64,000 bases of DNA from Effusibacillus dendaii (GTDB taxonomy: Bacteria > Bacillota > Bacilli > Tumebacillales > Effusibacillaceae). A program made the position numbers and the translations under genes. Location of the stretch: assembly GCF_015097055.1 (NCBI RefSeq), contig NZ_AP023366.1:906501-970500 (forward strand). Direction: 5' to 3'. The notes under the pieces were generated by a model, which did no database searches, had not been told where the DNA came from, and saw only the letters and a program-made list of their open reading frames with translations. Positions 1 through 64,000 of the stretch are shown piece by piece (the stretch's first letter is position 1; each line of letters starts with the position of its first letter).

Positions 1-677
1 ATCAGTATCAGACCTGCCATCAATACCAATAAGTGGGATAAAGGAGTAACAATACAACCGAAATGTTTATCTGTTAATTGAATGTGATCTGCGTAAAATT
101 CGGCATTGGATTGTAAATTATAATGAGTCAGCACAACACCTTTAGGGAGCCCTGTGGTTCCGGAAGTATACAAAATAGTCGCGGCATCATCCGGTGATAA
201 ATCAATCGCCAGAAAAGGAGAATCCGACTCCCTTTTGATAAAACTGAAAAACTTAAACTTTTCACTTTCTATAACAGACTCCTTATGATCATCGGTAAAA
301 ATTACTGTTTCAAGATTAGGCAGGTTTTCAATAACATGATTTAAGATTGGAAAATGAGTGGAGTGTGTAATTAGTACTTTAACTTCCGCATCTGCAAGTA
401 CGTGTGAAATCTCTGCCTCCTTAAGCAAAACGTTCATGGGCACAGCTAAAGCGCCAAGTTTCAATATTCCGAAAAATGCGCCTATAAAACTTAATCCATT
501 TGGCAACCAAATTGAAACACGATCTCCTTTTCCCACTCCCAGGTCTCTCAAAGTTAGTGCAAATTGATTTGACAAGTTATTCATGTAATCATAGTCATAA
601 TTTACATCATCAAAAATAACCGCAGTTTGTTTTCCCCTTTTTACGGCTTGAAATTCAACTGAAAATGCCAGGTTCAC
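1..677 (-). CDS. Acyl-CoA synthetase (AMP-binding), N-terminal part, cut by left edge
   Basis: About 225 N-terminal residues of an ANL-superfamily acid-CoA ligase are visible; the rest lies left of the window. The phosphate-binding A3 motif YTSGTTGLPKG is present near residue 175, preceded by the usual first-domain sequence (ending DRVSIWLPNG and LGALAVPMN). Such enzymes activate a carboxylic acid with ATP and join it to CoA. The start is a GTG at 677, chosen for the GGGAGGG ribosome binding site about 6 bases upstream; no ATG fits. It is the last visible gene of the operon HpaB-family enzyme, SDR, TetR, ligase, so its substrate is probably a product of that pathway. Substrate unknown. Confidence 0.88.
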   Translation of the reverse strand, partial: MNLAFSVEFQAVKRGKQTAVIFDDVNYDYDYMNNLSNQFALTLRDLGVGKGDRVSIWLPNGLSFIGAFFGILKLGALAVPMNVLLKEAEISHVLADAEVKVLITHSTHFPILNHVIENLPNLETVIFTDDHKESVIESEKFKFFSFIKRESDSPFLAIDLSPDDAATILYTSGTTGLPKGVVLTHYNLQSNAEFYADHIQLTDKHFGCIVTPLSHLLVLMAGLIL

Positions 678-752
678 AAAAAGCCCTCCCCGTTTCCGGT
701 GATTGAAACGACCTCCAACGAACTAATCAGTTTGATTTCACAATATGTTGCT

Positions 753-1379
753 TTATTTGTTTTTCAGCATGAATTTTTCATACAACGGATGGTTTCGTAA
801 GTCATGATTTAAAACAGAATTTAAAATCAGATCGACAAAAATATCTGCGATCTCCTCAATCGAATACTCTCCATTCTTGCGATACCAGATGTAAGTCCAA
901 TCGACCATGCCAAAAATCGCCATTGCCAAAATTTTTGACGGCAACTCCATCCGGATTTCCCCTGTTGCCAGACCTTCGTTCAAAATTTTAAGCATTAACT
1001 CTACATATTCATCACGTTTCTGTTCTACAATTTCGAAAAACTCACCTGTCAGATATCTGTACTCCTGGAAAAATATTGTCACCGAAGCTTTATACTTATC
1101 GATACCAATCAATAAATCTTTAATGATTGCAGCAAGACGTTCTATCGATGTATTCCATGCGTTATAACATTCATAACCTCTTTCTAACGTGTACTGAATA
1201 TAACGATCATGGATTGTAAAAAGAAGTTCTTCTTTCGATTTATAGTTGTGATAGAACGCCCCCTTTGAACTGCAACTCACTTCGATAATTTCATCAACAG
1301 AAACTTTATGGTACCCTTTTTTCTCAAATAAGTTGATCGCAATCTGTAAGATACGTTCCCTTGTTTCAAGCTCCGCCAT
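753..1379 (-). CDS. TetR/AcrR family transcriptional regulator
   Basis: A 208-residue TetR-type repressor. The N-terminal helix-turn-helix is clear: RERILQIAINLFEKKGYHK followed by SSKGAFYHNYKSKEELL (about residues 8-55). The C-terminal ligand domain ends with a FGMVDWTYIWYRKNG segment typical of fatty-acid or aromatic-CoA responsive members. The frame stays open up to 1535, but the ATG at 1379 is preceded by AGGA at good spacing and gives the usual family length, so the longer form, which would overlap the SDR gene, is rejected. It lies inside the operon it probably controls; a palindrome at 3741-3764 is the likely operator. The ligand is unknown, but the adjacent CoA ligase suggests an acyl-CoA (inference). 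Confidence 0.88.
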   Translation of the reverse strand: MAELETRERILQIAINLFEKKGYHKVSVDEIIEVSCSSKGAFYHNYKSKEELLFTIHDRYIQYTLERGYECYNAWNTSIERLAAIIKDLLIGIDKYKASVTIFFQEYRYLTGEFFEIVEQKRDEYVELMLKILNEGLATGEIRMELPSKILAMAIFGMVDWTYIWYRKNGEYSIEEIADIFVDLILNSVLNHDLRNHPLYEKFMLKNK

Positions 1380-1476
1380 TTCTTGTCCTGTTCCTCCGCC
1401 ATTTTTATTCCCTAATTTTACCTGAGATCGATTACACAACCATTCTAACATTTTAAATTTTGCGTGATATTCCTTA

Positions 1477-2247
1477 CTACTGAGCTGTCCAACCGCCATC
1501 GACAAATATAGTTTGGCCTGTAATATACGCTGCAACCGGAGACGCTAGGAATAATGCCGCTCCGGCAATTTCATCGATTGTCCCAAGTCTCCTTAAAGGG
1601 GTCTTATTTAGGATGTAATTTCGAAAATGTTCATCTTTAAACGCATCATGATTCATATCTGTTTCGACATATCCGGGACCGATCGCATTCACTTGAATAT
1701 TGTATTTAGCCCATTCCAAAGCCAGAGCTTTAGTGAGTTGCATTACCCCCCCTTTGCTAGCGCAATACGTGGAAAGTGAAATGTCTCCGACAGCCCCCAT
1801 GATCGAGGAGATATTAATAATTCTGCCTGCTGATCTTTCCTTCATTACCTGTGCAGCAGTCTGGCTGAAAAAGAAAACCGATTTCAGATTGGTTTCAATT
1901 GTTGAGTCCCAGTCTTCCACCGAAATGTCAAACGCCTTTTTAGGAAAAACGACTCCCGCATTATTTATTAATACATCGATTCTGGTTTCTTTTTCTCTAA
2001 TCTCATTGACCACCTGATGCACAAAATCAATATTGTTTACATCGCCAGCGAAAAAAGAAGCTCTACTCCCTCTCGAGAGAATGGCGGAAACATTCTCTTG
2101 AAGCTGTTTTTCATTTCGGCTTATCAGAAAGACTTTCGCTCCCGCTGCTGCGAATGCTTCGGCCATTCCTTTCCCCAGTCCTTTGCTGGCTCCCGTAATC
2201 AGCACAATCTGATCAGTCAAGTCAAAAAATTGTTTATATATTTCCAT
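1477..2247 (-). CDS. SDR-family NAD(P)-dependent oxidoreductase
   Basis: A classical short-chain dehydrogenase of 256 residues. Visible are the cofactor motif TGASKGLGKG near the N-terminus, NNAGV, the catalytic Ser with YCASK (Tyr and Lys) near residue 160, and the C-terminal AAYITGQTIFVDGG signature. It resembles 3-oxoacyl-ACP reductase and gluconate 5-dehydrogenase type enzymes; the substrate cannot be read from sequence. Three starts are possible at 2256 (GTG), 2253 and 2247 (ATG). The GAGGTG box is well spaced only for 2247. The gene overlaps the end of the HpaB-family gene by 14 bases, indicating translational coupling. Confidence 0.9.
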   Translation of the reverse strand: MEIYKQFFDLTDQIVLITGASKGLGKGMAEAFAAAGAKVFLISRNEKQLQENVSAILSRGSRASFFAGDVNNIDFVHQVVNEIREKETRIDVLINNAGVVFPKKAFDISVEDWDSTIETNLKSVFFFSQTAAQVMKERSAGRIINISSIMGAVGDISLSTYCASKGGVMQLTKALALEWAKYNIQVNAIGPGYVETDMNHDAFKDEHFRNYILNKTPLRRLGTIDEIAGAALFLASPVAAYITGQTIFVDGGWTAQ

Positions 2248-3700
2248 CCCCATCACCTCGCTTCAAAATCCCAGCTGCGCTCTTTGCCAAAGTTTCATAT
2301 CGGGAAAAATCTGCTTCAGTGAAGACCGCAATTTTTTGGGCCATTAGCGATCCTTCGGCATGAAGAGTGGTGACCTCCCAAAATCCCCCCATATCGGAAG
2401 CAACCAAATCATGAACCAAACGAATCATTCGATACCGATGTTCAGAGGATTCATTAGCATTTCCTGCAAGATATTTGAGAATATAGGGACGAAGTTCATT
2501 GTTTTCAAAGTCATCTTCACTAGGAACAGTTACAATAATTCCCCCTGATATATCTTGCAAGTATTTGACAATTCGATGGTAGTTGTTGGCGAAATGATAC
2601 TTTGCTGAGTTACTAATCATAGGATTCGGATATACAATACCCGTTAGTTTGTCTTCAACCGGGTTTTCACACGCAGATCGGGTTAAGGCGTTTAATGTTT
2701 CTCCATACAGAATCATCTCCGAAATTTTTTCTCTTACGTGAGACATTTTTGAAGTTCCGTTATAATCGGCCATTAATTTGGCTGCTCCAATTAACAACTC
2801 GATGTATGGATATTTGTATGCGGAGGCTGTCATACGATGGAAGTTGGCAAACATTTGTGTATAAAAACCCGCAAATTCCCATTCCCCACCCAAAAACACC
2901 CGCTCATTCGGAATAAAAACATTATCGAAAACAACCAAAGCATCCATGATATCAAACATGCCGCTTACCGGTACCTCTCTTAAGGGGCGATCTTCATAGG
3001 CTCCTGCACGGGATATTATTTTTAAACCCTTTGTATTCACCGGAATCGCAAATGAAACGGCATATTCTTTATCAGCTTCTGTCATGGCGCGGGTTGGCAG
3101 AATAATAATTTCGTTTGCATATTGGACCGCTGTCATATGGGCTTTGGCACCCCGCACAACGATTCCGTCACTCCGTTTTCCCACAATTCTCAGGTATAAA
3201 TCCTTATCAGCCTGCCGGGAAGGCCTTAAACTCCGATCTCCTTTCACATCCGTCATTCCGATAGCCAAGCTCAGATCGCCCCGTTGGAGATGACGAGCAA
3301 ACGCTTCTACTCGTTGGTTATATTCAGTTCCATACTTCTCATCTACATATTTAGATGCGACCCTTACCGCGTTCAGAGCATCGCTTCCTCCTTCTTTGGC
3401 AAAAGGGGGAAATCCGAAGCAAAGTCGACTTCCTGTTTCGATAAGTTGTTTCCGTTTTAATAAATCGTCTTTGGTTCTGGGGGCATATAAAAACCGGTTG
3501 ATCTTTTCTCCATTTTCAACCGCAACCGCAAAGTCACTGTATTCTTCTTTTTCCGTAATTTGATAATCCACTAGCGCCGTTTGTACCCCGACTTTCAAAA
3601 CCGGATGCGAAATAACATCCTCTACCAATTTCCCACGATAATAAACTTCTCGACCATCCTGTAGACTTGTTAAAAATTCTTCAGGTTTCCTGAGTCCCAT
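2234..3700 (-). CDS. 4-hydroxyphenylacetate 3-hydroxylase (HpaB)/AbfD family protein
   Basis: A 488-residue protein of the superfamily that includes flavin-dependent 4-hydroxyphenylacetate hydroxylase (HpaB) and the [4Fe-4S]/FAD enzyme 4-hydroxybutyryl-CoA dehydratase (AbfD). Segments such as DPKGDR-like DVKGDRSLRPS, DGIVVRGAKAHMT, DALVVFDNVFIPNERVFL and VTVPSEDDF match the family. Compared from memory with AbfD, the first cluster Cys may remain (LCFGFPPF) but the second is Phe, and the Cys after FANFHR is Tyr. An iron-sulfur cluster therefore looks impossible, and a flavin monooxygenase-like or related reaction is more likely. No HpaC-type flavin reductase lies nearby. The ATG follows AAGGAGGAGAACT. 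It is the first gene of its operon. Exact reaction unknown. Confidence 0.85.
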   Translation of the reverse strand: MGLRKPEEFLTSLQDGREVYYRGKLVEDVISHPVLKVGVQTALVDYQITEKEEYSDFAVAVENGEKINRFLYAPRTKDDLLKRKQLIETGSRLCFGFPPFAKEGGSDALNAVRVASKYVDEKYGTEYNQRVEAFARHLQRGDLSLAIGMTDVKGDRSLRPSRQADKDLYLRIVGKRSDGIVVRGAKAHMTAVQYANEIIILPTRAMTEADKEYAVSFAIPVNTKGLKIISRAGAYEDRPLREVPVSGMFDIMDALVVFDNVFIPNERVFLGGEWEFAGFYTQMFANFHRMTASAYKYPYIELLIGAAKLMADYNGTSKMSHVREKISEMILYGETLNALTRSACENPVEDKLTGIVYPNPMISNSAKYHFANNYHRIVKYLQDISGGIIVTVPSEDDFENNELRPYILKYLAGNANESSEHRYRMIRLVHDLVASDMGGFWEVTTLHAEGSLMAQKIAVFTEADFSRYETLAKSAAGILKRGDGDGNI

Positions 3701-3740
3701 AGTTCTCCTCCTTAAAAACGGTTGTAAATAAGTTTGTTCT

Positions 3741-3764
3741 AATAGACCGACCAGTCTGTCTGTT
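3741..3764. promoter_or_regulatory. Palindromic operator, probable TetR site
   Basis: An imperfect 24-bp palindrome with core GACnGACnnGTCnGTC at 3745-3760 (12 of 16 positions symmetric); outer bases also match. It lies immediately downstream of the -10 box of the minus-strand promoter, over the expected transcription start. The position fits repression by the TetR gene in the same operon (inference). The GACnGAC half-site resembles sites known for other TetR repressors. Confidence 0.7.
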
Positions 3765-3771
3765 CAAGTTT

Positions 3772-3800
3772 ATTATGTTTTATCGTTTGTGAAATGTCAA
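3772..3800 (-). promoter_or_regulatory. Sigma-A-type promoter of the HpaB-SDR-tetR operon
   Basis: On the minus strand TTGACA (3800-3795), a 17-base spacer and CATAAT (3777-3772). The palindrome begins 7 bases further downstream. Confidence 0.75.
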
Positions 3801-4188
3801 TATAATTCAAACATTCAGATAAATTGAATTTGCCTTCCACATCCGCCTGTACAATGATTGATAAACTTTCGTCTTTTCTCGCACTAACGACCGCCTCAAT
3901 TTTCGCGACATGCTCTTCTTTTCGAAATAAATCTTAGCCCATCCATTGCACCGCATTTTTTGGATGAGAAAGGGAGATTTTTCTTATTCCCGTGAAAATA
4001 CAAAAAAATCCTCGTTCTAAGGTTAGACAACTTAGAATATCGGTCTTCAAAACCGTAAGGCACATGCTGTATCAATTCGGTTTGACACAGACGCATCAAA
4101 GAATACGAAAAACCGGACAACTCCGTTGTGGCAAAAAAATGGAATCGCTTCTTGTTTCATCAATATCCTGTCCCCCCATAAAGCCCGT
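3801..4188. other. Non-coding interval between two minus-strand operons
   Basis: No convincing gene is seen. Short open frames here lack ribosome binding sites and conserved sequence. It holds upstream sequence of the TetR-controlled promoter and a weak dyad (TTCTAAG / CTTAGAA near 4016-4038) of unknown meaning. Confidence 0.5.
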
Positions 4189-4213
4189 AAAAAAAGACAG
4201 CCGAATGGCTGTC
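4189..4213 (-). terminator. Intrinsic terminator of the amide operon
   Basis: On the minus strand GACAGCC, loop ATTC, GGCTGTC, then seven T. It starts 8 bases after the fmdB stop codon. Confidence 0.85.
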
Positions 4214-4220
4214 AATGCAG

Positions 4221-4502
4221 TCAATGTCCCACTTGCCATGGCCTTTGGCCCACCTTCGGCGCATGACCATGATGCGTGTGTGCCGAATGGGTCAGTTCTT
4301 CCCGGCTCATCCGCTTCGGCTGTGTGCTTTCCGTCACCCGTTTGCGAATGGCGGCTCCCATGGACCAGACAAACGGTGCGGTGTAGATCCGTTTTGCCAT
4401 CTGTTTGCAGATGGGGCATGCAAGGGTTGATGGAAGCTCGTTGACAGATAATCGTTCCTCAAAAGCGCCACAATCTGGACATTCGAATCGATAAATCGGC
4501 AT
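4221..4502 (-). CDS. fmdB: FmdB-type zinc ribbon protein
   Basis: A 93-residue protein starting MPIYRFECPDCG, with a CPDC...CPIC zinc ribbon in the first 35 residues (FmdB/regulatory zinc ribbon family) and a His-rich tail (HSAHTHHGH). FmdB proteins accompany formamidase FmdA and are thought to be regulatory or accessory; the precise role is not established. The frame is open to 4538, but the ATG at 4502 is the family start. It follows fmdA by 39 bases and is the last gene before the terminator. Confidence 0.88.
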   Translation of the reverse strand: MPIYRFECPDCGAFEERLSVNELPSTLACPICKQMAKRIYTAPFVWSMGAAIRKRVTESTQPKRMSREELTHSAHTHHGHAPKVGQRPWQVGH

Positions 4503-4541
4503 CTCCTCACCTCTTATCCCGGATTTCGAAACAGTCATTCA

Positions 4542-5720
4542 TCATTTGGGCAAAATGTCTTTGTCAAATATCGCCGTCGGGATGGCGAGCGTACAGCAGG
4601 CGTTTGGCACATCGACAATTCCGCTAATTCGTCCTTCGACGGGAGCCGCTCCCAGAATCATATAGGCCTGCTGTCCAGTGTATCCGATTGTTTGCAAATA
4701 ATCGATCGCATTTAAACAGGCCCTCCGATAGGCAATATGAGCGTCCAGGTAATGTTGCGTTCCTGTCATCTCGTCAACCGAAATCCCTTCAAACACAAGA
4801 TATTCGGAATATCGGGGCTCGACCGGACCCGGCTTGAAAATCGGGTTATTTGTCAATCCGTATTTTGCCATTCCTCCTTTGATCACATCGACGTGCAGGT
4901 CGATCCAACCCGCCATTTCGATCGCACCGCAAAACGTAATTTCACCATCCCCCTGTGAAAAATGGATATCCCCCATCGACAATTTGGCTCCCTCTACAAA
5001 TACCGGGAAATAAATGCGGGACCCCTTCGAAAGATTCTTTATATCGCAGTTCCCCCCATTCTCCCGAGGCGGCACCGTCCGCGCCGCTTCTTTCGCCACC
5101 CGGTCAAATTCGGCGCCTTTCAACAATCCGAGCACCGCACTATCGGGATCCGGCAGGTTGGCCAGACCCGGAATCCGGTAAGGATCGGTCGCGACAAGTT
5201 CCGCTTCCCGTCGGTTCCATCGGTCCAGCAGTTCATGTGAGGGAGCTACCCCAATCAGACCGGGGTGCATGATCCCGGCAAACTTGACACCCGGAATATG
5301 GCGGGACATTGCGTAAATGCCTTGAAAATCCCAGATCGTCTTGGCTGCTTCCGGATACTGTTCCATAAGAAACCCGCCGCCGTTTTCTTTCGCGAAGATT
5401 CCGGTGAATCCCCACTCTGATTTTGGCATCGCTCCCATGTCCAAAATGTCGACCACCAGAATATCGCCCGGTTCTGCACCGTTTACCCAAATCGGCCCGC
5501 TCAATACATGAACCCGTTTCAGATTTACATCGCGGATGTCAGAAGGATCATCGTTGTTTTGAATTTGTCCGTCCGTCCAATCCTTGCATTCGATGCGGAA
5601 CACAGCTCCCGGATTGACGGAGACAACCGCCGGAATATCCGGATGCCAACGGTTGTGTCCGGGAACATCCTGTTCGTCCATCGGTTTTGTCAAATCAACT
5701 CGAAACAATACTTCGGGCAT
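4542..5720 (-). CDS. fmdA: Acetamidase/formamidase
   Basis: A 392-residue member of the FmdA_AmdA family, which hydrolyses formamide or acetamide to ammonia and the acid in the cytoplasm. Typical segments are HRWHPDIP, FRIECKDWTDGQI, GDILVVDILD, FSQGDGEITFCGAIEM and the C-terminal GQQAYMILGAAPVEGRISGIVD; the length is normal for the family. The start at 5720 (MPEVLFRVDL) is preferred over 5747. It lies downstream of a second, unrelated amidase of the nitrilase superfamily, so the operon carries two independent amide hydrolases. Formamide versus acetamide preference cannot be decided here. Confidence 0.92.
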   Translation of the reverse strand: MPEVLFRVDLTKPMDEQDVPGHNRWHPDIPAVVSVNPGAVFRIECKDWTDGQIQNNDDPSDIRDVNLKRVHVLSGPIWVNGAEPGDILVVDILDMGAMPKSEWGFTGIFAKENGGGFLMEQYPEAAKTIWDFQGIYAMSRHIPGVKFAGIMHPGLIGVAPSHELLDRWNRREAELVATDPYRIPGLANLPDPDSAVLGLLKGAEFDRVAKEAARTVPPRENGGNCDIKNLSKGSRIYFPVFVEGAKLSMGDIHFSQGDGEITFCGAIEMAGWIDLHVDVIKGGMAKYGLTNNPIFKPGPVEPRYSEYLVFEGISVDEMTGTQHYLDAHIAYRRACLNAIDYLQTIGYTGQQAYMILGAAPVEGRISGIVDVPNACCTLAIPTAIFDKDILPK

Positions 5721-5759
5721 ATCCTGATTCCCCTTCCCCTGAAACAAATATTTTTACAA

Positions 5760-6839
5760 TTACTTGGCCTCTTCCAATTCCAAACCCGGCGCAATCACGG
5801 AATCAGTTGCAGATGCTTCCGCTTTCGCCTCTCTGACCGACACGGCACCCTCCAGATCCTGACCGTCCCCCTCCTGTTCCGGCAGCGCGGTTGTTCGGGT
5901 AAGAGATTCACAGGCAAACCGCGCCTGTTTTTCATCTGCCACCCATTCACGGTAGAAATCGTAGGGGCAAGCTGCGATCCCTAGCGGTCCTGCTGCCGTA
6001 TAACCGCGGTGGGTTAAATTGAACAGGTGATTTTCCGCCGTCCAGTTCGCCCGTGCGTCACGAATCGCGGATAAAGACAAGAGGGCAAATTGTACCTCTC
6101 CCGGCGTACTGCCGCACTCTGCCAACATCGTCCCGTCAAAATTGACAATGCTTGAATGTCCGAAATAGGAATAGACCATGTCCCGTCCCGCCAAGTTGGC
6201 AACGGCAAAATAGGTCAGATTTTCCCAGGCGCGAACTTGTGCAATCATACGCTGCTGTTCCTTTGAAGGATACATGTACCCCTGGATGCGGACGACCAAT
6301 TCGGCGCCTTTCATGACCGTATCGCGGACAATCTCCGGATAGTTGCCGTCATAACAGATGGTGGCACCAATTTTTAACCCTTTCGGTCCTTCGACTACCA
6401 TTGTCTTATCGCCGGGGTACCACGGTTCTTTTGGCACCCACGGGTTGATTTTGTGATAGTTCATCACAATTTCACCGCAGTCGTTGATTAGAACCAGTGA
6501 GTTGAACGGATTGCCGCCAGCCGGATTTTCCTCGCCGGTGATGGAGAAAACCCCCCATACCTGATTGCGTTTACACGCTTCTGACAGCACCTCGGTTTCC
6601 GGCCCTGGCACGGTTGTGGTCAAATCCCGCCATTTAACAGGGTGAAATCCCTGCAGGCTATATTCCGGGAAAATAATCAAATCCAAACCGGGATACCCCG
6701 TTTTCACCCCGTCCACGTAAGAAGCAATTTGATAAGCGTTTTCCAATACCTGTTGTTTCGTCTCCAACACGGGCACCGGGTAGTTCACAACGGCAACCCC
6801 CACTGTATCTTTGCTGGAATGAATCGTTCCTACTGGCAT
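5760..6839 (-). CDS. amiE: Aliphatic amidase / formamidase (nitrilase superfamily)
   Basis: A 359-residue carbon-nitrogen hydrolase close to the AmiE/AmiF group. The catalytic triad is visible as Glu59 (FPEYS), Lys130 (NYHKINPW) and Cys162 (TICYDGNYPE). The N-terminus (SSKDTVGVAVVNY) is more like AmiE than AmiF, whereas the ARANWTAENHLFNLTHRGY region is AmiF-like, so the substrate could be formamide or a short aliphatic amide. The last 40 residues are an extra, low-complexity tail rich in Glu and Ala (EEQEG, VREAKAEASATD). The ATG is preceded by AAAGGGGA. It sits between permease and fmdA. Confidence 0.9.
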   Translation of the reverse strand: MPVGTIHSSKDTVGVAVVNYPVPVLETKQQVLENAYQIASYVDGVKTGYPGLDLIIFPEYSLQGFHPVKWRDLTTTVPGPETEVLSEACKRNQVWGVFSITGEENPAGGNPFNSLVLINDCGEIVMNYHKINPWVPKEPWYPGDKTMVVEGPKGLKIGATICYDGNYPEIVRDTVMKGAELVVRIQGYMYPSKEQQRMIAQVRAWENLTYFAVANLAGRDMVYSYFGHSSIVNFDGTMLAECGSTPGEVQFALLSLSAIRDARANWTAENHLFNLTHRGYTAAGPLGIAACPYDFYREWVADEKQARFACESLTRTTALPEQEGDGQDLEGAVSVREAKAEASATDSVIAPGLELEEAK

Positions 6840-6878
6840 ATGGCAAATCCCCTTTCCCAGATTGATAGAATGATTCTC

Positions 6879-8678
6879 TTATTGTTTCTTGCACATATCA
6901 TGGCAGTCTTTTTCCAGGCTGCAACAGAGAGAGCAGACGGTTCCCTGATGGAACGGACAATACGTGATATCCTCCGGCTCATATTTGAAATGGCAGCAAG
7001 TGCAAAGAATTTCCGGCACCATATCGAGAGTTTCCTTCGGGAATCCAGACTGCCCGGTTTTTCTGCCAATTACAGTCCCTGCATCAACGGTTGCCGCAAG
7101 CGCTGCATGGACAGCCTTAGCTTCCGATCCTCCCGAAAGTGAAATCACCATTTTGCCGTCTTCACCTTTACGAATATAAGGATTCTCACGTGCAATGTAA
7201 TACTTTCCTTTCGTTGCAAGCGCTAGTATCGGTGACAACACGAACGCCAGCAGCAGCGACAAGAAAGGCGAGAACGCCTGCAGAACGGGGCCGAACACGT
7301 TAAAGAACGCCAGGATGGAGACGATCGATGCGATCATCATCGAACCGAATCCGACCGGATTGAAATTATGCAGATGTGCCCGTTTGAATTCGATGTAGGA
7401 GGGGCTGATTTTGAGAATCGCTTTGTTGATGACCAAATCGGCAACAACCGCTCCGATCCATGCAAGGGCAACGTTGGAATAAAATCCAAGCACATTGTTC
7501 AAAAATCCGAACAGTCCGAACTCCATCAACGTGATCGAGATCCCTACATTGAGAAACAGCCAGACAACCCGACCGGGATGGAAATGCAACAGCCGGGAAA
7601 AGAAGTTGGACCACGAAAGCGAACCGGAGTAGGCGTTTGTGACATTGATTTTGATCTGCGACAGGATCACAAAAAACGTGGCAATCGTAAGTGCAGCAAA
7701 TGCACCCGGAATAAATGTCTGAAATCCCATCTGGTACATATGGATCGGTTCATTTGCCGCCTGCAGCCCGACCGCAGGCGCCACATAGGCTGCCATAAAA
7801 GCGCCGCCCCATTGTTTGAATGCACCGAGGATCACCCAACCGGGACCCGCCAGCACAACGGCCCACCACCATTTGGATTTGTTTTTCGCCGTCTTTTCCG
7901 GCATAAACCGCAGATAGTCAACCTGTTCCCCGATTTGCGCGATTAAAGACAGGACCACACCAGCCGCCAAACCGAACATCATCGGATTGAACGATGCACC
8001 TGACGGTGAATTTCCGGCAAAATGGGTCCAGTTGGAAAAAGCGCCCGGATCTTTCACCAGTATCACCACAAACGGAAGCACCATCAAGGTAAGCCAGATT
8101 GGCTGTGTCCAGACCTGTAAACGGGCCAGGAATGTCATTCCAAAGATCACCATGGGAATGATAATGATCGACGAAACAAGATATCCAATTGCCAACGGCA
8201 ATCCAAAGTACAGTTCGAATGCCTGCGCCATGACGGCACCTTCAAGAGCAAAATAAATAAACGTAAATGACGCGTAAATCAAGGAAGTCAAGGTAGATCC
8301 CAAATATCCAAACCCTGCTCCGCGCGTCAACAGATCCATATCGATGTTGTACTTAGCCGAATAATACGCAATCGGCAAACCGGTCAAGAAGATAATGACG
8401 GCGGAAACAAGAATTGCCCAAAAAGAGTTGGCGAAACCGTATGAAACGGCAATCGAACCGCCTATGGCGAAATCTGCCAGATAGGCAATGCCGCCTATCG
8501 CAGAGCTGAAGACCGCATACTCGCTCCATTTACGGAAAGAACGTGGCGCATATCGCAGCGAATAATCTTCCAAAACCGGATTGTTCACCCATTTGTTAAA
8601 TGTGCGTTTCGGTTCGCTGTGTGTTCGCCCTCCCGTTTTTCCATGTTCCAAAATCACTTCGTTACTTCCCATACTCAT
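6879..8678 (-). CDS. NCS1-family permease with Cys-rich C-terminal tail
   Basis: A 599-residue nucleobase-cation-symport-1 type transporter with about 12 membrane segments (about residues 55-480); the N-terminal NPVLEDYSLRYAPRSFRKWS and RGAGFGYLGSTLTSL segments fit purine/cytosine permease-like members. It probably imports the amide or related nitrogen compound (inference from the operon). Unusually, after a 70-residue cytoplasmic linker it ends in a compact cysteine module: CTCC, then YCPF, CSLCCSL, and CHDMCK at the very end, likely a metal-binding knuckle. To my recollection similar modules join NCS1 domains to histidine kinase domains in some sensor proteins; here the protein stops right after it. 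Start 8678 was chosen for GGGGGAG upstream. Confidence 0.85.
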   Translation of the reverse strand: MSMGSNEVILEHGKTGGRTHSEPKRTFNKWVNNPVLEDYSLRYAPRSFRKWSEYAVFSSAIGGIAYLADFAIGGSIAVSYGFANSFWAILVSAVIIFLTGLPIAYYSAKYNIDMDLLTRGAGFGYLGSTLTSLIYASFTFIYFALEGAVMAQAFELYFGLPLAIGYLVSSIIIIPMVIFGMTFLARLQVWTQPIWLTLMVLPFVVILVKDPGAFSNWTHFAGNSPSGASFNPMMFGLAAGVVLSLIAQIGEQVDYLRFMPEKTAKNKSKWWWAVVLAGPGWVILGAFKQWGGAFMAAYVAPAVGLQAANEPIHMYQMGFQTFIPGAFAALTIATFFVILSQIKINVTNAYSGSLSWSNFFSRLLHFHPGRVVWLFLNVGISITLMEFGLFGFLNNVLGFYSNVALAWIGAVVADLVINKAILKISPSYIEFKRAHLHNFNPVGFGSMMIASIVSILAFFNVFGPVLQAFSPFLSLLLAFVLSPILALATKGKYYIARENPYIRKGEDGKMVISLSGGSEAKAVHAALAATVDAGTVIGRKTGQSGFPKETLDMVPEILCTCCHFKYEPEDITYCPFHQGTVCSLCCSLEKDCHDMCKKQ

Positions 8679-8805
8679 TGGTTTCTCCCCCTTTCTGTGT
8701 GCAGACATGCACCTTCTCATCCATTCTTTGGTAAGTGCCCGGCAACAGACCTATTGTCCACCTCTCCTGTCCGCAGGTTTCCCCCTCCTTTCTTCTCCTC
8801 TTCGG

Positions 8806-8846
8806 AAAAACAGAAAGAAGCCAGACGCATTAGGCGAGGCTTCTTT
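8806..8846 (-). terminator. Intrinsic terminator inside the amide operon leader
   Basis: On the minus strand AAAGAAGCC, a 15-base loop, GGCTTCTTT, then CTGTTTTT. It lies about 130 bases upstream of the permease start with no gene directly before it, so it looks like a leader attenuator rather than an end-of-gene terminator. A 5-bp hairpin with loop GATGAA (8853-8868) and a longer dyad CCTGTA/TACAGG (8869-8898) lie just upstream of it in the transcript. Confidence 0.7.
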
Positions 8847-9100
8847 GCCATTGACACTTCATCGTGTCCCTGTATTCTTCCTACATTCATCCTACAGGCA
8901 CTGCGAAACATTCGCTATTTCTTTTGTCAAGATTCCTGACAAAACGGAAACAACTTTTTCAAAGGCTATGTAAATAAATCCCGGCAATGTTATTTTCATA
9001 ATGAATTTTGATGCTGTGACTTCACGTCCCCGGTGCCACAATGCACTATGGAAGGAGTGCTATGCCAACGGGCAAAATGGCCTATGTTTTAGCTGTAATT
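8847..9100 (-). promoter_or_regulatory. Leader and promoter region of the amide operon
   Basis: No gene is seen. On the minus strand TTGACA occurs at 8930-8925 but no good -10 follows at 17 bases, so the promoter is uncertain. A dyad GCGAA-TGT-TTCGC (minus strand, about 8904-8916) could be a hairpin or a protein site. Confidence 0.4.
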
Positions 9101-9532
9101 TTAATTATTCTTACGGAGTGCTTCATTCTCAAGTTCGAGCAAAATTTCTTTAATAATGAGGAGTCGTTTGCGCAATACATACTTTCTATAAATTAGTATC
9201 GACACCAACACTACGTAACCAGTAATTACATAGATCAGAAATGTGAAAAAACTTGTAAAATTATTGGCCAATCCCTGTAGCAAATCTATTATAAAGTCGA
9301 TAGCGTTTCGAGTTTTGCCTGTTAAGTCACTAACTTGACCAATAACAGCGGGAATAATTGAGAAAATAGTGGTAAATATCATTAAAATAAACGGCATATA
9401 AAGACTCCCGAAAGAAAAATTAATTACTTTTGGAAATTGATCGTTAATGATGTCACTAGATTCATAAGTTATAGCTAATAATTTTAGCTCTGAGGGACTG
9501 TATGTCTTATAATGCCGTCTTAGCTTTTTCAT
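9101..9532 (-). CDS. Hypothetical membrane protein
   Basis: A 143-residue protein that I do not recognise. Two hydrophobic stretches (about residues 43-67 and 92-115) suggest two membrane segments joined by a loop (TGKTRNAIDFIIDLLQG), with a basic C-terminus (YRKYVLRKRLLIIKE) that should face the cytoplasm. The region is more AT-rich than its neighbours. The ribosome binding site is weak. It stands alone between asnB and the amide operon. Confidence 0.55.
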   Translation of the reverse strand: MKKLRRHYKTYSPSELKLLAITYESSDIINDQFPKVINFSFGSLYMPFILMIFTTIFSIIPAVIGQVSDLTGKTRNAIDFIIDLLQGLANNFTSFFTFLIYVITGYVVLVSILIYRKYVLRKRLLIIKEILLELENEALRKNN

Positions 9533-9740
9533 TCATAGCTATGATCTTTGACTCAACAAACTTAAGTAGCTTAGAGTACATTTTCACTGAATCCTTTAAC
9601 TTTATCATTTAATTTTATTCGTTGGTTGCAGACAACTTTCTCAAAGTACACGTATCCTGCATAGACCGTTTGATATTCCGTAAGCGGAGCGATTATTTCT
9701 GACAGCAACCAGCAATCTGACGTGGGTCTAGTCCCACAAG

Positions 9741-9762
9741 AAAAAACACCGCCAATCGGCGG
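9741..9762 (-). terminator. Intrinsic terminator after asnB
   Basis: On the minus strand CCGCC, loop GATT, GGCGG, then TGTTTTTT; it lies about 95 bases downstream of asnB. Confidence 0.75.
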
Positions 9763-9857
9763 CGCATCCCTTCTTACACTCAAATGCCCTACGTGATAAA
9801 ACTCTCGATCAACGTACGCTTATCTCAAACGTCCTTTCAACTCCCAACCGCTTTCCC

Positions 9858-11786
9858 TTATTCCCTGGCCCCAGCCAACTGCTTGCCATATGTTCTGCGC
9901 AGCTGTACATTTGGGCTGACGCTGCTTCCAATCTTGACCGACTGCTCCACATAGACCTGATGCCACAGCATGAAGATCAGAATCGTCCAGACTTTGCGGG
10001 AGTTGTCACGAACGTTGTTCCTGTGATCCTCCAACAACTGCATGACAAACGATTTATTAATCAAGTGGTCGACCGCGCTTGCATCGATCAGTTCCCGCGC
10101 CCAACGATAAAATTCGTCTTTCAGCCATTTACGCGTCGGAACCGGAAATCCCAGCTTCGGTCGCTCTGCCACTTCACGCGGCAGGATGTCTTTCACCGCT
10201 TCCCGCAGCACATATTTGGTAGTTCCGTTCATCATCCGGTATTGCATGGGGATTTTGGATGCGAATTCAAAAACTTCCTTATCCAAAAACGGCACCCGCA
10301 GTTCAAGCGAGTTGGCCATCGTCATCTTGTCCGCCTTCATCAGAATATCGCCGGTCAACCATGTATGAAAATCGACATATTGCATTTTTGTCACATCGTC
10401 ATAGTTGCGGGCCCTGTCGTAATAAACGCCCGTGATGTCAAACGGTCTGCGGCCGCCAATCTGTTCCGGTTTGTATGTCACGAACTGTTCCTTCATTCGC
10501 TCATCAAAAATAAACGCATTGCCGACAAACCGTTCCTGCACCGTCTTCGAGCCGCGCATCAGGAATGAGCGGCCTTTCATGCCCTCCGGCAAATACTCGG
10601 CCATAAGACCCAGCGAACGCCGCATCGACGGCGGAATCCGGTCAAACAATTTAAGCGACAGCGGCTCCCGGTAAATCGTATACCCGCCGAATACCTCATC
10701 GGCTCCCTCGCCTGACAGCACCACCGTGATATAGCGGGAGGCCAATTCCGCCACAAAATAAAGGGCAATCGCTGCCGGATCGGCGACCGGTTCGTCCTGG
10801 TAATACATCAGCTTAGGCAGTACGTCCAAATATTCTTTCGCGCTAATGATGGTGTCGCGGTGTTCCGTCCCAAGAATGCGGGCCGTTTCCCTGGCGTATT
10901 CGACTTCGCTTTGTCCGCCCGCTCCTTCAAAACCGACCGTGAACGTTTTTACCTGTTCCAACTCTTTCAGAAGGGCCACAATGGTACTGGAATCTACGCC
11001 GCTGGACAAAAATGCGCCGCGCGGCACATCCGAATTCATATGCGCTTTGACTGAATTGCGCAAAACTTCCCGTGTGCCTTCAATATAGTAGGACAGCGGT
11101 TGATCGCCTTCCGTAAATTCAACCTGCCAGTAGCGCTGTATATCGATTTTCCCGTCTTGGATAATCATATAGTGAGCCGCCGGCAATTTCCAAATATCCG
11201 CAAACATCGTCATCGGATCAGGCGCATACTGAAATGTCAAATAGTTCCAGAACGACTCCAGGCTCACTTCCCGTTTGACGCCTGGCACCTGCAGCAGACA
11301 TTTGATTTCCGATCCAAATGCGATGATGTCATCCGTTTCCGTATAGTACAACGGCTTAATGCCAAAATGGTCGCGCGCTACCATCACCCGGTTGTGACGT
11401 GAATCCCAGATCGCAAAACCGAACATGCCGCGCAAATCTTTTACGCAGTCCGGCCCCTTTTCTTCATACAGGTGGACAATCGCTTCCGTGTCCGATTCGG
11501 TCCGGAACTGATGACCGCGATCGATCAGCCAACGGCGGATTTCCTTGTAATTATATATTTCTCCGTTAAATGTGATCCAAACCGTTCCATCCTCGTTCGA
11601 GAGTGGTTGGTGACCTCCTTCCAGATCAATAATGGAAAGGCGACGGAATCCCAAGCCGACAGGACCATCAAAATGAACACCCGTATCGTCCGGTCCACGG
11701 TGGACAATCTGATCGGTCATTCGTTCCAAAACAGTTTGCTCGGCAGGACTCCCGTTTTTCGTCACCATGCCACAAATTCCGCACAT
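9858..11786 (-). CDS. asnB: Asparagine synthetase (glutamine-hydrolysing)
   Basis: A 642-residue class II glutamine amidotransferase that makes asparagine from aspartate, ATP and glutamine. The start is fixed by the MCGICG motif: Cys2 becomes the N-terminal nucleophile, so the ATG at 11786 is used rather than the open frame to 11801. The glutaminase domain (about 1-190) shows HRGPDD and FNGEIYN; the synthetase domain shows the SSGVDSS pyrophosphate loop, SGEGADEVFGGY and RVPFLD. The length fits the longer AsnB type of Bacillus. Single gene with its own terminator. Confidence 0.95.
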   Translation of the reverse strand: MCGICGMVTKNGSPAEQTVLERMTDQIVHRGPDDTGVHFDGPVGLGFRRLSIIDLEGGHQPLSNEDGTVWITFNGEIYNYKEIRRWLIDRGHQFRTESDTEAIVHLYEEKGPDCVKDLRGMFGFAIWDSRHNRVMVARDHFGIKPLYYTETDDIIAFGSEIKCLLQVPGVKREVSLESFWNYLTFQYAPDPMTMFADIWKLPAAHYMIIQDGKIDIQRYWQVEFTEGDQPLSYYIEGTREVLRNSVKAHMNSDVPRGAFLSSGVDSSTIVALLKELEQVKTFTVGFEGAGGQSEVEYARETARILGTEHRDTIISAKEYLDVLPKLMYYQDEPVADPAAIALYFVAELASRYITVVLSGEGADEVFGGYTIYREPLSLKLFDRIPPSMRRSLGLMAEYLPEGMKGRSFLMRGSKTVQERFVGNAFIFDERMKEQFVTYKPEQIGGRRPFDITGVYYDRARNYDDVTKMQYVDFHTWLTGDILMKADKMTMANSLELRVPFLDKEVFEFASKIPMQYRMMNGTTKYVLREAVKDILPREVAERPKLGFPVPTRKWLKDEFYRWARELIDASAVDHLINKSFVMQLLEDHRNNVRDNSRKVWTILIFMLWHQVYVEQSVKIGSSVSPNVQLRRTYGKQLAGARE

Positions 11787-11851
11787 GTAGAATTGCCTCA
11801 CTTTCTGAAGTACAAGCTATTTTTTAAGTGTAGCGGGTTTAAGAGACCCCG

Positions 11852-12361
11852 TCAACGCAAAGGAAATGCAGGATTTGCGAGCAATTCCCGAACTGCTGCG
11901 TCAATATCGCCGGACGTCGTGTCAATTTGGATATCTGCCTCGTTGTACAATTCGGCCCGTTCCTTCAAAAGCCGGTCAATGCGCTGCTCCAGTTCATCGC
12001 CTGCCAGCAGCGGGCGGTTTCCCTGACGCGCCACTCGATCCCGAATGACGTTTCGATCTGCCGTCAATGAAATCACAATACCCGATTTTCTCATTAACTC
12101 GCGGTTTTCCGAACGGAGTACCATGCCTCCACCGGTCGTCACCAGAATACGTTTGCGGAGAGCCAATTCCTTTAACAATTCCGTCTCCCGGTCACGAAAA
12201 TACGCTTCCCCCTCCGACGCAAAAATCTCCGGAATGGTGCGATTTTGCCGTTTGACGATTTCCTGGTCCGTATCGATCCACGGCCAGCCAATCCGCTGCG
12301 ACAATACTCTGCCAAGCGTCGACTTGCCCGTCCCCATAAACCCAATCAGATAAATATTCAA
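11852..12361 (-). CDS. aroK: Shikimate kinase
   Basis: A 169-residue P-loop kinase that phosphorylates shikimate in the chorismate pathway. Visible are the Walker A GFMGTGKST at residues 8-16, the shikimate-binding DTDQEI, FRDRETELL and GGGMVLR, and the lid Arg in RQGNRPLL. The open frame extends to 12544, but the family begins at NIYLIGFMG, and a TTG at 12361 with GGGGGAT upstream gives the right length. It stands alone, not in an aro operon. Confidence 0.92.
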   Translation of the reverse strand: MNIYLIGFMGTGKSTLGRVLSQRIGWPWIDTDQEIVKRQNRTIPEIFASEGEAYFRDRETELLKELALRKRILVTTGGGMVLRSENRELMRKSGIVISLTADRNVIRDRVARQGNRPLLAGDELEQRIDRLLKERAELYNEADIQIDTTSGDIDAAVRELLANPAFPLR

Positions 12362-12540
12362 CTTACATCCCCCTTGGTACCCCTGCTCCCTGCGAAACGA
12401 TGCACCGTCCCGCCGTGTCTGTCCTTTCTCTATCTTCGCAGATACCTTGCAAATTCCTGCTTTGTCTATAAATAAACCTATCATGTACCCGTTTTTAAAA
12501 TAAAAAACCCCCACCATATGGTTGGTCATCAAATCAGGGT

Positions 12541-12726
12541 TCAAACCTCAAAATCAATCCTGTTCTCCCGTTCGCGTGTCTTACTTCCTGCCAACCAGAG
12601 AAGTACGACGGCGGCAAGAAGAATCAGACCAGAAAGCAGCATGGACAGGTTGTAGCTGTGTGTGGCAGCAGTGATAACCCCTGCGACGATCGGGCCGACG
12701 ACCTGCCCTACACCCGAATTTGGCAT
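12541..12726 (-). pseudogene. MFS transporter, C-terminal remnant
   Basis: Only the last 60 residues of a major facilitator transporter remain: a VGQVVGPIVAGVITAATHS helix, a second hydrophobic helix and a basic tail. The rest of the gene is missing, and the frame runs straight into the opposite-strand LysR remnant. A G-rich hairpin followed by a T-run on the minus strand (about 12545-12490) may be its old terminator. Confidence 0.75.
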
Positions 12727-13115
12727 CTAAAACATTGGTGGTGGAGGAACTGCAAATCATCACGGCGACGGGCCGATCGCCAGACGACGCCCTGCAAGAA
12801 AACCCGGTCGCCATCACCTTCCGGGAAGGATGCACGTACCGGCGAGTATTGGAGAGATGGGCAACGGGTCGGGGATTCACGTTGCTGAAGACGATGGAGT
12901 GTGCAAGCATCGACACGATTTTGCAGCTTGTTGCGGGCGGCTTGGAGATTTCCATGATGCCAAAAGCGATTATAGAACAGTCGAAATGGAGCCATCAGTT
13001 GGCTGCGCATCCTGTGGATGACAACAAGGGGCTTGTGACTACCCATGCCGTTTGGAGACATGCCGCTCATCTGCCGCGCCCCCTTTCGGCCCTACTTGCG
13101 CAACTGTCCGAATAG
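12727..13115 (+). pseudogene. LysR-type regulator, C-terminal remnant
   Basis: About 130 residues matching the C-terminal effector domain of a LysR regulator: TLVVEELQII, ITFREGCTYRRVLERW, ASIDTILQLVAGGLEISMMP and the closing VWRHAAHLPRPLSALLAQL. The helix-turn-helix half is absent. It is joined back-to-back with the MFS remnant. The original pair was probably divergent, and a deletion removed the shared promoter and both 5' halves. Confidence 0.75.
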
Positions 13116-13371
13116 GATGAAGAGAATCAGGATACCCGCGCGGTCGCTCACGCCTGACGAATTGTCGAGTTCAGCTGAAACGGATACCACGGGTGCGTGA
13201 AGTCTACCTTACCGCGGATATTCACGTTACGAGCATATTGACGTTATTGGAGAACTCTGTTCATTAACAACATCCACAGGAGACCTCCTTGTTTGAACGT
13301 GACATGAAAAGTCAATACTTATTACAGTGAATGTGTGAGATTAGATACCTCCATCCTAAGCTGAAAAAATA
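13116..13371. other. Intergenic interval, no gene seen
   Basis: Between the LysR remnant and the IS200 end. No conserved frame, promoter pair or terminator could be supported. Confidence 0.4.
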
Positions 13372-14098
13372 GTCATAACCACCGGCTTAGTCGGTGGCTT
13401 CCGTCAGCCCTATAAGGGCATGTTACAAGCAAGCGCCTCAAAGGCGCACTGAAAGTCTGCCAACCGCGTGTTACCACAGGCTAGCCCCTGAAAAAGGGCC
13501 TCTTTACACGCCCTTTTTCACCGACTCACCCGTAAACGGGTCGATCAGTTCTTTCATCGTTAGTTGTTCATAATTCTTGTCCTCCACTAGCTGGTTACGG
13601 ATGTATTCTTCAATCACTTTCTTATTTCGCCCCACCGTATCCACATAGTACCCTCTGACCAGAATTGACGGTTACCATACCGGTACTTCATATTCGCAAA
13701 CTTATCAAAAATCATCAGCGAGCTTTTTCCCTTTAAATAGCCCATAAACTCCGGTACACTTAGCTTGGGCGGGATACTCACCAGCATGTGAATATGATCT
13801 GGGCAGGCTTCTGCTTCGACGATCTCCACTCCTTTTCGTTCGCATAGCTCCCGTATAATCTTTCCGATCTCTCTTTTTAATTTCCCGTATATGACTTGTC
13901 TTCGGTACTTTGGCGCAAACACGATGTGATATTTGCAGTTCCATTTGGTGTGTGCTAGACTGCTTTTGTCCATCCCTTGTCCTCCTTGATTGATGGTAGC
14001 GGTTGGCAGACCGGCTCCCATCTTATCATTGGGTTCAAGGGATGACTACTTATAGCTATAAGCTTTCCTGAACCCCCAGTCGAACTGGGGGTTTTCTT
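13372..14098 (-). mobile_element. IS200/IS605-family element, degenerate
   Basis: About 730 bp with no terminal inverted repeats, but with subterminal hairpins as expected of IS200-type elements: CCACCG/CGGTGG (13379-13397) at one end, and a 10-bp stem AACCCCCAGT/ACTGGGGGTT (14071-14093) at the other. It contains a frameshifted tnpA and no tnpB. Exact ends are estimated. Confidence 0.8.
13504..13973 (-). pseudogene. tnpA: IS200 transposase TnpA, frameshifted
   Basis: A Y1 HUH transposase. The HUH motif is visible (DHIHMLVSIPP), together with HIVFAPKYRR and the start MDKSSLAHTKWNCKYH. After GNRQFWS one base is missing (near 13665), so translation leaves frame before the region that should read YVDTVGRNKKVIEEYI, which includes the catalytic-Tyr helix. 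The correct reading resumes in the next frame and ends at 13504. The element cannot move unless helped in trans. Confidence 0.85.
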
Positions 14099-14102
14099 AT
14101 AC

Positions 14103-14141
14103 AAAAAATCCTGTAGTAGCAAGTGTTTGCTACTACAGGAT
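14103..14141 (-). terminator. Strong intrinsic terminator of the GntR catabolic cluster
   Basis: A perfect 15-bp stem (ATCCTGTAGTAGCAA and its complement, 14108-14141) with a 4-base loop, followed on the minus strand by six T. Confidence 0.9.
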
Positions 14142-14194
14142 ACACATACTAGAATCAAATGTGGTTGCAATTCGGGTTGAATATTAGTTAATGA

Positions 14195-14587
14195 TTACTT
14201 GCTTGCATTTTCTTTTTCGATTTCATTGAAGACTTCCTGGGCCACTCTAAAGCTGTCAATTGCCGCCGGCACACCACAATAGATGGCGGTTTGCAGAAAG
14301 ACTTCCTGGATTTCTTCTTTCGTTAAGCCATTGTTAATCGCTCCACGAACGTGCAGCTTAATCTCATGCGGGCGATTTAATGCGGTTAGCATAGCAAGAT
14401 TGATAAAGCTGCGGGTTTTTCTGGAAAGACCCGGTCGGGTCCAGATCTCTCCCCAACAGTATTCGGTTACTAACTCCTGCATAGGACGGTTAAAATCCGT
14501 TGCGTTATTGATGGATTTGTCCACATACTCAGCACCTAAAACCGCTCTGCGAACTTCTAGTCCTTCATTAAATCTCTTCTGATCCAT
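14195..14587 (-). CDS. Carboxymuconolactone decarboxylase family protein
   Basis: A 130-residue CMD/AhpD-like protein. It resembles PcaC-type 4-carboxymuconolactone decarboxylases (WGEIWTRPGLSRKTRSFINLAML, then HVRGAINNGLTKEEIQEVFLQTAIYCGVPAA). The CxxC pair of AhpD is absent, with a single Cys in IYCG. The protein may act on a ring-cleavage product, or be a non-enzymatic CMD protein. The ATG has AAAGGAG upstream. It is the last gene of the minus-strand cluster that begins at gntR. Confidence 0.85.
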   Translation of the reverse strand: MDQKRFNEGLEVRRAVLGAEYVDKSINNATDFNRPMQELVTEYCWGEIWTRPGLSRKTRSFINLAMLTALNRPHEIKLHVRGAINNGLTKEEIQEVFLQTAIYCGVPAAIDSFRVAQEVFNEIEKENASK

Positions 14588-14623
14588 GGTTTACAACTCC
14601 TTTTGTATTTGTTTTAATTTCGG

Positions 14624-14994
14624 TTAAAAACGACAAGCTGCATTTTCTCCGCCCGTTGCTACGGTTGCCCCTGCAAGTTTGGCTTCCTCAATCCATTGTA
14701 AGGTCCGTTTCACATCATTGGGAGAAATCAACAGGTTCATAGGGAAGTAAAAGGAGTAATTTCACCAATGACACCCAGCGGTTCTCGCGTCGTGTAGGCG
14801 ATTCTTCTTTCACCCCCGTTCGCGGCATCAAGGGGAATCGTTTCCCCATAAATTCGCTTAGCCTCTTCGGCTGCAAATTTGTATGTTTCAATAGTGCGTA
14901 ATACTTCTCCCTTTGCCGTTGTAATCGGCGATAGAAGAGAGGTATATTCCTTCGCCTCGACCCACTCTCCATGGATAAACAATCTCTTTTTCAT
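14624..14994 (-). pseudogene. Aldehyde dehydrogenase, multiply deleted
   Basis: Pieces of one NAD(P)-dependent aldehyde dehydrogenase of normally about 480 residues remain in about 120 codons: the start MKKRLFIHGEWVEA, then a jump to ETYKFAAEEAKRIYGETIP, the GERRIAYTTREPLGVIGEITPF motif, then after a frameshift (FPMNLL) another jump to NDVKRTLQWIEEAKLAGAT. The catalytic Cys region and most of the fold are gone. At least two internal deletions and a frameshift are needed. Good SD before 14994. Confidence 0.8.
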
Positions 14995-15006
14995 CGTAAA
15001 AACCTC

Positions 15007-15230
15007 TTACTTTTTCAAAACCGATTCGTCAAGAAAAATATTGTCGTAGGTCAAATTTGTGTAAGGCTCGGCAATGAGATCCTGTACAGCTACACGCCAC
15101 TTTTGAAAGTGGTCGGCTAGCCGGTGTTTCGCCTGATCTTCTTTCGTTTGATAGACCTCTACCAATAAAAACTGAGACGGGTCATCCTTCATCTGCAGAA
15201 CGCGATATACACACCAACACGCATCCTTTT
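15007..15230 (-). pseudogene. Antibiotic biosynthesis monooxygenase (ABM) domain, 5'-truncated
   Basis: The last 60-70 residues of a YgiN/ABM ferredoxin-like protein (LLVEVYQTKEDQAKHRLADHF, then the C-terminal strand). Reading upstream of the ATG at 15192 the frame continues with CVYRVLQM, a normal ABM strand, and then stops matching near 15230, just after the alpha/beta hydrolase gene ends. About 35-40 N-terminal residues appear to be deleted. A short functional product from 15192 cannot be excluded. Confidence 0.65.
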
Positions 15231-15235
15231 AAAAT

Positions 15236-16066
15236 CTAGTAGAACCGCTGCAAAACTGGCCGCAGGTAATCCATCAACAGGCTCGGATTCTCACTCATGG
15301 GAAAGTGACCCATCTCTTTCATCACCTGAAACTCCGCACCTGGGATTTGCTTCGCTGTTTTTAAGGACATTTCCGGCGAACATGAGTAATCATATTCCCC
15401 AGTGAACATAAACACTGGACATTTCCCTGTGTCTATTTTGTCCACCCGGTCAGTGGCATTCCAATCCTCACTATAAAAGGAAATATCTCCATAGTACACA
15501 CCCGGCGCTCCTTGGCTGTAGATCCACCATACATCCCGGCGCAGGTGTTCCGGACTTTGCGGTGCCATGAGACCATAGACGTTTGTGGCGCACATTTCCC
15601 CACCGTTGATTTGAGGGTGGAAAAGATAATCATTCAAACGTCCACCCGTAGCGGCAGCAGCTTCTAGGGCGATCACACCCCGAAACTGTTCCGGGTAACG
15701 GTAAGCCAACTCCAATGTGATATTGCCCCCCATGGAACACCCCATTACCAGTGGCTGTTCGATCTCAGCCGCTTTTAAGAAAGCCATGATCGTCTCTACA
15801 TACAGATCGGTGGTCAGGCGGTACGGCTCGAGCCACCACTCCTTCGGCGGCATGGAACGCCCGTGATACGGAAGGTCAAAAGCAATCACCTGAAAACGGG
15901 AAATCAGTTCCTCATTGCGCAGGAGTTCCTGATATTGTCGGGAATCAGCTCCGGCCGTATGCAGACAGACCAGCGGAACACCCTGACCTGCGCTTTCGTA
16001 ATATACCCGGCAGTTTTTTCCTTGAACCTCGATCTCCACATATCTTCCTGTAACCGGATCTTTCAT
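15236..16066 (-). CDS. Alpha/beta hydrolase
   Basis: A 276-residue alpha/beta-hydrolase fold enzyme. The nucleophile elbow is GCSMGG (Ser about 114), the acid is probably Asp in FTGEYDYSC, and the His is in EMGHFPMSENP. The oxyanion segment is HTAGADSR. It resembles C-C bond hydrolases and 3-oxoadipate enol-lactonase type enzymes, consistent with a ring-fission or lactone pathway, but the substrate is unknown. The ATG at 16066 has GGGAGGG upstream. Confidence 0.87.
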   Translation of the reverse strand: MKDPVTGRYVEIEVQGKNCRVYYESAGQGVPLVCLHTAGADSRQYQELLRNEELISRFQVIAFDLPYHGRSMPPKEWWLEPYRLTTDLYVETIMAFLKAAEIEQPLVMGCSMGGNITLELAYRYPEQFRGVIALEAAAATGGRLNDYLFHPQINGGEMCATNVYGLMAPQSPEHLRRDVWWIYSQGAPGVYYGDISFYSEDWNATDRVDKIDTGKCPVFMFTGEYDYSCSPEMSLKTAKQIPGAEFQVMKEMGHFPMSENPSLLMDYLRPVLQRFY

Positions 16067-16082
16067 CGCATGCTTCCCTCCC

Positions 16083-16469
16083 TTAGACCTCTCGCACTAA
16101 CGACATTAATCTCGTTAACGCCCGAATATTCTGCATCGCTTTCAAACGATTTCCTGTCAGGCGGCACTCCGGCAATCGCGTGATCATGCCGAGAAGGTCA
16201 TAGTACATAGGTGGAGGAACCGGCCTGGCAAATTTGCCCCACGCTTCCTCCGTGCCCTCAAGCGCAAAATCCCAGCTGTCATTCCAGGTAGGGGGAACAA
16301 TCGACCGCACCTTGCCCTCAACAACATGGAATAGATAAGAGCTCGCGCCAATCTGCCAAACAAAATCGCAGGTCATGAATTTAGCAATCCAGGATAGCTC
16401 TCTGTCCTCATTGATAACTTCGCGGAAACGCTCCATCCATTCCGATGAGAACAATATTTGATTAGCCAT
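16083..16469 (-). CDS. Small SCP2-like/hypothetical protein of the catabolic cluster
   Basis: A 128-residue soluble protein. Its pattern (FSSEWMERFREVINED, then VWQIGASSYLFHVVEGKV) resembles sterol-carrier-protein-2-like domains that accompany some catabolic hydrolases; this is a weak assignment. It starts inside the last codons of the MBL gene (8-base overlap), so the two are translationally coupled, and ends 16 bases before the alpha/beta hydrolase. Confidence 0.65.
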   Translation of the reverse strand: MANQILFSSEWMERFREVINEDRELSWIAKFMTCDFVWQIGASSYLFHVVEGKVRSIVPPTWNDSWDFALEGTEEAWGKFARPVPPPMYYDLLGMITRLPECRLTGNRLKAMQNIRALTRLMSLVREV

Positions 16470-17214
16470 AATATTCACACTCCAATACCCGGAAATCATG
16501 CGAAGGCAGGACTGTTGCGTTGGTATTCTCCATCTTTTTAAAGGTGGCAAAATAATCTTCCAGACTCCAATGGATCCCTTGGGGAATGTGTTCCATGACA
16601 TCATTGCCCGTCCAATTTTCATAAACGCCAATGGTATCACTCGGGATTAAATAAGGCCCTTTTGCCGTTTGTACCAATACACCCTGCATCCCTGGAGTAT
16701 GCCCCGGTAAATGCAGCAGTTCGATACCGTCTGTCAGGTGCGTATCGCCATCCAGCACGCGCATCCGGTCAAACGTTTTCATCCACGCAGGGATGACCCC
16801 TTTTATACCCGTTTCATAGTAGCCCCGTTGGGTAGGCAGAGGAGCCACTGCAGCCTGCAACTCCTTCTTTTGTACCAAGAAAGTGGCATTCTTAAATACA
16901 TCATTCTGAAAACAATGATCCCAGTGAAGATGTGTATTGACCACAATCTTTACATCATCAGGATGCACTCCATGTTTTTCTAGCTGCGCCCCCATGGATA
17001 ATTCCTCCGGACGTTCCAGTCCATGATGGTATATTCTGGCCCATTCCTCACCCGATCCACCTGTATCCACCACGATCGGTTCCTCTCCCCCCAGAATGAG
17101 CCATCCAAGGATCGGCTGGGGAACCTTTACACCGGGATTGATCTGATAAAGCAAGTTTGACATCTCCATTGCTTTAAATGTCCCTAAATGTAGCGGATAG
17201 ATTTTATATTCCAT
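16462..17214 (-). CDS. MBL-fold metallohydrolase, AHL-lactonase-like
   Basis: A 250-residue metallo-beta-lactamase-fold hydrolase. It carries the HxHxDH signature (NTHLHWDHC), a further metal His in LPGHTPGMQG, an Asp in PSDTIG and a final His in LPSHDFRV, as in the N-acyl homoserine lactonase (AiiA/AttM) family. Within a catabolic operon it more likely opens a lactone or hydrolyses an ester intermediate than quenches signalling (inference). Located between the MFS permease and the SCP2-like gene. Confidence 0.87.
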   Translation of the reverse strand: MEYKIYPLHLGTFKAMEMSNLLYQINPGVKVPQPILGWLILGGEEPIVVDTGGSGEEWARIYHHGLERPEELSMGAQLEKHGVHPDDVKIVVNTHLHWDHCFQNDVFKNATFLVQKKELQAAVAPLPTQRGYYETGIKGVIPAWMKTFDRMRVLDGDTHLTDGIELLHLPGHTPGMQGVLVQTAKGPYLIPSDTIGVYENWTGNDVMEHIPQGIHWSLEDYFATFKKMENTNATVLPSHDFRVLECEYYG

Positions 17215-17238
17215 ATTTCCACCTTCAATCCATTAAAA

Positions 17239-18615
17239 TTAAGCGGCTCCGATTTTCTCTAAGCTTTTTCCTTTCGTCTCCACACCGAGGAAATAAACCA
17301 ATGCCACGGCAATCCAGAAGAAAATCGCCATCGTCAAATAGATTCCGTAATAAAAATGGATATTCATGAAGTATCCGAATACAATCGGGCTTACGGCCGA
17401 ACTGATTCTCCCTGCTCCGGTTGACCAGCATGTGGCGGTTGCACGGACGTTGGACGGATACAATTCGGCGGTATAAACTACTGTTCCCGCAACCCCTTGC
17501 TCATAAAGGAACGATAGAATACATGCACCGAATACCAGATACGTTGGGTCTTGGATGATACCAAATAATAGGGCCGCTACACCGCCAAGACCAAAACCAA
17601 CATAGAATAATTGTTTTCTGCCAAATCGTTCAATGGTCCAAAATGCAGTAGCCCGTCCCAAGATGGCCGAAATGGCTACAAATAAGGTAAATGTAAACGT
17701 TTTCACTAAACTTAAATGATAAACAGTGGATAATATGGACGGCAACCATAGAAGGAACCCATAATAACCGAAATAACTAAAGAAATAGTACCCGGCGGTT
17801 AATATGAACCTCTTTAAATATTGGGGTTGGAGAAGGACCAATACGCTCGTTTTTTCATCCTGATTCGTAACCGTGGGTACCGTGCTGACATCTTTGTCTG
17901 ATGCACCGAGCTGCTTTAATACTTGTACGGCCTCTTTTCCTCTTCCCTGTGACGCAAGCCAACGAGGGGATTCTGGAACCTTCCAACGAACCAAGAAACT
18001 TAACAGGGCCGGAATCACACCAACGATAAAAAGCACGCGCCATCCGTACACGGTAACAAAATTAAGCGAAACGAGAGCTGCTGCTAGCATCCCCACCGGC
18101 CACAAAACGGTCAGCATGGAGGTAAATCGTCCTCTATACTTCGTGGAAATATACTCTGATGTCAAAGCGGTATCTACAGGGATCATCCCGCCAAGAAATA
18201 TCCCCGTTATGAAGCGAAGCAAGCCAAACTGAAACACGTTCGTCGTCAAGGCAGTGAGCCCTGTCAAAAGACTAAAACCAAGAATCGTTCCGATGAAACC
18301 GACCTTTCTTCCAAACTTATCTGTGATCGGCCCCCACAGAATGGCGCCAAGAAACATTCCCCAAATCCCTGCGGAAGAAAGTAAGCCGTTCGTAACCGGA
18401 TCAATATTCCATTCCTTGATAATGGATGGCATGGCATAAGAAACAATATAAGTATCCAACGAATCAAACATAAAACCTAAAGCAGCCGCGATCACGACGA
18501 AAATATGTGTACTGGTTATTGGCAATCTTTCAATAATGCTGTCAACCGATTGAGCTGCAGCCCCCGTTTGGGACTGGGCTTCCAGTTTTGTCCCGTACTC
18601 ATAGTTGAGGCTCAT
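17239..18615 (-). CDS. MFS transporter, metabolite/sugar-porter type
   Basis: A 458-residue, 12-segment major facilitator. The loop 2-3 motif GPITDKFGRKVG and the sugar-porter signature PESPRWLASQGR are present, and the acidic SLDTYIVSYAMP in the first helix fits the aromatic acid/metabolite:H+ symporter type. It probably imports the substrate of the cluster. The ATG follows GGAGGAATT. It is co-oriented with and 16 bases after the dehydrogenase gene. Confidence 0.88.
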   Translation of the reverse strand: MSLNYEYGTKLEAQSQTGAAAQSVDSIIERLPITSTHIFVVIAAALGFMFDSLDTYIVSYAMPSIIKEWNIDPVTNGLLSSAGIWGMFLGAILWGPITDKFGRKVGFIGTILGFSLLTGLTALTTNVFQFGLLRFITGIFLGGMIPVDTALTSEYISTKYRGRFTSMLTVLWPVGMLAAALVSLNFVTVYGWRVLFIVGVIPALLSFLVRWKVPESPRWLASQGRGKEAVQVLKQLGASDKDVSTVPTVTNQDEKTSVLVLLQPQYLKRFILTAGYYFFSYFGYYGFLLWLPSILSTVYHLSLVKTFTFTLFVAISAILGRATAFWTIERFGRKQLFYVGFGLGGVAALLFGIIQDPTYLVFGACILSFLYEQGVAGTVVYTAELYPSNVRATATCWSTGAGRISSAVSPIVFGYFMNIHFYYGIYLTMAIFFWIAVALVYFLGVETKGKSLEKIGAA

Positions 18616-18630
18616 GCACGAATTCCTCCC

Positions 18631-19521
18631 TTAATCTTCTATACTAAAATCGGACAACTTCTCCAAAAACTTGATAATCTCCGTGTGATCCTGATTTTTT
18701 CCTCCTGTTATGCTTGCCGCCTCATAAATTTGCTCTACGATGCTGGCGAGAAGAATCGGAACCTTTGTATCTTTTGCGATCGCCGTTACCATCTTTACAT
18801 CCTTCAGCAGCAAATCGAGAGAGAACCCGGAGTTGAATGTTCTTGGCAGAACAAAGGTTGGAAACTTGTAATGGGTCGAAAAGCTTTGACCGGAGCTCTG
18901 GTTTATCGTTTCTAATGCCACTTCTAAATTAATGCCTAGTTTCTTGGCCAATAGCATGGCTTCCGTTGTAGCGTACATGGAAGCAGCGGAAAGATAGTTG
19001 TTGATGGCTTTCAGAGCATGACCTGCTCCTGTTTTCCCAACAAGTTTAATGGCCTTTCCCATTCGCTGCAAAATCGGAAGCGCTTTCATGTATGCATCTT
19101 CTTCCGCACCTACCATGATGGTAAGCGTTCCCGCTTTGGCCCCTTTTACTCCGCCTGATACAGGTGCGTCAATAAAAGTCACGCCAGCAGCTTGTGCCTG
19201 CTTGGCTAGCTGTTCCGTAGATAATACGTAGGAACTGCTCATATCGATAATCATCGTTCCTGCATTCATCGCTCCAAGTAAACCGCCCGGCCCGGCAACC
19301 ACCGATTCTACGATTTTCGAGTTGGGCAACATCGTAATCACAACTTCATTTTTTCTCCCAAGCTCCGCAACAGATGCCGCCACGAGAGCCCCTTTTGCTT
19401 TTAAAGCATTCGATGCTTCCTGATTGGTATCATAAACCGTAACTTCATAACCAGCTTCTAACAAATGGGTTGACATCCATGTGCCCATTTGTCCAATACC
19501 AATAAAACCAATGTTAACCAT
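18631..19521 (-). CDS. 3-hydroxyisobutyrate dehydrogenase-family oxidoreductase
   Basis: A 296-residue NAD(P)-dependent beta-hydroxyacid dehydrogenase. The N-terminal GFIGIGQMGTWMSTHL is the dinucleotide fold, the substrate loop DAPVSGGVKGAKAGTL follows, and the catalytic Lys lies in GHALKAINNYLSAAS. The family includes 3-hydroxyisobutyrate, tartronate semialdehyde and related enzymes. Good SD (TTGGAGG). First structural gene after gntR. Confidence 0.9.
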   Translation of the reverse strand: MVNIGFIGIGQMGTWMSTHLLEAGYEVTVYDTNQEASNALKAKGALVAASVAELGRKNEVVITMLPNSKIVESVVAGPGGLLGAMNAGTMIIDMSSSYVLSTEQLAKQAQAAGVTFIDAPVSGGVKGAKAGTLTIMVGAEEDAYMKALPILQRMGKAIKLVGKTGAGHALKAINNYLSAASMYATTEAMLLAKKLGINLEVALETINQSSGQSFSTHYKFPTFVLPRTFNSGFSLDLLLKDVKMVTAIAKDTKVPILLASIVEQIYEAASITGGKNQDHTEIIKFLEKLSDFSIED

Positions 19522-19539
19522 TTTAAACCTCCAATCAGT

Positions 19540-20181
19540 TTAAACCGGAAAAAGTAAATCGAGCGAACGAAGAGATCGAAGCTCTTGTTCCCGGATGGCC
19601 AGTTTACCCTCCTGTACATTCTTAGAACGCAAAGCTTCCACTTGTTTTTGATGTTCGCTTAAGGAAGAACGAAGGTTGTCTCCTTGGGCCATGGACAACA
19701 TGCGAAATGGTCGAGCCGAGCGGCGAAGTGAGCGATACATGTCACTCAAAATCCGATTCCCGCCAATCGTAAAGAGTAATGCGTGAAACTCTTCGTTGAG
19801 ATCGTAATAAGCTTGAACATCTTGTGCACTTACGGCCTGTTCTTGTCTTCGCAGCACTTCTTCTAAACGTGTGATATCATCTGTTGTAATTTTGGCAATG
19901 GCCTTCTCCATGGCAATTTCTTCAAGTCGATATATCACATCATATAATTCGTAAATCTCCGTTCGCGTAAAATGACGCACGACCACACCATGATGCGGGA
20001 TTCTCTGTACCAGGCCATCACTCTCTAGCATCAACAAAGCTTCTCGAACCGGAGCACGACTCGTATTAAATTCTTCAGCCAACGTTGCTTCAACCAAATG
20101 TTGTCCAGGATGTAATATTCCTTTCCCAATTCGGGTTGCAATTTCTTCCGCTATTTGCATAGCTACAGTTGTTTTCTTCAC
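19540..20181 (-). CDS. GntR-family regulator (FCD domain)
   Basis: A 213-residue FadR-subfamily regulator. The winged helix shows LVEATLAEEFNTSRAPVREAL and the FCD ligand domain follows (EIYELYDVIYRLEE, YYDLNEEFHALLFTIGGN with metal-binding Asp/His). The open frame starts at an ATG at 20202, but that would be almost leaderless relative to the TATAAT at 20217-20212; a GTG at 20181 with GGGAG upstream is preferred. The recognition helix is nearly identical to that of the second GntR at 41312, and both genes have GTCGACAAT motifs near their promoters. Confidence 0.85.
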   Translation of the reverse strand: MKKTTVAMQIAEEIATRIGKGILHPGQHLVEATLAEEFNTSRAPVREALLMLESDGLVQRIPHHGVVVRHFTRTEIYELYDVIYRLEEIAMEKAIAKITTDDITRLEEVLRRQEQAVSAQDVQAYYDLNEEFHALLFTIGGNRILSDMYRSLRRSARPFRMLSMAQGDNLRSSLSEHQKQVEALRSKNVQEGKLAIREQELRSLRSLDLLFPV

Positions 20182-20211
20182 GAGTTTCAACTCCCACTTC
20201 ATATTGTCGCC

Positions 20212-20239
20212 ATTATATCATAACAATAATGTCGACAAT
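20212..20239 (-). promoter_or_regulatory. gntR promoter overlapped by a GTCGACA operator
   Basis: On the minus strand CATTGTCGACATTATTG overlaps the -35 region, and TATAAT lies at 20217-20212. A half-site GGCGACAAT follows at 20211-20203. The site geometry suggests autorepression (inference). Confidence 0.6.
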
Positions 20240-20503
20240 GAAGTGTAAAACAATATAGTAGTGATTTTACCACCCCTCTTGCGTAACTTTTCAAATTTCC
20301 AGCCTACATAATTACATACTAAATAGTCGACAATGTTGTATTTCGATTTTCATACTATACTATTTTAAATATACTGTCAATATAAAATCTTTAAATTAAA
20401 AATTTGAAATAGCACCCGGGATGTGCCTACCCTAAAACGATATAATTCCGTGTGGCCCTTCATAATAGGACTCGAGGATAGTCAGTTTAATAATAAATAG
20501 AAA
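20240..20503. other. Intergenic region upstream of gntR
   Basis: AT-rich, no gene. It holds the second GTCGACAAT site and lies between gntR and the terminator of the SLH gene. Confidence 0.5.
20324..20335. promoter_or_regulatory. Second GTCGACAAT motif upstream of gntR
   Basis: TAGTCGACAATG at 20324-20335, sharing the core GTCGACAAT with the site at 20231-20239 and with the 15-mers at 42006 and 60212. Confidence 0.5.
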
Positions 20504-20539
20504 GACGACCCATATTCTACATGACTGATATGGGTCGTC
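20504..20539 (-). terminator. Terminator of the SLH-domain gene
   Basis: A 12-bp perfect stem (GACGACCCATAT and complement) with a 12-base loop, followed on the minus strand by TTTCTATTTATT. It lies about 70 bases after the stop codon. Confidence 0.75.
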
Positions 20540-20605
20540 CGTTATTTTATAACTTTTTACAATTCAGGTCCTGATAACGATTGTTTCGGCCTTTTTTATT
20601 GCCCA

Positions 20606-22471
20606 TTATTTCAAAGTTTTCGCCAGGAAGGCCGCAAACTCTTCCCGGGTAACCGGCTGATCCGGCTTGAATGTGCCGTCGGGGTACCCGCTTGTTATTC
20701 CGTTTGCCGCCAAAATCCCTATCGCTTTTGCTCCCCAATGGTTCTGAATATCTTTGAAGTTGTTAACAGGCGTTCCTTGAAGCTTAAATGCCCTGACCAG
20801 GATGGATGCCATTTCTGCACGAGTTAAAGTGGAACCGGGATTAAACTTGCCGCCATATCCGGCAAAAATCCCTTCGTCCATGACTGCAGCAATCGCCGGG
20901 TAGTAGATGCTTTTCGGATCCAAATCGGAAACATTCGGAGCCGGACGATTGTTTGTACCCAATCCAAGCGCCCTCACCAGCAAACTTGCACTTTGTTCCC
21001 TCGTGATCTGCTGAGTCGGTTTAAACGTTCCGTCCGGATATCCGCTAATGATATGCTTGCTTACCAGCGTATCAATCGACGGTTTTGCCCAATATCCCGC
21101 CGGTACGTCGGAGAAACTGATAACCGGAGTAGCCGGAGTAGCCGGAGTAGCCGGAGTAGCCGGAGTAGCGGCGGTATTTATCGTAATATAGTCACCGTAC
21201 ACCCACCCTGTCTGGGTGCCGTTTTGTACCTTGTACCAGTTGCCTGTTCCTTTGCCAATTGCCGTAAGTTCAGTTCCCAGCACCAATTTTCCCAGGATAT
21301 TAGCCGACGTAGAGGGCAGTTCACGGAAATTCACTTCATCCTTTGTCACTGCTTTGGTTCCTGCCGGAAAAGTTTGTGTAAGCTCTGTTGAAACCGGAAC
21401 TACGATCGGCTCAGCCGGTTTCGCTGCCCTCACAGCCATGACGGAGACACCCATGTATTCAGCCTGGTTATACGTATGGATTCGCGCCATAATACCACTT
21501 ATTTTTTCCGACCAATAGGGATCGGTGGCATAGTACTTGTTCATCCCCATTAACGTGGAGGAACCACCATACCATCTTCCGGACGGATTTAGATAGCTTG
21601 TTGCTATGAAATACGCGAGATAATCTATGTTATGCTCAACAGATGTAAAGGTGGCCGCACTTCCGTATGGATCGGAATCATACGCACGGTAGCCAAACAG
21701 GTTATTCTTGTCTTTTGCAATGGGCGATTCCCCATAATCGCTTTCCAAAATCGCGTGAGCAGCCAAATATAGCGCATTGACGCCATATTTACTTTGAGCG
21801 TTAATGAACAGTTGTCCCTTCCCAATCAAAGGACTGGTGGGCCGATTGGTCTGAATAAAATTATCAATGTCAGCCGCCTGAACTTTTGCAGGAAACCGAA
21901 GATCTAATGCAACATAGGGAGGGGTGTAGGTTCCCACCAACTGATCTCCGTCAGCCGCCCGGCGATAGAATTGGTAGTTCACATCCCGAACATAAATAGT
22001 ATTGGTTTGAAAATTGGCAGGTGCCGGCCCTACATAAAAGGAAGCCGTACGGACTAAAGGAGTCCCCAGAACATGATACAAAATGCCATCCCGAACTTCA
22101 TAAAAATTAGGTCCAGTTGGATATTGATTGATTCGAAACACGTTGGGGTTGTCTGTTGTTTTCGGTATGATATAATCACCGGACACCCATCCGGTGGTAT
22201 TTCCGACTTGCACCTGATACCAATTTTGATCATTTCGGCTAAGCAGTTTGACAACGGTTCCGGCTTGCAGTTTGTCAATCACCGGAAAATCGGTCCCAGG
22301 ACCGGTTCGGAAATTCACCTCTTCCGTAATGACTCCTTGTGTTCCTGCCGGTAAACTCCCCATCGTTTGCGAATCTGCAGCGTGTACGGCTCCAACAAAT
22401 GACGCTTGGATGCCCGATACGGCCAGTACAGCACTTAGTGAGAATACGCGCAGGGGTCTTTTTAAATTCAT
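20606..22471 (-). CDS. Secreted SLH-domain glucosaminidase with SH3 domains
   Basis: A 621-residue wall-associated hydrolase. In order: signal peptide (about 1-32, ending VGAVHAADS), bacterial SH3 domain (about 45-103, NFRTGPGTDFPVIDKLQ), a middle module (about 110-190), a glucosaminidase domain (about 210-340, with AHAILESDYGES bearing the likely catalytic Glu, and NNLFGYRAYDSDP), a second SH3 domain (about 378-432), a Pro-Ala-Thr linker and three SLH repeats (FSDVPAGYWA, VSDLDPKSIYYPAIA, FKDIQNHWGAKAI) that anchor to secondary wall polymer. It probably trims peptidoglycan glycan strands. The SD AGAGGTAT precedes the ATG. Confidence 0.9.
   Translation of the reverse strand: MNLKRPLRVFSLSAVLAVSGIQASFVGAVHAADSQTMGSLPAGTQGVITEEVNFRTGPGTDFPVIDKLQAGTVVKLLSRNDQNWYQVQVGNTTGWVSGDYIIPKTTDNPNVFRINQYPTGPNFYEVRDGILYHVLGTPLVRTASFYVGPAPANFQTNTIYVRDVNYQFYRRAADGDQLVGTYTPPYVALDLRFPAKVQAADIDNFIQTNRPTSPLIGKGQLFINAQSKYGVNALYLAAHAILESDYGESPIAKDKNNLFGYRAYDSDPYGSAATFTSVEHNIDYLAYFIATSYLNPSGRWYGGSSTLMGMNKYYATDPYWSEKISGIMARIHTYNQAEYMGVSVMAVRAAKPAEPIVVPVSTELTQTFPAGTKAVTKDEVNFRELPSTSANILGKLVLGTELTAIGKGTGNWYKVQNGTQTGWVYGDYITINTAATPATPATPATPATPVISFSDVPAGYWAKPSIDTLVSKHIISGYPDGTFKPTQQITREQSASLLVRALGLGTNNRPAPNVSDLDPKSIYYPAIAAVMDEGIFAGYGGKFNPGSTLTRAEMASILVRAFKLQGTPVNNFKDIQNHWGAKAIGILAANGITSGYPDGTFKPDQPVTREEFAAFLAKTLK
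21124..21168. repeat. Five 9-bp tandem repeats coding the Pro-Ala-Thr linker
   Basis: CCGGAGTAG repeated five times without error (minus-strand coding GGCTACTCC in register, giving Ala-Thr-Pro units). It can expand or contract in steps of three residues. Confidence 0.9.
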
Positions 22472-22510
22472 ACTGGATACCTCTCTTAGATAGCTTGATA
22501 ATTAGATAGA

Positions 22511-22523
22511 TTCTCTAAGAGAA
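22511..22523. promoter_or_regulatory. Short palindrome upstream of the SLH gene
   Basis: TTCTCTAAGAGAA, symmetric about its centre, 40 bases upstream of the start. It could be an operator or a 5' mRNA hairpin; no known regulator assigned. Confidence 0.35.
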
Positions 22524-22548
22524 TGGAAAATCCTTTTATTAACCAGTC

Positions 22549-22672
22549 TTACTCAATCCATTTCTTTTTCAGCTTGTCAAACTCACCTTTCAGAGCCATT
22601 TGTTCCATCCAGAGATCAATCCAATTTTCAAAGATCGTGTCCCCTCGATTCATCAAATTGGAAATAAAAATT
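22549..22672 (-). pseudogene. Solute-binding protein (family 3), C-terminal remnant
   Basis: About 40 codons reading ISNLMNRGDTIFENWIDLWM and ending in LKGEFDKLKKKWIE and a stop match the last helix pair of periplasmic family-3 amino-acid-type binding proteins. Nothing of the rest of the gene is present. It is fused, in another frame, to the end of the GGDEF remnant. Confidence 0.6.
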
Positions 22673-23451
22673 CGTGACTGCCAACAACGAGAGGCTGTTG
22701 AAACGCTTCAGTAATGTGCCGGACCCTCCTGACCACCTCTTTTTCATCAGTAACTTGCGTCAAAAGCAGGGCAAACTCGTCACCACCCCACCCACACGGG
22801 CAACAATATCCTCTTTGTTTACACGGCTTTTAAGTCGTTCGGCAACCCCCTGTAACAGCTGATCGCCGACAGAATGGCCCAAACTTTCGTTTATGCTCAT
22901 GAAACGATCCAAATCTACGAGCAGAACCACCAGCATTTGTTTTCGCTCTTTTGCGTTATCCAGTTGAAATGACAGATTCTGAAACAAAGCCCGGTTGGGC
23001 AGACCGGTCAGGGCATCATGGTGGGCCTGATACACGATCCGCTCCTCATAACGTTTTCGGTCGGTAACATCTGTGAAGGTGGCGGCATAGTGCGTAATTT
23101 TTCCTGTTTCGTCGACGACGGCGCTGATAGTCAGCCATTTCGGATAAATCTCGCCGTTCTTGCGGCGATGCCAAATTTCCCCCTGCCACTTTCGGTATCG
23201 CGAATCGCAGCCCACAGATTGGCATAAAATCGGGTGCCCTGTCGTCCACAGTTCAGAAAACCAGGTTTTTGACCCACCACTTCTTCTGCTCTATAGCCTG
23301 TAATTGCGGTAAACGCAGGGTTCACATGTTGAATGTTACCCGCCGCGTCGAGAATGATAATTCCTTGCAGCGTAGTTTCGTACACTTGGCTGGCAAGTTG
23401 CAGTTCCTCCGCGCTGAGATTAATGGGGATGTTGTCTGACCGAACTTCCAT
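22673..23451 (-). pseudogene. PAS-GGDEF diguanylate cyclase, frameshifted and truncated
   Basis: The gene starts normally (MEVRSDNIPINLSAEELQLA) with a PAS domain (GIIILDAAGNIQHVNPAF) and then shifts frame near 23190. It continues with PAS/PAC (GEIYPKWLTISAVVDETGK), then DALTGLPNRALFQ and DLDRFMSINESLGHSVGD. At the active site, after VARVGG, a few extra bases (near 22787) break the frame inside GGDEF; the third frame then gives DEFALLLTQV and runs to about 22680, where the gene is truncated. Catalysis should be lost. Confidence 0.8.
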
Positions 23452-23678
23452 ACGAACTCTCCTTATCTATCTGATGATGCAAATTGTTCTTATTACGAGT
23501 TCAGAATACATAGTTGGAAAAAGTTTCGAACATAAGGGAATTCCCTGAAAATAATCGTGAAAATACCCGATATTTGTCCAATTTCCTAATTTATCGCGTT
23601 TTTAGAGTATAAAAAATCCGCTATTCATGCGGATCATCATGATTCCAATATTTTTGTGACTTGACTCATTCTTGCTCC

Positions 23679-24434
23679 TTACCGATACTTGGAAAAGATG
23701 TATCGGCGTCTTCCCACGATCCGGTGATACATGGTTTTGTCCTTCAGTTTTTTAAACAGCAGGAAACCCGGATTTGTATTGGCTTCGATAATCCAAATAC
23801 GCCCGTTCCTATCCACCGCTATATCCATTCCCAATTGACGGATTCCCGGAAAATTCTGATCCAGCACCTCCGCTGCAATAAGACTGATTTCCTCTAAATA
23901 ACGAATAGCGCGTTTCACTTCTTCACGTTGATTTTTAGCAATGGAGTTCATCACACTCTCGATTGTTTTCGGTTGTCCGCCTTGGTGGTAATTGGTTACG
24001 AATCTGCCCGGCGCTCCTACTCGGACCACTTTACCCGAGATGAGCCATTTTGATTTCGGTTTCTGCATATAGACTCGGACGTCGATACGTCGATGTTTAT
24101 ATTTGGCGAGTGGGAGCCCTTGTTGGATCAAATAAGTTGTTTTCGGCCGAAGTCTCTTTTTCAATTCCTGCCAAGCGGAACGCTCCTTTACTTTCATATG
24201 TTGCAGATTCCAGGAAATTTTAATTTCCCGGTTGCTGCAGTGCTGCAGCCTTACGATCCCTTTGCCCTGGCTTCCTTTGTCCGGTTTTATAAAAACGGTG
24301 GGGTAACGCTTAATCATTCGCTTAAAAACGTGGGTTTTCAACCGATAGGTTTCGGGGAGGTGACGTCGGAGAACCGGATGCTTTCCCATTGCATTTCCTT
24401 TTAGTAATTTTCCTTTTACTCTTCGCAGTGGCAT
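23679..24434 (-). CDS. YheC/YheD-type spore-coat-associated ATP-grasp protein
   Basis: A 251-residue ATP-grasp protein. Visible are the lysine and glycine-rich loop FIKPDKGSQGKGI, the RIDVRVYMQ strand, GMDIAVDRNGRIWIIEAN (metal-binding Asp and Glu/Asn) and NPGFLLFKKL. It lacks the N-terminal extension of Bacillus YheC and YheD (over 360 residues) and contains only the ATP-grasp core. Family members are linked to the endospore coat, but the reaction is unknown. The ATG is preceded by GGGGATAGTAGT. Monocistronic. Confidence 0.83.
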   Translation of the reverse strand: MPLRRVKGKLLKGNAMGKHPVLRRHLPETYRLKTHVFKRMIKRYPTVFIKPDKGSQGKGIVRLQHCSNREIKISWNLQHMKVKERSAWQELKKRLRPKTTYLIQQGLPLAKYKHRRIDVRVYMQKPKSKWLISGKVVRVGAPGRFVTNYHQGGQPKTIESVMNSIAKNQREEVKRAIRYLEEISLIAAEVLDQNFPGIRQLGMDIAVDRNGRIWIIEANTNPGFLLFKKLKDKTMYHRIVGRRRYIFSKYR

Positions 24435-24585
24435 ACTACTATCCCCTATATGATGGTTTAGTTAAAGCAGTATATGGTGGTGGAGAGAGGTTCGTAAGAT
24501 ATATTAGCCTTCTTCTAACCAATAGTAACTGACTCAAAATCCGCTTTTTACAGGCGTAAAGAAAACCAGGCTGTATCAGTCGGGA

Positions 24586-24621
24586 CAAAAAAAGACGGTT
24601 AACCGACTCTCGGTTAACCGT
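24586..24621 (-). terminator. Terminator of map
   Basis: A perfect 12-bp stem (ACGGTTAACCGA and complement) with a 3-base loop, followed on the minus strand by CTTTTTTT; 48 bases after the stop. Confidence 0.9.
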
Positions 24622-24668
24622 GATAGAAAAGGCTTTTGCTGAACACGAAGCTGTACTTCTCTTAAAAA

Positions 24669-25415
24669 TTATTGCTCTGTCAGTATGAAAGGACCGTCCT
24701 GCGTGATGGCGATGGTATGTTCATATTGTGCAGACAAACTCCCATCAACAGTTCTTGCTGTCCAACCGTCCGCATCCACCTTACTATGATAGGATCCGAT
24801 ATTGATCATTGGTTCAATCGTGATAACCATACCTTCTTTCAATCTGGGGCCTCGATTAGGCAATCCAAAATGGGGAACTTGCGGCTCTTCATGCATGACC
24901 TGTCCAATAGCGTGACCGACAAAATCCCGAACCACCGAAAAGCCCTGTGACTCTGCGAATGTTTGAATCTCATGGGAAATATCCCCGATTCTGTTTCCGA
25001 CAACCGCTCGTGCAATTCCTTTATAAAGAGCTTCTTTCGTTACTTCCAGAAGACGTTTTGCCTCTTTCGATATATTCCCAACCGCGTAAGACCAAGCGGA
25101 GTCAGCCAGCCACCCATCAAGATTCACAACCATATCAATCGTCACAATGTCACCATCTTTCAAGGGCTGTTTGCTTGGGAAGCCATGACAAATTACATCA
25201 TTCACAGAAGCGCATGTAGCAAATGGATAACCATGATACCCTTTCTGTTCAGGATATGCTCCGTGCTTTTTGAGGTAATTTTCAACAAACTGATCAATCT
25301 CCAGTGTAGTTATGCCGGGGCGAATCAGATTGAAAATTTCTTTATGACAAGCAGCCAGAAGTTCTCCTGCTTTTTTCATTTTTTTAATCTGTTCCCTTGT
25401 TTTTAAAGTAATCAT
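24669..25415 (-). CDS. map: Methionine aminopeptidase type I
   Basis: A 248-residue M24A peptidase that removes the initiator Met from new proteins. The metal ligands are visible: Asp in DIVTIDMVVNLDG, Asp in LADSAWS, His in GHAIGQVMHE, Glu in ITIEPMIN and Glu in QYEHTIAIT. The start at 25415 (MITLKTREQIKKMKKAG) has AAGGGGATAG upstream and is the family start; the longer frame to 25610 only reads through the MFS remnant. This ribosome binding site overlaps the stop codon of that remnant. It is apart from the ribosomal protein operon where map is often found. Confidence 0.93.
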   Translation of the reverse strand: MITLKTREQIKKMKKAGELLAACHKEIFNLIRPGITTLEIDQFVENYLKKHGAYPEQKGYHGYPFATCASVNDVICHGFPSKQPLKDGDIVTIDMVVNLDGWLADSAWSYAVGNISKEAKRLLEVTKEALYKGIARAVVGNRIGDISHEIQTFAESQGFSVVRDFVGHAIGQVMHEEPQVPHFGLPNRGPRLKEGMVITIEPMINIGSYHSKVDADGWTARTVDGSLSAQYEHTIAITQDGPFILTEQ

Positions 25416-25417
25416 TT

Positions 25418-26232
25418 CTATCCCCTTCGAAGATCTATAATTTGATTTCGGCCCTGAACAGTCACCTTGTTTCTGCTTCGATGGTGCAATCCGTAATACA
25501 GGATCGCAGCAAACGCCACGAACCCGGAAGAAATCAGGTACATAACGGAATAACTGATAGATGATACGATCATCCCAAGGACCGTGCTTCAATCGCAATC
25601 CCTGTCTCATAAATGGCGCCAGACACCAGAAACAAAACGGCCGAGTGCGACTGGCTTAAGCAAATAAGTCCAATAAAATACAAAAAGATACTCGGATACA
25701 CCACGTAGTGTTCGCCACGTCGGTCAAATAGTTTTCCGGTAAATGGCCTTGAAATGATCATAATCAGTGCGTAAATGATAAAGAAATAGCTTGCGAACGA
25801 ATCCAAACCAATTGCCTTCGCATATACGGGAACAAAGGTAAGAAGACCACTATAGGCAAAAGACAAAACCATGCCAACAATCGATATGGGAATGGCGTTA
25901 GGTTCCACGAAATTTTTCCACTGTAAACGTTGGTTTGTTTTTTTCTTTGGAGCAGAAACGGGAACTCGTGTTATACATCCAAAAAGAAAAGCCAACAAAG
26001 AAAAAATAGAGAACGCGCTGAACATCACAGGAAACGTGGTATGAGCGGCAACGTAAGCCCTAAAAGCGGACCGATAAGCCAGGATAAACGACGTCATGAC
26101 CGGTCCAATTTGTTCTTTTCCACCTTTTAACACGTCGATCACAAATGCAGGGAGTATGGCGATTAACGCATAAAATGTGGTGAAAATTAAAAAGTTACTT
26201 AACCAAAAATACTGATAAATTCTCGATTCCAT
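25418..26232 (-). pseudogene. MFS transporter with internal deletion and frameshift
   Basis: The N-terminal helix pair (MESRIYQYFWLSNFLIFTTF, then PAFVIDVLKGGKEQIGPVMTS) is followed after FILAYR directly by a segment from the middle of the protein (AYVAAHTTFPVMFSAF), so helices 3-5 are missing. The second half (VGMVLSFAYSGLLTFVPVYA, SRPFTGKLFDRRGEHYV) is normal until IYETGIAIEARSLG. There the frame shifts, and the last helix (SISYSVMYLISSGFVAFAA) lies in the next frame, ending at 25418. The transporter cannot be functional. Confidence 0.75.
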
Positions 26233-26759
26233 GTGGATCATATTGTGATCGTCGTGGAAGAAAATCATTCTCACGCTGAGTCGTCGGAAATCCCGATACC
26301 CCTTACATCAATTCGTTACTGCAACAAAGTGCAAATTTTGTAGATTATCACGCAATTGAACATCCGAGTCAGCCGAATTACCTGGATTTATTTTCCGGCT
26401 CGAATCAGGGCGTCACTGATGATTCATGCCCACACCCGTTCAGTGCGCCAAACCTCGCTGCCGAATTGATCCAGGCGAAATTAACTTTTGGCGGCTATTC
26501 AGAGGATTTGCCGACGGTTGGCTTTACGGGTTGCAGCAGTCCAAACACAAGGCATCCCACATACGCTCGAAAACACAATCCATGGGTTAATTTTACAAAC
26601 GTACCGACTGACGTGAACATGCCTTTCACAAACTTTCCAAAGGACTTCAGCCATTTGCCAACCGTTTCTTTCGTCATACCAAATCTTGACCACGATATGC
26701 ACGACGGAACCATCAAACAGGCCGATAATTTTTCACCGATCAGTGAAGTTTGGAAATAA
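26233..26759 (+). pseudogene. Phosphoesterase (AcpA/phospholipase C-like) remnant
   Basis: Reads HVDHIVIVVEENHSHAE, then after one missing base (near 26279) VGNPDTPYINSLLQQSANF, then HPSQPNYLDLFSGSNQGV, GGYSEDLPTVGFTGCSSPN and VSFVIPNLDHDMHDGTIKQA, a typical phosphoesterase-family sequence with metal-binding Glu/Asn and Asp/His residues. The signal peptide end is missing and the 3' part ends abruptly in an unrelated SPISEVWK and stop. It abuts the start of the MFS remnant in divergent orientation. Confidence 0.75.
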
Positions 26760-26776
26760 CATGAGGAAGCCACGCA

Positions 26777-27474
26777 TTATCTGTAATTCAGCCAAACACC
26801 TACACAAAGTGGGAGGACAATCGCCAAGCAAAAGGCAATTTTCACTGCTAAGGGCGGAAATACTCGCGGAAGCAGGAATACATTACGCGTATCGATCATT
26901 TGCCCGACCACCAAGAACCCCAACACGCCGCCAGGCGTCGTCAATCCCGCAAGAGAACGGGCGACAAACGCATCCGCTTCCGAGCAAAGTGAGAGCAACG
27001 ACGCAAGCCCCATCATTGCCAAAACCGACCAAACCGGATGCTGTCCAATCGGAGAAATGACCGATACCGGCACAAACGTTTGTAAGAGACTGGCAACCGC
27101 CGCACTAATTATGACAAACCCGCCCACTTCGAAAAACTCGATCACCGCATGTTCGATCACCGCGCCCGACACTTGCAACACGGTTCGTCCAGGCGTTTTG
27201 GCGCCTGTCGCCGCGATTTCCAACATAGGAAGTTCGTAACAATCATGGTCGTGGTCGTGATGATCACAATTCGTTTCTTTGGTATAACTCGCAATAAAAG
27301 TATAGAAAGTCATTACGAACAAAAGGACGAGAGTGATTGCCAGCAATACCGACAGGTTGGACGAAACGAGTTTATGGTTTCACCTGTCCCGAACAGCTTC
27401 ATCAAAAAAACTGTAAAGCCAAGCAGGATCAATCCTTGCAGAAATCGCCCCGTGTGAATACGAAGTTCGTCCAT
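26777..27474 (-). pseudogene. Fused remnant: TIGR03943/DUF1980 start joined to YcgR-type permease end
   Basis: The first part (MDELRIHTGRFLQGLILLGF, then a helix and a His-rich CDHHDHDHDCYE) is the N-terminus of a TIGR03943 protein. From LPMLEIAATGAKTPGRTVLQ onward the sequence is the C-terminal half of a COG0701 permease (EFFEVGGFVIISAAVASLLQ, CSEADAFVARSL). One base is missing near 27365, so the two parts are in different frames. This fits a deletion between adjacent genes. It follows znuB by 72 bases and may have belonged to the zinc operon. Confidence 0.7.
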
Positions 27475-27546
27475 TTTCGGTCCTCCCGATACGCAACGTC
27501 TTACCCATAGCTTCCAATCAATGTATAAAAATCGCAACCGTTTTTA

Positions 27547-28359
27547 TTAATACCCTTCCTTTAAAACCGTTTTTCTTAAACTGATCGCCCCGATTAGGAA
27601 AAGCAACATCACCAGCACGATCGTTCCGCCCGGCGCCAGATTCAAATAAAACGAAGAGGTTAAACCACCCAGTACCCCAATCAGTGCGATGCCTACAGAT
27701 GTAAGGATCAAAGCTCGAAAACTTTTTGCCAATTGCATGGAGGCAGCTACTGGTATGACAATCAGGGACGATACGAGCAAGACGCCTACGATTCGGATGG
27801 AGACGGAAACGATTAAAGCGGTCATCATCATAAACAATAGATTCAACAAGTAAACACTGACGCCGCTGAGTTGGGCATGTTCTTCGTCAAAAGACATGGC
27901 GAACAGTTTTTTGTAAAATACCCCTACGAAAATCAGAGTAGCTGTCGCCACTCCAAAAACAAACCACAAATCCTGCTTGCTTACGGCTACGATGCTGCCA
28001 AACAGGTAGCTGAAAACGTCCAGGTTGAACCCCTTTCCTAAACCGATCAAGACAACTGCGATCGCGAGACCGGCGGAAAGAACAATCGCGATTGACAACT
28101 CGCCAAACGTTTTGTACGCCTTGCGAAGCTGTTCGATAAAGAGGGAACCGATAAATGCGAAACCCATCGCCGTCAAAATCGGGTACACACCCATCAACAT
28201 CCCGGCAGCCACACCCGCCAATGAAACATGCGCCAGTGTGTCCGCCACCAGAGACAATCTCCTCACGATCAGAAAGGAACCGATTAACGGACACATAACG
28301 GCGATTAGAATTCCCGCCAGAACGGCACGAATCATAAAATCGTACTGAAAAATCTCCAA
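27547..28359 (-). CDS. znuB: Zinc ABC transporter permease ZnuB
   Basis: A 270-residue integral membrane permease of the metal (ABC-3) family, with about 8 helices: FMIRAVLAGILIAVMCPLIG at the N-terminus and a typical SLVADTLAHVSLAGVAAGM segment that couples to the ATPase. The start is taken as TTG at 28359, with GGAGGA upstream and 13 bases after znuC; an internal ATG at 28335 is an alternative. It imports Zn2+ with ZnuA and ZnuC. Confidence 0.9.
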   Translation of the reverse strand: MEIFQYDFMIRAVLAGILIAVMCPLIGSFLIVRRLSLVADTLAHVSLAGVAAGMLMGVYPILTAMGFAFIGSLFIEQLRKAYKTFGELSIAIVLSAGLAIAVVLIGLGKGFNLDVFSYLFGSIVAVSKQDLWFVFGVATATLIFVGVFYKKLFAMSFDEEHAQLSGVSVYLLNLLFMMMTALIVSVSIRIVGVLLVSSLIVIPVAASMQLAKSFRALILTSVGIALIGVLGGLTSSFYLNLAPGGTIVLVMLLFLIGAISLRKTVLKEGY

Positions 28360-28372
28360 CAAGACTTCCTCC

Positions 28373-29128
28373 TCAACCGTGATGATGGTGAACGAGCGAC
28401 ACGTCGTGGCCGTATACGTTCGACAGGTCGCTAACCTGCATAAATTCCTCCGGTTCTCCATGATAATGCAGCGTAGTGTTGATGCATGCAAGCTTTTCCA
28501 CCTTTTTGCTGATGGTGCCGATGTCGTGCGAGACCATCACCATCGTGAACCCGTGTTTTTTATTCAATCTATCAAGCAGATCGTAAAACTGGGCTTGCGC
28601 TTCGGTATCGACGCCCTCGACCGGTTCGTCCAGAATCAGCAGCTGCGGACTTTTGACAATCGCACGAGCGATAAACACCCTCTGTTGCTGCCCGCCCGAC
28701 AAGTCTCCGATTCTTCGATCCTTGAATTCCGTCATGCCTACCAGTTCGAGCGCTTCCAGTGCTTTCTGTCGGTTTTCCGCTCTTTTTCGCCACCAAATCC
28801 CTTTCTGTCCCACCAGTCCCGTTTCGACCACCTCTCGCACGGTAGCGGGAAACCGGGCGTTGAAGGACGAGGCTTTCTGCGAAATGTAGCCAATTTTGTT
28901 CCAATCTTTAAACTGGGCGAGAGGTTGCTCGAACAACGAGACAACCCCTTGCGTCGGGCGCAACAGACCAAGCATCAGCTTCAACGTAGTGGACTTGCCC
29001 CCGCCGTTTGGACCGATGATTCCCAAAAACTCTCCTTCTCGCACAGTCAGATTTATATTCTGTACAGCATCCCTTTCCCCGTATCGGTAGGAAACGCTGT
29101 TTAATTGAATTACAGGTTTCGATTCCAT
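28373..29128 (-). CDS. znuC: Zinc ABC transporter ATPase ZnuC
   Basis: A 251-residue ABC ATPase. Walker A GPNGGGKST, Q-loop YISQKA, signature LSGGQQQR, Walker B LLILDEPVEGVD and the switch His in MVSHD are all present. The C-terminus is His-rich (HHHHG), possibly metal-binding. Its ATG lies next to the znuA stop. Confidence 0.95.
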   Translation of the reverse strand: MESKPVIQLNSVSYRYGERDAVQNINLTVREGEFLGIIGPNGGGKSTTLKLMLGLLRPTQGVVSLFEQPLAQFKDWNKIGYISQKASSFNARFPATVREVVETGLVGQKGIWWRKRAENRQKALEALELVGMTEFKDRRIGDLSGGQQQRVFIARAIVKSPQLLILDEPVEGVDTEAQAQFYDLLDRLNKKHGFTMVMVSHDIGTISKKVEKLACINTTLHYHGEPEEFMQVSDLSNVYGHDVSLVHHHHG

Positions 29129-29129
29129 G

Positions 29130-30086
29130 TCAATTCCCCAATGCTATCGTGAGATTCTTCAAATTCTCTCTCATCTTCGAAATGTAGTCCTCGCCTTGCT
29201 TCAATTCGTCTTCAGACAAGCCCTCGATCGGATTCAGGACGAGCGTCTTCGCACCGATTTCTTTTGCGACCGTATCCGCCACTTTCGGAGAAACAAGCGT
29301 TTCGAAGAAAATGTATTTCACGTCATGCGCACGAGCTTCTTTCACAACATTTGCCATCTCCTTCGGGCTTGGTTCTGCATCCGGCGCCAGACCCATCAGT
29401 GGAATCTGCTGCAGACCGTAACGCTTTGCGAGATAGCCGAACGCCGCGTGCGTGGTGATAATCTCTTTATTCTTTACTTTCCCAAGTTCGGTTTGAAACT
29501 CCTGGTTGAGCGCTTCGAGCTTACTGGTGTATTCTTTCGCGTTCGCTTCGTATTTGTCTTTGTTCTGGGGATCTTTTTGAACAAGTGCTTCGGTGATCTG
29601 TTGAACTTCCTTTTCGGCGTTTACCGGATCGAGCCAGATGTGCGAATCGTATAACGTTTGCTGGTGTTCGTCTCCATGCTCAGGCGCCGTTTCTTCAGCC
29701 TTGAGCAGTTCGATGCCCTTGCTCGCGTCTACCACGACCAGTTTGGATTTGTCGACGCTGTTTAACACCTTTTCGATCCAAGGTTCGAAACCGGCTCCGT
29801 TATATATGAAAACGTCCGCTTGCGAGATTGTCTTCATGTCCTTCGGAGTGGGTTCCCAATCGTGCGGTTCGACACCTGGTTGTATCAAATTGTGAACTTC
29901 AATATTGTCCTTGCCAACATTTTTTGTAAAATCAGCCAACGGATAAAAACTGGTAACCACCTGAATCTTCTTGTTTTCCTGCGGCGCAGAGTCGTTTTTT
30001 TGAGCCGGAGTGGAGCAACCGACCGTCAACATGAACAAGGACCCGACAGCAAGCGAAGAAAACAAACCTTTTGATATCTTGTTCAA
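29130..30086 (-). CDS. znuA: Zinc ABC transporter substrate-binding lipoprotein ZnuA
   Basis: A 318-residue lipoprotein: signal peptide with lipobox LTVGC (Cys about 24), then a cluster A-I metal-binding fold. Likely ligands are His in EPHDWEPTPK, His in DSHIWLDP, His in TTHAAFGYLA and Glu/Asp near the C-terminus. A short His/Glu loop (PEHGDEHQQ) precedes DSHIW, as in zinc-specific members. The start is a TTG at 30086 with GGAGAGGG upstream. First gene of znuACB. Confidence 0.94.
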   Translation of the reverse strand: MNKISKGLFSSLAVGSLFMLTVGCSTPAQKNDSAPQENKKIQVVTSFYPLADFTKNVGKDNIEVHNLIQPGVEPHDWEPTPKDMKTISQADVFIYNGAGFEPWIEKVLNSVDKSKLVVVDASKGIELLKAEETAPEHGDEHQQTLYDSHIWLDPVNAEKEVQQITEALVQKDPQNKDKYEANAKEYTSKLEALNQEFQTELGKVKNKEIITTHAAFGYLAKRYGLQQIPLMGLAPDAEPSPKEMANVVKEARAHDVKYIFFETLVSPKVADTVAKEIGAKTLVLNPIEGLSEDELKQGEDYISKMRENLKNLTIALGN

Positions 30087-30111
30087 TTTAACCCTCTCCC
30101 CAAATCGTAAT

Positions 30112-30132
30112 CGTTCTTATTTACCACATAGG
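30112..30132. promoter_or_regulatory. Zur-box-like site proximal to znuA
   Basis: AAATCGTAATCGTTCTTATTT. The left half equals the Bacillus Zur consensus AAATCGTAA; the right half is degenerate. It lies between the -10 region and the TTG. Confidence 0.6.
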
Positions 30133-30167
30133 CAAGTATATATTCCCACAAGGAGGTCCGTCAATAC

Positions 30168-30187
30168 AAATCGGAAAATTACGATTT
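30168..30187. promoter_or_regulatory. Zur-box-like site upstream of the znuA promoter
   Basis: AAATCGGAAAATTACGATTT. The right half ATTACGATTT is consensus; the spacing is one base shorter than the usual 7-1-7 arrangement. A TTGACG (-35) lies just downstream on the minus strand. Confidence 0.55.
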
Positions 30188-30204
30188 AGAAATTGGAAGA
30201 ATTT

Positions 30205-30648
30205 CTACTGCGGGGTGCCCGCACACGAAGAGCAATAGCCCTGTATTTCGAACCGGTGGTTGGTAACCGTAAAGTTGTCGAGTTTTTCTTGCAAAAATTC
30301 CATCGGGCATTCCGCCACAATTGAAGTCGACCCGCAGCCCAAACAAACCAAATGGTGGTGATGGTGATGACGCGGGTCGTCATGATCGCAAGATAAGCGA
30401 AATTTGCTTGCTTCGTCGTTAAACTCCATTTTTTCTATGATTTCTTTATCCAAAAGCAGCGACAACGTGCGGTAAATCGTGTCATAGCTGACGTTGGGAT
30501 GTTTTTGCTTCACACGCTCGTACAAATCCTTGGCAGCCAAATACTTGTCGCGATTTTCCACGAATATGTCGATGATTTCCTTCCGCTTTCCAGTGAACTT
30601 GTACCCGGCTTGCTTCAATTGCTGCAGAATCTCTTCGCTTCTGTCCAT
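30205..30648 (-). CDS. zur: Fur-family regulator, probable zinc uptake regulator Zur
   Basis: A 147-residue Fur-family repressor. The winged helix (YKFTGKRKEIIDIFVEN, SYDTIYRTLSLLLD) precedes the metal-binding domain with a His run (RHHHHHHLVCLGCG) and two CxxC pairs (CLGC and CSSC) for structural zinc. Location beside znuACB and Zur-like boxes upstream of znuA support Zur rather than Fur or PerR. The ATG at 30648 with AGGAGG is preferred to the GTG at 30654. Confidence 0.9.
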   Translation of the reverse strand: MDRSEEILQQLKQAGYKFTGKRKEIIDIFVENRDKYLAAKDLYERVKQKHPNVSYDTIYRTLSLLLDKEIIEKMEFNDEASKFRLSCDHDDPRHHHHHHLVCLGCGSTSIVAECPMEFLQEKLDNFTVTNHRFEIQGYCSSCAGTPQ

Positions 30649-30686
30649 AGGCACCTCCTGATGTTTCGCAAATCAGATTCATTCCT

Positions 30687-30716
30687 ATTTAACATGAAGT
30701 TTTCGTCGTTTGTCAA
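30687..30716 (-). promoter_or_regulatory. zur promoter
   Basis: TTGACA (30716-30711), 17-18 bases, then GTTAAAT on the minus strand. The IS at 30721 is inserted only 4 bp upstream of the -35 box, with the target duplication overlapping it. Confidence 0.6.
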
Positions 30717-30720
30717 TGCA

Positions 30721-31819
30721 GAGCTTGTTGAATAATTAATTGGCACGTTTCATTCGATATTTTTCCTGATTCGAGTTTATTATCGGTTCCAAGGAGCTTT
30801 CGCACTGGTTGTTCCGGTAGACTTGTCTACCAGCCGATCACAAAGGTAAGCAAAAAGCACCCACATGACATGCCGTCGATACCGCTTTTGTCCAAATAGT
30901 CGTGGGTTTTCGAGGTGATATTGTACCTTTAGGGTCGAAAAGAACCTTTCTGCTGCCGATCTCTTGCGCAACATCCGTTTGCCAAGCCCAGTCTTCACAT
31001 ATCGGATATTTTGTTGTCGATATGGATCTTTGATATTCTCCAGTGACTTCGCTCTTCGGGGGTTCACCTCTGTCGCCAGATGAACACCCGTTTCATTGGC
31101 AGCCTGGAACAAACGTTTGTCGTCGTATGCTCCATCGGCCAAAATCATGAAGATATCGAGTTGCACAACTTTTTTAAGTAGGTGCGGGAGTTGATTGTCG
31201 TAGACATTGGCAGTGGTTAGATCCCATGCCAACGGAATCCTGTCTTCCGAAATAATGGCATGGAGTTTGTAGCCAATGTACCAACCTAATCGGGTTCCCT
31301 TCCCTTTACGAGCTTCTGAATCAAAGCGGGAAGCACGCAAAGAGGTACTGTCCCAAAAACAGATACGGGTTTTTGGTTGCAAGACAATCAGAGCAACTTG
31401 ATAAATGTCTTCATATAGGGTGTCTTCCAGTTCTTGTGCCCGAATACACAGCGTGGAGTAGTCAGGCACAGATGTCAATCCAATTAGAGCCTGGGCAATT
31501 GGATCATGTTGCAAACGCCATTCAAGTTCTCGGAAACCATGAATTCGCTGAAACGCTTGATAAACAAAACATTTTAGGATTTGTACATCCGAATAAAGCT
31601 TGGGACGACCCCTTCGGGGGCTGACTTCCTCCTGAAATTGTTCGAGCAAATGATCAATTCGGGAAAATAACTGTAACAAAGGATTTTCTTTGGTGATGTT
31701 CAGTGCTAGAATCAAACTAGATCCGCCTTTCTTGGTGATGTTTGGTCGCACTTACATCTTACCAACAAATGGCGGATTTTTGTTGTTCATTTCAAGACAA
31801 GGATTTATTCAACAAGCTC
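30721..31819 (-). mobile_element. Complete IS (DDE type) with 15-bp IRs and 6-bp target duplication
   Basis: The ends are perfect inverted repeats GAGCTTGTTGAATAA (30721-30735) and its complement (31805-31819). Direct repeats AATGCA flank it (30715-30720 and 31820-31825). It holds a single intact transposase gene, so insertion was probably recent. Confidence 0.93.
30780..31751 (-). CDS. IS4/IS5-type DDE transposase
   Basis: A 323-residue transposase with the DDE catalytic residues visible: Asp in CFWDSTSLRAS, Asp in ILADGAYDDKRL and Glu in RSAAERFFSTLK. The N-terminal domain (RRGRPKLYSDVQILKCFVYQ) is typical of DDE_Tnp_1 elements. The GTG at 31751 is used; a later start is possible. No frameshift or stop is seen, so it should be active. 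Subfamily not assigned. Confidence 0.88.
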   Translation of the reverse strand: MRPNITKKGGSSLILALNITKENPLLQLFSRIDHLLEQFQEEVSPRRGRPKLYSDVQILKCFVYQAFQRIHGFRELEWRLQHDPIAQALIGLTSVPDYSTLCIRAQELEDTLYEDIYQVALIVLQPKTRICFWDSTSLRASRFDSEARKGKGTRLGWYIGYKLHAIISEDRIPLAWDLTTANVYDNQLPHLLKKVVQLDIFMILADGAYDDKRLFQAANETGVHLATEVNPRRAKSLENIKDPYRQQNIRYVKTGLGKRMLRKRSAAERFFSTLKVQYHLENPRLFGQKRYRRHVMWVLFAYLCDRLVDKSTGTTSAKAPWNR

Positions 31820-31957
31820 AATGCAAACAAAACGGTCCCAACCTACGCGAGGCGGCGACAATTGGCAGAACAATAAAAGATTGTAAATCAATGGGTATGT
31901 TCATCCGATTCATGGGAAAAATGTACCAACGAAACAAATAGATGATCCGCATTTTAT

Positions 31958-32665
31958 TTGTTAAGCGGCAAGAGGAGGGAACTCGACAAATTGCGGGGCG
32001 TTCATACCCACATGAGACGGCTTGTACGGCAGATGAAGACGGTTCGAATGATGCTGGCGGTCACCGTGGGAGTAGGATTTGTCAACGGGGTGTTATTGAT
32101 CATACAATCTTATAATCTGGCACAAGTTGTAAATTATGTTTTTTTGAAACATGCCCGATTGAATCAGATCAAGCCCTGGCTCTGGTTATTATTTGGGCTG
32201 ATTCTGATCCGAGGCGTATTCATATGGTTAAATCAGGCGGTTTCCTCCCATCTGGCAATCCGTTTGGTCATGTTCCTGTTTGCCGTCTTAAGCTATTATA
32301 ATACGAACCTGTTCAGCAAAGTCAGCATCGATCCGGGCGCAATGCCTGTACTGGCAGCCATGACATTATTATCCGTTCCCTTTTTTATTCACACCAAACG
32401 GGATGGATGGGCGTTTTTCATGACCTCACTGACGATTGTATTTTCGTCGGTCACCGTTTTTCTCCATATGTTTCCGCGTGTCATGATCAGCTCTCTGAAT
32501 CCCGATTGGAGTCTGACCATCTATAATGCCGCATCGGGAGCCTACTCGTTGCGCGTTATGACCATTATCACCATCACTGTCTTACCATTTGTTCTGCTCT
32601 ACTAGGCCTGGACATACTGGGTGTTTCGACACCGTTTGCGTCCCGACGGGCATATAGAGTATTGA
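31958..32665 (+). pseudogene. Chimeric remnant cydD'-'cydB
   Basis: About 105 N-terminal codons are the first helices of the CydD ABC exporter subunit (MRRLVRQMKTVRMMLAVTVG, QSYNLAQVVNYVFL). They are joined in frame near 32273 to the C-terminal third of cytochrome bd oxidase subunit CydB (FIHTKRDGWAFFMTSLTIVF, FPRVMISSLNP, SLTIYNAASGAYSLRVMTI). A TAG at 32603 replaces what is usually Gln before AWTYWVF, and the CydB frame resumes to a natural end at 32665. Normal cyd order is A-B-C-D, so a simple deletion cannot make this fusion. Confidence 0.8.
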
Positions 32666-32720
32666 CTGGGTTCACATCCCAAAAAGAAGCCTAACGGGAT
32701 AGCCCGCAAATATTCTTGAC

Positions 32721-33161
32721 TCACTCGCTCCAGTCCACAATCTTCTTCTGTCGGGTGTCATACAGAATCTCGATCGACTTCCTGGCACGGGGAGGAATCC
32801 GACCTTCCGAACGGATACGGACGATGCGAGATACTTGCGTTCCCTGTTTGTTCTTATCAGATGTGGGTTGTCTGCTTTCGACTGTTTGATTTACCTGCGG
32901 TATGGTGATGACCGTTACATCATACACCCCTTCACCGAATGAAACGGACTGAAATCCATCTTGCCACATCGGTTCTTCCTCTATCTTCGCAAGCGCCCGA
33001 AAAATCCCTGCCTCCGCGATATACCGGGTCTGCTGTGCGGTGATGTCCGCCCGAGCAGTTCGATAATCCGCAGCCGACAATCCAAACAGTCCGACGGCCG
33101 TCATCATGCCAATCATCAACAACATCACCGTCAGAAAAAGCGCACTGCCTTTCTCGTTCAA
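32721..33161 (-). CDS. comGG: Competence pseudopilus protein, ComGG/PilX-like
   Basis: A 146-residue minor pilin-like protein: MNEKGSALFLTVMLLMIGMM, then an AYRTARADITAQQTRYIAEAG-like helix. The hydrophobic N-terminal helix lacks the Glu5 of classical pilins, as in PilX and ComGG-type tips. Last gene of the comG operon, 1 base after comGF. Symbol by position. Confidence 0.7.
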   Translation of the reverse strand: MNEKGSALFLTVMLLMIGMMTAVGLFGLSAADYRTARADITAQQTRYIAEAGIFRALAKIEEEPMWQDGFQSVSFGEGVYDVTVITIPQVNQTVESRQPTSDKNKQGTQVSRIVRIRSEGRIPPRARKSIEILYDTRQKKIVDWSE

Positions 33162-33162
33162 T

Positions 33163-33642
33163 TTACCACCTTCTTGCAGCTATTATGGCCTCTTGTTCAG
33201 ACTCTCTGTCAGACCCCTGCAGACCAATTGCAATTTTAACCGCCAAAGACCCAATCTGTTCCGTTCGCCACTTGTTTACCCCTGCCGCAATCACGGAGGA
33301 GCCTTTGTTATTGACCGATCTCAGTAAATTTCCATTGTTGGAGAGCCGATACCGGATCTGATCCTGCCGCAAGTCAACAAACACCAATTCGTCTCCCGAT
33401 TCGATCACCCGTTCTGCCCTGCGAAAGTCCTCTTCGATCAATCTGACCGCCGTCTCGGCCTGCAACCTCGTTTGCACTCCACTGCCGATTGCTGATGCCG
33501 TTTTCTGCCAAACTCCCATCCAGCCCGTTATAACAAGCAAAACTACAGACAACACGAACATCCCTATGAGGATCTCGACGAGCGTCATGCCGCGCTGATC
33601 AGAATTGCCGGACCGGGACGATTGATTCGCAAGAAACGTCAT
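33163..33642 (-). CDS. comGF: Prepilin-type protein, ComGF/PilW-like
   Basis: A 159-residue minor prepilin. The type III leader is cleaved at RG/MTLVEIL (about residue 18), followed by a hydrophobic helix and a globular domain with VRLIEEDFRRAERV and DLRQDQIRYRLSNNGNLLR, typical of PilW/GspJ-like pilins. It overlaps the end of comGE by 44 bases. Confidence 0.75.
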   Translation of the reverse strand: MTFLANQSSRSGNSDQRGMTLVEILIGMFVLSVVLLVITGWMGVWQKTASAIGSGVQTRLQAETAVRLIEEDFRRAERVIESGDELVFVDLRQDQIRYRLSNNGNLLRSVNNKGSSVIAAGVNKWRTEQIGSLAVKIAIGLQGSDRESEQEAIIAARRW

Positions 33643-33994
33643 AAAGCTTCCCCCTTTCCCGAAAACTGACGTTTACCCGCAAATGATCGCCGCCGCTGTC
33701 AGGTGAGCGTGTTATCCGGATGTCATACGGTTCCGCCCCTTTCCTGACAGTTTGCTCATCTGTCAAAATGTGTCCCGCGTACGCTTGTTCCATTTGGTCA
33801 AAAGCCAGTTGGGCAGCCGACCTTGTCTTTACCGCAATCCGCTGCTCACTTTGCAACGTAGCCCAAATCGGAACCAGACTGATAAACACAATCGACAGTA
33901 AAAACAGGGAAACTACCGATTCGACCAGAGAAAACCCTGCTTGCAGCGACCGCTTCGCTCCCCCGCACTTTTCCTCTTCCACGACCCGATTCAT
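33599..33994 (-). CDS. comGE: Prepilin-type protein, ComGE/PilV-like
   Basis: A 131-residue minor prepilin. The cleavage motif QAG/FSLVESVVSLF (about residue 20) precedes a hydrophobic helix. It starts within an ATGA overlap with comGD. Confidence 0.75.
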   Translation of the reverse strand: MNRVVEEEKCGGAKRSLQAGFSLVESVVSLFLLSIVFISLVPIWATLQSEQRIAVKTRSAAQLAFDQMEQAYAGHILTDEQTVRKGAEPYDIRITRSPDSGGDHLRVNVSFRERGKLYDVSCESIVPVRQF

Positions 33995-34485
33995 TTGCTT
34001 CCCCTCGCTTCCTCCAGCTTGATCTGCCCGGAGTGCAGATAAATCGTGATCACCCTCTGTTTTCCCAGCCGATTTTGCAAGGTAACCGATCCTCCTCCAG
34101 CCGGATGGCCGTTTTCGTTAAATTGAATGACCTGCCGATTGAAAGGCAGTTTCCGTTCCGAAAATCTCACCCCTGTCGGCAGCATCACCTCTCTCTGCCT
34201 CTCCGGTCCTGACACAAGATACCGGTTATCATGCACAAATCCAATGGAACAAGGGGTGCCGGTCAGGTTGGCGACCGAACGGCATTCAGCCAGATCGGCT
34301 ACCAGTTGGTTGGCAGCGCTCCGCAGTTGTCGATCGGCGACCACTGACTGGTAAACGGGAACCGCTACGGTAAACACAATGGACAAACAAAACAGGACGA
34401 TCAGCAATTCGGGCAGGCTAAACCCCCAATCATTTTGCAGTCGTGCTGTCCGGATGCTTCGAACAGGTAACAACCGCTTCTTCAT
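33991..34485 (-). CDS. comGD: Prepilin-type protein, ComGD/GspH-like
   Basis: A 164-residue minor prepilin with DWG/FSLPELLIVLFCL and a GspH/FimT-like domain (LRSAANQLVADLAECRSVAN, GTPCSIGFV, IQFNENGHPAGGG). The ATG at 34485 is chosen; the frame is open to 34503. The 5' end overlaps comGC by about 55 bases. Confidence 0.75.
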   Translation of the reverse strand: MKKRLLPVRSIRTARLQNDWGFSLPELLIVLFCLSIVFTVAVPVYQSVVADRQLRSAANQLVADLAECRSVANLTGTPCSIGFVHDNRYLVSGPERQREVMLPTGVRFSERKLPFNRQVIQFNENGHPAGGGSVTLQNRLGKQRVITIYLHSGQIKLEEARGSK

Positions 34486-34771
34486 TTGCCACAGACATCG
34501 CATACGTGCCTCCTTGCGGGCAGACCGGAAGCGTTTGCAAATATTTCTTGCTCACCAGATCTTCCAGTCCGTTTGGCCAACCCCGCTCCGTAAAATAATA
34601 ATTGTCCATTTGCGAACGGATCAATTTTCGATTTCCTTCACAAGCGGTTGCCTGCGCTTTTTCTCCAACCGCTTTTAAATGCGGCAACGAGATGGCGACA
34701 ATCACCGAAATTACGAACAGAGAAATGACCAGTTCGACCAGTGTAAATCCCTTTTCTCCTGCCTGATTCAT
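34430..34771 (-). CDS. comGC: Major competence pseudopilin ComGC
   Basis: A 113-residue prepilin with the strongest N-terminal motif of the set, EKG/FTLVELVISLFVIS, then HLKAVGEKAQATACEGNRKLI. The C-terminus holds a Cys pair (LPVCPQGG, VTCSKHP), fitting the structural disulfide of ComGC-type pilins. The start at 34771 is nearer the leader than the open frame to 34849. Confidence 0.85.
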   Translation of the reverse strand: MNQAGEKGFTLVELVISLFVISVIVAISLPHLKAVGEKAQATACEGNRKLIRSQMDNYYFTERGWPNGLEDLVSKKYLQTLPVCPQGGTYAMSVANEEAVVTCSKHPDSTTAK

Positions 34772-34845
34772 GCTATCCACCCCCTTTGGGTTCATAGTGA
34801 GACCTGGCGTCTCTGCCGCCATGGCGAAACTTGTGCCCTTTGGGT

Positions 34846-35892
34846 TCAAATCGCCTGCACCATCTCCATCATGGGAACTACTACTGCCAATACAACGAAA
34901 CCGATAAAAACCCCCAAAACCACAATTATCACTGGCTCTGCCAGTTGAACCACAAGCTGCAGCAACCGATTCAGATCCGCTTCAATCTCTCTCGCCACAA
35001 ATCGGCAAACTCCACTCAAATCACCGCTTGCTTCTGCCGATCTGACTGCACGAACAAGCAGGGGGTCCATCCACTTCTGCGCCTGTAAAGCGCCGCTAAA
35101 CGTTTCACCCCGCAGCAACCGTTGCCGGATCGATTGCACCGTTTGCCGTTCCAGAGAAAACAGAGCGATTTTTTCATTTGTTTCCAGTGCCTGCAAAAGC
35201 GGAACCCCACACTCCGAGAGAACGGCAATTGTGTCCGCAAATCGGCTGGACGTCCAAAGTCTGTAAAAGCGGGCCGCGCCAGGAAAGACAAACGCAAACT
35301 GGAAAAACTGGACCTTGCGCGCAAATTTCGCCTTACGCACCAGAAACGAAAGACAAACCATCACACTTATCAACAAAAGGACAATCGGCAGGAAAGTTCG
35401 AATTTGTGCGGCAGCCGCAAACAAGAATTGAGTCTCTGAAGGAAGTTGAAAACCGAGGTTGTCATACATCGCTTGAAATCGTGGAAGTACCTGATACAGG
35501 ACAAATACAGCGGCAAACAGCATGAGGATCGTTACAATCAGGGGGTACACGAGGGAACTCACCAGTTTTTGCGTCCATTCGGACCGCCGTTGAAAATGTT
35601 CGGCCAGCCTTCTGAAGGATTGCGCCAAATCGCCCGTTTCTTCTCCAACCCGCACCATCGCCGTAACAAGAGGCGGGAACTGTTCGGCCTGCAATAAATT
35701 GGAGAGCATCTGTCCGGACTCGATCCCCGCAACAATAGATTCTAAACTGCGCGCTTCCCGTGCGCTGGACTGCTCCCACATCAACGTGAAGCTCGTATGG
35801 AGGGAGAGTCCGCTTTGTAAGAATCCGGCCATTCGTGCACAAAATCGGGAGATTTTCCTCCCTTTTCGCCAGACTCCTGCTTTTCTAAACAT
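34846..35892 (-). CDS. comGB: Competence pilus inner-membrane platform ComGB (GspF family)
   Basis: A 348-residue GspF/PilC-like protein with two T2SF repeats and three main membrane helices (SLVYPLIVTILMLFAAVFVLY, IVLLLISVMVCLSFLV, and near the C-terminus VIIVVLGVFIGFVVLAVVV). The N-terminal KISRFCARMAGFLQSGLSLH motif is conserved, so the reading overlaps comGA by up to 112 bases. Confidence 0.87.
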   Translation of the reverse strand: MFRKAGVWRKGRKISRFCARMAGFLQSGLSLHTSFTLMWEQSSAREARSLESIVAGIESGQMLSNLLQAEQFPPLVTAMVRVGEETGDLAQSFRRLAEHFQRRSEWTQKLVSSLVYPLIVTILMLFAAVFVLYQVLPRFQAMYDNLGFQLPSETQFLFAAAAQIRTFLPIVLLLISVMVCLSFLVRKAKFARKVQFFQFAFVFPGAARFYRLWTSSRFADTIAVLSECGVPLLQALETNEKIALFSLERQTVQSIRQRLLRGETFSGALQAQKWMDPLLVRAVRSAEASGDLSGVCRFVAREIEADLNRLLQLVVQLAEPVIIVVLGVFIGFVVLAVVVPMMEMVQAI

Positions 35893-36926
35893 CGCACATC
35901 CACTCCAAATATCCGTTCATATTCCTCTGCTGCCACCTCTCCTTCCAAAATGAGTTTATGGAGCGCCTGCTGCAAATCATTTACGGCAACCTGCGACGGC
36001 CGTCTTTCTGTAATCGCTCCCGTTTGCAGCCATGCCTGCACATCGTCTGTCACGGTCAACATCGAAAAAATCGCCCGGCGGCCACCAGCAACCCGTTTCA
36101 CTAACCGTTGGCTGATCACCGCTTTGACCGCCGCCGCAACCAGATACGGTTCCACGCCCAAATCAAGCAACCTGAGCAGCGCACCTTCACAATTGTAAGT
36201 ATGCAGCGTGGAAAGCACCAAATGGCCGGTCAATGCCGCACGAACTGCGATTTCGGCTGTTTCCCCGTCACGGATTTCCCCCACCATGATCACATCCGGG
36301 TCCTGACGCAGGATGGAACGCAACCCTTTTGCGAACGTAAGTCCTGCTTTTTCATTGATTTGCACCTGATTGATTCCTGCGATACGGCTTTCAACAGGGT
36401 CTTCCAGCGTTACAATATTCAACCGGTCCGTCTGCAGCGATCGCAAAATCGCAAATAAAGTAGTGGATTTTCCGCAACCTGTTGGTCCTGTGACAATCAG
36501 CATGCCATGCATTTGCGCCAGAACCCCCTGCAGTTCTTGCAGCAGATCGGGTTTCAGGCAAAGCTGCTGAATGCTGTCGAAAAGCGGTTGCCGACGCAAG
36601 AGCCGCAAGGCAAGCTTCTCACCGGATACGGTCGGCAACGACGACACCCGGACGTCGATCATTCCCTGTGACGTTTCCTGTTGAAAACTCCCGTCCTGCG
36701 GCATCCTTCGCTCGGCAATATCCATTTCGGCAAGCACTTTGATCCGCTGTACAAAACCGGCCTCACACAGGGGCACATCCGCCGGAAACAAATCTCCCTC
36801 ACCGCGAAAGCGCGTCTCATAGCCTGTCCCCGAAGGTTCGATATGGATGTCGCTGGCCCCTATTCGAATCGCCTTGTCAATCACATGCTGAACCCAATCG
36901 ATAACCGGATTCTCCATTTTTTCCAC
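35781..36926 (-). CDS. comGA: Competence pilus assembly ATPase ComGA (GspE family)
   Basis: A 381-residue secretion ATPase. Visible are IRIGASDIHIEP, DMAERRMPQDG-like DIAERRMPQDGS, Walker A GPTGCGKST, the Asp box TLEDPVES, Walker B RSILRQDPDVIMVGEIRDGET and the His box ALTGHLVLSTLHT. The C-terminal 35 residues (KSPDFVHEWPDS, SIRASR) look unconserved and are read through comGB, so the ancestral stop was probably lost or moved. First gene of comGA-GG; no ComK box was identified. Confidence 0.9.
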   Translation of the reverse strand: MEKMENPVIDWVQHVIDKAIRIGASDIHIEPSGTGYETRFRGEGDLFPADVPLCEAGFVQRIKVLAEMDIAERRMPQDGSFQQETSQGMIDVRVSSLPTVSGEKLALRLLRRQPLFDSIQQLCLKPDLLQELQGVLAQMHGMLIVTGPTGCGKSTTLFAILRSLQTDRLNIVTLEDPVESRIAGINQVQINEKAGLTFAKGLRSILRQDPDVIMVGEIRDGETAEIAVRAALTGHLVLSTLHTYNCEGALLRLLDLGVEPYLVAAAVKAVISQRLVKRVAGGRRAIFSMLTVTDDVQAWLQTGAITERRPSQVAVNDLQQALHKLILEGEVAAEEYERIFGVDVRCLEKQESGEKGGKSPDFVHEWPDSYKADSPSIRASR

Positions 36927-36999
36927 CTCCTATCCCATTCATTTTCCAATTAATTATTTAGCTATTACAACCATATTTTCCTTCTATATTTTTTAAAAA

Positions 37000-37046
37000 T
37001 TTTTCGACATAGAAACCAACCGTCTGGCAAACGACGTGTCGAAAAA
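37000..37046. repeat. Inverted repeat in the comGA/TauE divergent interval
   Basis: TTTTTCGACA (37000-37009) and TGTCGAAAAA (37037-37046), perfect 10-bp arms 27 bp apart. It may bind a looping regulator or form a weak stem. Confidence 0.5.
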
Positions 37047-37133
37047 ACAAACCTGATATGCTATATTGAGTGGGAACTTTTTAACGCAGACGACTTTTTT
37101 GCAAATCAATTCATGTTGAAAAGAGGCATCATC

Positions 37134-37940
37134 GTGGATATTGCTTGGATGGACCATTTGGAACTGTTGCTCATCGGAATTATGGCGGGATTTAGCGGAT
37201 CACTCGTAGGGTTAGGTGGCGCGTTCATCATCATTCCCACACTCGTGTTTCTTTACAATTTCCCGCCGCAATTGATCATCGGAACTTCGATGGCCGTCCT
37301 CTTCTTTAATTCGATTTCGAGTTCCTACACATACTCCCGACAACGAAAAATCGATTTCAAAAGCGGCTTCGGGTTTGCAATGGCCATGATTCCTGGCTCG
37401 GTGATCGGCGCCTTCGTTGCCGAATCGTTTTCCAGCAAGGCGTTTTATGTGATATACGGCATTATTCTTCTGTGTGTCGCCGGATTTTTGCTGTGGAAAC
37501 CCGACCAACCCGTCAAAAAGTTTCTGTCGCCAACCATCACCCGCTCCCTGACAGATGTGAATGGCATTACATACACCTATTCCTACCATCGGGGATTTGC
37601 CCTGATTGCCAGTTTCTTTATCGGATTCATCTCTTCTCTTTTGGGCATCGGCGGGGGAGCGTTTCTGGTTCCCATCATGGTTCTGCTGCTGGGATTTCCG
37701 CCTCATATTGCGACAGCAACGTCCATGTTTGCGATCATGTTGTCTGCTGTTATCGGTACAGCGTCGCATGCAGCGCTGCAAAACGTCATGTGGTTGAAGG
37801 TGTTGTTTCTGGCGCCCGGCGCGTTTATCGGCGGACAGTTGGGAGCCCGGACAGCGGCGAAGTTGAAGGGAAAAACCATCATGCGGATTTTGGCCTGCCT
37901 GTTGATTGTGATCGCCTTTCGCTTGATTCTTAAATCGTGA
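37134..37940 (+). CDS. TauE/SafE-family sulfite/anion permease
   Basis: A 268-residue permease with about 8 hydrophobic helices and two half-repeats (MAGFSGSLVGLGGAFIIIP, FISSLLGIGGGAFLVPIM), the hallmark of the TauE/SafE (DUF81) family that moves sulfite, sulfonate or related anions. The GTG at 37134 with AGAGG upstream is preferred to the ATG at 37113. It ends 11 bases inside the convergent peptidase gene. Confidence 0.87.
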   Translation: MDIAWMDHLELLLIGIMAGFSGSLVGLGGAFIIIPTLVFLYNFPPQLIIGTSMAVLFFNSISSSYTYSRQRKIDFKSGFGFAMAMIPGSVIGAFVAESFSSKAFYVIYGIILLCVAGFLLWKPDQPVKKFLSPTITRSLTDVNGITYTYSYHRGFALIASFFIGFISSLLGIGGGAFLVPIMVLLLGFPPHIATATSMFAIMLSAVIGTASHAALQNVMWLKVLFLAPGAFIGGQLGARTAAKLKGKTIMRILACLLIVIAFRLILKS

Positions 37941-38334
37941 AAAACTCCTGCCGTTCCAACCGATTCCCTATTTTCCTATAAAGCGCGGCTACCGGCTTGT
38001 CCGGTTGCTGCAGGGAAACGATCAGCAAATTTGACTCCGGATACAGGAACTGTTCCCGATCCTCCTGGGAAGGAACAGGAGGTGCGGAAGGATGCGAGTG
38101 GACAATTGCCACCAATCGCTCTTGTGTTGTCTCCAGTTCATGCAGCAAAGAAACCCATTCAGTCGGCGATACGGCAAAATGGGTCTGATCCATGGCGATA
38201 TTTTGGAGCGGATGGTAACGCACCGCTTGTCCGCGCCCCAGCAGTGCGCCCACTCCTTCTCCAGGCAGTTCTCTCTTTAAATGTGCGACCAATTCATCCC
38301 AAACCTGTCTTCCGATCCGCATGTTCCACGTCAC
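37930..38334 (-). CDS. JAMM/M67-family metallopeptidase
   Basis: A 134-residue single-domain JAB1/MPN protein. The JAMM zinc motif is complete: Glu in the GEGVGALLG region and HSHPSAPPVPSQED (HxH, seven residues, SxxD). Such bacterial proteins remove ubiquitin-like or sulfur-carrier C-terminal residues or act in other isopeptide cleavage; a partner is not seen. It lies just after obg in the same orientation and probably is cotranscribed. Confidence 0.85.
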   Translation of the reverse strand: MTWNMRIGRQVWDELVAHLKRELPGEGVGALLGRGQAVRYHPLQNIAMDQTHFAVSPTEWVSLLHELETTQERLVAIVHSHPSAPPVPSQEDREQFLYPESNLLIVSLQQPDKPVAALYRKIGNRLERQEFFTI

Positions 38335-38339
38335 GATTC

Positions 38340-39626
38340 TTATTCGACAAAATCGAATTCCAACTCGCCGATTCGGATTGTTGAGCCGTCTTCGGCCCCC
38401 CGCTTCCGAAGCGCATCGTCCACACCCATCTGTTTCAAAATCCGCTGGAATCGTTTCACCGCATCATACTGATCGAAGTTGGTCATCTTGATCAGTTTCT
38501 CGATTTTTGCCGAATGGACGACAAACACTTCATTATCCCGCGAGATCGTAAACTCATCCGGCTCTTCTTCCAACCGGTAAACCTTCCGTTCCTCGACAAC
38601 CGGTTCGTCTATCAGCGTTTCATCCCGTTCCGGCAGACTGTCGAGCAAATCTGCAATCGCATAAAGGAGCTGTTGGACACCTTCTTTTGTGACGCCGGAG
38701 ATTGGATAAACGGGGGTATCCGCGCCCAATTTCTTGCGGAATTCAGCAAGCTGTTCCTCCGCACCGGGCAAATCCATCTTGTTGGCAACGACAATCATCG
38801 GCCGCTCCGCCAATTTTTCGTTGTAAAGTTTCAATTCTTCGTTAATCTTCAAATAATCTTCCCACGGGTCACGCCCTTCCGCAGCCGCCATATCGACCAC
38901 ATGAACGATCACTTTCGTCCGTTCCACATGACGCAAAAATTGGTCTCCCAATCCATGTCCCTCATGGGCTCCCTCAATCAATCCCGGCAAATCAGCCAAT
39001 ACAAAACTGCGGCCGTCGCCGCTCTCCACCACGCCCAAATTCGGTGAAATCGTCGTAAAATGATAGGCTCCGATTTTCGGTTTGGCTGCGGAAACAACGG
39101 ATAAAAGAGTCGATTTACCGACGCTCGGAAATCCAACCAGACCGACATCCGCTATCACTTTCAGCTCCAAGCGAATCCACCGCTCTTGCCCCGGTTCCCC
39201 CTTCTCGGCGATTTCCGGCGCTTTGTTGGCAGCTGTCGCAAAACGGGTGTTGCCCCGGCCGCCCCGGCCGCCCCGCGCCACTACGAGGCGCTGTCCATGC
39301 CGCGTCAAATCCCCGAGAAATTCACCCGTATCCGCATCTGACACGGTCGTTCCCGGCGGTACTTTTACCAGCAAATCCTCCGCGTTGGCGCCATGCTGAT
39401 TTTTCGTCTTTCCATATTCGCCCCGGGGTGCTTTAAAATGGCGTTGGTACCTAAAATCGAGCAGCGTGCGGAGACCCTCGTCGACCACCAGTACAACGTC
39501 TCCTCCTTTACCGCCGTCACCGCCAGCCGGACCGCCTTCCGGAACGTATTTTTCACGGCGAAACGAAACGATCCCGTTGCCGCCGTCGCCTCCTTTAACA
39601 TATACCTGCGCTGTATCCACAAACAC
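38340..39626 (-). CDS. obg: GTPase Obg/CgtA
   Basis: A 428-residue essential ribosome-assembly GTPase. The N-terminal glycine-rich Obg fold ([20 protein letters not shown]) is followed by the G domain with GFPSVGKST (G1), TTISPNLG (G2), DLPGLIEGA (G3) and NKMDLP (G4), and a C-terminal OCT domain. The start is GTG at 39626 after AGGTGAAG. It follows spo0B by 6 bases, as in Bacillus. Confidence 0.96.
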
Positions 39627-39632
39627 GTATCT

Positions 39633-40385
39633 TCACCTGACTTCCAATAACAATCTGTATGCATTCTGTTCATTCCCCGTTTGTACAACCCAACCACTGT
39701 CTATCAGTTCTTCGGTCAGACCTTCCATATATGTATCAGTTACATCTTCTCCTAAAACATCAAGAGTTATTGCAAGCTTTCCCCTTTGTTTGGCGGCGCG
39801 TACCACCCATTCCACACAAATCCCCAACTCCTGACACAAATCTTCTCCCATGTCAGCCAATTGCAGAATGGCATCAGCCAGTTTCCGCTCCTCCCCCCCT
39901 GAAAACGCAGCGGTATTTTCCAATTCTACAACAAACTTCAGCATATTGCCCTGTAAATCACGCTGCACCAGCCGATAACCGAGTTCTGTCCCCGGCAGGT
40001 TGGATAAGGCAGACTGCCGCTGCGCCTCCCCAATCATCTTCTCAACCGGGTCCAGCAATTTCTCGTATTTTCCGAGCTGGAGGTACCCCTTTACCAGCTG
40101 GACATGATTCATCATATTATGCCGACTTTCTGCCAGCATGTAAAGCGCTGCCTGCATTCGGTCCGCCTCCATTTGCCGCAAATCGCTATGCAAAAATCGC
40201 GGCAGAAAGCCGCCCGTGCCTAATGCAGACAACAGCAACAAGCCAAATCCGGCAAATGCGGCCGACCCCTGGTTGGGGACAGCGATCCCATACACCAGCA
40301 ATCCGGCTGCCGCCGCCAACTGCAGCAACGCCAATCGCGTTAGCCATCGCCAAATCTGTAAATTGGGCGGTGCATCCTGTTTCAC
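39633..40385 (-). CDS. spo0B: Membrane-anchored Spo0B-type phosphotransferase
   Basis: A 250-residue protein directly upstream of obg. The Spo0B helix with phosphorylatable His is present: AESRHNMMNHVQLVKGYLQL, His89. In Bacillus Spo0B is soluble and about 190 residues; here two hydrophobic segments (about 12-33 and 42-63) precede the domain, so the protein is probably membrane-bound. It relays phosphate from Spo0F to Spo0A (family knowledge). GTG start with GGAGAG. The C-terminal domain is poorly conserved, as usual. Confidence 0.83.
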   Translation of the reverse strand: MKQDAPPNLQIWRWLTRLALLQLAAAAGLLVYGIAVPNQGSAAFAGFGLLLLSALGTGGFLPRFLHSDLRQMEADRMQAALYMLAESRHNMMNHVQLVKGYLQLGKYEKLLDPVEKMIGEAQRQSALSNLPGTELGYRLVQRDLQGNMLKFVVELENTAAFSGGEERKLADAILQLADMGEDLCQELGICVEWVVRAAKQRGKLAITLDVLGEDVTDTYMEGLTEELIDSGWVVQTGNEQNAYRLLLEVR

Positions 40386-40425
40386 ACTTTACTCTCCAAT
40401 CCGCGAGCAAAATCGATTCTATCGC

Positions 40426-41223
40426 TCAATATCCTCTCTGTCTTGCCTGCGTCCCCCCGCGTTTGTCCAGTATAGAACGCCATTCCACATTTACCACATA
40501 AGGCATCTCAAGGCTGTATACAAGAGAATCCTGCAGGCGTTTTTTCCATACCCGCAAGTCTTCTACCGTATACCCCTGCAGCAGAGATAGTGAAACATCT
40601 ACTTTCTGGTTATCCACCTTGACCGAATGAATCTGAATCTCCGGCCCCGCCTCGATCTCCGTTAACTCCCGAATATACTGCGGGTGGATCGTTACTTTCC
40701 CGCTCAAATACATCGGTTTCACCAGCGTGACCTCTTCTTTGCGCCTCCCCATCAGAATCACCAGTTTGCGAAACCATCCGCCCGTATATGTTTTTTCCAC
40801 TTCAACCGGTCGGATCGGAATTACATGATATCCCTGGGAACGCTGTTGTTTGGCAAGCGCCAGTTCCTCCTCTGACTGAAAAGACTCGATCGGAATCCAC
40901 TCAATCTCGCCGGACAACTCAAGCCGGGCGGCAATGCGGCGGATCATCTTTTGCGAGGTTCCGATGATCAGCAGCCGTTCAATATGCAACTGCCGGATCG
41001 CGTCGTACACTTCCTGCCGATGGCTGTCCGAGAAAAAAATCGCCCGCTTCGTAGCTGCGTACATCGAGCGTTCGTTTTTGGCCGATTTACCCGCCACTCT
41101 CATTTTATTCACGATCAAAATCCCATCGTCGATCACAGCGTCAATCTGGTATCGGGCGACCACTTCGCTCGCCCGATGGCTCTTTCCCGTGCCACTCTTG
41201 CCGTACAATCCATATATTTTCAA
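40426..41223 (-). CDS. P-loop NTPase fused to an Asp23-like domain, function unknown
   Basis: A 265-residue protein I can only partly place. The N-terminus is a P-loop (YGLYGKSGTGKSHRA) in a short nucleotide-binding domain (Walker B-like LLIIGTS). The C-terminal 90 residues (KVTIHPQYIRELTEI, VDVSLSLLQGY, VVNVEW) resemble an Asp23/Gls24 fold. TTG at 41223 with GGAGGG is preferred to 41250. It is 40 bases upstream of spo0B and is probably the first gene of that operon. Confidence 0.65.
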   Translation of the reverse strand: MKIYGLYGKSGTGKSHRASEVVARYQIDAVIDDGILIVNKMRVAGKSAKNERSMYAATKRAIFFSDSHRQEVYDAIRQLHIERLLIIGTSQKMIRRIAARLELSGEIEWIPIESFQSEEELALAKQQRSQGYHVIPIRPVEVEKTYTGGWFRKLVILMGRRKEEVTLVKPMYLSGKVTIHPQYIRELTEIEAGPEIQIHSVKVDNQKVDVSLSLLQGYTVEDLRVWKKRLQDSLVYSLEMPYVVNVEWRSILDKRGGTQARQRGY

Positions 41224-41257
41224 ACCTGGATCCCTCCAAAAACTAACCAAAAAACAT

Positions 41258-41285
41258 TTGTGTGGAAATACAAACTTGTTATAAT
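41258..41285 (+). promoter_or_regulatory. Promoter of the second gntR
   Basis: TTGTGT (41258-41263), 16 bases, TATAAT (41280-41285), about 20 bases before the gene. Confidence 0.55.
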
Positions 41286-41311
41286 GAACCTAGGAAATGA
41301 GGTGGCATCGT

Positions 41312-41974
41312 TTGGAACATTTCGGACAATCATTGCCAGAACAAATTGCGGAACGAATTGCGCAACGGATATTGGAAGGAGAATTGCAACTCGGCTCCCG
41401 ATTGAAAGAAGCGTCGCTTGCGGAAGAATTCGGAACAAGTCGAGCCCCGATTCGGGAAGCGCTCTACATTTTAACCTTGCAGGGACTCGTGGAACGGATG
41501 CCTCGCAAAGGGGCCGTTGTCAAAAGTTACACGAGTAAAGAACTCACCCAATTATACCAAGTTCGCTGCCATTTAGAAGAATTCGCGCTGTCTGAAATTT
41601 CTTTGCCATTGTCAGATTACGGAAAACAAGCTTTCAATACCATATTAGACCAGATGGGAAATGCCGTCAAAAACAAAGATTTTCACGAATATGCAAATTT
41701 AAACATGCAGTTTCACCGGACTCTCTTCGACTTGGCGGACAACAAAATTCTAGCCAGTCTGTATGATCATTTGGAAATTCCTTTGCAGTTTCTGTTAAAA
41801 TTGTCTGTCGGCAATGAACAGACTTTGGTGCAATCGCATCAGGAACACCAGCAAATTGTCTCTCTTCTCTTCGACGGGCAGCGTGACAAAGCGCTGGAGG
41901 CGTTGAAACAACACGATTTGGACAGTTTGTCCCGCGTTTCAAAATATGTAAGCCGATTTAAAGAAAACAATTGA
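41312..41974 (+). CDS. GntR-family regulator (FCD domain), linked to the 15-mer regulon
   Basis: A 220-residue FadR-subfamily regulator: LPEQIAERIAQRILEGELQL, EASLAEEFGTSRAPIREALY and an FCD domain (HEYANLNMQFHRTLFDLADN). The TTG at 41312 with AGGTGG is preferred to the ATG at 41297. It lies immediately upstream of a promoter with a TGTCGACAATCGACA site, so it is the best candidate for the protein that binds that sequence here and at livK. Ligand unknown, likely an acid or its CoA ester. Confidence 0.87.
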   Translation: MEHFGQSLPEQIAERIAQRILEGELQLGSRLKEASLAEEFGTSRAPIREALYILTLQGLVERMPRKGAVVKSYTSKELTQLYQVRCHLEEFALSEISLPLSDYGKQAFNTILDQMGNAVKNKDFHEYANLNMQFHRTLFDLADNKILASLYDHLEIPLQFLLKLSVGNEQTLVQSHQEHQQIVSLLFDGQRDKALEALKQHDLDSLSRVSKYVSRFKENN

Positions 41975-42020
41975 CAGACAAGATCGAATTTTTATATGAT
42001 TAAATTGTCGACAATCGACA
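41971..42020 (+). promoter_or_regulatory. Promoter and operator of the crotonase-CaiB operon
   Basis: TTGACA (41971-41976), 18 bases, TATGAT (41995-42000), then 5 bases and TGTCGACAATCGACA (42006-42020). The first part ATTGTCGACAAT (42004-42015) is a perfect palindrome over the expected start site. Confidence 0.85.
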
Positions 42021-42072
42021 CTAGCTTGTCTATTTATATAGGTCTTAGTCCTAACTGATGCATTTTTATTTA

Positions 42073-42087
42073 TGTCGACAATCGACA
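42073..42087 (+). promoter_or_regulatory. Second copy of the operator 15-mer
   Basis: TGTCGACAATCGACA again, same orientation, 67 bp downstream of the first, just before the ribosome binding site of the hydratase gene. Confidence 0.85.
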
Positions 42088-42101
42088 AAGGGGTGACAGA
42101 T

Positions 42102-42932
42102 ATGCATGTACTCGTATACCGGAAACCGGATGAAGGGTCGATACGGTTGCAGCAAAGCCGCAAAATGGCCATTATTACCATCAATCGCGAACAAAAACGA
42201 AACGCTTTATCGCGAGATTTTTGGCAGCAATTGTATGAAATGGTGTCCCATGTACACCACTCCCGCCGTTCCGAATTGTTGATTATTCGGGGACAAGGGG
42301 ATTCGTTTACTTCCGGGTCTGACATTGCGGAATTTAGCCGCATGTCGCTGCCGGAAGTCGATGAAGCATTCGAAATGATGGAGAAAGCAATCTCCGCCGT
42401 AGAACGAATTCCGATTCCGACAATCGGCATGATTACAGGCGTTGCGATGGGAGCCGGATTTGAGCTTGCACTCGCCTGCGACATACGAATCGGTTGCGAG
42501 AAAACAAAAATGGGGATTCCGGTGGGGCGGCTCGGCATTACATTGAGTCCGAAGTTTGCCAAGCGTCTGGTCGATCTGCTGGGGCCCAGCCGAGCCAAAG
42601 ATCTCGTCTATACGGGTCGTGTATACGCCGGAGAGGAGGCCTATCGACTCGGTCTGTTAAACTATTATACCTCGTCAGCCGAATTAAGTGCCGCCACCCT
42701 GCAACTGGCCAATACAATCCAGCACCAGTCTCCCGCGTCGCTTCGCGCCATTAAACAGTCTGTTTCCTACTGCGTACAAATGACGGAGCCGGCCTGGAAC
42801 GATCGAGGCTTCCCTTATTTTGTCGATGAACACGACTTCCCGGAAGGCGTGAAAGCATATGTAGAAAAACGATCGCCCAAATTTGAACGATCCGCGTGGA
42901 GGTATAAAAATGAAACCGTTACAAGGCATTAA
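42102..42932 (+). CDS. Enoyl-CoA hydratase/isomerase family protein
   Basis: A 276-residue crotonase-fold protein. The oxyanion-hole segments are SGSDIAEFSRM and GMITGVAMGAGFELALACDI. The second acidic residue at the position of hydratase Glu164 seems to be replaced near VGRLGITLSP, so isomerase or another crotonase reaction is possible. The ATG at 42102 follows GGGGTGACAGAT; the earlier ATG at 42072 lies inside the operator and is rejected. First gene of a two-gene operon with the CoA transferase. Confidence 0.88.
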   Translation: MHVLVYRKPDEGSIRLQQSRKMAIITINREQKRNALSRDFWQQLYEMVSHVHHSRRSELLIIRGQGDSFTSGSDIAEFSRMSLPEVDEAFEMMEKAISAVERIPIPTIGMITGVAMGAGFELALACDIRIGCEKTKMGIPVGRLGITLSPKFAKRLVDLLGPSRAKDLVYTGRVYAGEEAYRLGLLNYYTSSAELSAATLQLANTIQHQSPASLRAIKQSVSYCVQMTEPAWNDRGFPYFVDEHDFPEGVKAYVEKRSPKFERSAWRYKNETVTRH

Positions 42933-44127
42933 AGTACTTGATCTTTCCCGGATTTTGAGCGGACCTTTTTGTACGATGGTGCTAGCCGATATGGGAGCGG
43001 AAGTCATCAAAATCGAACCGCCGCAAGGCGACGACACACGCGCTTGGGGCCCCCCGTTTGTCGGCAGTGAGAGCGCCTATTTTCTCAGCATTAACCGGAA
43101 CAAACGAAGCATCGTGTTAAATCTTAAAACTGCCGAAGGCAGAGGTATTTTTCTTGATCTTGTCAAATCGGCCGATGTAGTCGTGGAAAACTTCCGCCCC
43201 GGGACGATTGACAAATTGGGCGTCGGTTATGAGGTGCTAAAACAGCGGAACGAACGGATCATTCTTGCCTCCATCTCCGGGTTCGGACAAACAGGCCCTT
43301 ACGCCATGCTGCCCGGTTATGATGTGATCGCACAAGGCATGGGCGGTTTGATGTCTGTCACGGGAGAACCGGGGCGTCCACCTGTAAAAGGCGGTTTCTC
43401 GTTGGCTGACGTGGGAACCGGCATGTGGGCTGTGATTGGAATTTTGCTGGCGTTGCAAGCTCGCAACAAAACTGGAAAAGGACAGTGGGTGGACTCTTCG
43501 TTGCTGGAAACGATGATCTCTTGGCAGACCTACTTGGCAGGCAACTACTTTGCCAGCGGGAAAAACCCGCAACCGCTTGGCGGCGCCCATCCGAACATCT
43601 GTCCTTATCAGGTGTTTCCTGCGGCAGACGGGTACTTCAACATTGCGGTCGGCAATGACTCCTTATGGAGAACATTCTGCAAAGTGATGGAACTGGATAT
43701 TGTAGACGATCCGCGTTATGCGACAAATCCGAAACGGGTAGAGAATCGCGACGAACTGGTTCCGTTTTTGGAAACTATATTCCGCACGAAACCGTTCAAA
43801 CATTGGGTGGATTTGTTAAGCAACGCGGGCGTTCCGGCTGGTCCCGTTTACCAGTTGTCCGACTTGTACGAGGATCCTCACGTATTGGCACGCGATATGC
43901 TCGTGACGATGCAGCACCCCAAAATCGGTGAGATCAAACAGGTCGGCATCCCGGTCAAAATGTCGGACACACCTGGCGAAATCGTTTCCCCACCGCCGCT
44001 GCTCGGTCAACATTCGCGGGAGATCCTGCGCGAATTGGGATTTAGCGACAGCGATATTGCGGAACTGTACAAAAGTGGCGTGACCGCTGGGGAACCTTTA
44101 GAGTCAAGCGACAACCAAACAGCCTAA
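42910..44127 (+). CDS. CaiB/BaiF-family CoA transferase
   Basis: A 405-residue type III CoA transferase. LSRILSGPFCTMVLADMGAE, KIEPPQGDDTRAWGPP and the catalytic Asp region GGFSLADVGTG are present; length is normal. It moves CoA from an acyl-CoA donor to an acid, activating the substrate of the pathway. It overlaps the 3' end of the hydratase by 23 bases, with GGAGG upstream. The acid acceptor is unknown. Confidence 0.92.
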   Translation: MKPLQGIKVLDLSRILSGPFCTMVLADMGAEVIKIEPPQGDDTRAWGPPFVGSESAYFLSINRNKRSIVLNLKTAEGRGIFLDLVKSADVVVENFRPGTIDKLGVGYEVLKQRNERIILASISGFGQTGPYAMLPGYDVIAQGMGGLMSVTGEPGRPPVKGGFSLADVGTGMWAVIGILLALQARNKTGKGQWVDSSLLETMISWQTYLAGNYFASGKNPQPLGGAHPNICPYQVFPAADGYFNIAVGNDSLWRTFCKVMELDIVDDPRYATNPKRVENRDELVPFLETIFRTKPFKHWVDLLSNAGVPAGPVYQLSDLYEDPHVLARDMLVTMQHPKIGEIKQVGIPVKMSDTPGEIVSPPPLLGQHSREILRELGFSDSDIAELYKSGVTAGEPLESSDNQTA

Positions 44128-44174
44128 ACGGTTGCTAAGCCGTGTCAACGATCCCCTTTATATGTCGTAATTGC

Positions 44175-44215
44175 GAGTCTCAAATGGTCTGCTATTCAGT
44201 GACCATTTGGGACTC
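44175..44215. repeat. 15-bp imperfect hairpin
   Basis: GAGTCTCAAATGGTC and its complement with one G-T wobble around an 11-base loop, 48 bases after the CoA transferase. No T-run follows, so it is not a standard terminator. Confidence 0.5.
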
Positions 44216-44731
44216 ACGATAAGGGTATAGTTAGAGCCGAGAACATAAATGCCAAAAAATAACCCTCTTACTTCTGTACCCGGCCAAATCGTATCATCGA
44301 AATTGCCAATCGCAGTACTTACAAACAGCCTCCATATCCACTACGTTTTCTTATCATTTCGTTGTTCCTGATCTTCAACTAAATTCCTCCCTGTCTATCG
44401 ACTATTCACCAGTAAATCAACCGGTTCTTTAATCACTTTATCGGGATCATTCCCTTTCTCAACCTCGTTACGGATACACAATTCCAGATTGCTTGCCGCC
44501 ACTACCTTCTCGCTTTATACCCACCTGGGTATTATGCTCTCGGAATAATTCTTTTGTCAATTTGATATGTAAATAGGGGATCCTCCAATATTTTAACGGT
44601 AAAAAATACGCTGGTATATACCAGCAAAAAGCTGATTTTTCCTACGTCAAAGGAGTACCAGCTTCGCTGTAGGATTCCAGGACGGTTTAAAAGAAGCCGT
44701 CCTCTTCTTGTACACTGAGTGAAGGTACCTG
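44216..44731. other. Intergenic region with a short unrecognised coding remnant
   Basis: No full gene is seen. On the minus strand 44510-44395 reads KVVAASNLELCIRNEVEKGN, then DPDKVIKEPVDLLVNSR and a stop, which looks like a protein C-terminus without its body. A 7-bp dyad AGGACGG/CCGTCCT lies at about 44671-44696. Confidence 0.35.
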
Positions 44732-46987
44732 CTATCTTCGTAAATTATTGCTCATCAGAACTTCCATAACTCGCCGACCTGTTATCTCATCTATCCAGTT
44801 TACTCCAATTAAAAATTCTTTACCGGATGGCTGAGCATATACCACTCGACCGATCAATATTTGATAAATATGAGGTAAAGCCACCGCCACTCCGTCCCCG
44901 GGTTTGCATGTCCGCACATTTCCTACACGCAACTGACACCCCTGTAGACTGACATCGTGAATCTCTCCAGGCCGCATAGCCGTCATACGCAGGTCCCTGT
45001 TGAAAGAATCGAAATTTGCCGCCGCCGCTTCTTCGACTGCCAATAAAGTAACGGCGGGCAGTAATTGCACTTGGCAGTCAATATTTGTTTTGATCCTTTG
45101 GGACTTTCGATTTTTTGGTCTGTATAGAAATTGAAAGTGCTTAAAGTACTCTAAAAATACAGAAATAGAGTTGCTGCCTCGTTGGAGTTGGAAACTTGTC
45201 TTTTCGGGTTGGGTGCCGTAAAGCTCTCTTATCCACCGTTGATAATCTCTTAAGTTCAGTGGTTCAAATTGGATTCCCGCTTGAAACCCTTCGGGGTGCA
45301 AATCAAAATGGACAATTGTCCCCTGAAATTCATGAGTTTCTTGGCCATACATAATCAGTTTCAGACTCTTCGACAAAGGAATTGGATGATTCAACAATAT
45401 ACGGCAGCCGTCCTCGCTTATATTGATCGTGGTTCCGGAGATCTCAACTCCTTCTGTTTCCACAACTATTTTGTAGGATCGTTCAAATCGTTCTGTATTT
45501 CTCATTCGCGGACGTTCCCATCCCAACATAATGGACACCACCAGTCCGATGAGGTTATAGACGGACCAAAACAGATTAATCAACACAGATTCTTTTACTT
45601 GTTGATCCGTTCCCTGTAGTAGAATAAATAATCCGATTATGATTCCAAGTACGGAAATTGCTAAAAAGACAAGATGCGGAATAACAAGCTCTTTGTGAAA
45701 TTTAGTTTGACCGGCTGTAACACCTTTTGGAGTCACACGGAATGGTATAGGTTTTCGTGTAAAGGTCTCTACCAGGATAGCCCAAGAAATTGCCGGTGCC
45801 ATAGCTGTGTCGTAGACATGGCTCCAAAACCGATCCCTCACTTTGTTGGTGCAAACTCGAAACACGATACCTGATAAAATAAAGTGAGGCAACCAAAACC
45901 CTAACAATCCACTCAGAGTTGTGTTCAAAACTGGAATGCCAAATATTAAAAATAGCAAAGGCGCCGAGATGAAAATCATCTTCCCGATCCCAGAGTACCA
46001 ATACACAAACGAAGTCATGTATAAGATTCGTTGCATCAAAGATAATCCTTCGATACACAGGGGATTCCATTTCCGAACCGTCTGGATGGTTCCGCGTCCC
46101 CAACGAATTCTCTGTTTTAAAAGGTCAGGCAAGGACTCGGTTGCCAATCCCTCAGCCAACACTTCATTGAGAAACACAGTCCTGTAACCTTTGGCTTGTA
46201 AAAGCATACCGGTAGCGAAATCCTCGGTGATGGTGCCAGTTGCAAATCCACCGATTGAATCAATCGCACTACGGCGAAAAACTGCATTGCTTCCTGCATA
46301 AATGACAGCATTAAATCGGTCTCGCCCCGCCTGAATCACTCTCATGAACAAATCCTGCTCGTTTGGAATGCTCCTGTTTTGGAACAAGTTAAACTGGAAG
46401 ATGTCTTCGTTATAAAAAGACTGGGGGGTTTGAACAAAGGCAACACGGTGAAACTTAAAGAATCCTGCGGTACGTTTCAAAAACTCCGGTTTTGGAATCA
46501 TGTCGGCATCAAGAGTGACCAAAAGTTCCCCTTTGATGTGTGTAAGAGCATGATTTAGATTACCCGCTTTCGCGTGTTCGTTGGATGGGCGAGTGAGATA
46601 TCCAATTTCTAACTCTTCAGCAAGTAATCGTACCTCTTCGCGTCGTCCATCGTCGCAGATCCAAATATGAAGAAACTCACTTGGATAATCCAAGTTTTTG
46701 CAGGCTGCTGCGGTTTTTTTAAGGATTTCCACCGGCTCATTATAAGTGGCTATCAATACATCCACTGTCCACAACTGGTCGGGAAGGGAGGGTGGTTGTC
46801 TATCGGTCGGGTCGAAGATGATTAAGTAAAAAATAGTGCTTTGTATCGCTTCAATTACTTCAACTAGAAGAAGCAACATTGCAAAGATAATGGCATAACC
46901 GTTCGGGAGAGTATAAAGGATTCGCCATCCTATATACACCCACATGGCAATTAACGAGGAAAGAAGCAGAAGTACACGAATCATCAT
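44732..46987 (-). CDS. BcsA-like glycosyltransferase with two PilZ domains
   Basis: A 751-residue membrane GT2 of the cellulose-synthase type. Two N-terminal helices, then the catalytic domain with IATYNEP, the first Asp in CDDGRR, DAD in TLDADMIPK, TED in TITEDFATG and QRIRWGRG, then four or more helices (to about 475). Two c-di-GMP-type domains follow: PilZ1 with Arg before NISEDG (about 540), and PilZ2 with RKSQRIK and DVSLQG (about 640-690). It probably polymerises a beta-glucan or other polysaccharide on c-di-GMP binding. No bcsB, C or Z gene is nearby. Confidence 0.88.
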   Translation of the reverse strand: MMIRVLLLLSSLIAMWVYIGWRILYTLPNGYAIIFAMLLLLVEVIEAIQSTIFYLIIFDPTDRQPPSLPDQLWTVDVLIATYNEPVEILKKTAAACKNLDYPSEFLHIWICDDGRREEVRLLAEELEIGYLTRPSNEHAKAGNLNHALTHIKGELLVTLDADMIPKPEFLKRTAGFFKFHRVAFVQTPQSFYNEDIFQFNLFQNRSIPNEQDLFMRVIQAGRDRFNAVIYAGSNAVFRRSAIDSIGGFATGTITEDFATGMLLQAKGYRTVFLNEVLAEGLATESLPDLLKQRIRWGRGTIQTVRKWNPLCIEGLSLMQRILYMTSFVYWYSGIGKMIFISAPLLFLIFGIPVLNTTLSGLLGFWLPHFILSGIVFRVCTNKVRDRFWSHVYDTAMAPAISWAILVETFTRKPIPFRVTPKGVTAGQTKFHKELVIPHLVFLAISVLGIIIGLFILLQGTDQQVKESVLINLFWSVYNLIGLVVSIMLGWERPRMRNTERFERSYKIVVETEGVEISGTTINISEDGCRILLNHPIPLSKSLKLIMYGQETHEFQGTIVHFDLHPEGFQAGIQFEPLNLRDYQRWIRELYGTQPEKTSFQLQRGSNSISVFLEYFKHFQFLYRPKNRKSQRIKTNIDCQVQLLPAVTLLAVEEAAAANFDSFNRDLRMTAMRPGEIHDVSLQGCQLRVGNVRTCKPGDGVAVALPHIYQILIGRVVYAQPSGKEFLIGVNWIDEITGRRVMEVLMSNNLRR

Positions 46988-46996
46988 ACTATTTTC

Positions 46997-47221
46997 TCAA
47001 ATTTTTCCTTTGATTATGATTTGGATTTTTTCAACAATCGTTGCAGATTTCGCAATTTCCTTTATAACGTCCAACTGCAGCTGGGTATTCATATAGAGGG
47101 TTTTGATATATGTTTCTCCGGTTTGTTTACAATGAGGACAGCTGCACTTTAAAGCATGGTTACTCAGAAATAGTTCCAAAAGATCCTGCACAATCATTTC
47201 CGTTGCATTGACTAGGAACAT
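46997..47221 (-). CDS. ComFB-like small protein
   Basis: A 74-residue protein resembling ComFB: ATEMIVQDLLELFLS, a Cys pair CSCPHC and YIKTLYMNTQLQL. ComFB-family proteins are reported c-di-GMP receptors in other bacteria. It lies 9 bases upstream of the BcsA-like gene, which makes a signalling or accessory role for glycan synthesis likely. The start at 47221 follows GGTGGTGGG. Confidence 0.7.
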   Translation of the reverse strand: MFLVNATEMIVQDLLELFLSNHALKCSCPHCKQTGETYIKTLYMNTQLQLDVIKEIAKSATIVEKIQIIIKGKI

Positions 47222-47417
47222 AAACCCACCACCCACTCGATCAAATCTTATTACATTCAACAGAATATGACAATAAGCCGATAATTCACCGCTAATACCT
47301 CATCTCTGACTGATATCGAAACGAATCAAAGGATCTTACGGATCTCTGCAAAGGGTGACTTCAATCATTTGGGCAGCTTGTTCCTGTAGAATGAGAAAAG
47401 TCCCTCAATCCATGATT

Positions 47418-48614
47418 TCAGGGAAAACTGTAAAGCCGATAATTATTTTTTCCCTGCTCTTTCGCCCGGTACATAGAGATGTCCGCACGTTTCAGTAAGG
47501 TGTCAATATCTGCACCATTATCCGGATACAGAGCAATTCCAATGCTCGTGGTGATTTGAAATGTGTGTCCTTTGATCATGAAGGGTTGTTCGAGTATTTC
47601 AAGAATTTTTTGGGCCACTTTAATTGCGTCTTGCACTTCCGCAATTTCAGGCAACAACAAGGTGAATTCATCTCCCCCGATCCGCGCTATGGTATCCTTC
47701 TTACGGACACAGCCTTTTAAGCGCTCAGTAACGGCTTTTAATAACAGATCTCCCAGGTCATGCCCTAGGGAGTCATTGATTATCTTGAAGCTATCCAGAT
47801 CGAGAAAAAGCACGGCCATCATATGGTGATGGCGTTTGGCATGAGATAACGCCAGGGCAGCCCGATCTTCAAACAGTCGCCGGTTGGGAAGATCGGTCAA
47901 AGGATCATGATAGGCCAAATGGTTCACAATTTCTTCGATGCGCTTACGCTCTGTGATGTCGCGGGCAATAGTGAAGACCACTTTTTCCCCGTTTAAGGTT
48001 AAGACGCGAGCGCTGCTTTCCACAGGCAGTTTGTGCCCATTTTGGGCGACATAGCGCCACTCGAATGTTACATGATCTTTTTCGATCAACTCTTTTTTGA
48101 TTGTTGGCATCTCAACGAGGCATTCCGGATCTGTAATGTCCCTGGGGGACATGGATAACAGTTCTTCTCTGGTATAACCCAATTTTTGGCATGTTACGTC
48201 GTTTACCTCAAGGAATCGGGGTTTACGATCCACTGTCAGTTCATACAAGAAAATGAGATCATTCGCATGGTGAAAGAGTTCACGAAATTTAATTTCAGTC
48301 TCTTGCAACGCCTCCTCAGAACCCAAAAGTTGTTTCTTTACCATCTCAATGTCCTTCCATCTGCGTAAACAAAAGGCAAATAAGCCTATTGATAGAATTA
48401 TAAAAAAATATAACCACGCTTGGATGAGCTCAAAACTCATACCGAATAAAAAAACCGATAAACATATCACAGCAATTACGGCAATATCTCTGTTTGCTTT
48501 CTGTTTGAGTTGTCTAATTATTTTAGTCACCCCCATCCGCTTCGAAAGTAATTTTGCCATACTCCTACTCACTATCCTTGGGATTCTTCCAAACCAACTT
48601 ACCAAGTAAATCAA
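47418..48614 (-). CDS. PAS-GGDEF diguanylate cyclase
   Basis: Up to 398 residues. Two membrane segments near residues 44-90, a PAS domain (ELFHHANDLIFLYE, DVTCQKLGYTREELL) and a GGDEF domain (DPLTDLPNRRLFED, DLDSFKIINDSLGHDLGD, RIGGDEFTLLLP). The product-inhibition site RxxD is present as RKKD five residues before GGDEF. It makes c-di-GMP. The start is uncertain between 48614 and 48560. It follows the response regulator gene by 23 bases. Confidence 0.9.
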   Translation of the reverse strand: MIYLVSWFGRIPRIVSRSMAKLLSKRMGVTKIIRQLKQKANRDIAVIAVICLSVFLFGMSFELIQAWLYFFIILSIGLFAFCLRRWKDIEMVKKQLLGSEEALQETEIKFRELFHHANDLIFLYELTVDRKPRFLEVNDVTCQKLGYTREELLSMSPRDITDPECLVEMPTIKKELIEKDHVTFEWRYVAQNGHKLPVESSARVLTLNGEKVVFTIARDITERKRIEEIVNHLAYHDPLTDLPNRRLFEDRAALALSHAKRHHHMMAVLFLDLDSFKIINDSLGHDLGDLLLKAVTERLKGCVRKKDTIARIGGDEFTLLLPEIAEVQDAIKVAQKILEILEQPFMIKGHTFQITTSIGIALYPDNGADIDTLLKRADISMYRAKEQGKNNYRLYSFP

Positions 48615-48637
48615 TCAATGGATGTCTACGATAGAGT

Positions 48638-49339
48638 TTAATGATCCTCAACTAAAAATTTGTAGCCGAACCCCCTGACTGTTTGAATATATTTGGGATT
48701 CGCAGGATCTGATTCAATCTTTCTACGCAGATTACTGATATGAACCATGACAGTTCGTAGATTACTATCGCTGTCCCATCCCCATATATTTTCGTAAAGT
48801 TGTTCTACACTAAACACCTGATTCGGATGTTCAATAAGAAAAAATAGCAATTGACGCTCTTTGATGGACAGTGGAACCGAATGACTCTGAAACTTTACAT
48901 CGTAGCTTTGTAAATCAAATTCCAAGTCGCCGTATCTCGCTATATGATCCTTACTGTGAAGATTATGGCGTTTTAACGCACGGCGAAGATTGGCTTTTAC
49001 TCGTGCTACAACAATTCTCGGATCAAATGGTTTTGTAATATAATCGTCCGCACCTGTATCTAACCCCAAAATAATATCGTCCGAACCTCTCTTGACGCTT
49101 AATATAATAATCGGGACATCTGAACCTTTTCTAATTTCCCGGCATATTTCCACACCATTCGTGTCCGGCAATGATAGATCCAAGATGATCAGATCGGGGC
49201 GTTCTTGTTTAACCACTTCAAGAGCTTGATGTCCGTTATCGGCATAAAAAATCTGGTAACCATTTTTTTCCAAATATAGTTGAATCAGTTCCCCGATTTC
49301 TTTTTCATCGTCTACGATTAAGATTTTTCCTTCTTCCAA
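48638..49339 (-). CDS. OmpR-family response regulator
   Basis: A 233-residue regulator. Receiver domain ILIVDDEKEIGELIQLYL with the phosphorylated Asp in LIILDLSLPDTNG and Lys in DYITKPFDP; winged-helix output domain ending RRKIESDPANPKYIQTVRGF. The start is a TTG at 49339 with AAGGAGG, inside the kinase gene (22-base overlap), so the two are coupled. Confidence 0.93.
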   Translation of the reverse strand: MEEGKILIVDDEKEIGELIQLYLEKNGYQIFYADNGHQALEVVKQERPDLIILDLSLPDTNGVEICREIRKGSDVPIIILSVKRGSDDIILGLDTGADDYITKPFDPRIVVARVKANLRRALKRHNLHSKDHIARYGDLEFDLQSYDVKFQSHSVPLSIKERQLLFFLIEHPNQVFSVEQLYENIWGWDSDSNLRTVMVHISNLRRKIESDPANPKYIQTVRGFGYKFLVEDH

Positions 49340-51447
49340 TTAAGTACCTCCTTACTGTTATCATGTTCGGAGACAGAACTTACAGGAAGTATGAAGTAAA
49401 AGGTGCTTCCCTGTCCTAATTGACTGTCAACCCCAATTTCACCTTGATGATATTCAATAATTTCCTTTGAGATGGCGAGCCCTAGCCCAGCACCTTTATA
49501 CTGTGCATTTCGGTGTGCGGCGGCTTTATATAACCGTTCAAAGATGTAGGGTTGCTCTTCTTCCGGAATTCCTTTTCCCGTATCGGCTATTTTAACAACG
49601 ACAAAACTGCCGGACGGCGTTCGATGTTCAAACGTGACTTGGATGCGAATCATTCCACCGGGAGGAGTAAATTTTTTGGCGTTAAAAAGCAAATTCACAA
49701 ATACCTGTTCGATGCGATCCGGGTCTATGTAAACTGTTGCATTGCAATTCTTCAGGGAATCAGGGATACTTAATTCAAAATGAAGACCTTTTTCTTTCAC
49801 ATCCCATTCATATTTATAGAAAAGGTGCTGCACGAATTTCATGATTCGAATCTCTCGAAGATTAAACTTAATTTCTCGTGTTTCCAACTTTGTTAATTCC
49901 AGAAAATCCTCAAATATTCGCTCCAGAAAGTTGACTTTTGCATAGATCAGATTCAAATACTTTCGGTCGCCCGCCTGTATGATCCCGTCTATCATCGCCT
50001 TGATATACCCTTTAATGGAAGTGAGAGGAGTTCCTAATTCATGCGAAATATTGGATAACATTTGACGGCGTGATTCCTCTGATTTGATGAGCCGCCGGTT
50101 TGTTTTTTGCAATTCTGCATTCAATTGTTCCAGAGCCATAGTTCTTTTTTGAACTTTTTCCTCCAACAACTCATTCATTTGTTGTAATTGATATGACAGT
50201 TTCTCTGCGTTTTTGAATGCGTTTAAGAACTTTACCGTCAAATGAAACGACTGTACCAACAAATAACATAACAACCCCCAAGAAACTAAAAGTCCTGTTG
50301 CCAGAACATGCGCGTAATACAAAATATCGTTTAAAACGGCTAAAAAGAGAATAAATCCGCCTATGCAACTCAGTAGTGAACCTTCTCTTTTGCGAATGAC
50401 GGCCCATACCATAACGTTAATGATATAAAGGAAGTTGGCTGCAACAAACATTTCGAATGTTGTCAAGAAATTGGTATAGATCCTTGCGGGTGTCACAAGA
50501 ACCGACATGCAGATCAAAGCCCCTATGTATAGCGAGAGATTTCGGACCTTTGTATGAAACTCTAAAGGATATTGGGATTGGAAAAACAAAATCGCGAACA
50601 ACGCCCCAAGAATTGGTGTGCAATACTCTAACTTTACTGCAATCTCCCAACTCAAGCCCTGAAATAACGAAACGGCGTAGGTATTACCTGTAACGAGCGT
50701 TCTTACAGCAATAGCCAAACAAAACGTACCGAAATAAAAAGTCGATTTGTCCTTGTTCCATACTGACAGTAAATAAAGATAGATGCTCATGATCAATAAA
50801 ATGCCTGCTACAAACAATTCCGAGGCTATGTTTTTGATTCTTTGCCGAGTAATTTGGTTTTCATTGCCGAACTCAATGAAATCCCATAAACCGCCTTTTC
50901 TCTGAACAAAATTGGAAACTTGCATCACGAGTTCGATTCGATTGGTGTTCGGGGTAAAATAGATAGTCTCGGAATAATTCTTTGGCACCATTTCCTCTCT
51001 ATTTTTCCCTACAATTCCTACCGACGTGATAAGCTCCCCATTGATCCACAGCTTGTATGCGGTGGCAACATTATGGATATATAGCGCCTTAGTTTTCCCC
51101 AGATCTTGTGTTCCGATTTCTATGGTTAGCCGATAGGTTGCATATCCTAGATTGGACAGCGGCCGATAACCCGTGGAATAAACTTTCCATTCATTCGGTA
51201 CATCAGCATACTGCTTTGAAAAAAGGGCCATCGGTGATCGCAAGTCATCCGGTTCTAATAACTGGTTCCAATAGAATTCCCATTCCCCATTAAGTCTCAC
51301 GATCCCCTGTTGATCAAAATCCCAATGAGATAAATCCAGTTTGCCCATGACAGCATAGGGGGCTTTCGGCTCTCCCATTGCGATTGTACTTTGTACGTTG
51401 CCGAGAAATAAACAAATCAAGATGAACAATCCAGATATGATCCTCAT
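49318..51447 (-). CDS. Sensor histidine kinase with 7TMR-DISM input
   Basis: A 709-residue kinase. Signal sequence, extracellular jelly-roll DISMED2-like domain (about 30-190, EWEFYWNQLLEP and YKLWINGELI), seven membrane helices (about 205-395), a coiled coil, HisKA with SHELGTPLTSIKGY, and HATPase with NLLFNAKKFTP, DTGKGIPEEE and GAGLGLAIS. Such receptors often sense carbohydrate-like ligands (family inference). The start at 51447 follows GAGGG. Confidence 0.9.
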   Translation of the reverse strand: MRIISGLFILICLFLGNVQSTIAMGEPKAPYAVMGKLDLSHWDFDQQGIVRLNGEWEFYWNQLLEPDDLRSPMALFSKQYADVPNEWKVYSTGYRPLSNLGYATYRLTIEIGTQDLGKTKALYIHNVATAYKLWINGELITSVGIVGKNREEMVPKNYSETIYFTPNTNRIELVMQVSNFVQRKGGLWDFIEFGNENQITRQRIKNIASELFVAGILLIMSIYLYLLSVWNKDKSTFYFGTFCLAIAVRTLVTGNTYAVSLFQGLSWEIAVKLEYCTPILGALFAILFFQSQYPLEFHTKVRNLSLYIGALICMSVLVTPARIYTNFLTTFEMFVAANFLYIINVMVWAVIRKREGSLLSCIGGFILFLAVLNDILYYAHVLATGLLVSWGLLCYLLVQSFHLTVKFLNAFKNAEKLSYQLQQMNELLEEKVQKRTMALEQLNAELQKTNRRLIKSEESRRQMLSNISHELGTPLTSIKGYIKAMIDGIIQAGDRKYLNLIYAKVNFLERIFEDFLELTKLETREIKFNLREIRIMKFVQHLFYKYEWDVKEKGLHFELSIPDSLKNCNATVYIDPDRIEQVFVNLLFNAKKFTPPGGMIRIQVTFEHRTPSGSFVVVKIADTGKGIPEEEQPYIFERLYKAAAHRNAQYKGAGLGLAISKEIIEYHQGEIGVDSQLGQGSTFYFILPVSSVSEHDNSKEVLNWKKEKS

Positions 51448-51770
51448 AGGATGACCCTCATACACAATATTGTATACGCTAGGAAACAGACTAAAAACAT
51501 TGATTTAAATGAAAAGCAATGTAATCGATACGTCCATTTGCCCGCTAATACACAGAAATTAGTATTAAATTGATATCCCAAATCGGGTATGAGAATATCT
51601 GGATAGCTGGATATCGGAATTGTCGGTGCTTAAACAAGGAATACTTGTTTCTAAAATAAACGTTGACGACCATCCATACGTTTTCTCGTTCCTTTGTTTA
51701 TATCAAGTCAATAATGGATGAATTCCGCCCCCTTGTGACAAAACCCTCATTTAAAAAAGTTGTGATTCAC
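51448..51770. other. Intergenic region before the kinase
   Basis: About 320 bases between the HD-GYP stop and the kinase start. AT-rich, with an inverted-repeat-like GATATCC...GGATATC stretch near 51590-51615 but no clear promoter or terminator. Confidence 0.4.
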
Positions 51771-52595
51771 CTAAGTGAAGGGGCTTCCTATATGAACAGC
51801 AGTATCTTTTGATAAGTCAATAAACTGGTTTCCTACTTGAACCAATGGATTTGCCGGGTCATATTGGTTAATCAGGATCACCTTCGCCTGTCTTCCATTC
51901 GTTAGTGTTACATACTCTCCTACCATTTGTTCCATTATTTTCTGTATGAAAGTGAGTGTTATTGTCCCATCGAGCTGTCCAAATCCCCCTTCCCTCATCT
52001 CCGAAATTACCTGATAAAAGGGTCTTGCTTCGTGATAAGTGCGTTTTGATGTCATTGCATGAAAAACATCAGCAACAGCAACGATTTTGCTAAACGTGTC
52101 GATATGCTCTCCCGTTAATCCAGCCGGATACCCGCCTCCATCTTCACGTTCGTGGTGCTGCAACGCAACAAGAGCCACTCTATGTGGGATTCCTTTACTA
52201 TTTTTAAGAATGTTGTAACCATATTGAGCGTGTTTCTTGATTAACCTGTATTCAATATCGGTTAACCGTCCGGGTTTGTTAAAAATCTCAAGAGGAATCT
52301 TTACCTTTCCTATATCATGTAAAGTTGCGGCTAGGGTTAAATGAGACAGATCGGGTTCGTCAAGATTCAACCACTTTCCGATCAGCGTTGCGATTACACC
52401 CACAGCGATATTGTGACGATATGTATAGTCATCTTTGGATTGCAATTCTGCAAGAAGCTTAAATACACCAGTATTTTCTGTTGCTTGCTTGATTGCAGGG
52501 ATGATATCTGACGTTATTTGATCTATAGGAACATGTTCCGAGCTGTGGAGGGAGAGAAAAATCTCCTTGATTTGTTCGGTTGCTTCGTTTATCAA
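51771..52595 (-). CDS. HD-GYP phosphodiesterase
   Basis: A 274-residue stand-alone HD-GYP domain. The metal motifs are HDIGKVKIP and HHEREDGGGYPAGL, followed by AVADVFHAMTSKRTY. It breaks down c-di-GMP. The start overlaps the PilZ gene stop by 4 bases (ATGA type), so the two form a bicistron. Confidence 0.9.
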   Translation of the reverse strand: MINEATEQIKEIFLSLHSSEHVPIDQITSDIIPAIKQATENTGVFKLLAELQSKDDYTYRHNIAVGVIATLIGKWLNLDEPDLSHLTLAATLHDIGKVKIPLEIFNKPGRLTDIEYRLIKKHAQYGYNILKNSKGIPHRVALVALQHHEREDGGGYPAGLTGEHIDTFSKIVAVADVFHAMTSKRTYHEARPFYQVISEMREGGFGQLDGTITLTFIQKIMEQMVGEYVTLTNGRQAKVILINQYDPANPLVQVGNQFIDLSKDTAVHIGSPFT

Positions 52596-53308
52596 TCTTT
52601 CACCTTCCCTCCACCTAAATCCCGAAGCTCAATTTGACGCCGATATACAAATTTGACAATAGTGCGCTGATCGTTTACAGATACGTTCATGAATTTAAAT
52701 GCACATAATTTTGTATTTGCCTGCAACGGATTTGAACGAACCTGAACAAGCTGGGCATGTATAGCAAACTGAAATGCTTGTTCTTCAACTTGTATCTGAA
52801 ATTGAAGAATGACGCTTTTGCCAGCATCCATGACGATATTCTCATTTACGAGAACAGCGATTCCCTCTCCGGATATATTTTGGGCTGTTCCCGTTCCCAA
52901 GAATTGGTTTTGAGTACTGGTACCGGCCGTAAGTATTTCAACAGGAAAAGTAACTGGTACACGTACATAGTCACGCCGTTGGATTCTGTGAATTATTTTC
53001 GGTTTTTTCACATGCATCAGACCGGGTTGAATCGATAGGACCTTCGTTTCAAAACAATAGGGTATCCGCTCCTCAAAATCTGTATAGGATACAATCATAC
53101 TGGTATCCGGGCTAAAATATCTTGGAGTTCGTGTTTGCAAGCTGACGGGGAGCTCGAAGTCAAGACTGTCTGTATTCATATTTAAAAAACGTGAATCATA
53201 CTTGCCCTTATAAGGTCCTTCAGGAACGTGAAGATACAGATATTGCCCAATATCAGGCAGTGCCATCCTTTTTTCCTTATTCATTGTCAATTCATCCAGA
53301 TCGATCAT
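52592..53308 (-). CDS. YcgR-type PilZ protein
   Basis: A 238-residue protein with an N-terminal YcgR-like domain (GPYKGKYDSRFLNMN) and a PilZ domain with RRDYVRVPV and NISGEGIAV, the c-di-GMP motifs. YcgR proteins slow flagella or bind other targets. First gene of the HD-GYP bicistron. Confidence 0.88.
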   Translation of the reverse strand: MIDLDELTMNKEKRMALPDIGQYLYLHVPEGPYKGKYDSRFLNMNTDSLDFELPVSLQTRTPRYFSPDTSMIVSYTDFEERIPYCFETKVLSIQPGLMHVKKPKIIHRIQRRDYVRVPVTFPVEILTAGTSTQNQFLGTGTAQNISGEGIAVLVNENIVMDAGKSVILQFQIQVEEQAFQFAIHAQLVQVRSNPLQANTKLCAFKFMNVSVNDQRTIVKFVYRRQIELRDLGGGKVKD

Positions 53309-53509
53309 TGACTTCTTCCCCTTTCGTTTCCTCGTCAGATTTCGATTATGCAGTCCGCGCCGTGAATCAAGTTAATTCCCAGACATGTCTAAACATCGAG
53401 ATATTTGTCGAATTTCATTTTAAAACTTGTACTTTAAGACTAGTTCAAAATTTGATGAAAATTTGATGTCTACTGCATATTTCAATGTCAAACTGATCTT
53501 TAAGATACG

Positions 53510-53845
53510 ATGTATTCCAGCCTTTATAGTGTAATGAATTATACTTCTCTCGTGATTAGGCGGTTTGATCAAATAGGTTCAAAATTTTATTCTATAAAAG
53601 AGATCGAATTAGTCCTCTCCGCGGCGGAAACAAAACCAATTGACGACAATCCTTGTATCACTTGCTTCAGACTTGCAAGATTCAAGAAAACGGATGTCAA
53701 ATATACCCGTATTCAAGTGAAGGAGCTTATGGAGGCCCTTAATATTTTACCCTTAACGATGATACGGTTTACCGCAATTGATCTTGAACTAGCCCGCCCG
53801 TTTAGTCAAGATAAGGACTGCTTAACAGTGCCGTTATTCCGGTAA
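53510..53845 (+). CDS. Possible 111-residue orphan protein
   Basis: I do not recognise this frame. It reads VIRRFDQIGSKFYSIKEIEL and later a Cys pair PCITCFRLARFKK. Its composition is protein-like, but there is no clear ribosome binding site. The terminator-like hairpin downstream could serve it. It may equally be a gene remnant. Confidence 0.3.
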   Translation: MYSSLYSVMNYTSLVIRRFDQIGSKFYSIKEIELVLSAAETKPIDDNPCITCFRLARFKKTDVKYTRIQVKELMEALNILPLTMIRFTAIDLELARPFSQDKDCLTVPLFR

Positions 53846-53882
53846 ATCCTTTCCTTTAGATTGATATTTCCCACAAAAGCAA

Positions 53883-53927
53883 AAGGCATATCACAATGGA
53901 ACTCCCCCATGCGATAAGCCTTCTTTT
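53883..53927. terminator. Weak hairpin between ORF 53510 and the AtoE gene
   Basis: AAGGC-A-TATC and GATA-A-GCCTT arms followed by CTTTT on the plus strand; on the minus strand TTTGCTTTTG follows, so it may stop transcription from both sides. Confidence 0.4.
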
Positions 53928-53971
53928 ATCCGCCATCCACTCATACCATTCTGAAAGGCAATGTCACCCGA

Positions 53972-55348
53972 TCAGAAAATTAACAATGCAGCGCCAAAGA
54001 TGATGAAACTCACCAGCAACGCCATTACGCAGTATCCCATAATATCGCGAATCGAAAGTTTCGCCAGCGCAATTACCGGCAAGGCCCAGAACGGTTGGAT
54101 CATATTGAATACCCCTTCACCGAAGCCGACTGACATGGCCATTTTTCCAAGGTAATACGGTGACGTCTGCCCCATCGAAACGGCAGCCTGTACCGAAACA
54201 GGTCCCTGTACCCCCCAATGGCCGCCGCCAGAAGGCACAAACATTGTAATGATGCAAGATCCGATATAATTTAAGAACGGAAGAGTATGGACAGTAGCCG
54301 CCTTGACAAGGCTTTGCGCCAATACTGTCTGCAGCGGATCGATTCCTTTCGCCGGGACATATGCCAATAGCGCCATAATGCCGCCGTATAAAGGATATTG
54401 CAGCAGTAAGGAACCGGCCGATTTTGCCGATTCGGTAAATGCCCGTACAAACCGAATAGGAGTCCAATGGAACAGCATGCCTAGCAGAGTAAACAGGAGA
54501 ATCATCGTATTAATGGTAACCGCTCCGCCAAGGAACGTGAAAAACTCGTAAAATCCGACCACCACAATAATCAAGTTAAGAATCCAGGCGTTCTCCAATA
54601 CGCTGGCAAACGTTTTTTCCTGCTGTTGCTTTATCGCCGCTTCTGCAGTGGCAGCCGTTTCTTCCGCCATCAGCAAATCACGGTTGACCGTTTTAATGTC
54701 CGTTGGAGCCATATGTTTAAGCATGAACGGAATTACGAGTAGCGTAACAACAACGGGAACAATGTTGTACAAAGTTAATAAAGTATCTGACGCGCTGACC
54801 GTTTGTTTCGTGATTTTATAAATGATGTTGAGTGAGCTGGTAGGATCGGCCGATGCCAGTACAATGGAACTGGAAATTCCGGACGTCCAGACGACAAATC
54901 CCATGTAGGCAGCCGCCACTACATATCCGAAATCCATCTTTTCAAGCCGTTTGGCGATTTCTTTTGCCACAATGGTGCCGATGACAAGACCCAATCCCCA
55001 GTTGATCAATGAACCGATGGCACCGACAAAAAAGCAAAGGATCGCCGCCTGCACCTGGTTCTGCGGGATAGCCGCCAACTTTTGCAATCCTTTTTTGATA
55101 AGCGGAGCCTGTGCCAATGTGGTACCGCAGACAAGAATTAATGTCATTTGCAAAGCGAATGTAAAGATGTTTTGTGTTCCCCAAACGCCTTGATACCACG
55201 CGTTAATAATGCCCGACGTGGTTGCCTGCGGCACAAGCAGATAGATGAGGACTACCACCAGTAAGGTCAAGATGATCGCAAACAGGTAAGGGTCCGGCAT
55301 ATATCTCTGAACATACCGGACAAAAAAATGGGTTAACCGTTGGAACAT
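53972..55348 (-). CDS. Short-chain fatty acid transporter, AtoE family
   Basis: A 458-residue transporter with 10 or more membrane helices. VQRYMPDPYLFAIILTLLVV, AIGSLINWGLGLVIG, FVVWTSGISSSIVLASA and MFVPSGGGHWGVQGPV match the AtoE family, whose known member takes up acetoacetate and short fatty acids. The start follows GAGGTGG. It is the last gene of the run that starts with livK, so it may act on a related acid. Confidence 0.88.
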   Translation of the reverse strand: MFQRLTHFFVRYVQRYMPDPYLFAIILTLLVVVLIYLLVPQATTSGIINAWYQGVWGTQNIFTFALQMTLILVCGTTLAQAPLIKKGLQKLAAIPQNQVQAAILCFFVGAIGSLINWGLGLVIGTIVAKEIAKRLEKMDFGYVVAAAYMGFVVWTSGISSSIVLASADPTSSLNIIYKITKQTVSASDTLLTLYNIVPVVVTLLVIPFMLKHMAPTDIKTVNRDLLMAEETAATAEAAIKQQQEKTFASVLENAWILNLIIVVVGFYEFFTFLGGAVTINTMILLFTLLGMLFHWTPIRFVRAFTESAKSAGSLLLQYPLYGGIMALLAYVPAKGIDPLQTVLAQSLVKAATVHTLPFLNYIGSCIITMFVPSGGGHWGVQGPVSVQAAVSMGQTSPYYLGKMAMSVGFGEGVFNMIQPFWALPVIALAKLSIRDIMGYCVMALLVSFIIFGAALLIF

Positions 55349-55430
55349 ACAACCACCTCATGATTTTGATTATTCTGACATTTTTTTGCAAAGGAGGACC
55401 TCGCCAACCATCTGGCGGTGTCCACGCTCT

Positions 55431-56141
55431 TTATGCAATGCCTAAATATGCCTCTTTTACATGTTCGTTCGCTAACAGTTCTTTTCCTGTTCCATCTAAT
55501 ATTATGCGGCCCGTCTCCAGCACATAACCTCGATCTGAAATCTGCAGCGCGTGGTGGATATTCTGTTCGACAAGCAGGATGGTGACTCCCTGTTTGGCGA
55601 TCTGCTGAATGATTTCGAATACTTCTCCCACTAATTTCGGTGCCAGACCCAACGAGGGTTCATCCAACATGAGTAGCTTCGGGCGGGACATGAGGCCCCT
55701 TCCAATTGCGCACATCTGCTGTTCCCCGCCGCTCATCGTACCTGCTTTCTGGTGGCGTCTTTCCTGCAGTCTTGGAAACAGCTGCATGACCCAATCCAAT
55801 GTCTCTTTGGAATGTTTACGGGCTTCTTTGCCATAAGCACCCAACTCCAGGTTTTCAATCACCGACATATTCGACCATAATTGCCGTCCTTCCGGGATAT
55901 GAACGATTCCTTCCGCCACAATATCATGCGGTTTCTTGCTGGAAGTTACGACACCATCGAACGTGATTGTGCCGCCGCGCGGCTGCAACAGCCCGGACAG
56001 CGTTTTGAGGAGGGTGGTTTTCCCCGCTCCGTTCGCTCCCACAAGGGTGACAATTTCCCCTTGATTGACATGGAATGACATATCCCAGATTGCCTGTACG
56101 TCTCCATAGAATACATCGAGATGTTCGACTTGCAATAACAT
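55431..56141 (-). CDS. livF: Branched-chain amino acid-type ABC ATPase LivF
   Basis: A 236-residue ATPase. Walker A GANGAGKTT, signature MSGGEQQMCAIGR, Walker B LLMLDEPSLGLA and His switch; VAEGIVHIPEGRQLWSNM is typical for LivF. Partners are LivG, H, M, K of the same operon. Confidence 0.93.
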   Translation of the reverse strand: MLLQVEHLDVFYGDVQAIWDMSFHVNQGEIVTLVGANGAGKTTLLKTLSGLLQPRGGTITFDGVVTSSKKPHDIVAEGIVHIPEGRQLWSNMSVIENLELGAYGKEARKHSKETLDWVMQLFPRLQERRHQKAGTMSGGEQQMCAIGRGLMSRPKLLMLDEPSLGLAPKLVGEVFEIIQQIAKQGVTILLVEQNIHHALQISDRGYVLETGRIILDGTGKELLANEHVKEAYLGIA

Positions 56142-56153
56142 GGCAATCCTCCC

Positions 56154-56888
56154 TTACGCCGTTTCGCTCTGACCGAGATACGCATCGATCACTTGCTGGT
56201 TGGTTACGATTTCCTGCGGGGTGCCTTCCGCAATCTTTTGGCCGTAATTTAAAACGAGAATACGGTCACACACGCTCATAACCGCTTTCATGTCATGTTC
56301 GATATAAAGAATGGAAATTCCTTGCTCACTGCGAATCTGTTTCATCAATTCCATCGTCTTGGCCGTTTCGGAAGGAGTCAAGCCGCCGCAGATTTCATCA
56401 AGCAAGAGCAGATCTGGCTTGGTCGCCAACGCACGTGCAATTTCCAATCGTTTGAGATTTCCGATACTCAGTTGCCCGGCAGGCAAGTCGGCCAAATTCT
56501 CCATTCCGATAAACTCCAAAATACGCCGCGCTTCCTTTTCAGCCGCTTTTTTGCCAAACAGTTTATTTCGGCCATAAAACGCACCCACCATGACGTTTTC
56601 CACAACTGACAGTTCCCGGAACGGTTTGACCACCTGATTGGTACGGCAAACCCCCAGTTTGACTGCTCTGTCTGCGGAAATTCCCTGAATCTGCCTGTCT
56701 CGGTAGGTAATGGTGCCAGCAGATGGTTTTTGCGATCCGGCAATCATTGTAAAAAGAGTGGTTTTGCCTGCACCGTTTGGACCGATCAATCCCATGATCA
56801 TCCCTTCCTGCATTTCAAAACCGACATCCTTAACTGCCGCCAAGCCTCCGAAATATTTCGACAATCCTTCCACTTTCAAAATGGACAT
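56154..56888 (-). CDS. livG: Branched-chain amino acid-type ABC ATPase LivG
   Basis: A 244-residue ATPase. Walker A GPNGAGKTT, CRTNQVVKPFRELSVVENVM (LivG-like Q-loop region), a signature-like LSIGNLKRLEIARAL (where LSGG is replaced by LSIG) and LLLLDEICGGLTPSE. It is slightly divergent from canonical LivG at the signature. Confidence 0.92.
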   Translation of the reverse strand: MSILKVEGLSKYFGGLAAVKDVGFEMQEGMIMGLIGPNGAGKTTLFTMIAGSQKPSAGTITYRDRQIQGISADRAVKLGVCRTNQVVKPFRELSVVENVMVGAFYGRNKLFGKKAAEKEARRILEFIGMENLADLPAGQLSIGNLKRLEIARALATKPDLLLLDEICGGLTPSETAKTMELMKQIRSEQGISILYIEHDMKAVMSVCDRILVLNYGQKIAEGTPQEIVTNQQVIDAYLGQSETA

Positions 56889-56930
56889 GGACGGGCCTCC
56901 TTCCCCAACTCCATAATTGCGCTGTCTGTT

Positions 56931-57896
56931 TTAGTGATTTGACGGATTTGCTGCTACACTGTTCGAAGCGGCTGACGAGTTTGGCTTTTTGCGCAGCAGT
57001 CGGACGATTCGTTTGCCAAAACCGACCACCCCGCCGCCTTCAAACAGGATGATCAAGACGAGCAACACACCGTACATCAACATATTTAACTCTGGATAGG
57101 AAGCCATCAACTGGTCCTGAATGACGATAAACACGATCGCTCCAATAATTGGGCCCCAAAATGTTCCCAAACCGCCGATGACTGGCATCATCAGGATGGA
57201 AATCCCCTGCTGAAAGCTGAACACACCGTTTGGTTCGATAAACATTTGATAACGGGCATACAAAGCGCCGGCAATAGCGATAAAGACGGCCGCAATCAGA
57301 TGGGCAGACACTTTCAGCCAAATGGTGTTGACGCCGAGCGCAATGGCTGCGTCTTCATTTTCCTTGATCGCTTTCAACCCAAGTCCGAATTTTGAATTCA
57401 TAATCCAGCGAACCACAGCCAATATGATGACAAGCAGCACAAATGCGGAATAGTAGTGGGACTCTTTACCGAAAGCGGTCGGATCAAACACGGTAACTCC
57501 GGAAGCGCCACCCGGCGCAAACACAAGCATGAAGACCCGTACCGCTTCGCCAACCCCGATCGTGGCGATCGCAAAATACGGACCCCGCAGCCGCAACGTA
57601 GGGAACCCGATGATAACGGAAAACACTGCGGCCAGGATGATCGCCAACAAAATGCTGATAAACAGGGAATATCCCGCTTTCAATGCCAACGCAAGCGTAT
57701 AGGCGCCCATTCCCCAAAACACGGAAAATCCGAAGGAAACTTGACCTGCTAATCCGCCCAAAATATTCCATGAGGAACTCAGCACAATATACAAAAACGT
57801 CATGATTCCCAAATGCAGGATGTACTCATTGACTTGAAATACCGGCAGCAAAGCCAAGATAACCAGAAGTACGACTGGCAAGATCAACTTCTTCAT
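56931..57896 (-). CDS. livM: ABC permease LivM
   Basis: A 321-residue permease with 9-10 helices and the BPD_transp_2 signature (LGLKAIKENEDAAIALGVNT). The C-terminus is extended (KKPNSSAASNSVAANPSNH). It overlaps livH by 4 bases. Confidence 0.92.
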   Translation of the reverse strand: MKKLILPVVLLVILALLPVFQVNEYILHLGIMTFLYIVLSSSWNILGGLAGQVSFGFSVFWGMGAYTLALALKAGYSLFISILLAIILAAVFSVIIGFPTLRLRGPYFAIATIGVGEAVRVFMLVFAPGGASGVTVFDPTAFGKESHYYSAFVLLVIILAVVRWIMNSKFGLGLKAIKENEDAAIALGVNTIWLKVSAHLIAAVFIAIAGALYARYQMFIEPNGVFSFQQGISILMMPVIGGLGTFWGPIIGAIVFIVIQDQLMASYPELNMLMYGVLLVLIILFEGGGVVGFGKRIVRLLRKKPNSSAASNSVAANPSNH

Positions 57897-58780
57897 GCCG
57901 CTTTCCTCCTTCGCTGCAGCAGTCCGGTAATCCCGCCCGGCAAAAAGATCAGGATCACAACAAGCAGAGTGAACGAAATGGCTGGCTGCAGGCTGGCTTG
58001 AATAAACAACGCGCTGTAAGACTCAAATAACGCCAGAAGCAGTGCGCCGATTGCCACACCATAAAAACTTTCCAGTCCTCCCAGCACGATAATGACAAAT
58101 GCTTTCAACAGGAAGGTACGGCCAAAATCAGGGTTAAAGGAATACATGGTCGACATCAGCGTACCGGCCAGTGCGGCAAACGCAATTCCGATTCCGAACG
58201 CCACCATGGAGATGCGTTCCACATCAATACCTGCCAAACGAGCTGAGTTCCGATTTTGGGTAATCGCCCGAATAGCCTTGCCCATATACGTTCTGCTGAG
58301 AAACAGTTGCAGAAAGATCAAAGCCAATATGCTGATGACAAATACGATTACGCGGATCAGCGAGACATGGGCACCTAAAATCTGAAACGTCGAGGTGGTG
58401 TACGCCGTCATGATGGATCGGTCATTCCCGCTCCAAATCAGATACGCAATATTTTGCAAGATCAGCCAGATTCCAAATAGCAACAAAAGTGACGGCAATG
58501 TCGGAACATCGGCCAATGGCACCCGACTGACAAAAACACGGTGGATGAACATCCCAAACAGGAAAAAGAGAGGTAAATTGATAACGAGCGACAAGATCGG
58601 ATCGATCCCGAGCGTATGATACAACGTATAGGTCAGATAGGCGCCCAGCATGATAACACCGGCATGTGCCAGATTGATGATTTTCATAACGCCGTAGATC
58701 ATAGTCAGACCGAAAGACATTGTCATGTACAGACCGGCCAGCAGGATGGAACTCACCAGCAGATCAAAAAAAGTATTCAT
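57893..58780 (-). CDS. livH: ABC permease LivH
   Basis: A 295-residue permease: GLTMIYGVMKIINLAHAGVI near the N-terminus, the BPD_transp_2 motif IRAITQNRNSARLAGIDVE, and ending GITGLLQRRRKAA. It forms the channel with LivM. Confidence 0.93.
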   Translation of the reverse strand: MNTFFDLLVSSILLAGLYMTMSFGLTMIYGVMKIINLAHAGVIMLGAYLTYTLYHTLGIDPILSLVINLPLFFLFGMFIHRVFVSRVPLADVPTLPSLLLLFGIWLILQNIAYLIWSGNDRSIMTAYTTSTFQILGAHVSLIRVIVFVISILALIFLQLFLSRTYMGKAIRAITQNRNSARLAGIDVERISMVAFGIGIAFAALAGTLMSTMYSFNPDFGRTFLLKAFVIIVLGGLESFYGVAIGALLLALFESYSALFIQASLQPAISFTLLVVILIFLPGGITGLLQRRRKAA

Positions 58781-58895
58781 GGAAACACCCCGCAGGTTTC
58801 AGTTTGTTAAAAACAATGGCAGGGGAGGATTTCGCTCTCCCCCGCCATTTCATAATGTGTCTGCAATTACGAATTGCGGTTGGTTATCTGTCACA

Positions 58896-60164
58896 TTAGC
58901 GGGGAATCGGTGCGACTATATCACCCGTCTTAGAGTCTTTCGGGTAAACAATGTCGGTTTTACCGCCTTCTTTGTTCTGTGTCACCACATACGGGTAATG
59001 TGCTTGCCCTTCCGGACCGAACTTCAGTACCTGCCCCGGCATAATCGATTTATCCATCGTCAGGTTCGCCAGAGCGTCCCGAACTTTTTGTTTATCCACA
59101 GATCCTGCATTTTCGATCGCTTTTAACAGAGCCCGAGCCGCTTCATAGGAAATGGCCGCATACCATTCCGCAGTCATTTTCTTTCCTTGAGACTCGGTGA
59201 ACGATTCAAAATCTTTCACAAACTGTTGCACTTGCGGATAGGGCAGGTTCTTATCCCACCAAACGCCGGCAAACACATAATCGGTCGCTTTGCCAAGCGC
59301 GTCTCTTGCGTCTTTATCAGGTCCTCTTGCACCATAGCTGACCATTTCATGCTTCAGGCCCATTTCGGTATATTGACGATGCATGAGAATGTAGTCCGGC
59401 AAGTGAGCGTCCACCAGGAAAATGGTGCCGTTCGCATTTTTCACTTTGGTGAGAAGAGAGCTGTAATCGCTTCCATAAAGTTCGAAACCTTCTGTCATTA
59501 CAATTTGTGCGTACCCTGGGTTTTTATCTACCCACTGTTTGATGCCGTCCAAATATTCTTTTCCGTGGTCGGTATTCTCCCAAAGTACGACCAGTCTAGC
59601 AGGTTTTGTCAATTTCCCCGCATCCATTTGTTCTTTCAGTACATCCATCGAGGTGGTAGCCAATTCTTCCACAGGCGCCAACGTTCCGAACACGTATTTC
59701 ATTCCCCGTTTGTAAATAGAAGAAGAAGCTCCGCCGCCATTCACATAGGGGATATGATACTTTTCAGGCACGACGGTTTGCGCCATTACGCCCGGAGTCG
59801 GATAACCGCCCAACATCGCGTCCACTTTATCGACCGTCGCAAGACGTTCAAACAGCGACACCGACTTGGTCTGATCCGTCTGGTCATCCTGTACGGTCAG
59901 TTCTACCGGCACTTTTTTGTTGTAATCTTTCAACATAATGCCGCCCTGATCGTTCACTTGTTTGACTGCCAATTCATAAGCCGCTTTGAAATAACCTCCA
60001 ACCTTACTTTCCTTTCCTGTCAAGGGCAGAACCGCACCGATTTTTATTTTGTCTGGTGCTTGTCCGCTGGGACCGGAAGTCGCTTTACCGCCGCATCCAG
60101 TTAGAGATGCACCAAGCAGTGCAGCAGTCGCTGCAACGGAAACGATTTTTTTCCAGTTTTTCAT
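58896..60164 (-). CDS. ABC substrate-binding lipoprotein LivK-type
   Basis: A 422-residue periplasmic-binding-fold lipoprotein: signal and lipobox LTGCGG (Cys about 24), then IKIGAVLPLTGKESKVGGYF and AYELAVKQVNDQGGIML. Longer than amino-acid-type LivK (about 370), and substrate residues cannot be assigned. Since the operator is shared with the CoA-transferase operon, an aromatic or branched carboxylic acid is as likely as an amino acid. Start follows AAAGGGGGTAAAAC. Confidence 0.88.
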   Translation of the reverse strand: MKNWKKIVSVAATAALLGASLTGCGGKATSGPSGQAPDKIKIGAVLPLTGKESKVGGYFKAAYELAVKQVNDQGGIMLKDYNKKVPVELTVQDDQTDQTKSVSLFERLATVDKVDAMLGGYPTPGVMAQTVVPEKYHIPYVNGGGASSSIYKRGMKYVFGTLAPVEELATTSMDVLKEQMDAGKLTKPARLVVLWENTDHGKEYLDGIKQWVDKNPGYAQIVMTEGFELYGSDYSSLLTKVKNANGTIFLVDAHLPDYILMHRQYTEMGLKHEMVSYGARGPDKDARDALGKATDYVFAGVWWDKNLPYPQVQQFVKDFESFTESQGKKMTAEWYAAISYEAARALLKAIENAGSVDKQKVRDALANLTMDKSIMPGQVLKFGPEGQAHYPYVVTQNKEGGKTDIVYPKDSKTGDIVAPIPR

Positions 60165-60211
60165 GTTTTACCCCCTTTAGTCTCATGTGTACATCACCAA
60201 CCCATAGCATA

Positions 60212-60261
60212 TGTCGATTGTCGACACTTCTATTATGCTATGTAAAATAGAAAGTCGTCAA
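60212..60261 (-). promoter_or_regulatory. livK promoter with operator 15-mer
   Basis: On the minus strand TTGACG (60261-60256), 18 bases, CATAAT (60237-60232), 5 bases and TGTCGACAATCGACA (60226-60212). The layout is the same as that of the crotonase promoter. Confidence 0.85.
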
Positions 60262-60362
60262 TAGAATTGTAGTAAATATTTCAACTACATTCACGGTTCA
60301 TTCAAAACTATAAAGTCGGAATTTATCGAATCTACCAACGAATACACACCTCTTTGGCAAAT

Positions 60363-60394
60363 AAAAAAGGCTTCTGCCGTTTCAAGGAGAAGCC
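60363..60394 (-). terminator. Second terminator between rpmA and livK
   Basis: On the minus strand GGCTTCT, a 12-base loop, AGAAGCC, then TTTTTTATTT. Confidence 0.75.
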
Positions 60395-60430
60395 GTGCCC
60401 ATTCTATGAAAGGAATGCTTTCTAAGCTGT

Positions 60431-60457
60431 AAAAAAACCCAGCCAGATGGCTGGGTT
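60431..60457 (-). terminator. Terminator after rpmA
   Basis: On the minus strand AACCCAGCC, loop ATCT, GGCTGGGTT, then more T; 17 bases after the stop codon. Confidence 0.88.
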
Positions 60458-60473
60458 ATCGCTTTGAAATCTG

Positions 60474-60776
60474 TTATGGCTGTACCGCTTCCGCCGCTTG
60501 CACGGGGTATACGGAAACTTTTTTCTTGTCGCGGCCCATCCGTTCGAATGCAACGCGACCTTCCACTTTCGCAAACAGTGTATCGTCCCCGCCAATGCCG
60601 ACGTTCACACCCGGATAAATTTTGGTGCCGCGCTGGCGAACCAAAATGCTTCCCGCTGTAACCACCTGTCCGTCCTGACGCTTCACGCCAAGCCGTTTTG
60701 CGATCGAGTCACGACCGTTCTTGGAGCTACCTACCCCTTTTTTGGATGCAAACTGCTGCAAATTCAGTTTCAACAT
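60474..60776 (-). CDS. rpmA: 50S ribosomal protein L27
   Basis: A 100-residue L27. The precursor has the Firmicute N-terminal extension [13 protein letters not shown], which is cleaved by Prp before assembly. [18 protein letters not shown] and the [19 protein letters not shown] core follow. The start is 60776 with GGAGGTG; the open frame to 60785 is not used. Normally followed by spo0B; here by terminators. Confidence 0.96.
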
Positions 60777-60814
60777 GGTATGCACCTCCCTTTCTGCTTA
60801 TTTGCAATTGCTTT

Positions 60815-61141
60815 TCAATCGTTATCCACAACGCTTACGTGCTTGGGATATGATTCCGCAAGAGTACGCAAGCCGTACGCCATACTTTCCAGCAACAATT
60901 GAACTTGCTTTGCAAGCGAATCGTCTAATGGCGGAATCTTGCATTCCACCAAACCGTCCTTACTGACAGCAGGAATCGTGACATGCAAGAGAGTCTCGAT
61001 GCTGTTTACACAGTTTTGCACCAATATGGATACGGCCGCGCATACAATATCATTGCCGTTCTCAGCAAACAACGAATGTCCTGCCGCGCGAAAAGAGTCA
61101 ATGTGTCCCTGCCAATCCCGATGGATGTTGACCTGTATCAT
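60815..61141 (-). CDS. prp: Ribosomal-processing cysteine protease Prp
   Basis: A 108-residue Prp (YsxB) protease that cleaves the L27 extension. The catalytic dyad appears as the His of AAGHSLFAENGNDIVCAAVS and the Cys of the same stretch. It overlaps the rplU stop codon by one base. Confidence 0.92.
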   Translation of the reverse strand: MIQVNIHRDWQGHIDSFRAAGHSLFAENGNDIVCAAVSILVQNCVNSIETLLHVTIPAVSKDGLVECKIPPLDDSLAKQVQLLLESMAYGLRTLAESYPKHVSVVDND

Positions 61142-61452
61142 TAGGCGTTGATCTTTTCGATCTGCACTTTGGTATACGGTTGACGATGGCCTTGCTTTTT
61201 ACGCGAGTTCTTTTTGGCTTTGTACTTGAACACGATAATTTTCTTCGCTTTGCCGTGCGTTACAACGGTAGCCGATACAGTTGCACCTGCCACTGTCGGA
61301 GTTCCAACTACGACGCCGTCTTCTTTGCCGACCAGCAGAACCTTGTCAAAGTTGACCGTTGCGCCTTCTTCTGCAGCCAGTTTTTCAATGAAGAGAACGT
61401 CGCCCTCTTGCACTTTGTACTGTTTGCCGCCTGTTTCAACGATTGCGTACAT
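61141..61452 (-). CDS. rplU: 50S ribosomal protein L21
   Basis: A 103-residue L21: [32 protein letters not shown], and the C-terminal [19 protein letters not shown]. The start at 61452 follows AAGGAGG; the frame to 61491 reads only the leader. Confidence 0.97.
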
Positions 61453-61600
61453 CTTACGCACCTCCTTATCACTCAGACTCGCTCGTAACAAGGCACCTGC
61501 CTGTATCCCAAGCTTTCAGCCTTGAAACAGCGCAGGATTTAGAAACCCGTACCATGCGGTTACAGTGAGCGCAGCGATGCACGCCTATCACTCACCGATC
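61453..61600 (-). ncRNA. L21 leader region, likely autoregulatory
   Basis: About 148 transcribed bases before rplU. Several G/C-rich dyads are visible and no ORF. Position and size match the known L21 leader of Bacillales; its fold was not computed. Confidence 0.55.
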
Positions 61601-61601
61601 T

Positions 61602-61631
61602 ATAGTAGCACAACCGCCGGTTTCGTGTCAA
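61602..61631 (-). promoter_or_regulatory. rplU promoter
   Basis: TTGACA (61631-61626), 18 bases, TACTAT (61607-61602) on the minus strand. Confidence 0.7.
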
Positions 61632-61781
61632 TAAAAGCGGTGTTGTTGGGATGGCCTTCTGTCTGGCTGCCAGATCGACTCTTTAACCAGGGCAACTTCT
61701 TAAGCAGAATTTAATCCTCCGGCACCATACTGGACACGAGCAGGCACAATCATGAAACACAATAAGGAGGCACCCCTTTTA

Positions 61782-61986
61782 ATGAAAAAGAAACCGTTCA
61801 TCACCTGGTTTGTCCGGTTGGGAAGCGTCGCTCTGGCGGCAGTCATAGCAGGCAATCTGTCCGCACCCAATCCACAAGCAGCGAATGTCGAACAATCCCC
61901 CCTCTGATGGAGGTTCTTATACTGACAATCGTACAATAAATTCGGACTCGAATCAGCCAAATTCTTCATCGGACACTACGTCGTGA
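61782..61986 (+). pseudogene. Secreted protein with frameshift, remnant of a flavin-cluster protein
   Basis: AAGGAGG and an ATG at 61782 start a signal-like peptide (MKKKPFITWFVRLGSVALAA) with stop at 61905. A run of six C (61898-61903) seems to have one extra base; past it a Ser/Asn-rich stretch SDGGSYTDNRTINSDSNQPN runs to a second stop at 61984. Upstream of apbE this may be what is left of an exported FMN-binding protein whose domain is deleted (inference). A 41-residue secreted peptide is possible. Confidence 0.5.
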
Positions 61987-62036
61987 TCCAATTCGATTCA
62001 GAAAAAAGGCCACTCGCACACAAGGACGCAAGCATC

Positions 62037-62993
62037 ATGAGCGAACAAAGACTCTCTTTTCAGGCGATGAATACTCATATTGAAGTGCTGCTGGAAACCG
62101 AAAATCCGATTCGCTCACAACAAGAAATCGAGTTTGCATTGCGTCGGACACGCATGTTTTTTCACCAGATGGAAGCCATCTGCAGCCGGTTTCGGCCGGA
62201 GAGTGAGCTATCACGATTAAACCGGCATGCCGGTCAAACGATGGCCGTTTCATCGTTGTTGTTTGCCGTTTTACAAGCTGCTGCCAACGCTTTTCAGGAA
62301 ACGGACGGGCTCTATCATCCAGGTCTGCTTCATCAATTGGAGTTGACCCGATATGACCGGTCCTTTGAACTGATTCTCGCACAAGGCGGTACAGACAACA
62401 TAAATTCTGCCAACATTCATTCCGAAACTTCCGCCAACACTACTTGCAAAACCGCAGCTAGGGATTGTCCTTTTGAGCTGGATGCGAACAATCTGACGGT
62501 TCGTATACAGAAAGGCATCAAAATCGATTTAGGCGGAATTGCAAAAGGCTGGACAGTCGATCATGCAGCCTCTTTTTTGGAAAAATGGGGATGTGGCTTT
62601 GTCAACGCAGGCGGTGATCTGCGCATTTTTGGAAAACGACGCGGTCCTTGGCTGGTTGGCGTGGAAAATCCTTTCGACACCGATTCCGACTTGACCGTTT
62701 TGTCGCTTTATTCGGGGGCTGTCGCCACTTCATCCAGAATCAAACGAAGCTGGAATCAGGGCAGAAAACGGATGCACCATCTGATTGATCCGCGAACCGG
62801 TCTGCCGATGGAAACCCAAACGGCTGCCGCTACCGTCACAGCCCCTACTGCCTGCCAAGCGGATGTGTGGGCCAAAGTGATGGTATTGCTTGACCGTGAG
62901 ACCGCTTTTTCCTGGATTGAAAAACGTGGCCAACAAGCGATTGTCGTGGACGAAAACGGACAGGTCTGGGGGAATGAATACGGATTGGCTTAA
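62037..62993 (+). CDS. apbE: FAD:protein FMN transferase ApbE
   Basis: A 318-residue ApbE. It attaches FMN from FAD to a Thr/Ser of extracellular proteins. Motifs: FQAMNTHIEV near the start, DLGGIAKGWTVDHA, NAGGDLRIFGKR, DPRTGLPMET and the metal-site region near ATVTAPTACQADVWAKVMV. Start 62037 (MSEQRLS) is preferred to 61983. No lipobox is visible, so it may be cytoplasmic or anchored otherwise. Its natural substrate domain is absent here. Confidence 0.9.
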   Translation: MSEQRLSFQAMNTHIEVLLETENPIRSQQEIEFALRRTRMFFHQMEAICSRFRPESELSRLNRHAGQTMAVSSLLFAVLQAAANAFQETDGLYHPGLLHQLELTRYDRSFELILAQGGTDNINSANIHSETSANTTCKTAARDCPFELDANNLTVRIQKGIKIDLGGIAKGWTVDHAASFLEKWGCGFVNAGGDLRIFGKRRGPWLVGVENPFDTDSDLTVLSLYSGAVATSSRIKRSWNQGRKRMHHLIDPRTGLPMETQTAAATVTAPTACQADVWAKVMVLLDRETAFSWIEKRGQQAIVVDENGQVWGNEYGLA

Positions 62994-63389
62994 CGCGTGG
63001 AATCTGACCCATTCCGCAGGCACCGTTTCCTATCTGCTGCTTTCTCTTTCCGTTGTGACAGGTCTTTATGCGCAAATCATACGGGGTGGGAAACCGACGG
63101 CGGCTTGGCTGTTTCCTCTGCACGAAACGTTGGGGTATTGGGGATTTTATCTGGGGCTCTTTCATGGTTTGATTTTATGGCGCGATGGAAGAAGCTGCAT
63201 ATGCTGACACCTGCTGCCTATCTGCTGGCCACGATTCATGGCCTTATGATGGGAACAGACAGCAAATTGTTGTATTTCCAATCCATGTATGTCAGTTCTG
63301 TCTGTTTGACTTCCGTTTTATTGATTGTCCGATTCGCGAGCCGAAAGGGCTGTCACGCGAAAGTCGTACAGGAAGCCGAGATTCGCTGA
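62974..63389 (+). pseudogene. Ferric-reductase-like membrane protein with deletion
   Basis: Starts inside apbE with MNTDWLNAWNLTHSAGTVSY and reads two helices to LFHGLILWRDG before a stop in that frame. The next frame resumes at ARWKKLHMLTPAAYLLATIH and MMGTDSKLLYFQSMY, normal for the family. The middle (about 50 residues, the loop and helices between) is missing. Ends at 63389. A two-gene redox unit with apbE is probably broken. Confidence 0.65.
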
Positions 63390-63453
63390 AAAGCCGACCG
63401 CTCGATTAGTATATTCAAGGAAAGGGTTTTTATAGCGATTCATGATCTCAAGC

Positions 63454-63492
63454 AAAAAATGGTAAGGCACTGAAATTTTAATTCAGCGCCTT
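63454..63492 (-). terminator. Terminator of the aquaporin gene
   Basis: On the minus strand AAGGCGCTGAA, a 7-base loop, TTCAGTGCCTT (one G-T pair), then ACCATTTTTT. The stem overlaps the stop codon. Confidence 0.8.
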
Positions 63493-64000
63493 GCCTTTTT
63501 CCATTTTCGAAGGAGTGGATGCAAGGTTAGAACGAGTAAGCACATGGTAGGTAAAAGCGGCTGCAATAGCCCCCATCAGGGGACCGACAACATAGACCGG
63601 GAACTCCTGCCAATGAATGCTGCCTCCAAACAAACTGTTCACCACATAAGGCCCAAAGGTGCGAGCAGGGTTGAATGAGGAACCGGTTGGTCCTGCCGTC
63701 ATCATAATAATCCCCCCAACCGTTAAGCCGATCGTGAGTCCTGCAAACCCTTTTGGGGCCCTAGGATCCACTGCCGTTCCCATAATCACGATCATAAGAA
63801 TGAAGGTTTCCACAGCCTCAATGGCGATGCCTTGAATATAACCGGTGGTTGGAGCGAGAACAGTGGCACCAAGGTTACCGATAGTTACCCCGTCAAGGCC
63901 CAGTACCACCATAATTCCAAATGCCCCCAATACTCCTCCCGCCAGTTGGGCCACCAGATAGGCGGGTACTTCACTCCACGAAAATTGTTTTACTGCGGCT
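63478..64000 (-). CDS. MIP-family aquaporin/glycerol facilitator, cut by right edge
   Basis: About 173 C-terminal residues. The second NPA motif is in GSSFNPARTFGPYVV; AYLVAQLAGGVLGAFGIMVV and helices 4-6 are normal. A Gly/Ala/Thr-rich helix before NPA and the aromatic at the selectivity filter cannot be fully judged, so water versus glycerol is open. The gene starts beyond 64000. Confidence 0.9.
   Translation of the reverse strand, partial: AAVKQFSWSEVPAYLVAQLAGGVLGAFGIMVVLGLDGVTIGNLGATVLAPTTGYIQGIAIEAVETFILMIVIMGTAVDPRAPKGFAGLTIGLTVGGIIMMTAGPTGSSFNPARTFGPYVVNSLFGGSIHWQEFPVYVVGPLMGAIAAAFTYHVLTRSNLASTPSKMEKGKALN

Follow-up and report, generated by a model that had tools for sequence, protein, structure and literature searches.

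Gene content and layout of the cluster

Between positions 44732 and 53308 of the window (the whole stretch of 64,000 nt analysed here, NZ_AP023366.1 positions 906501-970500, from a single contig of 3,454,394 bp) the minus strand carries seven ORFs, all co-directional, of which Pfam names six without doubt, the exception being a short ComFB-like ORF. Read in the direction of transcription, they begin with a YcgR/YpfA-type PilZNR-PilZ protein (52592..53308) and an HD-GYP phosphodiesterase of 274 aa (51771..52595). After these come a 7TMR-DISM histidine kinase whose extracellular domain resembles a beta-sandwich (49318..51465), an OmpR-type response regulator (48638..49339, Pfam Response_reg and Trans_reg_C) with a TTG start after AAGGAGG, a membrane-anchored PAS-GGDEF diguanylate cyclase (47418..48614), the ComFB-like ORF of 87 aa with an internal deletion (46997..47260) and a BcsA-like GT2 polysaccharide synthase of 751 aa (44732..46987). 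The strain, skT53, is a thermophilic, acidophilic soil spore-former described as Effusibacillus sp. and later as E. dendaii (PMC8297450; PMC8502169). Its genome was obtained from PacBio RS II reads assembled with FALCON, with no polishing mentioned (PMC8297450), so single-base indels have to be read with care.

The pilZ and HD-GYP genes overlap by 4 bp and the kinase and regulator genes by 22 bp, while the spacing is 23 bp from regulator to cyclase, 157 bp from cyclase to the ComFB-like ORF and 9 bp from there to the synthase. The pilZ/HD-GYP pair is separated from the five-gene run by a gap of 305 bp (51466..51770) that is likely a second promoter region; no promoter-like match was found within it, and the promoter and terminator scans gave results at or below chance. 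The overlaps, the gap and the spacings together make at least two transcription units likely. Control by a c-di-GMP riboswitch was rejected on a scan at the Rfam gathering cut-offs, which gave no such riboswitch in the 64-kb window. At 13974-14093 (minus strand) the Rfam family STnc490, an Hfq-binding sRNA family, scored just above its cut-off in this Gram-positive genome.

Four c-di-GMP genes are found in these 8.6 kb where 0.06 would be expected by a rough Poisson estimate (based on ~24 c-di-GMP genes in 3.45 Mb, the HD-GYP share being a first-look candidate count), and their clustering exceeds chance. The genome has ~10 further GGDEF loci. Outside the window, GGDEF and PilZ matches lying ~0.5 kb apart (G000:C1:2159825-2161149) make up a second small c-di-GMP pair, and within it, at 22400-23600 on the minus strand, there is a broken PAS-GGDEF gene with the PAS and two GGDEF halves in three frames.

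The synthase and the c-di-GMP proteins

The synthase (Pfam GT2 and PilZ) aligns with the PDB BcsA structure 7lby (E=1e-98), and the two correspond at DxD, TED, QRIRW, the gating loop FRVTPKG and the residues of PilZ1. It carries the whole BcsA motif set (DxD, TED, QxxRW, FxVTxK gating loop, PilZ RxxxR and N/DxSxxG), and it scores 493.4 bits on TIGR03030, below the curated equivalog cut-off of 699.1. A sequence-only reading of this DNA had given the enzyme two PilZ domains. The first (~aa 490-590) is clear, and its predicted fold has a pLDDT of ~80-90. The second (~aa 620-745) is divergent and borderline for Pfam (22.1 bits, 22.5 with neighbours); it carries RKSQR and DVSLQG at a distance ~25 residues longer than in PilZ1, and its structure prediction was of low confidence and was not used. 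In a pattern search the RxxxR/DxSxxG pair appeared twice in this synthase and in three homologues (L009, L041, L042), which are its closest relatives among those built in this way; the remaining homologues are extended at the C-terminus, and in most of them no second motif pair can be clearly made out. A search of a limited body of literature found no report of a BcsA with tandem PilZ domains, which is weak evidence. From its motifs, c-di-GMP probably switches on this cellulose-synthase-like enzyme, and the divergent second domain allows testing whether an extra PilZ tunes activation.

No BcsB or other bcs-like gene was found among the annotated ORFs at 37.9-60.2 kb, nor were polymer-export, hydrolase or acetylation genes seen among the annotated neighbours of the cluster. 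Synthase homologues in Bacilli often adjoin GH5, GH10, GH26 or MBOAT genes. In four such loci (L042, L046, L009, L048) the hydrolases or modifiers beside the BcsA-like gene (GH10, GH5, GH26, MBOAT) differ, a hint at different polymers.

The cyclase matches Pfam PAS and GGDEF (PF00990, E=1e-54; RKKDTIARIGGDEF in the sequence) and has a hydrophobic N-terminal stretch, the GG(D/E)EF motif and an RxxD I-site. The I-site had been predicted from the start, and RKKD indeed stands five residues ahead of GGDEF (RKKD-TIARI-GGDEF). The HD-GYP protein (Pfam HD, HD_5), aligned to the solved PmGH (4mcw), keeps HD and HHEREDGGGYP (HHExxDGxGYP) intact, with a Tyr in place of one Glu of PmGH. It is missing 50-103 N-terminal residues present in 20/20 relatives read, the catalytic domain being whole. 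In the kinase 7TMR-DISM_7TM, HisKA and HATPase all score over the Pfam cut-offs. Maker, breaker, sensor and a predicted c-di-GMP-responsive synthase are co-located here with their motifs intact, as the sequence-only reading had proposed.

The YcgR-type protein has PilZNR and PilZ over cut-off, with RxxxR and NxSxxG, and scores only 21 bits against 400 on the narrower NCBIfam YcgR equivalog. Among solved structures it is closest to B. subtilis YpfA/MotI (5vx6, E=4e-11), a motility brake. The two share the PilZNR-PilZ architecture, RIQRR..R and NISxxG over a whole-length match; here, however, the gene is paired with an HD-GYP gene and the role in motility is putative.

The ComFB-like ORF falls under both the Pfam and the NCBIfam cut-off (no Pfam match at 1e-3; PF10719 at 14.6 bits against a 25-bit gathering cut-off; NCBIfam 23.4 against 120); the low scores are due to the loss of the central part of the domain. 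A comparison with 400 Bacilli genomes gave two separate matches (query 9-46 and 45-78), which lie ~16 residues apart in the target, and a profile built from homologues splits identically, with model positions 34-50 absent. The deletion, of about 18 residues, follows CSCPHC. In an alignment with 45 homologues 14 columns are conserved at ≥90%, and 6 of them (D, A, L, N, L, Y) belong to the lost block. In addition, the homologue profile places a frame departure at a run of A (47023..47038, minus strand), after which a different frame has to be used to read the conserved end ..VEKNPxH and the C-terminus of the ORF is off-frame with respect to homologues; either a mutation or a sequencing error may be responsible. 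Cyanobacterial ComFB binds both c-di-AMP and c-di-GMP (PMC12313861). With the ComFB/CdgR c-di-NMP receptor the ORF has in common the N-terminal helix, CxCxxC and the C-terminal helix region, and it differs in being without the ..DI.A.ALN.LPP.YV.. block (PMC12313861). Judged by these losses it is probably a dead or altered receptor. No second ComFB was found in this genome, and intact ones exist in two congeners (G001, G003). In one of these (L115, G003 contig 7) the gene lies between HD-GYP and 5TMR-LYT GGDEF genes, a different c-di-GMP grouping.

Of the seven-member c-di-GMP module first proposed all members are present, six by Pfam; the ComFB-like one lacks the middle of its domain. The claim of three receptor types is weakened as well, since the best-conserved block of ComFB is gone and the YcgR-type protein is closest to a motility brake, while the motifs of the PilZ proteins are present; the receptor count is probably one below the first reading. 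Naming a domain by a partial motif can overstate such a count. It seems very improbable to us that the shortened ComFB is alive as a dedicated small partner, subunit or adaptor, of the tandem-PilZ synthase, in which case sensor, cyclase and synthase would form a new unit, each synthase having two PilZ switches.

Occurrence, base composition and decay

A conserved gene order had been set beforehand as a check, and its absence as one half of what would refute the first reading; in the genomes sampled the search went against that order, since none of the 22 BcsA, 9 kinase, 20 HD-GYP and ~45 ComFB loci read shows all seven genes in this sequence, though pairwise links recur. GGDEF genes adjoin BcsA in 4/22 loci, and an HD-GYP, 7TMR kinase, ComFB or YcgR-type PilZ gene stands beside BcsA in none of the 22. 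HD-GYP adjoins a PilZ gene in 4/20 loci. Of the 45 ComFB loci, roughly 9 include GGDEF or HD-GYP at a distance of up to ~5 kb and 2 include a 7TMR kinase, counts without a matched background that are only suggestive of a real association. The ComFB gene is directly downstream of the 7TMR-DISM kinase gene in two loci of one family (L246, L247; G143, G047). The synthase has homologues in 22 other genomes of 400 Bacilli, at identities of up to 45%; it is absent from three congeners, and no full-length homologue was found in other genomes of the order.

These data bear on whether the cluster is one system or two unrelated neighbours, a pilZ-HD-GYP pair for motility and a kinase-regulator-cyclase-synthase run for the polymer, sharing only the common c-di-GMP pool. 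HD-GYP with a YcgR-type PilZ stands alone in three loci (L161, L170, L171) and the 7TMR kinase with an OmpR-type regulator in two (L124, L125), which fits two units, as do the 305-bp gap and the resemblance of the PilZ protein to YpfA/MotI. However, both units are of low G+C and on the same strand, and in a genome of another Bacilli family (L174, G176, 4878-11896) a 7TMR-DISM hybrid kinase, a BTAD-type regulator, HD-GYP, GGDEF and PilZ are united in one run, without BcsA. We consider two independent units rather unlikely.

No other 10 kb of the window is as low in G+C as the cluster (41.3% against 48.22% for the genome), and GC3 is 0.35-0.46 in the seven genes, compared with 0.47-0.60 in those flanking genes that were measured. 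Low G+C together with the patchy occurrence suggests that the cluster was acquired. No mobile element or empty insertion site was found. In the congener G002 the counterpart of the transporter that flanks the cluster (81% identity) stands among other genes, with no site readable, and a plasmid or phage origin was rejected, plasmids having only remote BcsA and viral contigs nothing.

The island might also be in the course of being lost, the circuit no longer working as a whole. The deletion and frame change in ComFB, the missing N-terminus of the HD-GYP protein, the broken PAS-GGDEF relic at ~22.4-23.5 kb of the window and the absence from congeners would all agree with such a decay. Six of the seven ORFs nevertheless retain complete catalytic or binding domains and intact motifs, and the frame change at the A run may be a sequencing error (PMC8297450), so that we regard a circuit already broken by decay as improbable.

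A possible circuit and its relation to known systems

The reading that we prefer, with a probability of about one half, is that of an acquired, c-di-GMP-controlled, synthase-dependent polysaccharide locus in which a sensor acts through a regulator and a cyclase on a PilZ1-gated synthase, with the HD-GYP enzyme as brake and ComFB inactive or altered. The 7TMR-DISM kinase would respond to a ligand outside the cell, which may plausibly be a carbohydrate, by phosphorylating the OmpR-type regulator, which would drive its own gene run of kinase, regulator, cyclase, comFB remnant and synthase. The membrane PAS-GGDEF cyclase would then produce c-di-GMP, its output limited by the I-site, and binding to PilZ1 of the synthase would open the gating loop, so that the enzyme could make and secrete a cellulose-like beta-glucan. 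The adjacent HD-GYP enzyme would degrade c-di-GMP, and the YcgR/YpfA-like protein may read it, perhaps slowing motility; ComFB would contribute nothing now, or only in altered form. Of all this, the sequence shows which genes are there, their order and overlaps, the motifs, the ComFB deletion, the rarity of the arrangement and the base composition, while signal, regulon, c-di-GMP binding, polymer and acquisition are inferred.

In favour of this circuit are the intact domains and motifs, the overlapping kinase/regulator and pilZ/HD-GYP genes, the spacings of 9-23 bp, the pairwise associations in other Bacilli and the five-function set of L174. Sensing of carbohydrates by a 7TMR-DISMED2 domain has been reported for NicD (PMC8544897), and the low GC3 and G+C and the absence of the synthase from congeners argue for acquisition. 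Against it are an arrangement seen in no other sampled genome, the 305-bp gap between two units, the lack of a BcsB-like, hydrolase or acetylation gene nearby and of an empty site or mobile element, and the damage to ComFB, a sign that the locus may be eroding. The self-contained circuit first suggested is not supported, given the probable two or more transcription units, no accessory polymer gene seen nearby and the numerous further GGDEF genes that the genome contains. The gene grouping is real and unusual, and made of known kinds of genes. Our best reading is a beta-glucan synthase locus that was acquired, is under c-di-GMP control and has eroded in part, of a kind already known and of unusual composition. 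If the circuit works in this way, it would be a compact Gram-positive locus with sensor, cyclase, phosphodiesterase and synthase together, convenient for testing local c-di-GMP signalling.

With BcsA of R. sphaeroides and E. coli (PDB 4p02, 7lby) the synthase shares the GT2 core, TED, QxxRW, the FxVTxK loop and a C-terminal PilZ with RxxxR and N/DxSxxG, and differs in its score below the TIGR03030 cut-off, the extra divergent PilZ and no bcs gene seen alongside. The nearest row in the synthase tree (support 93/90, not starred) is that of Paenibacillus algorifonticola (L009), whose enzyme is 49% identical in the best segment and likewise has RxxxR and DxSxxG in each of two PilZ domains; unlike here, the polysaccharide cluster around it contains GH26, Wzz and nucleotide-sugar genes and none of the other six genes. 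We know of no two-component system in the Listeria pssA-E or B. subtilis ydaJKLMN operons, which are c-di-GMP-linked exopolysaccharide operons of Firmicutes. Both have in common with this cluster a c-di-GMP receptor and a GT2 synthase in a Gram-positive bacterium (PMC4125290; PMC7064775). The receptor of both operons is a degenerate GGDEF protein, whereas in E. dendaii the predicted receptor is a PilZ domain fused to the synthase itself.
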